A stretch of 35,453 nt of DNA from positions 1 through 35,453 of the forward strand of contig CAMOQV010000003.1 of assembly GCA_946623205.1 (NCBI GenBank), read 5' to 3'. Shown piece after piece: positions 1 through 35,453 of the stretch. A model generated the notes under the pieces. That model had not been told where the DNA came from. It searched no databases and saw only the letters and a program-made list of their open reading frames with translations. The position numbers and the translations under genes were made by a program. This stretch comes from an uncultured Clostridia bacterium (lineage in GTDB: Bacteria > Bacillota > Clostridia > Christensenellales > UBA3700). Within the stretch, counting starts at the first letter, position 1, and the number at the start of each line of letters is the position of its first letter.

Positions 1-37
1 CCGCACAGCTCATTCCAGTGATATCATATTTATCCAT
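1..37 (-). CDS. N-terminus of an HMA-domain protein (CopA-type Cu ATPase or CopZ chaperone), truncated by the window start
   Basis: Reverse strand from ATG at 37..35 reads MDKYDITGMSCA..., matching the start of a GMxCxxC HMA motif; one nt after the csoR stop (41..39), with AGG upstream. Confidence 0.6.
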   Translation of the reverse strand, partial: MDKYDITGMSCA

Positions 38-38
38 A

Positions 39-347
39 TTACCTCATTAGTTTTAATACTAGATTAGATAATTCATCGATAGCATTATCATCTCCAGCCT
101 TAATATCTCTTGCTACGCAAGTGTGTATATGTTTTTCTAATAGATCTTTATTAAAAGAATTAATAGCAGCATTAATTGCTTGAGATTGAATTAATATGTC
201 TGCACAATAAGCATTTTGTTCAACCATATTTTTAATTCCTCTAACTTGGCCTTCAATTCTATTTAATCTATTAATCAATTTTTTAATTTCTTCATCTGTT
301 CTTATTGTTTGTTTTTCACAATTAGAACAACATTTAGGACATGCCAT
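39..347 (-). CDS. csoR: CsoR/FrmR-family (DUF156) metal-sensing transcriptional repressor
   Basis: Translation contains NRLNRIEGQVRGIKNMVEQNAYCADILIQ...KHIHTCV, with C, H and C positions as in Cu(I) CsoR. Start refined from 371 to ATG at 347 (MACPKCCSNC), preceded by TGGAGGA RBS; the 371 GTG start lies in the putative operator. Confidence 0.88.
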   Translation of the reverse strand: MACPKCCSNCEKQTIRTDEEIKKLINRLNRIEGQVRGIKNMVEQNAYCADILIQSQAINAAINSFNKDLLEKHIHTCVARDIKAGDDNAIDELSNLVLKLMR

Positions 348-361
348 ATCTAATCCTCCAT

Positions 362-378
362 ATACCCCCACCGGGTAT
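362..378. promoter_or_regulatory. Putative CsoR operator ATACCCCCACCGGGTAT
   Basis: ATACCC/GGGTAT inverted repeat with G/C-rich centre, resembling CsoR sites, directly upstream of csoR. Confidence 0.65.
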
Positions 379-382
379 TTAC

Positions 383-412
383 ATAATATGAAATTTATTT
401 CAAATTGTCAAC
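383..412 (-). promoter_or_regulatory. Putative csoR promoter: TTGACA (412..407), 18-nt spacer, TATTAT (388..383)
   Basis: Consensus-like hexamers; predicted start falls in the CsoR-like operator. Confidence 0.6.
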
Positions 413-419
413 ACTTTGC

Positions 420-448
420 TTGACATGATTTTCAACTTGTTTTACTAT
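420..448 (+). promoter_or_regulatory. Putative promoter of arsR-type regulator and P-type ATPase: TTGACA (420-425), 17 nt, TACTAT (443-448)
   Basis: Perfect -35, near-consensus -10, immediately followed by an inverted repeat. Confidence 0.65.
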
Positions 449-472
449 ATAGTTGAATAATTGCTCAACTAT
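449..472. promoter_or_regulatory. Putative ArsR/SmtB operator ATAGTTGAATAATTGCTCAACTAT
   Basis: Inverted repeat with perfect 8-bp outer arms (ATAGTTGA/TCAACTAT), 10 of 12 arm positions complementary; directly downstream of -10. Confidence 0.7.
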
Positions 473-484
473 TGGAGGGATGAT

Positions 485-841
485 ATGTCAAAGTACGAAT
501 GCGATTGTGAAATAATTCATGAAGATAAAGTGAATGAAGTTAAAGGCAAAATGTTTTCAGATGATGAATATTTAGATTTAAGTGATTTATTTAAAATGTT
601 TGCTGATTCAACTAGAGTTAGAATTATGCATGCGCTTGAAAAGAGCGAATTATGCGTATGTGATTTAGCAAATTTATTGAATATGACAAAATCTGCTATT
701 TCGCATCAATTACAATCTTTAAGATTAATGAATTTAGTTAAGTTTAGAAAAGAAGGGCAGGTTGTTTACTATTCATTAAAAGACGATCACGTTAAAACAC
801 TAATTGACATAGGCTTTGAACATATCAGCGAGGAGAAATAA
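485..841 (+). CDS. ArsR/SmtB-family metal-responsive repressor (CadC/CzrA-like)
   Basis: wHTH: LFKMFADSTRVRIMHALEKSELCVCDLANLLNMTKSAISHQLQSLRLMNLVKFRKEGQVVYYSL, including the ELCVCDL metal motif. Start moved from 461 (inside the operator) to ATG 485 with GGAGGG RBS at 474-479. Confidence 0.92.
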   Translation: MSKYECDCEIIHEDKVNEVKGKMFSDDEYLDLSDLFKMFADSTRVRIMHALEKSELCVCDLANLLNMTKSAISHQLQSLRLMNLVKFRKEGQVVYYSLKDDHVKTLIDIGFEHISEEK

Positions 842-3354
842 TGAAACACATAATCAAAATTAAAGGCCTAGACTGTGCAAACTGTGCTAGGGAGTTAGAA
901 GAAGAGTTAAACAAGATTGAATCTGTTTCTGCTCAAGTGGAGTTCATCAATCAAAAAGTCAAATGTGATTGTGATGACAAGTATCTAGAAGAAGTAAAGT
1001 ATGCAATTTCGCACTTTGAAGAAGTAGAGATTGTAGAGGAAGAAGGCGGAAAGCACATTGTTAAAATTAAAGGATTAGATTGTGCAAACTGTGCTAGAGA
1101 GCTAGAGGAAGAATTAAACAAGATAGAATCTGTTTCTGCTCAAGTTGATTTTATTAATCAAAAAGTTAAATTTGATTGCGACGAAAAACACTTCGACGAG
1201 GTTATCTATACAATATCTCATTTTGAAGAAGTCGAAATAATTAAAGATGAGCCAACAAAAGATATTGTAATTAAAATAGAAGGCTTAGATTGTGCTAATT
1301 GTGCAAGAGAACTAGAAGAAGAATTAAATAAAATCGATGGTATAGAAGCAAATGTAGACTTTATATTGCAAAAAGTTAAAATTGCTTATGATAAAGATAG
1401 TGCACTAGCTAAAGCTAAATATGCAATTAATCATTTTGAAGAAGTTAAAATTGTTGAAGAGGAAGAAAAGAAGGGCTTTGAGCAAAAATGGGACTTAATA
1501 AGATTAATAGTTAGCTTTGTAATATTCTTGCCTGCATTTATAATGTCAAGGTTTGAACTTCCATTGTATGCAAAGATTATAGAATATGTTTTATTCATAG
1601 CTTCATATATTGTAGTTGGATACGAAGTTCTAATTAATACGGTTAAGAACGTTGCAAAAGGAAAAGTTTTCGATGAAAACTTCTTGATGGCAATAGCGTC
1701 AGTTGGTGCTATAGTGCTTGGCTTCGTCAGTGGAGGCGATGGTCTTGAAGAAGGCGTAATGGTTATGTTCTTATATGAACTTGGCGAATTCTTGCAATCA
1801 TTGGCTGTTGGATCATCAAGAAACTCAATAGTTAAATTAATGAATTTAAAGAGTGAAACGGCAATAAAGATTGTCGATGGAAAACAAGAAATTGTAACGC
1901 CAGAAGAGTTGAACGTTGGCGATATTGTTTTAATTAAAGTTGGAGATAAAGTCCCAGTAGATGGAATTATTGTAGATGGTAATTCGTCACTTGATTTAAA
2001 GTCACTAAACGGTGAGGCAATGCCAAAGGATGTAAAGGAAGGAGATAAGATCTTATCTGGTAGTATCAATATATCAAAGGCAATACAAATAAAAGTTATA
2101 AGAGAATATAAAGATTCTGCAGTAAAGAAGATTTTAGATTTGGTTGAGAATTCAGCCGAGAAGAAGACAAAATCTGAAAAGTTTATTACGAAGTTTGCAA
2201 AATACTATACTCCAGCAGTTTGCGCTCTTGCATTAGTTGTTGCAACAATTGTTCCAACGATTATTGGAGCTGTACAAGGTAATTTCGTATGGGAATTATA
2301 TTCTAGATGGATTTACAATGCTTTGTGCTTCTTGGTTATCTCTTGTCCTTGTGCACTTGTTATTTCTGTGCCTCTTGCATACTTTGGAGGAATTGGTGCA
2401 GGTGCTAGAAATGGTGTGCTTGTAAAAGGATCTACATCTTTAGACGAATTAGCAAATGCTTCTGTTGCAGCCTTTGATAAAACGGGAACATTAACGAAAG
2501 GCGAATTTAGTGTTATTAATTATTCTTCTAAAGAAGCATACGAGATAGCATCAATTGTAGAGAAGTATTCTTCTCACCCAATTGCAAAAGCTTTTAAAGA
2601 TAATATAGATGGAAAAGTAGAAGGCTTTAAAGAAGTATCTGGAAGAGGCATTGAATGTAAATTAAATGGAGAAAAAGTTCTTTTAGGAAACTATCAAATG
2701 ATGGTTGAAAACAACATAAATGTTGTTAAGGCTGAGTCAATTGCTATTGTTATATATGTTGCAAAGTCTGGAAAGTTTATTGGATATGTAGAAATTGATG
2801 ATGTCATAAAAGATGGCGCAAAAGAAGCTTTAGCGTTATTAAAGAAAGAAGGCGTTGAGTATATTACGATGCTTTCTGGAGATAGTAAAGAAAGAGCAAT
2901 GGCAATTGCGAAAGAATTGAATTTGGATGGAGTTGAAGGTGGATTGCTTCCAAACGAAAAATTGGATAAGGCTAAAGAGTTAAAGCAAAAGGGCGGTTTA
3001 ATCTATGTTGGAGATGGTATTAACGATGCTCCAGTTATGATGGAATCAAATTGCGCAATCTCTATGGGATCAATTGGCTCTGATGCAGCAATTGAAGCGA
3101 GCGATATAGTATTAGTCAGCGACGATTTATCTAAGATTGCAAAAGCAAAGAGAGTTGCAAAGAAGACGAAGAAGATAGTTCTTGAAAATATAGTAGGTTC
3201 TCTATTTGTTAAATTTGCAATTATGATTTTAGACCTAAGTTGGGGAGCAATAGTTCCAGGTGGAGTATTCCCATTAATAGTATCTGTTATTGCAGACGTA
3301 GGAGTTATGTTGCTTGCCGTATTAAATTCAATGAGATTGCTAATTAAAAAGTAA
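841..3354 (+). CDS. P1B-type heavy-metal translocating ATPase, Zn/Cd/Pb type, with three N-terminal HMA domains
   Basis: Three GLDCANCA HMA repeats, CPC motif (SCPCALVISVP), DKTGTLT, HP locus (SSHPIA), GDGINDAP; C-terminal TM with IADVGVMLL and preceding membrane Lys as in ZntA/CadA-type pumps. TAATG overlap with upstream gene. Confidence 0.95.
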   Translation: MKHIIKIKGLDCANCARELEEELNKIESVSAQVEFINQKVKCDCDDKYLEEVKYAISHFEEVEIVEEEGGKHIVKIKGLDCANCARELEEELNKIESVSAQVDFINQKVKFDCDEKHFDEVIYTISHFEEVEIIKDEPTKDIVIKIEGLDCANCARELEEELNKIDGIEANVDFILQKVKIAYDKDSALAKAKYAINHFEEVKIVEEEEKKGFEQKWDLIRLIVSFVIFLPAFIMSRFELPLYAKIIEYVLFIASYIVVGYEVLINTVKNVAKGKVFDENFLMAIASVGAIVLGFVSGGDGLEEGVMVMFLYELGEFLQSLAVGSSRNSIVKLMNLKSETAIKIVDGKQEIVTPEELNVGDIVLIKVGDKVPVDGIIVDGNSSLDLKSLNGEAMPKDVKEGDKILSGSINISKAIQIKVIREYKDSAVKKILDLVENSAEKKTKSEKFITKFAKYYTPAVCALALVVATIVPTIIGAVQGNFVWELYSRWIYNALCFLVISCPCALVISVPLAYFGGIGAGARNGVLVKGSTSLDELANASVAAFDKTGTLTKGEFSVINYSSKEAYEIASIVEKYSSHPIAKAFKDNIDGKVEGFKEVSGRGIECKLNGEKVLLGNYQMMVENNINVVKAESIAIVIYVAKSGKFIGYVEIDDVIKDGAKEALALLKKEGVEYITMLSGDSKERAMAIAKELNLDGVEGGLLPNEKLDKAKELKQKGGLIYVGDGINDAPVMMESNCAISMGSIGSDAAIEASDIVLVSDDLSKIAKAKRVAKKTKKIVLENIVGSLFVKFAIMILDLSWGAIVPGGVFPLIVSVIADVGVMLLAVLNSMRLLIKK

Positions 3355-3374
3355 CTTCCAAAAAGTTAATAAAC

Positions 3375-3410
3375 AATATTGGGTAGTCACATCAATGGCT
3401 ACCCAATATT
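3375..3410. terminator. Likely bidirectional terminator: AATATTGGGTAG / CTACCCAATATT, 12-bp stem
   Basis: Perfect 12-bp inverted repeat between convergent genes, followed by a T-rich stretch. Confidence 0.75.
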
Positions 3411-3431
3411 CTATTGTTTTAATAATTATAA

Positions 3432-4703
3432 TTATTTATTTTGATTTTTGTCGAATTCAACTACCTTTGGAACTAGTTTAACAACAAGTTCAACACCTTT
3501 TTCTAAAGATGCCATATTTAAACCTTCAACCGTATCATTGTATGTATGATAGTAATTTGTAGGTCTTGGATCTTGAGCTGCAATTGTAACAGTCTTTACT
3601 TTACTTCTAGAAAATGGAGTAGAGTCACAACCACCAACTGGGTTTTCAATTATACCAGGAGTTGGAACATCAATTTCCTTCATTGTATCAACTGTCATAT
3701 TAACTAAATCTTTGTCGAATTTAGAGAACAACCATGTATCTCCCTTAACTGCATTGAAATGGTCGTAATCTCTAAATGAATCAAGGTTAAGACTGTAATA
3801 GTGTTCATTAAAGTCAGCTTTATGAGCTTTGCAGAATGCTAAAGAACCTTTTAATCCAGCTTCTTCACATCCAAGTGCAGCACAGATTAATCTCGTGTTT
3901 TCTGGTAATTCATCTGGATGATCATTGTAGTATTTAACTGTAGCTAGAGCGATTTCGCAACCTGTTAAATTATCCATTGCACCAGGAGAAGCTTTTCTCT
4001 TATCCCATGTTAAGTATTGAGATAGCCAGTAGCATCCAGGAACAGCAAAGATTGGAACGATGTACATAATTAAATATCCAACGTTTTTGATTGTCTTAGA
4101 AGAAACATCAAGAATTGATGTTGTCCAGAACATAAAGCTATAAGCATGATTGCAAATAGCAATTAATGATACAAGTGCAATCCCTGCAACACTTAATACG
4201 CCAATGATTGTTTTAATCATCATTGTATTTGGATTTAGGGCAGATAATTGCCAGCACCAAGAAGAGTCAATGTGACCAGATAACAAAATAGTTCTATCTA
4301 CAACGCCAGATTTTGGTTCAAGTGTTGCATATGTATTTTGAGATGGCTTCTTCTTGAATAAGAAATCTAATACACCGGTGTAAGTAAAGATTTGTAGACC
4401 TGCATAGATTAATAATAATGTTGCAGCTATAAAACTTGCGATTGGAGAAAGATAGAATAAAACAGTTGCCACATATGCAAGATATCCTAAAACTGGAATA
4501 AATCCTATAGATGCAACAGGCGCCATTTTGAATGGTTCAGATACTGGTTTTAATCCTGTTTCTCTCTCGATTTGTTCAGCGAATTTTTCTGCACCAAGCT
4601 TTTCTTCTTCTGAGCCAGGAAGTCTTGGTCCAGTCAAATCGATGATTTCTTTGATGTTGTTAAATACTAATTGCGCCGAGCTTTTGATTTCGCTTTCTTT
4701 CAT
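3432..4703 (-). CDS. M28-family metallopeptidase with internal transmembrane segments
   Basis: M28 metal-ligand pattern: LSGHIDSS, GAMDNLTG, CEEAGLKG, NLDSF, YYHTYNDT. Several hydrophobic segments lie before the GAMDN motif. Confidence 0.85.
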   Translation of the reverse strand: MKESEIKSSAQLVFNNIKEIIDLTGPRLPGSEEEKLGAEKFAEQIERETGLKPVSEPFKMAPVASIGFIPVLGYLAYVATVLFYLSPIASFIAATLLLIYAGLQIFTYTGVLDFLFKKKPSQNTYATLEPKSGVVDRTILLSGHIDSSWCWQLSALNPNTMMIKTIIGVLSVAGIALVSLIAICNHAYSFMFWTTSILDVSSKTIKNVGYLIMYIVPIFAVPGCYWLSQYLTWDKRKASPGAMDNLTGCEIALATVKYYNDHPDELPENTRLICAALGCEEAGLKGSLAFCKAHKADFNEHYYSLNLDSFRDYDHFNAVKGDTWLFSKFDKDLVNMTVDTMKEIDVPTPGIIENPVGGCDSTPFSRSKVKTVTIAAQDPRPTNYYHTYNDTVEGLNMASLEKGVELVVKLVPKVVEFDKNQNK

Positions 4704-4870
4704 TGTTTAATCACCCTTTAACCTTTTAATTGAAAATTAATTACATTAACAAGTATAAAATTTATGAGTTTTGTAGTCAATAGAAACTTTTAAATGAATA
4801 ATTTAAAAATGATAGTGCAACGCCCATTTTGATAGTTCATAAATCAAACAAATATATAAAATATTATATA

Positions 4871-4899
4871 TTGACTATGCGAGATTAAATTGTTAAAAT
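4871..4899 (+). promoter_or_regulatory. Promoter: TTGACT (4871-4876), 17 nt, TAAAAT (4894-4899)
   Basis: Near-consensus hexamers at optimal spacing; makes the 4890 ORF start implausible. Confidence 0.65.
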
Positions 4900-4934
4900 T
4901 AATTTTAGTGAATACAAAAAAAGGAGCAAAAGTT

Positions 4935-6599
4935 ATGAAGGTAATCAATACTGAATTAAAAGGTATGCAAGAAAAGGGATACGGCGTAACTCGTTGGGCT
5001 GATCCTCAATCTATTAGAGATTCTCTAAAAGAACTTACAGACGCAAACATCTATGCTATTCCTAAAGACGTTTATGAAAACGATATCGTAAAGGGATACT
5101 ATGAGAAAAAGTGTGCTAAGTCTAAGACTATCACAGCTGAAGCAAAAGGTTTCATTCCTGGTGGTGTTCAACACAACTTAGCATTCAACAAACCATTCCC
5201 AATGTGTATGGTTAAAGCAGAAGGAGCTTATTTATATGACGCTGACGGCAATAAATACTTCGACTTCTTACAAGCTGGTGGTCCAACAATTTTAGGATCT
5301 AACTACAAAGCTGTTCAAGATGAAGCAGTTAAGTTAATCAAAGAATGTGGCCCAGTTACAGGTTTATTCCATGAAGCCGAATTATTGATTGCTAAAGAAA
5401 TTAATAAGCATATGCCATGGGTAGAAAAGTTCAGAATGTTAGGTTCTGGTACAGAAGCTGATATGGCTGCTATCCGTATTTCTAGATGTGCAACAGGTAA
5501 GAAGAGAATCATCAAAGTTGGTGGTGCTTACCATGGTTGGTCAGATCAATTAGTATATGGTCTAAAGATTCCTGGAACAAGAAACTTCCTAGAATCTCAT
5601 GGTATCCCAGGAAAGATCTTCTCACTAGTTGATGAAGTTCAACCAGATAACATCGAAATGATGGAAAAATACTTAAAGTTAAATGAACTAAGAGGCGGTA
5701 CAGCCTGCGTTCTTATCGAGCCAGTTGGTCCAGAATCTGGTACAAGACCAGTTGCTTGGGATTACAACAAGAAGGTAAGAGCTCTTTGTGATAAGTACGG
5801 CGCACTTCTAATCTTCGACGAAGTTGTAACAGGCTTCAGAGTTGGTGTTGGTGGTGCTCAAGGTTTATTCAACGTTCAACCAGACTTAACAGTATTCGGT
5901 AAGATCGTTGCTGGTGGATATCCAGCTGCTGGTGGTGTTGGTGGTAAGAAGAAGTATGTTGATTTGATGGCTGCTGGTGTTGGCGGTATGATGAAGAAAG
6001 CTTATGTTGGTGGTACACTTGCTGCTAACCCACTATCTTCTATGGCTGGTTACACAGCTATTAAAGAAATCGCTAAGAATGATGCTTGCGTAAAGGCTGG
6101 TCTTGCTGGTAACAGATTAACAGATGGTCTTGTAAGATTAATCGAAGCATACAAATTACCATATGTTGCATACAACCAAGGTTCAATCTGCCACTTAGAG
6201 TGTTCAGCTGCTATGAGTTTCGACTTCTCTTCAATGAACATCATCAATGTTGTACAAGCTCTATCTAAGAAGAGCATGATGATGGTAAGAAAAGAAGCTA
6301 TGGAACAAATGGGTGCTGCTTACATGGCTAACGGTATCGTTACACTTGCTGGTTCAAGATTATATACATCTATGGCTGATACAGATGAAGTTATCGATGA
6401 AGCATTGAACAGATTCGAAGATGTATTCAAGCTAATCAAGGAAAGAGATATTCCACTAGATGAACAAATCGCTGAATACAATGCTAAGCATAAGGCTGAA
6501 AAGGCCGCAAAGAAAGCAGCTGCTAAAGAATTTATGGCTAAAGAAAAGGCTGAAGCAGCAGCAAAGAAAGCAGAAGCAAAGAAAATTCTTGCTGAATAA
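4935..6599 (+). CDS. Class-III PLP-dependent aminotransferase (glutamate-1-semialdehyde aminomutase-like) with Lys/Ala-rich C-terminal tail
   Basis: Start refined to ATG 4935 with AAGGAG at 4921-4926. Motifs: GGAYHGWSDQL, LIFDEVVTGFRVGVGGAQ, FGKIVAGGYPAAGGVGG (PLP Lys region), GGTLAANPLSSMAG. Confidence 0.88.
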   Translation: MKVINTELKGMQEKGYGVTRWADPQSIRDSLKELTDANIYAIPKDVYENDIVKGYYEKKCAKSKTITAEAKGFIPGGVQHNLAFNKPFPMCMVKAEGAYLYDADGNKYFDFLQAGGPTILGSNYKAVQDEAVKLIKECGPVTGLFHEAELLIAKEINKHMPWVEKFRMLGSGTEADMAAIRISRCATGKKRIIKVGGAYHGWSDQLVYGLKIPGTRNFLESHGIPGKIFSLVDEVQPDNIEMMEKYLKLNELRGGTACVLIEPVGPESGTRPVAWDYNKKVRALCDKYGALLIFDEVVTGFRVGVGGAQGLFNVQPDLTVFGKIVAGGYPAAGGVGGKKKYVDLMAAGVGGMMKKAYVGGTLAANPLSSMAGYTAIKEIAKNDACVKAGLAGNRLTDGLVRLIEAYKLPYVAYNQGSICHLECSAAMSFDFSSMNIINVVQALSKKSMMMVRKEAMEQMGAAYMANGIVTLAGSRLYTSMADTDEVIDEALNRFEDVFKLIKERDIPLDEQIAEYNAKHKAEKAAKKAAAKEFMAKEKAEAAAKKAEAKKILAE

Positions 6600-6613
6600 T
6601 TAACAAAAAATAC

Positions 6614-6647
6614 AAAAGGGATTACGGCACATTCGTAATCCCTTTTT
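6614..6647 (+). terminator. Intrinsic terminator/attenuator: GGGATTACG-GCACATT-CGTAATCCC-TTTTT
   Basis: Perfect 9-bp stem, 7-nt loop, T5 tract; lies between the aminotransferase and the kinase. Confidence 0.85.
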
Positions 6648-6665
6648 GCGTAAGTAGGATTAAAA

Positions 6666-8201
6666 ATGGGAAAGTATATTATTGCACACGATATGGGTAC
6701 AAGTTCAGATAAAGCTGTTTTAATTAGCTTTGCTGGCGAAATAGTGGCTTCAATGGCCGAACCATATCCAACTTATTATCCAGCACCATCTTTTGTAGAG
6801 CAAAACCCACAAGACTATTGGGATGCTGTTTGCAAAACTACAAGAGAAGTTGTAAAGAAAGCTGGAATTAAACCAGACGAAGTCAAGGGAATAGTATTTT
6901 CTACTCAAGCTATGGGTATTATCCCAGTTGATGCTTATGGTAAAGTACTACATCCAAATATAACATGGGTTGATGGTAGAGCTGAAAAGCAAGCACAAAA
7001 ATTAATGAATAAGGTTGGCGGTAAGAGAATATTTACATTAGTTGCCGGCACACCTATTATGGGTAAAGACGTTATTGCAAAGATCCAATGGCTAAGAGAA
7101 GAAAGACCAGATGTTTATAATGAAACAAAGTATTTCTTGGATGTTAATGGATTTTTGAAATATAAATGTACAGGTGAAATGGTAGCAGAATTATCTGGTG
7201 CTTCATCATATGGTCTTGATTTAAAGAAAAAGACTTGGATGAGCGCTCTAAAGATAGTAGGCATCGATATGTCTAAATTGCCACCACTTGTAAAGAGTAC
7301 AGATTTAATTGGTAACGGACTTACTCAAGAAGCAGCACAATTAATGGAACTTCCAGTTGGAACTCCAGTATTTGGTGGTTGTGATGATACACAATCTGCA
7401 GCTATTGGTTCAGGTATGAATGGAGATGGAGAAATCCATATTTATTTAGGAACATCTGCTTGGGTTGGCGCTACATCAAAAACAGAAACAAAGTTCAAGC
7501 ATGGTACAGGTGCTCTACAATCTGCTGACCCTGAGATGAATTTAATCGCAGGTGTAACAGAAGCCGCAGGAAGCAACATTCAATGGCTATGCGATCAATT
7601 CTTTAGAACAGAACAAAAAGAACTAGGCGAAGGTATCTATAAATATATGGACGAAGTTATCTCTTCTATTCCAGCAGGTTCAGATCACTTAATTTGTACA
7701 CCTTGGATGAGCGGAGAAAGATGCCCAGTTTCATCAACAACAACAAGATCAACATTATTTAATATCACACCAACTCACACAAGAGAACACTTAATGAAAG
7801 CTCTATATGAAGGTATTGGATATAACTTAAGATGGATTCTTGAGAATTATGAAAAGGATTATGGATTCCACTGTAGACAATTCAGAATTATTGGTGGTGG
7901 GGCTCTTGATGATGCATGGATGCAAATTATTGCAGATATTACAAAGAGCGAATTTGCTGTTGTAGAAAATCCAAGAATGGCTGGTGCTTTAGGCGCTGCA
8001 ATTATTGCACTTATTGGTCTTGGCGAATTAAAAGGATTTAGTGATGCAAAACTATTTGTTAAAGAAGCTAAATCATATAAGCCAAATCCAGCAAATGCGT
8101 ATATCTATGATAAGTTGTTTATGGATTACAAGAGAGTATATAAGTCTCTAAAGAGAACATATAGAAAAGCTAATTCAAAGCGTTTTGAAGGAGAAATATA
8201 A
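6666..8201 (+). CDS. FGGY-family carbohydrate kinase (xylulokinase-like)
   Basis: AHDMGTSSDKAVL, ITWVDGRAEKQ, GGCDDTQSAAIGSG, LGTSAWVGATS, GGGALDDAWMQIIADI. Confidence 0.9.
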   Translation: MGKYIIAHDMGTSSDKAVLISFAGEIVASMAEPYPTYYPAPSFVEQNPQDYWDAVCKTTREVVKKAGIKPDEVKGIVFSTQAMGIIPVDAYGKVLHPNITWVDGRAEKQAQKLMNKVGGKRIFTLVAGTPIMGKDVIAKIQWLREERPDVYNETKYFLDVNGFLKYKCTGEMVAELSGASSYGLDLKKKTWMSALKIVGIDMSKLPPLVKSTDLIGNGLTQEAAQLMELPVGTPVFGGCDDTQSAAIGSGMNGDGEIHIYLGTSAWVGATSKTETKFKHGTGALQSADPEMNLIAGVTEAAGSNIQWLCDQFFRTEQKELGEGIYKYMDEVISSIPAGSDHLICTPWMSGERCPVSSTTTRSTLFNITPTHTREHLMKALYEGIGYNLRWILENYEKDYGFHCRQFRIIGGGALDDAWMQIIADITKSEFAVVENPRMAGALGAAIIALIGLGELKGFSDAKLFVKEAKSYKPNPANAYIYDKLFMDYKRVYKSLKRTYRKANSKRFEGEI

Positions 8202-8824
8202 TGAATAAGTACGTAGAAAAGATTATCGAATACGCTAAAAGACTTGTTGAAGAAGGAATCAACGATAATAAAGCGTGTATCTCTTTAAAAACAGCACATG
8301 GTTACATGTATGCTACAAAAGAGGGCGTAGAACTAAAGAATATTGATGAAAATGCGGTTGAAAAAGTCGATTTAGCAACAGCTGAAGGCGAATATAAACT
8401 ACATGCTACTATTTACACAGCAAAGGCTGACGTAAATGCTATTTGTCATGTTCATCCAAAGTGGGTTGCTCCAGTTGCTAAAGCTGGTGCTACAATTCCA
8501 ACAGTTTTAGATGATATGGCTCAAATCGTTGGACCAAAGTGTAAAACAGCTAAAAATGACATAGGTTCAATCCTAAAGAATCTAAAGGGATGCAATTCTT
8601 GCTTAATTAAAGATGATGGTTGTATTACAACAGGTAGATCTTTAGATGAAGCATATACTTGTGTACTTGTATTAGACAAAGCAGCTCATTGCTACGTTTC
8701 AAGTGCCGTTATTGGTAAGAATGTTACTATTAACATCTTCGAAGCTAAATTAATGCAATTTATCTATAAGAAGAAATATAGTAAGGCTAACCAAGAAAAC
8801 TTACAAGTAAGCGAGGAGGAATAA
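8201..8824 (+). CDS. Class II aldolase/adducin-family protein, divergent active site
   Basis: TAATG overlap with kinase; contains AICHVHPKWVAPVA (HxH), but LIKDDGCITTG where NHG is expected. Confidence 0.8.
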   Translation: MNKYVEKIIEYAKRLVEEGINDNKACISLKTAHGYMYATKEGVELKNIDENAVEKVDLATAEGEYKLHATIYTAKADVNAICHVHPKWVAPVAKAGATIPTVLDDMAQIVGPKCKTAKNDIGSILKNLKGCNSCLIKDDGCITTGRSLDEAYTCVLVLDKAAHCYVSSAVIGKNVTINIFEAKLMQFIYKKKYSKANQENLQVSEEE

Positions 8825-8827
8825 TCT

Positions 8828-9484
8828 ATGGCATGGGATAAAGAAACAGAACTTAAATTAAGACAAGTTATAAAAGATAGCGGTGTTAACCTATTAAAGG
8901 AAAACCTTGTTCAAGGAACATGGGGAAACACAGCTGCAAGACTTGATGAAGATCATATGTTAGTTACTCCAACAGGCTTAGACTACATTACTTTAACGCC
9001 AGAAGATATGCCAGTTGTTCAAATTTCTGATCCATCTATCTGGAGCGATGGCAAAAAGCCTACAAGTGAAAGAAAGATTCACGCAGCTATTATGGCAGCT
9101 AGACCAGAAATTAATGCTACAATTCACTCTCACCCAGTATATTGCTCAATCCTTGCTTCAGCAAGAATCGAACTTCCTGTAATGAGCGCTGAAATGGAAA
9201 AATTAGTTGGTGGACCAGCAAGAGTAGGTGCATATGGATTACCTGGAACAAAAGCTCTAAAGAAGGGTACAGTTGCAGCTATGGAAGGAAGAAATGCATG
9301 TTTCATGGCTAACCATGGTGTATTTTGTGCAGGTAAAGATATGGATGAAGCTTTTGAGATTATCCGTATTATGGAAAAGAGTTCATATGAATATATTAAA
9401 CAAATGACATTAAAGGCTACGGGCCAAAAGACATATTCAGATGAATTATTATTTGACTACTTTGTTTCAAAGTTTTCTAAATAA
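8828..9484 (+). CDS. Class II aldolase/adducin-family protein (fuculose-phosphate aldolase-like)
   Basis: GTWGNTAARL, PTGLDY, TSERKIHAAIM, ATIHSHPVYCS, FMANHGVFCAG; complete metal-ligand set. Confidence 0.88.
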   Translation: MAWDKETELKLRQVIKDSGVNLLKENLVQGTWGNTAARLDEDHMLVTPTGLDYITLTPEDMPVVQISDPSIWSDGKKPTSERKIHAAIMAARPEINATIHSHPVYCSILASARIELPVMSAEMEKLVGGPARVGAYGLPGTKALKKGTVAAMEGRNACFMANHGVFCAGKDMDEAFEIIRIMEKSSYEYIKQMTLKATGQKTYSDELLFDYFVSKFSK

Positions 9485-9888
9485 TGAGTTTTATTCCTGA
9501 AAATAAGCACGTTATAACAATATCTAAAGTACGAGAGATGAGCCCTCTCGTGCTTGCTTATATTGGGGATGCAGTTCATTCTCTATATTCAAGAGAAAAG
9601 TTTGCATTATCTACAACATATAAGCCTAATAAATTACACCTTTTGGTGTCGAATGAAGTTAAAGCAAAGGCTCAAGCTGAAAAAATTGAAGCTTTAATTG
9701 AGAAATTAACTCAAGAAGAAAAAGATATTTTTATGCGTGCAAGAAATACTCATGTTAATTCAATCGCTAAGAATGCTTCAAAAGGCGAATATCTTGAAGC
9801 AACAGGATTTGAAGCTGTAATTGGGTATTTATATCTAACAGGTCAAAACGAAAGATTAGAAGAGCTATTAGGCGATGAATCAAATTGA
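9484..9888 (+). CDS. mrnC: Mini-ribonuclease III (23S rRNA maturation)
   Basis: LVLAYIGDAVHSLYSREKF, LHLLVSNEVKAKAQ, RARNTHVNSIAKNASKGEYLEATGFEAVIGYLYLTGQ. Confidence 0.92.
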   Translation: MSFIPENKHVITISKVREMSPLVLAYIGDAVHSLYSREKFALSTTYKPNKLHLLVSNEVKAKAQAEKIEALIEKLTQEEKDIFMRARNTHVNSIAKNASKGEYLEATGFEAVIGYLYLTGQNERLEELLGDESN

Positions 9889-10438
9889 TAAAAACTATCT
9901 AAAGGTACATGAATTGCAGCAAGCTTCTTTGCCATATGACAAGGAGCTTACTACTTTAATTGTGTCACTAGAAAGTAGTATGCATAAAATCATAGATGAT
10001 ATGTCTATAGCAGATCCAAATTTAGTTGAAGATTTAATGCAAGAGGGAAGACTATCCGTTTGTAAGGCGCTAGCAGGCTATGTACCAAACGAAAACACAT
10101 CATTTTATACATTTGCTTATCAATGCATAAGAAACGGAATGTTGGACTATTTAAGAAAGCAAAATTCAAAAAAGAATATTGTTATATCACAAGCAGTTCC
10201 TTTAGATAATATTAATGAGAATGAAATTGAAGATCCACATATATCTTTAGAGGACGCTTTTGACAACAATAGTAAAATAGAAAAGTTAATGAGCGTATTA
10301 GATGATACGCAAAAAAAAATAGTCTCAATGTTGATTGAAGACTATTCATATGACCAGATGGCCAAGGTGTTAAATAAAAACACCAAATATATAGATAATT
10401 CAATTCAGAAAATTAAAAAGATTTGTAAGTCTATTTAA
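9875..10438 (+). CDS. sigH: Sigma-70 family RNA polymerase sigma factor, SigH-like
   Basis: Region 2 pattern (LVEDLMQEGRLSVCKALAGYVPNENTSFYTFAYQCIRNGMLDYLRKQN) and C-terminal HTH resembling the SigH KSIDNALQRVK pattern (TKYIDNSIQKIKK); overlaps mrnC by 14 nt. Confidence 0.75.
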   Translation: MNQIDKNYLKVHELQQASLPYDKELTTLIVSLESSMHKIIDDMSIADPNLVEDLMQEGRLSVCKALAGYVPNENTSFYTFAYQCIRNGMLDYLRKQNSKKNIVISQAVPLDNINENEIEDPHISLEDAFDNNSKIEKLMSVLDDTQKKIVSMLIEDYSYDQMAKVLNKNTKYIDNSIQKIKKICKSI

Positions 10439-11144
10439 TTCTTCTTCTAACTATTTCAGAACAGATAATTCCGCAAGCAACAGATGCATTTAAAGAATTA
10501 ACCTTTCCGAATTGAGGAATGGCTACAGTTTTGTCACAAAGAGACTTTGTTAAATGTTTTACGCCATCGCCTTCGTTACCAATTACAAGGGCAATATCGC
10601 CATCTAAATGAGCATTATAGATATTCTCTCCGTTCATATCTGCACAAACAACAGTTACGAAGTTATCTTTTAGCTTTCTAATTACATCATTTATGTTGTT
10701 AACCATAGCGATTTTAACATATGATGTTGCGCCTGCTGAAACTTTAATAACAGTAGAGTTAACAGTTGCGGCACGTTTGTTAGGAATGATGATACCATCA
10801 ACTCCTAAACATTCACCAACTCTTATAATGCTTCCAAGATTATGAGGATCTTCGATGTTGTCTAATAGTAATACAAACAATGGTCCATCTTTCTTATTTA
10901 ATATGTCATCAACCGATGCATATTTGAAGTTTTCAGCATAAGCAATAAGACCTTGATGGTGCTTTGTTTCGCTTATACTATCTAATCTTGGTTTATCTAA
11001 AAAGTCGATACGTATGCCTTTTTGACGTGCAATATCTATAATTGATTGCAAATCGTGCGCACCTTTTTGTACGCACAATTTGGTTATTGTTGTATTTTCG
11101 CTAGATAGCGCTTCTTTTATTGGGTTTCTTCCTTCTATTTGCAT
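10431..11144 (-). CDS. rlmB: 23S rRNA (guanosine-2'-O)-methyltransferase RlmB (SPOUT)
   Basis: IEGRNPIKEAL, LDNIEDPHNLGSIIRVGECLGVDGIIIP, GNEGDGVKHLTKSLCDKTVAIPQFGKVNSLNASVACGI. Start refined from 11192 to ATG 11144 because the longer start overlaps the upstream gene. Confidence 0.93.
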   Translation of the reverse strand: MQIEGRNPIKEALSSENTTITKLCVQKGAHDLQSIIDIARQKGIRIDFLDKPRLDSISETKHHQGLIAYAENFKYASVDDILNKKDGPLFVLLLDNIEDPHNLGSIIRVGECLGVDGIIIPNKRAATVNSTVIKVSAGATSYVKIAMVNNINDVIRKLKDNFVTVVCADMNGENIYNAHLDGDIALVIGNEGDGVKHLTKSLCDKTVAIPQFGKVNSLNASVACGIICSEIVRRRIK

Positions 11145-11148
11145 AATA

Positions 11149-12498
11149 CTAATTCTTAAAACTATGTAATGGTGCTGGAATACGTCCGCCACGATTAATG
11201 AATTTAGCAGGTGATGCTGTATTGATATTCAATATTGGAGCACGACCAAGTAGACCGCCAAATTCGGCATATTCGCCAGCTTTCTTTCCGTATACAGGAA
11301 TAACTCTTACAGCAGTTGTTTTTTGGTTTACAACGCCGATAGCAATCTCATCTGCGATTATAGCAGACAATACTTCAGCAGATGTATCTCCAGGAACAGC
11401 AAACATATCTAATCCTACAGAGCATACAGCTGTCATTGCTTCAAGTTTTTCCAAAGTTAAACATCCACTTTCAACGCCGTGAATCATACCTATATCTTCA
11501 GATACAGGAATAAAAGCTCCGCTTAGTCCACCTACAGATGAACAAGCCATAATGCCACCTTTCTTTACTGCATCGTTTAACATTGCAAGTGTTGCTGTTG
11601 TACCAAACCCACCAACTTGTTCAAGACCAATTTCCTCAAGAATATGAGCAACTGAATCTCCTACAACTGGAGTTGGAGCTAAAGATAAATCTACAATACC
11701 TGTGCTTGCGTTTAAGCGTCTAGATGCTTCTTTTGCAACTAATTGACCAACTCTAGTTATTTTGAATGCTGTTTGTTTAATGCATTCAGCAACTTGAGTT
11801 AAATCTCCATCTACAGATTCAAGGGCAGTCTTTACAACACCTGGTCCAGATACGCCAACGTTTACAACTGTATCGCCTTCGCCGGTTCCTAAGAAAGCGC
11901 CTGCCATAAATGGGTTATCTTCTACGGCATTTGCAAATACAACAAGCTTTGCGCATCCGATAGAATCATTATCTTTTGTTAGATAAGCAGTATCTTTAAT
12001 AACTTGTCCCATAAGCTTTATTGCATCCATATTGATGCCAGCTTTTGTTGTTGCTACATTGATTGAAGAACATATTTTAGAAGTTGCAGCAAGAGCTTGA
12101 GGGATAGATAAAATGAACTCTTTTTCATATGGAGTCATTTCTTTATGAACTAACGCTGAATATCCGCCTAGGAAGTCAATACCAATTTCGTTTGCTGCTT
12201 TATCTAATACTTTGATTAATTCAAGATGCCCCTTTGATGCTGCAGCAATTAAGCTTATTGGAGTAACTGATACTCTCTTGTTTACGATTGGTACGCCAAT
12301 TTCATTTGAAATATCTTGACCGATTTTAACTAAGTCTTTTGCTTTATACATAATTTTGTCATAGACTTTATCGCAAGTTCTCTTCTTGTCGTCTGTGATG
12401 CAATCAAATAAAGATATTCCAAGCGTAATAGTTCTCACATCAAGATGTTGATGAGAGACCATGTTTATTGTTTCAATTATTTCGTTACTAGAATACAT
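11149..12498 (-). CDS. DUF711 / UPF0210 (PFL-like) family protein
   Basis: [59 protein letters not shown]; follows an ACT-domain gene as in the common UPF0237-UPF0210 pair. Confidence 0.88.
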
Positions 12499-12506
12499 GA
12501 TATCCT

Positions 12507-12797
12507 CTATAGTTTGTTCTCAGTTGTTGTTACTTGGTGCATGCTATCAAAGATAGATTGAAGTTGAATATGAATTTCAACTGCATTGTCTTGTCCAAGT
12601 TTATCTAGATTCTTTGCAATCTCGTTGAATTTTAACTTTGAATCAGAAAAATCAACGGCCATGATCATTGTGAAATATTCTTGCATAATTGTTTGAGAAA
12701 TATTCTCAATATTGATATCCATCTCATATAGAGCAGTAGATACCTTCGCAATGATACCTTTTTTGTCTTTACCAATTACAGAAACTATTGCTTTCAT
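12507..12797 (-). CDS. ACT-domain protein (UPF0237 family)
   Basis: [46 protein letters not shown]. Confidence 0.88.
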
Positions 12798-12808
12798 TTT
12801 TACCTCTC

Positions 12809-12988
12809 TTAGTCTTCGTTTTCTTCTGCAATTCTATGAGTTCTAATATAAGCCTTTGCGCAAGGATATTGTGCTTCATGTTTGCATTTTGCACAATGTG
12901 GGAATGTTCCACACATATCTTTACCTGTTTGCTCAGATAAAACCCATTTTTGCTTGTCCAATTTTGCTTGTCTAACACTGTTCTTCAT
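12809..12988 (-). CDS. Small Cys-containing protein, 59 aa, putative metal-binding; absent from the ORF track
   Basis: Reverse strand reads MKNSVRQAKLDKQKWVLSEQTGKDMCGTFPHCAKCKHEAQYPCAKAYIRTHRIAEENED*; AAAAGGAG RBS upstream; fits between lepB stop (13007) and ACT gene start (12797). Confidence 0.75.
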   Translation of the reverse strand: MKNSVRQAKLDKQKWVLSEQTGKDMCGTFPHCAKCKHEAQYPCAKAYIRTHRIAEENED

Positions 12989-13006
12989 AAGTACTCTCTC
13001 CTTTTG

Positions 13007-13564
13007 TTAGTATCCAAATAAATATTTTCCTATTAATTGCGTCTTGTCTATTGAGCCATATCTATGGCTATCATTTGAGTTTGTTCTATTGTCGCCCAAA
13101 ACGAATAATTTATCTTCCTCAACAAGATAACCTTCGCTAGAGCAAAGACCACTCTTTACATCAGCTCTAATGTTTGGATCTTCAATATAGTATTTTGTAT
13201 ATTCACAACTTACATAATCTTCGACTAATTTTACGCCATTTCTATAATATGCAAGTTCGTCTGCATCGAATCTGATCCTATCACCAGGAAGTCCGATGAC
13301 TCTTTTTATGATGTTTCTTTCATCATCTTTTTTGAAGACAATAATATCTCCGTATGTATAGTTATACCATGCAGTAAGCAATATTATGTGCTCGCCATCG
13401 TAAAGTGTGTTGTTCATAGATGGACCATTTACTGTCATTGGCGTCCATAAAAATGTCATAGAAATTAATACAAATGCCAATATAGCTATTACAACAATTA
13501 GCGTAATGTTGATGGCTTTTATAGTCTTAGATGCAGTTTCTTGATTGCCATTGTATATTTCCAT
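13007..13564 (-). CDS. lepB: Signal peptidase I
   Basis: N-terminal TM, VNGPSMNNTLYDGE (Ser box), NIIKRVIGLPGDRI (Lys box), KLFVLGDNRTNSNDSHRYGSI. Start at ATG 13564 preferred, 2 nt after the upstream stop; ATG 13576 also possible. Confidence 0.92.
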   Translation of the reverse strand: MEIYNGNQETASKTIKAINITLIVVIAILAFVLISMTFLWTPMTVNGPSMNNTLYDGEHIILLTAWYNYTYGDIIVFKKDDERNIIKRVIGLPGDRIRFDADELAYYRNGVKLVEDYVSCEYTKYYIEDPNIRADVKSGLCSSEGYLVEEDKLFVLGDNRTNSNDSHRYGSIDKTQLIGKYLFGY

Positions 13565-13566
13565 GT

Positions 13567-15243
13567 CTATACCCATATAATATTGTTTAGCAAAACGTTG
13601 TTTGCGTTTTGGAAAGACAATTTCTTTACATCTCTCCAACTCTTAAGTGGAATTCTGTTTTCATCTTTAAAATCTGAAAGTTTCAAAGAGATCTTCTTCC
13701 AAGAAGGAGAGTCTATGTGTATTGTTGATGTGTATTTCACATATTTTCCATATGTACCAGATACTACTTCAACAACTAAGTCTCTTGGTGTTTTTGAATA
13801 TGCATCAAACTGTAATAAGTTTTGTGACACACTCTTTAATTTATATTCGCCGATAGAATATGTAGTTAGGTTACCTTTTTCGCAAGTTAGACCAGATAAG
13901 TTAAGTGGACCTACTACAATTTGAGGTTCATAGAAGTTGAACATTGAATCGACAATCTCGACAATCCAACCATCTATTCCCATATTCTTTTCGAAAATGA
14001 TTCTAGATTTTTTGACTGGTAGTCTTTGTATTATTTCTTCATCCGGAATAGATAAATCTTTTTGGATTGAAGATAAAGAAATACCGTTTTTGTAGTTTAC
14101 TGTCACGTATGCAAAGATAGTTTGTGTTTCTTCGTAAATTGGTATTTGCACTTTCAAATTGTTTAGAGAAGTGAAACTTGATGACCAACTACGAAGAGTA
14201 CTATCTAATTCGTCGTAACTGTAATTTATAATGACATCGTCAATTTCCATTGTGTTATCTACGCTTATTGATGCGATGACAACACCTGTTTTATCTAGTT
14301 TTATATCTATCTCAGGATTCTTTGGCAATTTGTTTCCTTTTATTAGATTGCTAGTCCAGCCGTATAAAAGGCTTCTAGCCCTAAATGAAACAGAATCGCT
14401 AAGTCCCATCAAAACGCTTAAACTAAAAGGAACTTTGTTGTCCTTTAAGATAGCCATTGAATCTTGTATTCTATCTAAACTAGTGATAGAGCAGTTTGTA
14501 GTTGTGACGCAAAGTGTAGGGCACTTAATAAACTTAAGATATGATTCTGTTGCACAGCCCGCAAACCATCTCTTTCTTTCGTCATCTATTGGCATGTGAA
14601 TGTTCTGTGCAAGTTTAGGGTAGTTTCTGTAATCCTTCCATCCTAAGTTTAAAAAAGATGCAACAGCATTAACTCTTTTATCAATAGCTGCAACTTGCAA
14701 AGCTATGTCAGCACCTGTTTTGTAACCAGATAGGATGATTTTGCAATCACTACCACGAAGTTGCTTAACAAGGTTGATGACCTTCATACAAACCTTATCC
14801 CATACAAAATATGTGGTGTCTTTTGCGGTTGGATTAGCCTTAGTTAAATGCTCTTTCGCTTGAGAGAAATTAGCATAAGAAATGCTATCTGGGTAAATAG
14901 TGTAGTTAGTGTGTTTTTGAGTCTTTCCAATGTAGTCGAATGTAAATACACCATAGCCTGCAATCGCATAAGCTTTAAGGTTGTCTATTGAGAATGTTTG
15001 GTCCATCACATCGTTTATAAAAACGATGTTAGCATTGTTATTCACTTGCTTTGGCATATATCCATAGACGAATATTCTAGTATATGAATCACCATACTTG
15101 TCGCCATTAATGTGTGCTGCAACAATGTAGTAGTTTTCTTCTTCTTTGAATTGCAAATATGAAGGTCTCAATGGCTCTGAATATGGGTCATAGTCTTTCC
15201 ATAGTTGCGTAGGTGCTAAAATATTATTCTCGGACGTGCTCAT
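13567..15243 (-). CDS. Alpha/beta-hydrolase-like (acetyl-xylan-esterase-like) protein with degenerate catalytic motifs and C-terminal CBM-like beta-sandwich
   Basis: YAIAGYGVFTFDYIGKT..., LSGYKTGADIALQVAAID at the nucleophile elbow, C-terminal SWKKISLKLSDFKDENRIPLKSWRDVKKLSF. Start refined from 15366 to ATG 15243 because a promoter lies just upstream of it. Confidence 0.6.
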   Translation of the reverse strand: MSTSENNILAPTQLWKDYDPYSEPLRPSYLQFKEEENYYIVAAHINGDKYGDSYTRIFVYGYMPKQVNNNANIVFINDVMDQTFSIDNLKAYAIAGYGVFTFDYIGKTQKHTNYTIYPDSISYANFSQAKEHLTKANPTAKDTTYFVWDKVCMKVINLVKQLRGSDCKIILSGYKTGADIALQVAAIDKRVNAVASFLNLGWKDYRNYPKLAQNIHMPIDDERKRWFAGCATESYLKFIKCPTLCVTTTNCSITSLDRIQDSMAILKDNKVPFSLSVLMGLSDSVSFRARSLLYGWTSNLIKGNKLPKNPEIDIKLDKTGVVIASISVDNTMEIDDVIINYSYDELDSTLRSWSSSFTSLNNLKVQIPIYEETQTIFAYVTVNYKNGISLSSIQKDLSIPDEEIIQRLPVKKSRIIFEKNMGIDGWIVEIVDSMFNFYEPQIVVGPLNLSGLTCEKGNLTTYSIGEYKLKSVSQNLLQFDAYSKTPRDLVVEVVSGTYGKYVKYTSTIHIDSPSWKKISLKLSDFKDENRIPLKSWRDVKKLSFQNANNVLLNNIIWV

Positions 15244-15250
15244 TGCATAT

Positions 15251-15279
15251 ATTATAATATGGGTTAAGGGTAGTTGCAA
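15251..15279 (-). promoter_or_regulatory. Putative promoter: TTGCAA (15279..15274), 17 nt, TATAAT (15256..15251)
   Basis: Perfect -10 about 7 nt upstream of ATG 15243, implying a leaderless transcript; TGTTGCA direct repeats flank the -35. Confidence 0.55.
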
Positions 15280-15376
15280 CAGAATGCAACAACATTTTTT
15301 GTACTTTTTCACAATATTGTCACACCTGTTGTTTTGATGGCATTTTGACGGGTTGTCACAGTCCAAAAATCAAATA

Positions 15377-15405
15377 TTGATAATATGCACGAAATAGAAT
15401 ATAAT
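15377..15405 (+). promoter_or_regulatory. Promoter: TTGATA (15377-15382), 17 nt, TATAAT (15400-15405)
   Basis: Near-consensus hexamers at optimal spacing; places the TSS downstream of the 15385 ORF start. Confidence 0.7.
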
Positions 15406-15432
15406 AATATGCGAATCAAAAAGGTTGGCGTC

Positions 15433-16113
15433 ATGAAAGTTTGCAAAAAATGTCAGAAAGAGTTTAACGATAATTTAACTTTTTGTCCGTTCTGTGGAGC
15501 AGAAAATGCGGATAAAAAATTGACATATTTTGAAAAGAAAACAGCTAAAGAGCAAGACAAAGAATTTATTATTTCAAAGGCATCAATCCAAGATGAAGAT
15601 GCAAAGAACGCTAAAGAGATCTCTGCGGATAATTTGACTGTTAAATTAGTTACACCGTTAAAGAAAGCAAAACTATTATCTATCTTGAAAATCGCATCAT
15701 CAGCAATCGCATTGGTAATGTTGTTAGTGATAGGCTTTTTAGTTGCAAATATGGACATAAACAAAAACATCAAATTATTCACGATAATGGGCGCATTTTT
15801 GCTTGTTGCAGTATGTGGTTCGTTGTTGATTTCAGAAATATATGTAATGCTTGCAATAAAGAAAATTGAGAGCGAAGATTTTTCATTAAGAAAAATCTAT
15901 TATATGCTTGGCCCAGTATTTTGTTATGGGAATAATGTATATGAAATAAATACAAATATGCAATGTGATGATTGCAATGAAAAGATGCATGTTGAGTTAA
16001 AAGATGATGACGTGTATTTAGTATGCAATAAAAACAGAGAGCATATATGCAAAATTACAAAAGATAACTATATCTTATACTTAAAAGACAAATTGAGTAT
16101 AAATAATAATTGA
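15433..16113 (+). CDS. Zinc-ribbon membrane protein of unknown function
   Basis: MKVCKKCQKEFNDNLTFCPFCGAEN zinc ribbon, two hydrophobic TM segments, then a C-terminal MQCDDCNEK...LVCNKNREHIC Cys cluster. Start refined from 15385 to 15433 with AAAAAGG RBS. Confidence 0.7.
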   Translation: MKVCKKCQKEFNDNLTFCPFCGAENADKKLTYFEKKTAKEQDKEFIISKASIQDEDAKNAKEISADNLTVKLVTPLKKAKLLSILKIASSAIALVMLLVIGFLVANMDINKNIKLFTIMGAFLLVAVCGSLLISEIYVMLAIKKIESEDFSLRKIYYMLGPVFCYGNNVYEINTNMQCDDCNEKMHVELKDDDVYLVCNKNREHICKITKDNYILYLKDKLSINNN

Positions 16114-16121
16114 GATATAAT
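16093..16121 (+). promoter_or_regulatory. Promoter of two-component system: TTGAGT (16093-16098), 17 nt, TATAAT (16116-16121)
   Basis: Near-consensus hexamers at optimal spacing, overlapping the end of the upstream gene. Confidence 0.65.
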
Positions 16122-16139
16122 AAAACTTAGAGGTGCGTT

Positions 16140-16820
16140 ATGAAATTTTTAGTTATTGAAGACAATGTTACATTAAATCAAAACATTAGAGACGTTTTGC
16201 AAAAGTTAGGTGATAGCGATAGCGCGTTTGACGGAGAAGAAGGTCTATATATGGCTGAGCACGGATCATATGATTTAATCGTGCTAGATTTAATGCTTCC
16301 AAGACTAAATGGTTTAGAACTATTAACTAGATTGAGAAAAACTAGTGTTGCACCAGTTATTATCCTTACAGCTTTAGATAGCACCGACAAGAAGATTGAA
16401 GGCTTAAAATTAGGTGCAGATGACTATATGTCAAAGCCTTTTGAAAACGATGAATTGCTAGCAAGAGTTGAAGCAGTTTTGAGAAGATATAACAACAATT
16501 TCAATACTAAATATGTTTATAAAAATATCGAACTTGATTATATCGGAAAGATTTTAAAAATTGATGGCGAGTATGTTAAACTAGCTGGAAAAATGTACGA
16601 TATAGTTGAATATTTAATAAGAAATAGAAATATGATTATTTCTAAGGAACAATTATTCAATAGAATTTGGGGATATAATTCAGATACTATTGTTACAGTT
16701 ACAGAAGTATATGTAAGTAACCTTAGAAAGATTCTTGAAAAATATGACGCAAAGAAATACCTAAAGACAATTAAGAATATTGGGTATATGTGGAGCGACA
16801 AAGAAGATAATGAGAATTAA
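16140..16820 (+). CDS. OmpR-family response regulator
   Basis: Receiver domain (IEDN, DLIVLDLMLPRLNG, LTA, DDYMSKPF) and wHTH (VTVTEVYVSNLRKILEK). Confidence 0.95.
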   Translation: MKFLVIEDNVTLNQNIRDVLQKLGDSDSAFDGEEGLYMAEHGSYDLIVLDLMLPRLNGLELLTRLRKTSVAPVIILTALDSTDKKIEGLKLGADDYMSKPFENDELLARVEAVLRRYNNNFNTKYVYKNIELDYIGKILKIDGEYVKLAGKMYDIVEYLIRNRNMIISKEQLFNRIWGYNSDTIVTVTEVYVSNLRKILEKYDAKKYLKTIKNIGYMWSDKEDNEN

Positions 16821-18090
16821 CGATTTATACAGTCGTGCGGAAACAGAAAAGCAGTCAAGAAGATTGTTGGCGATTAGTATCATAGCGCCAACAATTTTGC
16901 TAATTATGGTTGTCGTAATGGCCGTATTTACAGCAACCAACGCGATTAAGGCAAAACAGACAAGACAACTAGATGTCATTTCTGAAACAGCCGCCGCAGG
17001 AAGATTGTGGGACCCAGATAAAAGTAGGCCACAAAACCTTGCCGCCGTTGGAAGTAAAATTTTCTATTATGATCAAAAAGATGCTGGCTACAAGCCAAAG
17101 TCGCCTGTCGATGAAGGGTTTGCTCAAGTATATGATGCAAGTTTAAATAATACACAAGTTGAAATAAATGGCGTAACTTATAAATGCAAAGCTGGCGATG
17201 TCGCTGGAAATAGTTATGGACTTTACAAATATATTGTGTATTTGGATATTCAAGAAGACATAAGGACCACGCAAACGTTTATATGGACGTCAGTTTTAAT
17301 ATTCGTAATGGCGTTTGTTATTTTGTTTGCTGTGACATATGCACTTGTTATGTTGCAGATGAAAGTGTACGAAAGATCTTTAAATAGAAACAATAGATTG
17401 ATTTCAGATATTTCTCATGAATTTAATACACCACTAGCCATTATTAAGTCGTCTATGGCTCAAGTTTTGGCGGATCCCGATGCAAAAATTGAAGATAAGT
17501 CAGAATCTCTTGTAACGGTTACTCATGAGGCGGGTAGATTGAGTAGAATGGTTAAAGATATGCTTGTTTTGTCTAGATCTGACAACGAAAGAATGATTAT
17601 TGAGAAAACTAACTGCGATATAACTGCAATTGTTAAAGAAGTTGTTGAGCCATTCCAAATGATGTGTGAGCTTAGCAATAAAGAAATGATATTGGAAATA
17701 GAAGAGGAAGTTAATAGTAGAACAGACGCGGATAAATTGCGTCAAGCTTTGATTATTTTATTGGATAATGCAACAAAGTATACAAAGGAAGGAGAATCTA
17801 TAACAGTAAGCCTATATACTACTTTCAGCAAATATATTCTTGAGGTTGCAGATACAGGCGATGGTGTTCCAGATAAGGATTTACAAAACATCTTTGAGAG
17901 ATTCTATAGAACGGATAAATCAAGAACTTCAGAGACTGGAGGATCAGGCCTTGGACTATCTATTGTGAAGGCAATCATGATTGCTTTGAAGGGAAAAGTA
18001 TATGCAATGCATAATGATCCAAAGGGATTGAGGATAGTTTTAGAGTTCCAAAAAGAAAAATTTACACAAAATTTACAAAGCGAGAAGTAG
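16810..18090 (+). CDS. Membrane sensor histidine kinase
   Basis: Two TM helices flanking a ~110-aa external domain, H box SDISHEFNTPLAII, N box LIILLDNATKYT, G boxes ADTGDGVPDKD and GGSGLGLSIV. Start refined to ATG 16810, overlapping the regulator stop. Confidence 0.93.
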   Translation: MRINDLYSRAETEKQSRRLLAISIIAPTILLIMVVVMAVFTATNAIKAKQTRQLDVISETAAAGRLWDPDKSRPQNLAAVGSKIFYYDQKDAGYKPKSPVDEGFAQVYDASLNNTQVEINGVTYKCKAGDVAGNSYGLYKYIVYLDIQEDIRTTQTFIWTSVLIFVMAFVILFAVTYALVMLQMKVYERSLNRNNRLISDISHEFNTPLAIIKSSMAQVLADPDAKIEDKSESLVTVTHEAGRLSRMVKDMLVLSRSDNERMIIEKTNCDITAIVKEVVEPFQMMCELSNKEMILEIEEEVNSRTDADKLRQALIILLDNATKYTKEGESITVSLYTTFSKYILEVADTGDGVPDKDLQNIFERFYRTDKSRTSETGGSGLGLSIVKAIMIALKGKVYAMHNDPKGLRIVLEFQKEKFTQNLQSEK

Positions 18091-18185
18091 CTTAAAAATT
18101 ACGCGATGTCAACTGAAAAAATCAAAAAAGTTTTGTAAAATTTTCAAGAAAATAAGCAAGCATTTACCGATATTTTTTGAAAAAC

Positions 18186-18246
18186 TTTAGGATAGTCTTA
18201 AGGTTTCAATTTTTGTTTAAGTTTCTATTAAGAACGCGTATATAAT
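18186..18246 (+). promoter_or_regulatory. Putative response-regulator-activated promoter: TTAAG-N6-TTAAG (18217-18232), TATAAT at 18241-18246, further TTAAG at 18198
   Basis: Good -10 but no recognisable -35; an 11-bp-phased direct repeat occupies that position. Confidence 0.5.
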
Positions 18247-18298
18247 ATTTTAGTGAAAATTTTTCAAAATAAATGCGCAATTATGGAGAATAAGGGTT

Positions 18299-21200
18299 AT
18301 GAGAAGTATTAAAGTGATTTTATCAATTTTGTTAGTGCTAATGTTGTTGTCGACAATGTTAATTGCACTTTATGGATGTCAAGGGGATCCAAATAATGAA
18401 AAGCCAGTAGATCCACCTACACCAACACCTACACCAACACCTACACCACCACCAGATATAGATCCAGATCCAGTCGATCCAGTCGATCCAGTTGATCCAA
18501 TTGATCCTGTAGATCCTAGCACAACAAAGAAAGTTGTTAAGAAAATTGACCAATTCTTATGCTTTGCTGAATTGTTAGGTGGTACAAAAACTCCACAAAG
18601 CGCAGGGGAATACAAAGTCCTAAGCATTTATTTTGATATTAACACTCGTGATGCAGGTTCTTCAGATGAGTTTACAAAGAAGAGACTTGTATTTAGAACA
18701 AATGTAAGCATTAAGAGAGAAAAAATTACATTCAAAGATGAATATGAGTTTAGAAATTATATAAATGGTGCTGAATTGTATATTTCACCATCTGAAGGTA
18801 AATATACTAAGTCAACAGGATATAAAGAGAATACACAATATTACTATAAGACAAAGGGAACTACATATGTAGGAATTTCTTTTGATACAGAAGAAGAGTA
18901 TGATGCATTTATGATAGGTGGCCATACAGTTTATGCTTTCAATGCAAATGATGGCACATACACAAAAGCTACAACATTCAACAAGAATACAGAATATTTC
19001 AAAGTAACAACAGGTGGCGATGATAGCCAATATGTTGTTAAGATGTTTGATTTAACAGAAGCTTCAAAAGATGAAAATTTAAGCGAAGCAGGTGAAGATG
19101 ATAATGCAAACGTAATATCTTTTGGTAACGATGAAGGATATTTATCTATTGGAACTGCTACAACAGAAGAAGAATTAGAAGAACAATTGATTTTTGAAGA
19201 CAAGGGTGAATTGATTTGGGCTCTTTATACAGTTAATGGCAAAATGTTCTTGGACAAAGGCGAAGATAAAGAATTACTTTATTTTGAAGACTTTGACATG
19301 GATTATGTAAATGCAATCGCAAAGAATTTATTAGATTCTCTATCTGATGGCAAATATGATGGAAGTTTGAATGGTCCATTATTTGCAATGATTGATGATA
19401 TGATTGGTGGAGCAATTACTATTAATGGTATTTTAGGTCTTTTAAAATCATTCATATTCCCAACAAAAGCAACAAAGACAACGATTACAGAAGGAAAGAC
19501 TGTTACTTCTACATACGAATTAGAAATTGGTATTAATTCATTGATTGCACAATTACAAAAATTAGTATCAACTGTTATGTCGTTGCCATTTATTGATTTG
19601 CCATTTGATTTACAAGTAGACCCATTAATCAGCTTCTTGAAAGACATTACGCCTAAGATGAAAGTTTATTTAGTAGGTGAAATCGTAGACGGAAAAACTA
19701 CTACTTTTGGATTGAAGGTTCTAGATAATGATGAAGCAAACAAAGGAACAACTTATAAAGAAACAATTTTGAATTTTGATATTTCAAATTCAACAGTATA
19801 TAGAGTTACTCCAGCTAATTTAGATATTCCAGAAAGAGTTATGAAAGCTCAATATGATGAAACATTCAGTTTAACAAATTTAGCTTTCTCTTTAGATATT
19901 GTATTAAATAGTAATGGAAATCTAGATGTAGGTGCAGTATTAAATGGCATTCTTGGTAAAGAATTATTACCAGCCGAAACAATTATTGTAAATGCAGCAA
20001 CAGGCTTTAGATTAGATTTGGCCTTAGATGCAGATTTAAATTATGGAAAATTGGAGGATGAATCAGAAGTTATCGAATATGTTGACGAATTAGGTCAAAA
20101 GAGATATAAGCATCCTTTATTAGATAATAATTTCTTGGTTCTTGAATTATACCTAATTGGTGTAGATATTGATCCAAAAACACAACAACATATATTAATA
20201 GATGAAGAAGCATTAATAGGTATCTATTATAAAGATGGTTCTATTTATGCTAATTTAGGACATTTATTAGAAAGATATTACAGCGGTAGTAACCTTAAGG
20301 TTAATATCGAAGGTATCCCAGAAGTTATCCAATACGTAGTGGATTTAGTATCTAACGCTTTAGATGGTGTATTTGCAAAGACTCTAAAGTGGGGCGATTG
20401 GAGAACTTGGAGCGATCTATGGAATTATAAATATGGCACAAGTGAAGATGCACCATTGTCTTCAGCAGAACCAGCAGATAGCACAGATAATGAAGACCCA
20501 ATTTTAGATCCAAACGACGTAGTAGTAGGTATTCAAGGATCAGAAAGTGGATACAAGGTATCTACAAATCTAATTACCTTCTTGAAGGCTGTAGGTGCTG
20601 TAGTTGGTCTTGGAGATATCTTCTCATCAAATGATGAACAAACAGCAATTGTTATTACAGTTAATACTGTTTTATTTAATGGTATTAAAGCATTAGCTTC
20701 TGATTTGGATTTAAATTTACCAGATGGTTTAATTGCTGAATTAAGCATTAACTTTGACGAAGAAGGTTCAATTCGTTCAATTGCAATTGCCGCTGCAGTA
20801 GATAGCAGAGTAGGATTTAAGGATGAAAATGGTGAATGGTATATTGGTAATAAAATATTATATAATCCATTATTATTTACTATAGATGGTATTAAATATT
20901 ATGAAGATCCAAACTTTGATCCTGAAGATACAGAAACTATTCCAAACTTTGACACAGACGATGAAGAAAGAGATTTTACAGAAGAAAAACCAAAATCTAG
21001 CTTCTCAATTGTATATGTAAGAGATAATGTAGCAGGAGCTACAGGTAGAAGATATTATTTGGATAGAGCAGCAGACGATGATGATTTTGCATATCTTGGC
21101 TATATGGCTAATGGTAAACCAGTTATCTATGATGATTCTTCTAAGATTGATTCTGGAATTAAAGAATATTATGATAAGGCAAAGAATTTATACTATATAA

Positions 21201-24200
21201 CAAAAGGCGACAAAACAATCGAAACTAAGTTCCAACCAAGCACATACATTTACAAGGGCGAATGGGTTGTTGGATATGGTTTAGAAGCTGGCACAGGTGA
21301 AACAAAGGGCACTAAGAAAATAGATGGTGTTGATTATTCAATTCTAACAGATGCTAAATATTTCACTTTCGAAACACAAGTATTAGCTCAAGGATTAGAA
21401 GCTGAAATCGTGCTTCATGACTTTATGTTGTTATATGAAGCAGGATATCTAAATAAATTTGACGGATATAAAGGACACTATGGCGCAACTAAGGCTATCG
21501 AAGGTTACATCCTAGATAAGACACATACAGTTGCTGAAGTGTCTGCAGATGTATTAAAGAAAGGAGGCGACTTCCTTCTAAAAGATCCAGCATCAGGAGA
21601 TTATTTCCCAGTAACATTAGAAAAAGATGAATATGATCCAGCATTAGGAGAATTCTTCACTTTAGAAGAAAGAACATATGTAGATTCTATTTCTAAGTTC
21701 ATTGATTCTCTATTAACAAGAGGTACATTCTTCAGTTTGAATCTTGCAATAGACTTTAGTGCAGGTAAGTATGACTTAGCTCCGCTAATTTCTCTATTCT
21801 TACCAGAAATGAAAGGTAAACACTTGATTTGGGAATTCACAGGAGACTTCCAACTAGATGCATCTTTGAATTTAGGTGTTTTATTAAATCAAGCAGATCC
21901 AGAACAAAGCAAATTAGTTTTGGAACTTGTAGCAAACAAAGATATTAAGATTGGAGATAATATTCTATTCGCTGGTGGTTCTACAATTCTAGGCCTATAT
22001 GGTGATGGTACAAAGGTTTATGCTGAATTAGAAAATATTAAGTTATTAAATATTGTATTGCCAAACTTAGCTGCAAATATTGACTATACAACAGTATTGT
22101 ATAAGTTAATTGGAGATAAAGAAATCTTTGATTTGACATTCAATATTATGGATTTAATCAATGGAGATAATGAAGATGAAGGTGCTTCAAATTCAGAAGA
22201 AGTTGCACTTGCTCCAGAAGATCCACAAGACCCAGAAGATCCTCAAGATCAAAACGTTGCAGCAACACCACTACCACTAACAAGTTTAGCTGATGCATTA
22301 ACTCTATTTATTGATAAAAATATTGTAGAAGTTACAATTACCATTGCTGGTATTCAAAAGTTGCTTGCTTCATTTGGCGTTGATTTAGGCATTGCATTAA
22401 CTGATATTATGCAATTAGCTGTTGATCTAAAACTAGATAGAAATAAGGGCGTATTTTTAGATATAACAGGCGCTTTAATGCCAAAGTACGATGAGGAACT
22501 AAGTGAAAATAATGGAAACTACTTCGACGATGACTTAAGAATCGCATTAAGATTAGCAACAGGTTATGACTTTGAATATGTATTAGATGAAAATGGCCAT
22601 AAGACATATGATAAATATGGTAAAGCTATTAAGAACAAGGTTAGAAATTCAGATGCTTACGCTCCAGTAGAAATTGGTAACGTAGAAGAATTATTAGCAA
22701 ATTATGAAACTAAGTTCTTAGCTTTAGAGAGCCAAACAGATAAATATCATGACGATTTAATCCAAGCTATCCTACAAGTTATTGGTGATTTGAAATTATC
22801 TATTAAGATTAAGGCTAGCGTATTAAATAGTATATGGGATATTAATAAGATTATTGATACAATCGTTGCAGACAGAGGAGATAGATTTGCTCTTCCAATT
22901 AAGGTATTATTCGACGATTGGGATACAGAAGTTGAACTTTTAGTTCAATGGTACCTAGATTTGAACAACTTTAAGAATACTCAAATCAAGATTGAAATTA
23001 GATATGAAGACCATGTTTGGATTGGTTTATATGTATATAAGAACAGCTTAGTTCTTGACTTAAATGGTTTAGGTTTGTTTGACATTGAAGTTACTAACTT
23101 AAAAGTTATTGCAAGCTTAGGTAACGTAATTCAAACACTTACATCTTCAATCGCAGATTTGTCATTAACAAACTTACTTGGTGGATTAATTGATGGATTG
23201 TTCGAAGAAAACAACGAAGAAGGACAATCAAATGTCGAAGAAGAAACATCTGCAACAGAAGGTGAACAAGCACAAGCAGATGAAGATCAAGCACAAGCAG
23301 ATAGTGATACATCTAATGCAGGTTTGGCTATAGAGAACGATTCTGAAGCTTCAAATGAATTAATTTCTATGTTATTAAATGCTGTATCAATTCAAGATAC
23401 AGAATTATCTGCACACATTACAGCAGACGTATTTGAAGCAATCTTTAGAGAATTAGTTGGATTCAGCATGTACCTAGAATTTGATGTTGGTGCAAAGTTA
23501 GACATCAAAGAAGGTAGATTAACTGTTGATGTTGGAGTTGAACGTGCTGTTAACGCAAATATCACACTTCAATTATCTGCAGGTGAAAGAGGTGCTCATA
23601 AGTTTGATTTAGACTTAGATAGCATTCCAAACTTAAATGCTTTAACAGGTGAAGATCTAGTTAAGACATTATTAAAGAATCTTGATATTGGCTTATATGT
23701 AGATTTGGATCAATATACATCTACATCAGGACAAGCTATTTATACAAGAATTTATATTGAAAAATTAAATGCAAGAAAGAGATTAACAGATAAGGCCATT
23801 GCTCAAAAGGGTTCTATCTTAGTTACATTAGCAGATATCGATTTAGCAGAATTCAACAATGCTGGTTCTGGTAATGTTACTCCACTTGTATATGTTGAAT
23901 TAGACTATACAGCAGGAAAGATGAACTTAACATTTGGTTCAAATCTTCTTGTAGCAAATGTAATTGGTATTAAGATTGATATTGGATCATTAATCGGTAC
24001 AATTGGTATTGATTTAGATTTAGTAAATATGTTAGGCCCAACATTAGATGGTTTATTAGACACAATTTCAGGTCTAGTAGAAGGTTTAATGGGCAACAAC
24101 AATGTTGCAGATTCAAGCGAAAGTGGAGATGAAGATGCTACTCCACCAGCTCCAGTTGTTCCAACACAAGAGTTAGGCGAAGCTGTTGACATTATTGAAA

Positions 24201-27200
24201 TTGTCTCAGACGAAGAATGGGGTAAAGATGGAAATGTAAGAGCTAAATCAAACGGCAAATACATTAACGAAGGAAAGTATTACTTACATGGCGGTAATTT
24301 GTATATCTTAGATTCTTCAGATGAAACAGGTCCACTTGTTCAATTGAAAGGTATTGACATTGATAGCGAAGCCAGATTGCCAGAACTTGTTCAAGATGGT
24401 TACGGAAAGGATGATCCAACTAAAAATTATTCTCGTTCTTACTGTAAATTAACAGTTGATGGTGTAACAACATACTACATCTGTAAAGCTGGTACAGGTT
24501 TAGATAGAAGAAATTATAAGTGGCATGCAGGTAATACAGTAAATGCTTTATCTGGATTCTTCTCAAGCTTAGATATCTTAAGTTTATTCGAAGAATTAAC
24601 ATTATATCTATCTTGTGATAAAGAATCTCAAGTTGGCGTATTAAATGCAGATGTTACTGTAAATGTATATCAATTGAATTCAATTATTGACCATTTGATG
24701 TACTACATTTTAGGACCAGAAACAATTCTAAATCTAAAAGAATTGACGGCAGAAAATGCAGAAAAAGGTGAAGGTATTTACTTCAATGCTAACTATTTAT
24801 CTAAAGTACATTGGAATAGACAAGATCAAAATGCGCTATTAAATGAACTATGGGAAGTAATTACAAGCGACCAAAGTTTTCCTGATGGTAACCATAACTT
24901 CTTAAGTGACATTCTAAATGCTGTTGGATATGGTGCGTTAAGCGGACTTGTTGGTATGGTTAAGGGCGCTATTAAAGATTCATTCGATGGAATTATTAAG
25001 AAGTTAATCCCATTTGCAGTAACAAACGAATCTCATTTAGGTTTAAATATTGTACGTGGACAATTAACAAGTATTTATTTAACAAATGATGATAAGAATG
25101 AAAACATCTTTGATGAATATGGCAATTCTTACACATTCTATAATGGAAGCAAAGTTGTTAAGTATTACAATGATGCAAACAATAACGGAGTATGGGACGA
25201 AGGTGAAACAGGTGGAAGAAGTGATAATTACTTCACAAACCTACATATCTTCAATACATCAGCATCAGTAGGTGATGCACAATATACAGGTGTAGATGGT
25301 GCTATTACATGGGATAATACTCCAGCAACAATTACATATAACCCATATATGTATGAATCTCATGCTAAAGCTGCAGAACAATTATACAATTCATATTTTG
25401 GAACAGGCCATATAGCTACATTCCAAAGAGCTACAGAATTGTATAAGGCTGAGATGACATTCAAGTTTATTGATGTAAATGGAAATGTAATATCTACTAT
25501 TTCAAGCAAGAATGATATAGCTGCTAAGTTAGAAACACCAGGTACATATTATATTCAAGCTTCAGCTGCATTCAAGAATGGTGCTGAAACAAGAACATTA
25601 AGAATTAAGTTCGTAGTTCAAGGCGGTGAAGGCGTTGATAACATTACAGATATCGATACTCAAAAGATGTTCGTATATCAAGCAATGCCAGCATACATCT
25701 TTATCTATACAGGAAGTGGTGTAAGAAGAATTGAAACAACAAATCTACAATTTGCTTTTGCAGATGAAGATGGCAATGCTCCAGCAGCAAGTTCAGATGC
25801 TTGGGTATTAGGTACAACACCTACACCAACAAAGATTAGAGATGATTCAGAAGGAAGCAATGGAGATTGGGATCAAGATGTTTATATCAAATTCCCTAAT
25901 GGAACAATATCTCCAGTTCCAATGACTATACATTATAAAGATTCTACAATCGATGAAATCATTATTGCAGATGAAAATGGTGAAAATAGATTAAAAGATA
26001 ACACATGGACAGTTAACTTATATGAGTTCAACACAGAAGATACTCTAGAGAACTTTATGCCTGCTAAACTTTACTTTAAATATAGCGATGGCACAGCTAC
26101 TCAAATGCCAGTAACATGGACAAATACAGAAGAAGCTGCAAAGTTATTTGATAGAGTAAAGTATGGTTCTTCAGAATATAGTAAGGTAACAGAAGCTACA
26201 TATACTTTAACTGCAAACATTGGTACAGGTAATTTGAAGCAATCTAAGGACATAACATTCTATGTCCCAGCAAGAGAAGTATCTAGCGTTTCTGTTGGTA
26301 ATAGAACAAATCTATTGAATATTCAACCATATGAATATTATCTATATCTAATAGATAGCACTAAATATGCTAAATATAACCCATACCAAGATCAAATCAT
26401 GGTAAATTACAAGACATTCTCAGAAAATGTTTATGTAAAGTGGGCAGAAGAAGATGCAAGCAAGGTTGATTACAGCTGGGGCGAAAATATCGAAACAAAA
26501 GCAAAAGATCGTTCATTTGTAAGAAAAGTTTATCTAAATGGCGATAAGTATCCATCAGGCGATATCTTCCACTGGGATCAAGATGTTACAGTAAACATTA
26601 CTAGAAACCAAATTCAAGGCATCTACTTCGATGAAAAGTGTACACAAACAACAATCGTAGTTGATCCATATGTTTACTATAATACTGTAGATAAGTTTGA
26701 ATACTTTAGACAAAAGTACTCTGAAGCATATGTTAAGTTCACAAACGGCTATGTATTAAAGATGCCAATTGCGTTCGATAAAGATGAAATCCTTGCAATG
26801 AATGTAGATTACGAGACAAATTATGCTCAATTTACAATCGCAATAGGATTTGATGTTGCTAAGTACTATGCTTACACAACAGCTCTAAATTACAAAGCTG
26901 GCGAAACATATTACAAAGCTACATTAAGAGATGATGTTACAGCAGATAATTTCGCAACTATTACTAGAAGCGAACAATTATATGTAATAAATGATGGAAT
27001 GTATGTAAAGGCTTCTAAATATGATAAAGATGCTCAATATTATACAATTGTTGTTGATGATACAATTACATCACAAGCTACATTCAATGCTGCATCTAAT
27101 GTATTAACAACAGGTGCTTTGGATGTATTTACAGATGTTTATAACAGTAAATATTACCAAGAATATGCAATTAACGTAAAAGTTAATGCAGTAGCAATTA

Positions 27201-28906
27201 AGAGCATTGATCATGATAGAAAGAATGATATGTATCCAGGCTATTTAGTAATCGATCCAATTAAGGTAGATATTCTAAAGTCTGAAACAGCATTCCCAAG
27301 CAAGGTTAATGTTGTATACATAAACAATACAACTGCAGAAATGGATGTTGTTAAGTGGGAAGTCGAAACAGCAGAAGATGTATGGGAAGTAGTTGATTTA
27401 TCTACATACACCGTACCTCTAAACAACACATTTGGTCGTGTAAGATGCTATATCACTCAAAATCTAACACCATTTGTTTTAGACTATGTTGTATTAGAAA
27501 GAGATGGTATCTTAATGACACCAAATACTGAAGATATTAAAAATGCAGTAGTTGATCCATATGATTACGAAGTAAATGCAAATGGCGCAATTACATATGA
27601 TGTATTTGCTTCTGTACTAGACGTTGAATATATCGTAGGTTACTCAGTTAAACTTCTAGACTTAGGTGAAGACGGAATCGAAGGAAAGAGCGCTTCTGGC
27701 AAGGTAGATGATAAGACTATTATCAACAAGGTAGTGCCTCTAGAATCAGACGTTAGAGCTATTAAGAGAGATATGAAGAGTGAATATACATACGATAAAG
27801 AATCAGGTTTGTATATGAAGGAAATTGAAGGCGTATTGCATTCATTCAAATTGACAGTTAAAGAACAAACTTTGAATTATACATTACCAGTTACATGGGA
27901 TTTATCTGTTAATTTATCTACTTCAGGTGCAAAAGAATTAATCAGCTTCTATTTTGGTGAAGATGATTACAAGATTACAAAGCAAGTTGAAGTTACATTT
28001 GCAAATAAGACTCTAGAGTATGTTGCTAAGGAAGATGGTTATATCTTTGAAGCATATGTTGCTCCAGAAACATTAAAGACTGTAACAATTTCTCAAAAAG
28101 AGTTGAACTCTACAAAGGCAACAAGAAGTATGAAAGTTGGCTTCACAGATGGTACAACAAGAGAAATGGATGTAGTTTTGGATCTTCAAACAATTAAGAA
28201 GGGAGACAATGTTGTAGGCACATCTGCATTCAAGAATCCAACAGTTTATAACTATCAAGAAACAACAGTAGCAGCAGCAATCGATACATACTATGTTCTT
28301 GGTAGATATACAGAATTGAACTTAAGAGGAAATGGTATTGGATATGTTCAATATGAATATAAAGAAATCGCATTTGAATCTTTAGATATTGGTGAAACAT
28401 ATTACTATATCACAAAGGATGGATATCAAGAAGTTGTGGTAGCAGCAGAAAAGGCAAATGTAAATGCTCAAACTCAATACTATAGACGTTATGATGTTAA
28501 GTATTATACATTTGAAGAAGTTTCTGGAACTGTAGGAACATACAGTGAAGAAACAACTACAACATACTATATAAAGAGTGATGATTCTTACATCCCAGTT
28601 CAAGTTTCTAATGGCTATAAATTTGGTAATATGACATATTACACAAGAAAAGATGCTGTAGATGTAAGCGCATCAACAAAAGGTACATTCTATACATATA
28701 GCGAGGATGCTTCAAATAGACACGACTATGTTGCTGTTGAATCTTTGAATACATCATCTCCAAAATATAATGCAAAGGAAGGTTATAAGTATTATATGTT
28801 AAGTATTACTAACGACTATACGGTTACTGCATATATTGGTGCAGAGAACCCTGCATTAAAACAAAGTATCGAAATTAAGATACACATTTTCGCAGAGGAG
28901 GTATAA
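18299..28906 (+). CDS. Giant (3535 aa) putative lipoprotein: Pro-rich stalk, tandem amphipathic beta-rich modules, Ig-like (Big_4-type) repeats
   Basis: Uninterrupted 10.6-kb ORF; signal peptide and lipobox-like LIALYGC; stalk PTPTPTPTPPPDIDPDPVDPVDPVDPIDPVDP; acidic linkers between similar modules; repeated (V/F)xYxxGTxxxMPVxW patterns. Confidence 0.85.
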   Translation: MRSIKVILSILLVLMLLSTMLIALYGCQGDPNNEKPVDPPTPTPTPTPTPPPDIDPDPVDPVDPVDPIDPVDPSTTKKVVKKIDQFLCFAELLGGTKTPQSAGEYKVLSIYFDINTRDAGSSDEFTKKRLVFRTNVSIKREKITFKDEYEFRNYINGAELYISPSEGKYTKSTGYKENTQYYYKTKGTTYVGISFDTEEEYDAFMIGGHTVYAFNANDGTYTKATTFNKNTEYFKVTTGGDDSQYVVKMFDLTEASKDENLSEAGEDDNANVISFGNDEGYLSIGTATTEEELEEQLIFEDKGELIWALYTVNGKMFLDKGEDKELLYFEDFDMDYVNAIAKNLLDSLSDGKYDGSLNGPLFAMIDDMIGGAITINGILGLLKSFIFPTKATKTTITEGKTVTSTYELEIGINSLIAQLQKLVSTVMSLPFIDLPFDLQVDPLISFLKDITPKMKVYLVGEIVDGKTTTFGLKVLDNDEANKGTTYKETILNFDISNSTVYRVTPANLDIPERVMKAQYDETFSLTNLAFSLDIVLNSNGNLDVGAVLNGILGKELLPAETIIVNAATGFRLDLALDADLNYGKLEDESEVIEYVDELGQKRYKHPLLDNNFLVLELYLIGVDIDPKTQQHILIDEEALIGIYYKDGSIYANLGHLLERYYSGSNLKVNIEGIPEVIQYVVDLVSNALDGVFAKTLKWGDWRTWSDLWNYKYGTSEDAPLSSAEPADSTDNEDPILDPNDVVVGIQGSESGYKVSTNLITFLKAVGAVVGLGDIFSSNDEQTAIVITVNTVLFNGIKALASDLDLNLPDGLIAELSINFDEEGSIRSIAIAAAVDSRVGFKDENGEWYIGNKILYNPLLFTIDGIKYYEDPNFDPEDTETIPNFDTDDEERDFTEEKPKSSFSIVYVRDNVAGATGRRYYLDRAADDDDFAYLGYMANGKPVIYDDSSKIDSGIKEYYDKAKNLYYITKGDKTIETKFQPSTYIYKGEWVVGYGLEAGTGETKGTKKIDGVDYSILTDAKYFTFETQVLAQGLEAEIVLHDFMLLYEAGYLNKFDGYKGHYGATKAIEGYILDKTHTVAEVSADVLKKGGDFLLKDPASGDYFPVTLEKDEYDPALGEFFTLEERTYVDSISKFIDSLLTRGTFFSLNLAIDFSAGKYDLAPLISLFLPEMKGKHLIWEFTGDFQLDASLNLGVLLNQADPEQSKLVLELVANKDIKIGDNILFAGGSTILGLYGDGTKVYAELENIKLLNIVLPNLAANIDYTTVLYKLIGDKEIFDLTFNIMDLINGDNEDEGASNSEEVALAPEDPQDPEDPQDQNVAATPLPLTSLADALTLFIDKNIVEVTITIAGIQKLLASFGVDLGIALTDIMQLAVDLKLDRNKGVFLDITGALMPKYDEELSENNGNYFDDDLRIALRLATGYDFEYVLDENGHKTYDKYGKAIKNKVRNSDAYAPVEIGNVEELLANYETKFLALESQTDKYHDDLIQAILQVIGDLKLSIKIKASVLNSIWDINKIIDTIVADRGDRFALPIKVLFDDWDTEVELLVQWYLDLNNFKNTQIKIEIRYEDHVWIGLYVYKNSLVLDLNGLGLFDIEVTNLKVIASLGNVIQTLTSSIADLSLTNLLGGLIDGLFEENNEEGQSNVEEETSATEGEQAQADEDQAQADSDTSNAGLAIENDSEASNELISMLLNAVSIQDTELSAHITADVFEAIFRELVGFSMYLEFDVGAKLDIKEGRLTVDVGVERAVNANITLQLSAGERGAHKFDLDLDSIPNLNALTGEDLVKTLLKNLDIGLYVDLDQYTSTSGQAIYTRIYIEKLNARKRLTDKAIAQKGSILVTLADIDLAEFNNAGSGNVTPLVYVELDYTAGKMNLTFGSNLLVANVIGIKIDIGSLIGTIGIDLDLVNMLGPTLDGLLDTISGLVEGLMGNNNVADSSESGDEDATPPAPVVPTQELGEAVDIIEIVSDEEWGKDGNVRAKSNGKYINEGKYYLHGGNLYILDSSDETGPLVQLKGIDIDSEARLPELVQDGYGKDDPTKNYSRSYCKLTVDGVTTYYICKAGTGLDRRNYKWHAGNTVNALSGFFSSLDILSLFEELTLYLSCDKESQVGVLNADVTVNVYQLNSIIDHLMYYILGPETILNLKELTAENAEKGEGIYFNANYLSKVHWNRQDQNALLNELWEVITSDQSFPDGNHNFLSDILNAVGYGALSGLVGMVKGAIKDSFDGIIKKLIPFAVTNESHLGLNIVRGQLTSIYLTNDDKNENIFDEYGNSYTFYNGSKVVKYYNDANNNGVWDEGETGGRSDNYFTNLHIFNTSASVGDAQYTGVDGAITWDNTPATITYNPYMYESHAKAAEQLYNSYFGTGHIATFQRATELYKAEMTFKFIDVNGNVISTISSKNDIAAKLETPGTYYIQASAAFKNGAETRTLRIKFVVQGGEGVDNITDIDTQKMFVYQAMPAYIFIYTGSGVRRIETTNLQFAFADEDGNAPAASSDAWVLGTTPTPTKIRDDSEGSNGDWDQDVYIKFPNGTISPVPMTIHYKDSTIDEIIIADENGENRLKDNTWTVNLYEFNTEDTLENFMPAKLYFKYSDGTATQMPVTWTNTEEAAKLFDRVKYGSSEYSKVTEATYTLTANIGTGNLKQSKDITFYVPAREVSSVSVGNRTNLLNIQPYEYYLYLIDSTKYAKYNPYQDQIMVNYKTFSENVYVKWAEEDASKVDYSWGENIETKAKDRSFVRKVYLNGDKYPSGDIFHWDQDVTVNITRNQIQGIYFDEKCTQTTIVVDPYVYYNTVDKFEYFRQKYSEAYVKFTNGYVLKMPIAFDKDEILAMNVDYETNYAQFTIAIGFDVAKYYAYTTALNYKAGETYYKATLRDDVTADNFATITRSEQLYVINDGMYVKASKYDKDAQYYTIVVDDTITSQATFNAASNVLTTGALDVFTDVYNSKYYQEYAINVKVNAVAIKSIDHDRKNDMYPGYLVIDPIKVDILKSETAFPSKVNVVYINNTTAEMDVVKWEVETAEDVWEVVDLSTYTVPLNNTFGRVRCYITQNLTPFVLDYVVLERDGILMTPNTEDIKNAVVDPYDYEVNANGAITYDVFASVLDVEYIVGYSVKLLDLGEDGIEGKSASGKVDDKTIINKVVPLESDVRAIKRDMKSEYTYDKESGLYMKEIEGVLHSFKLTVKEQTLNYTLPVTWDLSVNLSTSGAKELISFYFGEDDYKITKQVEVTFANKTLEYVAKEDGYIFEAYVAPETLKTVTISQKELNSTKATRSMKVGFTDGTTREMDVVLDLQTIKKGDNVVGTSAFKNPTVYNYQETTVAAAIDTYYVLGRYTELNLRGNGIGYVQYEYKEIAFESLDIGETYYYITKDGYQEVVVAAEKANVNAQTQYYRRYDVKYYTFEEVSGTVGTYSEETTTTYYIKSDDSYIPVQVSNGYKFGNMTYYTRKDAVDVSASTKGTFYTYSEDASNRHDYVAVESLNTSSPKYNAKEGYKYYMLSITNDYTVTAYIGAENPALKQSIEIKIHIFAEEV
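18413..18517 (+). repeat. In-frame short tandem repeats encoding TPTP and DPVDP stalk
   Basis: 12-bp ccaacacctaca units followed by 9-bp gatccagtc-type units. Confidence 0.85.
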
Positions 28907-28908
28907 AG

Positions 28909-31900
28909 ATGAATAACGCTAAATCTTTAAAAACTCTATATTTAATAGGAATTGTAAGTTTAATAGTTGTTTTAATGTTAGGACTAACTCTTAACACACT
29001 ATATAACAATGAAGTATCAGTTGAAGCAAAAGCTGAAACTATTGCTGCAACTGTAGAATCTAAATTTGGTTCAATATACAATGAAGAAGGAAGTGCATAT
29101 CATAAGTCAAGCGAGCAATTAACAGCAGAATATGGATCTTATGTAGAGATTAATTCATATGCTACATTAAGCTCTTTCTTAAATGCATCTAATTCAGCTG
29201 GAACTGTTGGCGTTTTAGTTAACAATATTGATTTTGTATTAGCAAACGAATCTAACGCTCAATTTGCAGGTACATTGGATGGTAACGGATATAAAATAAC
29301 AATCACTGCCACAGGAATTACAATGACGAATTTCTTCCAACATAACTATTTCAAAGGTGATGTGGATTATTGCTACGCAGGAATGTTAGTTGGTGTTAAC
29401 CGTGGAAGAATTAAAAATTTAAAAATTGATTGGAATGGTAGTTTAAATGTAAATGCTACAAATTCAAACGGTGGTGTTATTAAAACTCCAGACACGAATA
29501 GGCCATTTGTAACAGGTATCGTTTGCGGATTAAACGCTGAAGGCGCTGTAATAGACAATCTAGAATTAAATATCAATGGCGCATTTGCTGTTGGAAAGGG
29601 CTCAGGATCATCAGAGACAGACGTTAGAGGACAATCTGCAATAGCAGGTGGTGTATGTGGCGCTCTATATAAAGGAACAATTTCACATTGTACAGTTAAC
29701 AACAATGGTGGCGTATTGAGCGTGGCAGATGGTTCAACATCTGGAACTGGATGTAAATCTGGTTCATCTGCAGCAGGTGGATTTGTAGGCACTATTTATC
29801 CATCTTCAGATTCAAAATTAAAAACTTGTATTTTAACAGGAAATGGTCCAGTTAGAGCTATTAGTTATAATGATACAAAGAATAGAAACAATGATGGTTT
29901 CTGGGGCTTTGCAGGCGGTGCCGTTGGCGCAAGTTTAACAGTTGTTATGAATGGTACAGTTAACGAAGTAAAAGGTGTCCAAGTCTATTTGTTGCAAGAT
30001 GGCCAAATTGATGGATTGATTTCGTCATGGACTGGATATACTGAGCATTATTGGAAGAATCAAGACACGAAAGATAGAGATGACTTTAATCAAGTAGATT
30101 TCGCACAATGGGGTAACCAATCTGGTGCATCTGTTTGGGCATCAACTCACCAAGGTGCATTATTCGGAATCGTAGATCCTACAGCTAGTGCTTCAGATTC
30201 ATATTCATCATTACTTGATGTAATAGTAACATACGAATTTAATGCAGTTGTTGGAGCACAAGATGACACAGGTGGAAAATATATCGACAATAACTCTCAC
30301 GTTACTACAGGCGCATGGAATGAAGTATATTCATTAAACAATGGTGGTAGCGTAAAAGTTGGATATGATAAAAATTCTAAGCCAAGAATAATTGCTTCTG
30401 CAGATGATTATGATTTAGAAGATGTTGATAGTCTAGACAAAGATAAGCTATATGACAAAGTTTCTAGTGGCAAAATTATTTGGTCTTCAAACTTCATGTA
30501 TTATGCAGATGTAAAAGATGATGAAGGAAACGTTATAGGACAAGAAAAGAAATATTATGAGAATTTAATTCCAACACAAGAAGTTCCAGCAGAAGTAAGA
30601 TATTTTGCTTCAGGAGAAGGTCATGTATATGAATATACATTTGGTGAAATTGTTAATGTTAGCTTTGTAAATAATAATACAACGGATAATGTAAGTCTTG
30701 CATTAACAGAATATAGTAAGTTGTTTGACAAGGGCTTATTCCATATGCCATCAACAATAATTAAAGATTCAGATAATCAAGTTGCAGATGGCTTACATGC
30801 TTCATTAGAAACATTATATTTTGTTAGAGGAAGAGAAGCTGCAATAGATTTAAGTGAACATAGCAATATAGCAAGTTTATTATATTTACCAGGCGATTAT
30901 GAATTCGCTTGCAAACAAATCGTTAATAACCAAAGATTTGCATATTACGACGAAACAAATCACTATATTGCAAATTACAATGAAGATTTACATAAATTCT
31001 ATTATAGTGTATTAGAAGATAATGGAACATTATTAAATGTTTCATCTGAAAGTACATCATTACACTGGAAGACGGATGTTGATACGATAACATTTAATTA
31101 TGGCAACAAAGCAAATATTATCGATTACTATACTGTAACAAAAGGAAGCAATGCTAATCCATATATTAAGAAGAACATGCCAACTGATTCTGTATCTGAA
31201 TCTATAGTAATTTCAGAATCTGGTAATTTCTTCTATACAGTAGGTGCATATATTGTTAACCCATTATTAGATACTAAATACTTTACACAACAAGAAATTG
31301 ATTCAGGCATTTATAACTATTTACAAATCGGCAAGTCAAGTGTTCAAGTATTTGTAGATAACAAAGGACCAGAAATTACAAACATTAAGTATTATGAATA
31401 CGATGAAGATAATGAAGAAGATTTCTATAAAGGTGAAGAAATTAAAATCTTCAATAAAGATGAATGGCAAGATACAGACATCGTTATCACTTATGATGTT
31501 GTAGAAAAGTGGAACACAATAAACATTGGTAGTGGCCATGCAAAAGTAGATGATTCAAACGATAAGAAGTGGCAATGTTCATTAATCTTGACAGAAAAGA
31601 ATCCAGTAGCAACCGTTAAGTATTCAGATACATGGGATAATGTAACTATATATGTGTTTGAATCAAAGATTGATACAACAAATATGGATTTAAATGATGT
31701 TCAAGTATTGAACGAGAAAGAATATCTTCGTTATGAAGGTCAAATGGATTATTCTCCAGTTGCATTGATTATTTCATTCACTCCAGTATTTGGCGCTTCT
31801 GGTGCACATTTGTATTATTCACATGAAGAAGTTGATGGTGAATCAGTTTGGGTTGAATCAGAACAAGAATTAAAGTCTAATCAACCAAACAAATTTATTG

Positions 31901-34900
31901 TTGATTATGAATTAATCAATCAACCAATTAGATTAAAGTTGGTAAATGATAATGGCATTCACAGCGAAATTCTAGCAAAGAATGGAGAATATAGCGACGG
32001 TTATATTAGACACCAAGCTGACGATATCGACGAAGATGTAAAAGAAGCTAAAGCAAAAGCATGGAACATCAGAGTTGTAGTTGCTGCTATGGGTATTACA
32101 TATGATAACATCTTCTATAAAAATGCAAATGAAGAAGAATTTACATATGATGCGGCTCATTCATTAAAAACATTGCTTTCAACAGAAGAAGGAAAAGCAA
32201 CATTCAAAGGATGGGTTGATAGAGCTTATGATGGTACAAATAAAGCTTATGTTGATTTACGTGCAAAGGTTTACACAAGCGGAACAACGTTGATGTCAAA
32301 TACAATTTTGTATTATTCACAATTCTATCAATATTCAGAACCAGCAATTGAAGAAAGTATGTTAGATGTTCAATTAACATTCGATTCAAAAGATGCTGGA
32401 ACACGTAACTTGTTTATTAAAGTTTCAGGAAAAGATGAATATCTAAGCAGATATGAATTCAGATTCTTAGAAAGCGGTCAACAACCTGAAGAATATGCTG
32501 AATTGATTGGCGAAGAATATGCAAATCAAGAAAATAAGCAAATGGATGGTCAATATACTATTTCTCCATATGAATTAACGGGATATTTAGATGCAGCATT
32601 TGGCGCTGGTGATTTGTCTTATGTTTTCGGTCAAGATATCTTAACACAAATTATTATTGCCGGTGTTGGTGATGATGAAATCATATTAGATTTAACAAGT
32701 TCAGCTGTTAAGACTCATGATGACGAAAAGGATATTGATATTTATCCATCAGCTGGATCATATAGCTTAAGCAATGCTGTTATTTCTGATGATAATGGTG
32801 ATAATAAAGCATCATTTATGAATAACTATGAAGTTATAGCAGAAACTAAGCCATTTGAAATTATACCAAAGAATGTAATTGTTAATGCTTTATTAGATGG
32901 TAAAGATACATATGCAACAACAATATTATTTGATGGCAAAAACCATTATGTAGGTGGAACATATGTAGATATCTATGGGGATTATCAAAATATTAAGGTT
33001 ACATATTATAAATATAATGCTCAAAATGATTCTTGGATTGAGGCTGAAGAAGAACTTGATGGCGGAGTTAAGCAAGCTGGTAGATATAAGGCTTTATTAT
33101 CTTCTAGCGATCCAAATTACGCAGTTGCAAATACTGGTAAAGAAATTAAGTTCATTATTCAATATGGTGCATTACCTTTTGATCAAAGTGAACAAATAAA
33201 GACATTCAATGGGGAGGCACAAGCATTCAGTATTATTACAGATATAGATTTAGCTACATATGAAGCCCCAATGGTAATTGATTATTATAGATTGAATTCT
33301 GAAGGCATTCCAGGCACAGAAAAAGTTACTCCATTTGAGGTAGGTAGATATTTGGTATTAATCGAAGTAAGTGGTAGTGATTATTTCTATAGCCAAAAAT
33401 ATGACAACATGTATTTAACAATACAAAAGGCAGATACTGAATTAACAGTTACACAAGAAATACCTGTTGTTTACGATGGAAATGCTCATACATTCAGTTT
33501 AGAAGAGTTGGATTTAGTTGTTAAAGCTGATAACGGAAATACTCAAGTAATCGTTGTAAAAGATGGCGAAGATGGCTCAAAGTATATTGAGTACACGACA
33601 TTTGATGGCAGTGAAAAAGTTACTAAGCCATATTCAGAAGTAATTGAAATTACAACAGTAGTTAATAGAAAGAAAATTGTTTTAACTGAAGCTAACTGGA
33701 ATGAATATGCACAATTTATAGCTGCTGGAGAGCATGAATATACTATTAGATTTAAGGGTGATAGTTGTTATGCAAGCACTGAAACAGTTTATAAATTCGA
33801 TATTCAATTAGCAAAATTCGATGGAATTGAATTTAACGATGCTAAATTCTATTTCACAACAAAAGATACTTATCATTCAATTTATATTGAAGATAACGAA
33901 GCGTTTGCAAATTATCTTGATATGGGCGCAGTTGTAACATATTCATATACAGGTGAAGAATATAAAGATGCAAACGACCATGTTGTAAACGCTGAAACTG
34001 AGTTTGAATATAGAAAAGATACAGATAAAGAGACAAATGAAATTAAATTCAGCGAATTTGGCGAATATAGTGTTATGGCAACAATTACATTGGATAACTA
34101 TATTACAGAAAGTTATACTGCTATATTAACTATTGATAAAACAGCATTACCAAAGCTTGAGCCTGTAGCAATGGGAGAAATTGCATACGATGGTATGATT
34201 CATCCAGGTGAATTTAAGTTTGTAGATGAAAACATTACAATTAAGCCAACATATGTAAAAGGACAAGAAGCAGCAAGATTAATAGATTACTTCATGATGA
34301 TTTTAGATAAAGAACATCCTGAAGATGCTGTAAGAGTAGATGTTACTTATTCTAAGGACGCTCGTCCAGTAAATGCAGGCACATACAATGGTATTATTAC
34401 ATTATCTAGTGCAAATTATGCAGATACAGATGTAAAGGTAAGAATCGTAATTAAAGAATATGAAGCTGTAGTAAGTTTTGATTCAATTAGAAGCATTATT
34501 GCATCAATTGACGATTCAACAGATTTATCTAAATTACATCCAACATTTGAGTTTATGGGAGAAACATATTCAGCTAACTATGAATACTATGATGCAAATG
34601 GTCATAAAGTTAACTTGAATTCTGATGGTACATTGGATGCAGGAACTTACACAGTAAAAGTTTCTTTTGATAATGGAAACTTCACAACAAGTCAAACTGC
34701 AACATTAAATATTGAAGAATCAGGAAATAAAGGTGGCGGACCAGGAGAAGGTGGCGGCAGCTTTATGGAAATATTTAAAAAATATATGCTATGGTTCATT
34801 ATAGGCAGTGTTGTTATAGTTCTTGGTGTAGTTGGCGGAATAGTTGGCGGAGTGATAAGCAAAAAGAAGAAAGGCGAAAGAAGAAAGCCAACAAATAAAA

Positions 34901-35007
34901 AGCCAAAAGGATCTGGAGGCGGCAAGACAAAGAAAGAAGAACCTAGAAAGCAAGTCCCAGTTAAAAAACAAAAAGTCGAAAGTCCACAAGACAAAGCACA
35001 ATTCTAA
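28909..35007 (+). CDS. Giant (2032 aa) exported surface protein: beta-helix/GLUG-like N-terminal region, MBG-like repeats, C-terminal TM and basic tail
   Basis: Signal peptide with AKA|ET-like site; FAGTLDGNGYKITI and GxxVGxxxGxIxNLxI repeats; repeated (Y/F)DGxxH...AGxY...NY units; LWFIIGSVVIVLGVVGGIVGGVI followed by a Lys-rich tail. AGGAGGT RBS at the end of the upstream gene. Confidence 0.85.
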   Translation: MNNAKSLKTLYLIGIVSLIVVLMLGLTLNTLYNNEVSVEAKAETIAATVESKFGSIYNEEGSAYHKSSEQLTAEYGSYVEINSYATLSSFLNASNSAGTVGVLVNNIDFVLANESNAQFAGTLDGNGYKITITATGITMTNFFQHNYFKGDVDYCYAGMLVGVNRGRIKNLKIDWNGSLNVNATNSNGGVIKTPDTNRPFVTGIVCGLNAEGAVIDNLELNINGAFAVGKGSGSSETDVRGQSAIAGGVCGALYKGTISHCTVNNNGGVLSVADGSTSGTGCKSGSSAAGGFVGTIYPSSDSKLKTCILTGNGPVRAISYNDTKNRNNDGFWGFAGGAVGASLTVVMNGTVNEVKGVQVYLLQDGQIDGLISSWTGYTEHYWKNQDTKDRDDFNQVDFAQWGNQSGASVWASTHQGALFGIVDPTASASDSYSSLLDVIVTYEFNAVVGAQDDTGGKYIDNNSHVTTGAWNEVYSLNNGGSVKVGYDKNSKPRIIASADDYDLEDVDSLDKDKLYDKVSSGKIIWSSNFMYYADVKDDEGNVIGQEKKYYENLIPTQEVPAEVRYFASGEGHVYEYTFGEIVNVSFVNNNTTDNVSLALTEYSKLFDKGLFHMPSTIIKDSDNQVADGLHASLETLYFVRGREAAIDLSEHSNIASLLYLPGDYEFACKQIVNNQRFAYYDETNHYIANYNEDLHKFYYSVLEDNGTLLNVSSESTSLHWKTDVDTITFNYGNKANIIDYYTVTKGSNANPYIKKNMPTDSVSESIVISESGNFFYTVGAYIVNPLLDTKYFTQQEIDSGIYNYLQIGKSSVQVFVDNKGPEITNIKYYEYDEDNEEDFYKGEEIKIFNKDEWQDTDIVITYDVVEKWNTINIGSGHAKVDDSNDKKWQCSLILTEKNPVATVKYSDTWDNVTIYVFESKIDTTNMDLNDVQVLNEKEYLRYEGQMDYSPVALIISFTPVFGASGAHLYYSHEEVDGESVWVESEQELKSNQPNKFIVDYELINQPIRLKLVNDNGIHSEILAKNGEYSDGYIRHQADDIDEDVKEAKAKAWNIRVVVAAMGITYDNIFYKNANEEEFTYDAAHSLKTLLSTEEGKATFKGWVDRAYDGTNKAYVDLRAKVYTSGTTLMSNTILYYSQFYQYSEPAIEESMLDVQLTFDSKDAGTRNLFIKVSGKDEYLSRYEFRFLESGQQPEEYAELIGEEYANQENKQMDGQYTISPYELTGYLDAAFGAGDLSYVFGQDILTQIIIAGVGDDEIILDLTSSAVKTHDDEKDIDIYPSAGSYSLSNAVISDDNGDNKASFMNNYEVIAETKPFEIIPKNVIVNALLDGKDTYATTILFDGKNHYVGGTYVDIYGDYQNIKVTYYKYNAQNDSWIEAEEELDGGVKQAGRYKALLSSSDPNYAVANTGKEIKFIIQYGALPFDQSEQIKTFNGEAQAFSIITDIDLATYEAPMVIDYYRLNSEGIPGTEKVTPFEVGRYLVLIEVSGSDYFYSQKYDNMYLTIQKADTELTVTQEIPVVYDGNAHTFSLEELDLVVKADNGNTQVIVVKDGEDGSKYIEYTTFDGSEKVTKPYSEVIEITTVVNRKKIVLTEANWNEYAQFIAAGEHEYTIRFKGDSCYASTETVYKFDIQLAKFDGIEFNDAKFYFTTKDTYHSIYIEDNEAFANYLDMGAVVTYSYTGEEYKDANDHVVNAETEFEYRKDTDKETNEIKFSEFGEYSVMATITLDNYITESYTAILTIDKTALPKLEPVAMGEIAYDGMIHPGEFKFVDENITIKPTYVKGQEAARLIDYFMMILDKEHPEDAVRVDVTYSKDARPVNAGTYNGIITLSSANYADTDVKVRIVIKEYEAVVSFDSIRSIIASIDDSTDLSKLHPTFEFMGETYSANYEYYDANGHKVNLNSDGTLDAGTYTVKVSFDNGNFTTSQTATLNIEESGNKGGGPGEGGGSFMEIFKKYMLWFIIGSVVIVLGVVGGIVGGVISKKKKGERRKPTNKKPKGSGGGKTKKEEPRKQVPVKKQKVESPQDKAQF

Positions 35008-35023
35008 AAGGAGGTAATAAGAT

Positions 35024-35453
35024 ATGAAAAATAATAGAACAACTAACAAAATATTAATTAGCATACTAGTTATCTTCTTTGTTGCAATGCTTGGTTATTG
35101 CGTTGTGGCTTTCAACAATGTTGAAGAAATAAATACAGTTTATGCTGATCAAGCTGGTATAAATGGAACTGTAATTGAAAATTACAGCACTAGTTATACT
35201 AGTGGAGCGGATTTATCTAATGCTACAGCGCTTAATAATTGGCTAAATGGTACAGGCACTGAGGGCACCAAAGCCGATGCATATTTAAGCGATGACATTA
35301 CTTTAAATTTGACAAGCACAACAAGCACAGCAATATTAGATGGTAAGCGTTTAGATGGCTGTGGTAAGACCATTACAATTAATGTTACGACTTCTAATTA
35401 TGCTTATTCATGGGTAACAACACGTGAAGCAACAGACACAGAAGATGGACTGA
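35024..35453 (+). CDS. N-terminal part of a third exported surface protein, similar in layout to the 2032-aa protein; runs off the window
   Basis: AAGGAGGT RBS at 35008-35015; ATG 35024 opens MKNNRTTNKILISILVIFFVAMLGYCVVAFNNVEEINTVYADQAGINGTV...ATALNNWLNG...ILDGKRLDGCGKTITINV; open to the last base. Missing from the ORF track, presumably because it has no stop in the window. Confidence 0.8.
   Translation, partial: MKNNRTTNKILISILVIFFVAMLGYCVVAFNNVEEINTVYADQAGINGTVIENYSTSYTSGADLSNATALNNWLNGTGTEGTKADAYLSDDITLNLTSTTSTAILDGKRLDGCGKTITINVTTSNYAYSWVTTREATDTEDGL

What the first reader, a model, noticed from the sequence alone, without database searches (positions are those of the whole stretch)
18299..28906. 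3535-aa lipoprotein with an apparently undescribed multi-module architecture
After the lipobox and stalk, the first ~2000 aa contain about four or five similar long modules: a hydrophobic helix, amphipathic strands such as TAIVITVNTVLFNGIKAL..LIAELSINFDEEGSI or AHITADVFEAIFRELV..LEFDVGAKLDIKEGRL, and an IGLYxxDGxVYAxLxxI-type end. Strongly acidic linkers (about 20437-20514, 22163-22270, 23203-23358, 24091-24171) separate them. I do not recognise this module as a named family; its alternating hydrophobic strands could form a groove or elongated beta structure. The last ~1000 aa carry Ig-like repeats.
Basis: partly seen in the sequence, partly recalled or inferred. Interest (0 to 1): 0.75.

Follow-up and report, generated by a model that had tools for sequence, protein, structure and literature searches.

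The report
Giant surface lipoprotein with undescribed module
This gene encodes a very large lipid-anchored surface protein of a Clostridia bacterium, built from tandem copies of a roughly 300-residue module that matches no known family and that was found only within this bacterial order, where related proteins reach 13,588 residues.

Summary
The ORF (18299-28906, 3535 aa) is real and conserved. It carries a near-canonical lipobox, a Pro-rich stalk, three clear copies plus one divergent copy of a ~300-aa helix-plus-amphipathic-strand module, a single-copy C-cap domain, and a weakly Big_4-like tail. The module has no match in Pfam, NCBIfam or PDB sequences, nor to small DUF6612, LolA and DUF2140/TULIP profiles. 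It occurs in 83 of 297 sampled genomes of the order (6 families, 24 genera); a 392-genome class sample gave only two hits, both in that order. Related ORFs reach 13,588 aa. In the window's family the lipoprotein lies directly upstream of a second giant surface protein (38 of 40 loci; the other two end at contig ends), in half the loci behind a response regulator and/or histidine kinase. AlphaFold models are poor (mean pLDDT 51 and 56) and Foldseek gives no significant hit, so the proposed groove is unproven. Most likely role: a membrane-anchored, wall-spanning adhesive or ligand-capturing fibre working with its partner. A hydrophobic-ligand or lipid-binding array is the main rival.

The parts
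18299..18379 (+). signal peptide and lipobox (LIALYGC, Cys27)
   Evidence: sequence directly; lipobox pattern in 44 of 50 proteins screened; Tyr at -2 is atypical
18380..18538 (+). Pro/Asp-rich stalk (PTPTPTP...DPVDPVDP)
   Evidence: sequence directly
18539..19165 (+). N-terminal region before module A, variable in relatives
   Evidence: residues 84-137 align only in the closest relatives
19196..20434 (+). module A (residues 300-712), first copy of the ~300-aa module
   Evidence: hhalign vs M3 E 6e-4 against controls; 52-copy profile 19373-20452 E 1.2e-44
20531..22198 (+). module 2 (residues 745-1300), interrupted by an insertion
   Evidence: C-half vs M3: 96%, E 9e-9; 52-copy profile 21218-22213 E 1.1e-57
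20924..21553 (+). insertion inside module 2 (residues ~876-1085); begins in the most acidic stretch of the protein
   Evidence: mostly absent outside the closest relatives in alignment A3; D+E 50% at residues 869-896
22226..23218 (+). module 3 (residues 1310-1640), best-scoring copy
   Evidence: 52-copy profile 22181-23242 E 2.8e-62; alignment A1
23351..24103 (+). module 4 (residues 1685-1935), divergent copy
   Evidence: hhalign vs M3 E 0.007; iterated profile hits module 3 at 7.9e-16 (copies may have merged in iteration)
24176..25108 (+). C-cap domain (residues 1960-2270), not a repeat of the module
   Evidence: no similarity to modules; one copy in 37 of 39 family proteins
25121..28903 (+). 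C-terminal region with Ig-like (Big_4-type) similarity
   Evidence: Big_4 21.1 bits here, 34.0 bits in orthologue L034
28909..35007 (+). second giant surface protein (2032 aa): signal peptide, MBG-like domain, C-terminal TM helix and basic tail; starts 2 bases after the lipoprotein stop
   Evidence: large same-strand ORF directly downstream in 38 of 40 relative loci
35024..35453 (+). third secreted protein, cut by the contig end
   Evidence: a third secreted ORF also follows in L033
16140..16820 (+). response regulator (Response_reg + Trans_reg_C) conserved upstream
   Evidence: homologs 52-95% identical upstream of the lipoprotein in 18 relative loci
16780..18090 (+). sensor histidine kinase conserved upstream
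   Evidence: homologs directly upstream in 14 relative loci

Best explanation
The protein is a small member of an undescribed family of giant surface lipoproteins confined, as far as sampled, to one order of Clostridia. SHOWN: secretion signal with lipobox; tandem copies of a ~300-aa module (3 + 1 divergent here, 12-13 in 7,100-7,400-aa relatives, 6-8 near-full copies in relatives of 9,100-13,600 aa); a single-copy C-cap and then a weakly Ig-like tail; a second giant surface protein gene directly downstream; a response regulator/histidine kinase pair upstream. INFERRED: the diacyl-Cys anchors the N-terminus to the outer face of the cell membrane, the modules act as rigid spacers that carry the chain through the wall, and the C-cap and Ig-like tail present a binding surface outside, together with the membrane-anchored partner. 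The most likely role is a regulated adhesive or ligand-capturing fibre, with module number setting its length.
For: Lipobox across the family. Regular ~300-aa tandem period with copy number varying from 3 to 13 by near-full profile hits. C-cap once per protein in nearly all family members, at the same place after the array. Ig-like Big_4 similarity of the tail. Partner with signal peptide, sub-threshold MBG_3 match and C-terminal TM plus basic tail; a large same-strand ORF directly downstream in 38 of 40 loci, the other two ending at contig ends; the pairing also occurs in another family (9,117 + 5,991 aa). The response regulator is 95% identical to that of relative L031 while the lipoprotein is about 58-60% identical, as expected of conserved control over a fast-changing surface protein. 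Precedent: very large extracellular proteins of Apilactobacillus kunkeei (abstract of PMC12863079).
Against: No known adhesin domain was found in the modules. Big_4 and MBG_3 matches in the window are below Pfam's cut-offs. Three megaproteins of family f24 (G266, G103, G187) have no giant partner beside them, so the partner is not universal. No ligand, expression or localisation data exist. The reach of the chain through the wall is assumed, not measured.
Confidence: 0.45

Rival explanations
1. Hydrophobic-ligand array: each module is a curved sheet with a hydrophobic face covered by helices (LolA/LppX-like or TULIP-like in shape), and the tandem array binds or passes lipids or lipid-linked compounds between membrane and surface.
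For: Strong alternation of hydrophobic residues in long strands across 193 copies. Predicted helix-strand order in the better-modelled halves. The Foldseek list for residues 1301-2275 includes TULIP P47 (E 2.5e-3, probability 0.15), LolA-fold proteins (RseB, LolA NE2245) and LppX (TM-score 0.41 by target length, E 1.0). LolA-fold proteins share a pocket for hydrophobic ligands (PMC6363788).
Against: No Foldseek hit reaches E 0.001 and the models average pLDDT 51 and 56. Profile comparison with DUF6612 (4 sequences), LolA (1 sequence) and DUF2140 (5 sequences) is at or near control level, but those profiles are thin. Alternating strands are also what any sheet packed against helices shows.
Confidence: 0.3
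2. Cell-envelope assembly or surface-layer scaffold: lipoprotein and partner form a structural lattice or stalk with no specific external ligand.
For: Very large, repeat-built, clade-specific and widespread in the family; partner anchored in the same membrane.
Against: Several divergent paralogues per genome in some genera and an adjacent two-component system suggest a conditional rather than constitutive structural role.
Confidence: 0.15
3. The modules are enzymes acting on extracellular polymers.
For: Size and surface location only.
Against: No enzyme family match; the residues conserved across copies are mainly Gly, Leu, Asp and Pro, without an obvious catalytic set.
Confidence: 0.04

Closest known systems
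Giant extracellular proteins of Apilactobacillus kunkeei (Giant1-5, PMC12863079)
   Different: no sequence comparison was made here; unrelated host lineage; only the abstract was seen
LolA/LppX/LprG/RseB fold superfamily
   Same: secreted, some of them lipoproteins; antiparallel sheet with helices; weak structural resemblance of the low-confidence model
   Different: known members are single domains, not tandem arrays; no detectable profile homology here
Bacterial TULIP proteins (YceB, DUF2140, DUF2993, P47)
   Same: helix plus long amphipathic strands; P47 is the best, non-significant Foldseek hit
   Different: no profile homology to DUF2140; known bacterial TULIPs hold one or two domains, not 3-13 tandem copies
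Big_4 / MBG domain surface proteins
   Same: Ig-like similarity of the lipoprotein tail and MBG-like similarity of the partner
   Different: these concern only the tail and the partner; the module arrays match neither

Membership tests
Bacterial lipoprotein (general) | N-terminal signal peptide with lipobox cysteine | tested here: met
   Cys27 in LYGC, atypical Tyr at -2 so the strict pattern misses the window; pattern present in 44 of 50 family proteins screened
Any Pfam or NCBIfam domain family (module) | match above the curated cut-off | tested here: not met
   no credible match to the module in 26 + 16 + 52 sequences with Pfam or in the window protein with Pfam and NCBIfam
LolA-fold superfamily | profile homology to LolA or DUF6612 | tested here: not met
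   hhalign probability 0.4%, like reversed controls; thin profiles of 1 and 4 sequences
LolA-fold superfamily | strongly curved antiparallel sheet with hydrophobic pocket | tested here: inconclusive
   models at mean pLDDT 51 and 56; LppX TM-score 0.41, E 1.0
LppX_LprAFG (PF07161) | family model match | tested here: inconclusive
   no hit in 11 genomes, but none of the control genomes rang either; Pfam scans of the module gave no such match
TULIP superfamily | profile homology to DUF2140 | tested here: not met
   hhalign probability 0.2-1.4%
TULIP superfamily | long helix wrapped by a curved sheet forming a lipid tube | tested here: inconclusive
   P47 E 2.5e-3, probability 0.15, TM-score 0.11 by target
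Big_4 Ig-like domain (tail) | match above Pfam cut-off 22.1 bits | tested here: inconclusive
   21.1 bits in the window, 34.0 in orthologue L034, 20.5 in L041
LPXTG/sortase-anchored surface protein (partner) | C-terminal sorting signal | not tested
   the partner ends in a TM helix and a long basic tail on reading; no dedicated scan was run

The most novel reading that the evidence does not exclude
The module is a new fold-level family whose tandem arrays form a continuous hydrophobic groove, making these proteins conduits for lipids or lipid-linked ligands across the wall of a Gram-positive cell, in chains of up to 13,588 aa, with array length as the evolving variable.
Probability: 0.12. Interest if true: 0.85.

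Novelty: new variant of a known kind. Interest (0 to 1): 0.6.

Why it matters
It defines an unlisted protein module that is widespread in one order of mostly uncultured, small-genome bacteria and that builds very large bacterial proteins. A recurrent cassette (two-component system, giant lipoprotein, giant membrane-anchored partner) gives a concrete handle for asking what such bacteria touch or take up at their surface. If the modules bind lipids, it would be an unusual way to carry hydrophobic compounds across a Gram-positive wall.

Tried and rejected
Self-BLAST of the protein was uninformative. Iterated HMMs can merge copies by construction, so orthologue-only profiles with shuffled and reversed controls were used for the homology claim. 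AlphaFold on two ~1,000-aa spans with 16 sequences each gave low confidence; single modules cut at the linkers would have been a better use of the two jobs. Foldseek on these whole low-confidence chains gave no significant match, and its top-50 list is treated only as a lead. Tests of LppX, DUF6612, LolA and DUF2140 membership found no homology, but with thin profiles; the PF07161 genome search was uninformative because its controls were silent. The window genome was not available as a file, and two calls failed on frame or size limits. Promoter scan upstream of the gene was at chance level. Literature searches on giant proteins in this order returned nothing on this family, within the open-access library only.

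Full report
WHAT IS THERE. The ORF at 18299-28906 encodes 3535 aa. It begins with a signal peptide ending in LIALYGC, a lipobox with an atypical Tyr at -2, followed by a Pro/Asp-rich stalk. Of 50 proteins screened, 44 match a lipobox pattern; the six without are the window itself (on the strict pattern), four frames cut at the end of the fetched stretch, and one downstream partner caught in the set. The gene is conserved: in the first relatives search 34 of 59 genomes match, namely the window's own, 32 of 34 other same-family genomes, and one of 24 same-order genomes, the last matching only about the first 85 residues.

THE MODULE. Direct BLAST between the presumed modules finds nothing convincing. 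Profiles built only from orthologous regions and compared by hhalign show that the C-half of module 2 (residues 1070-1300) and module 3 (1310-1640) are homologous (96%, E 9e-9), with A (300-712) vs module 3 at E 6e-4, A vs module 2 C-half at E 0.02, and module 3 vs module 4 (1685-1935) at E 0.007. Column-shuffled and reversed controls for these pairs stay at 2% probability or below. The region 1960-2270 does not resemble the modules. In relatives with regular arrays the copies are evenly spaced, for example 305, 292, 318, 307, 286 and 285 aa in a 3390-aa protein. A 52-copy profile recovers three copies in the window (the window's copies are among the 52). Apart from its orthologue (66%), the copies are 13-28% identical to module 3 of the window, so the duplications look old. 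The 193-copy alignment shows long strands with hydrophobic/polar alternation beyond block-shuffled controls (50 windows vs mean 9, maximum 44 in 1000).

WHAT IT IS NOT. No Pfam, NCBIfam or PDB sequence family is matched credibly. Profile comparisons with DUF6612, LolA and DUF2140 (a Gram-positive TULIP family, PMC6791001) are at or near control level, with the caveat that those alignments held 4, 1 and 5 sequences. AlphaFold2 of residues 290-1300 and 1301-2275 with 16-sequence alignments gave mean pLDDT 55.9 and 50.6; some module C-halves reach 10-residue means of 75-87. Foldseek against PDB gave no hit at E 0.001; the second list contains P47, RseB, a LolA protein and LppX among many unrelated proteins. 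This is a lead towards a LolA- or TULIP-like shape, not evidence of it.

DISTRIBUTION AND SIZE. A 26-sequence core profile and the 52-copy module profile find the module in 46 and 83 of 297 sampled genomes of the order, in families f1, f3, f7, f13, f16 and f24. In a class-wide sample of 392 genomes the only two matches were the window's genome and one same-order genome. The fifteen loci with public titles are labelled Christensenella, Christensenellaceae, Clostridiales or Clostridia, nearly all as metagenome-assembled genomes. Outside the window's family the matches lie in very large frames: 13,588, 11,335, 9,404 and 9,117 aa for the four read in full, each starting with a lipobox. These four show 6 to 8 near-full copies of the module C-half at E below 1e-3, and the 7,100- and 7,400-aa members of the window's own family show 12 and 13; weaker hits suggest more.

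GENE NEIGHBOURHOOD. The second giant gene (28909-35007, 2032 aa) starts two bases after the lipoprotein stop. It has a signal peptide, a sub-threshold MBG_3 match and a C-terminal TM segment with a basic tail. A large same-strand ORF follows the lipoprotein in 38 of 40 fetched loci, and in the remaining two the contig ends. Only seven of these partners match the window's partner in sequence, so the pairing is mainly positional. A 9,117-aa lipoprotein in family f7 also has such a partner (5,991 aa), but three megaproteins of family f24 do not. Upstream, a response regulator and/or histidine kinase homologous to the window's is found in 20 of the 40 loci, mostly those of the shorter orthologues; paralogous loci have other neighbours. 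A third secreted gene begins at 35024 and is cut by the contig end.

HOW IT PROBABLY WORKS. From the anatomy: membrane anchor, spacer array of variable length, single C-cap, weakly Ig-like tail, membrane-anchored partner, adjacent two-component system. The reading I favour is a regulated surface fibre that reaches through the wall to adhere or capture a ligand (confidence 0.45). Every step after the sequence features is inference. A hydrophobic-ligand array is the main rival (0.30); a structural scaffold (0.15) and enzymes (0.04) follow.

VERDICT. The count is corrected to three plus one, the fifth block is a C-cap, and the larger finding is an order-restricted family of giant lipoproteins with a positional partner. 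Fold and function remain open.

Noticed in passing
L106-L109 (G266), L110-L112 (G103), L113-L116 (G187), L120-L122 (G040): Single open frames of 13,588, 11,335, 9,404 and 9,117 aa with a lipobox and module copies, in other families of the order.
   Followed up: partly
window 35024-35453: Start of a third secreted protein directly after the partner gene, running off the contig; its N-terminus weakly resembles the partner's (E 0.07).
   Followed up: partly
window 16140-16820 vs 18299-28906: The upstream response regulator is 95% identical to its counterpart in relative L031 while the lipoprotein is about 58-60% identical, a marked contrast in rate.
   Followed up: no
window 15385-16113: Zn-ribbon-like protein of 242 aa upstream of the regulator, with homologs in the same place in L031 and L032.
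   Followed up: no
window 39-3354: CsoR-type repressor, ArsR-family regulator and an HMA-domain P-type ATPase: an ordinary metal-export cluster.
   Followed up: no
alignment A5, member not identified: One of the 52 module stretches also carries Listeria-Bacteroides (Flg_new) repeats (E 4.4e-36), a known surface-protein repeat.
   Followed up: no
L061, L062, L065, L066, L067: Upstream of the lipoprotein pair lies the end of another large TM-anchored protein with a basic NEKK/NEEK-type C-terminus.
   Followed up: no
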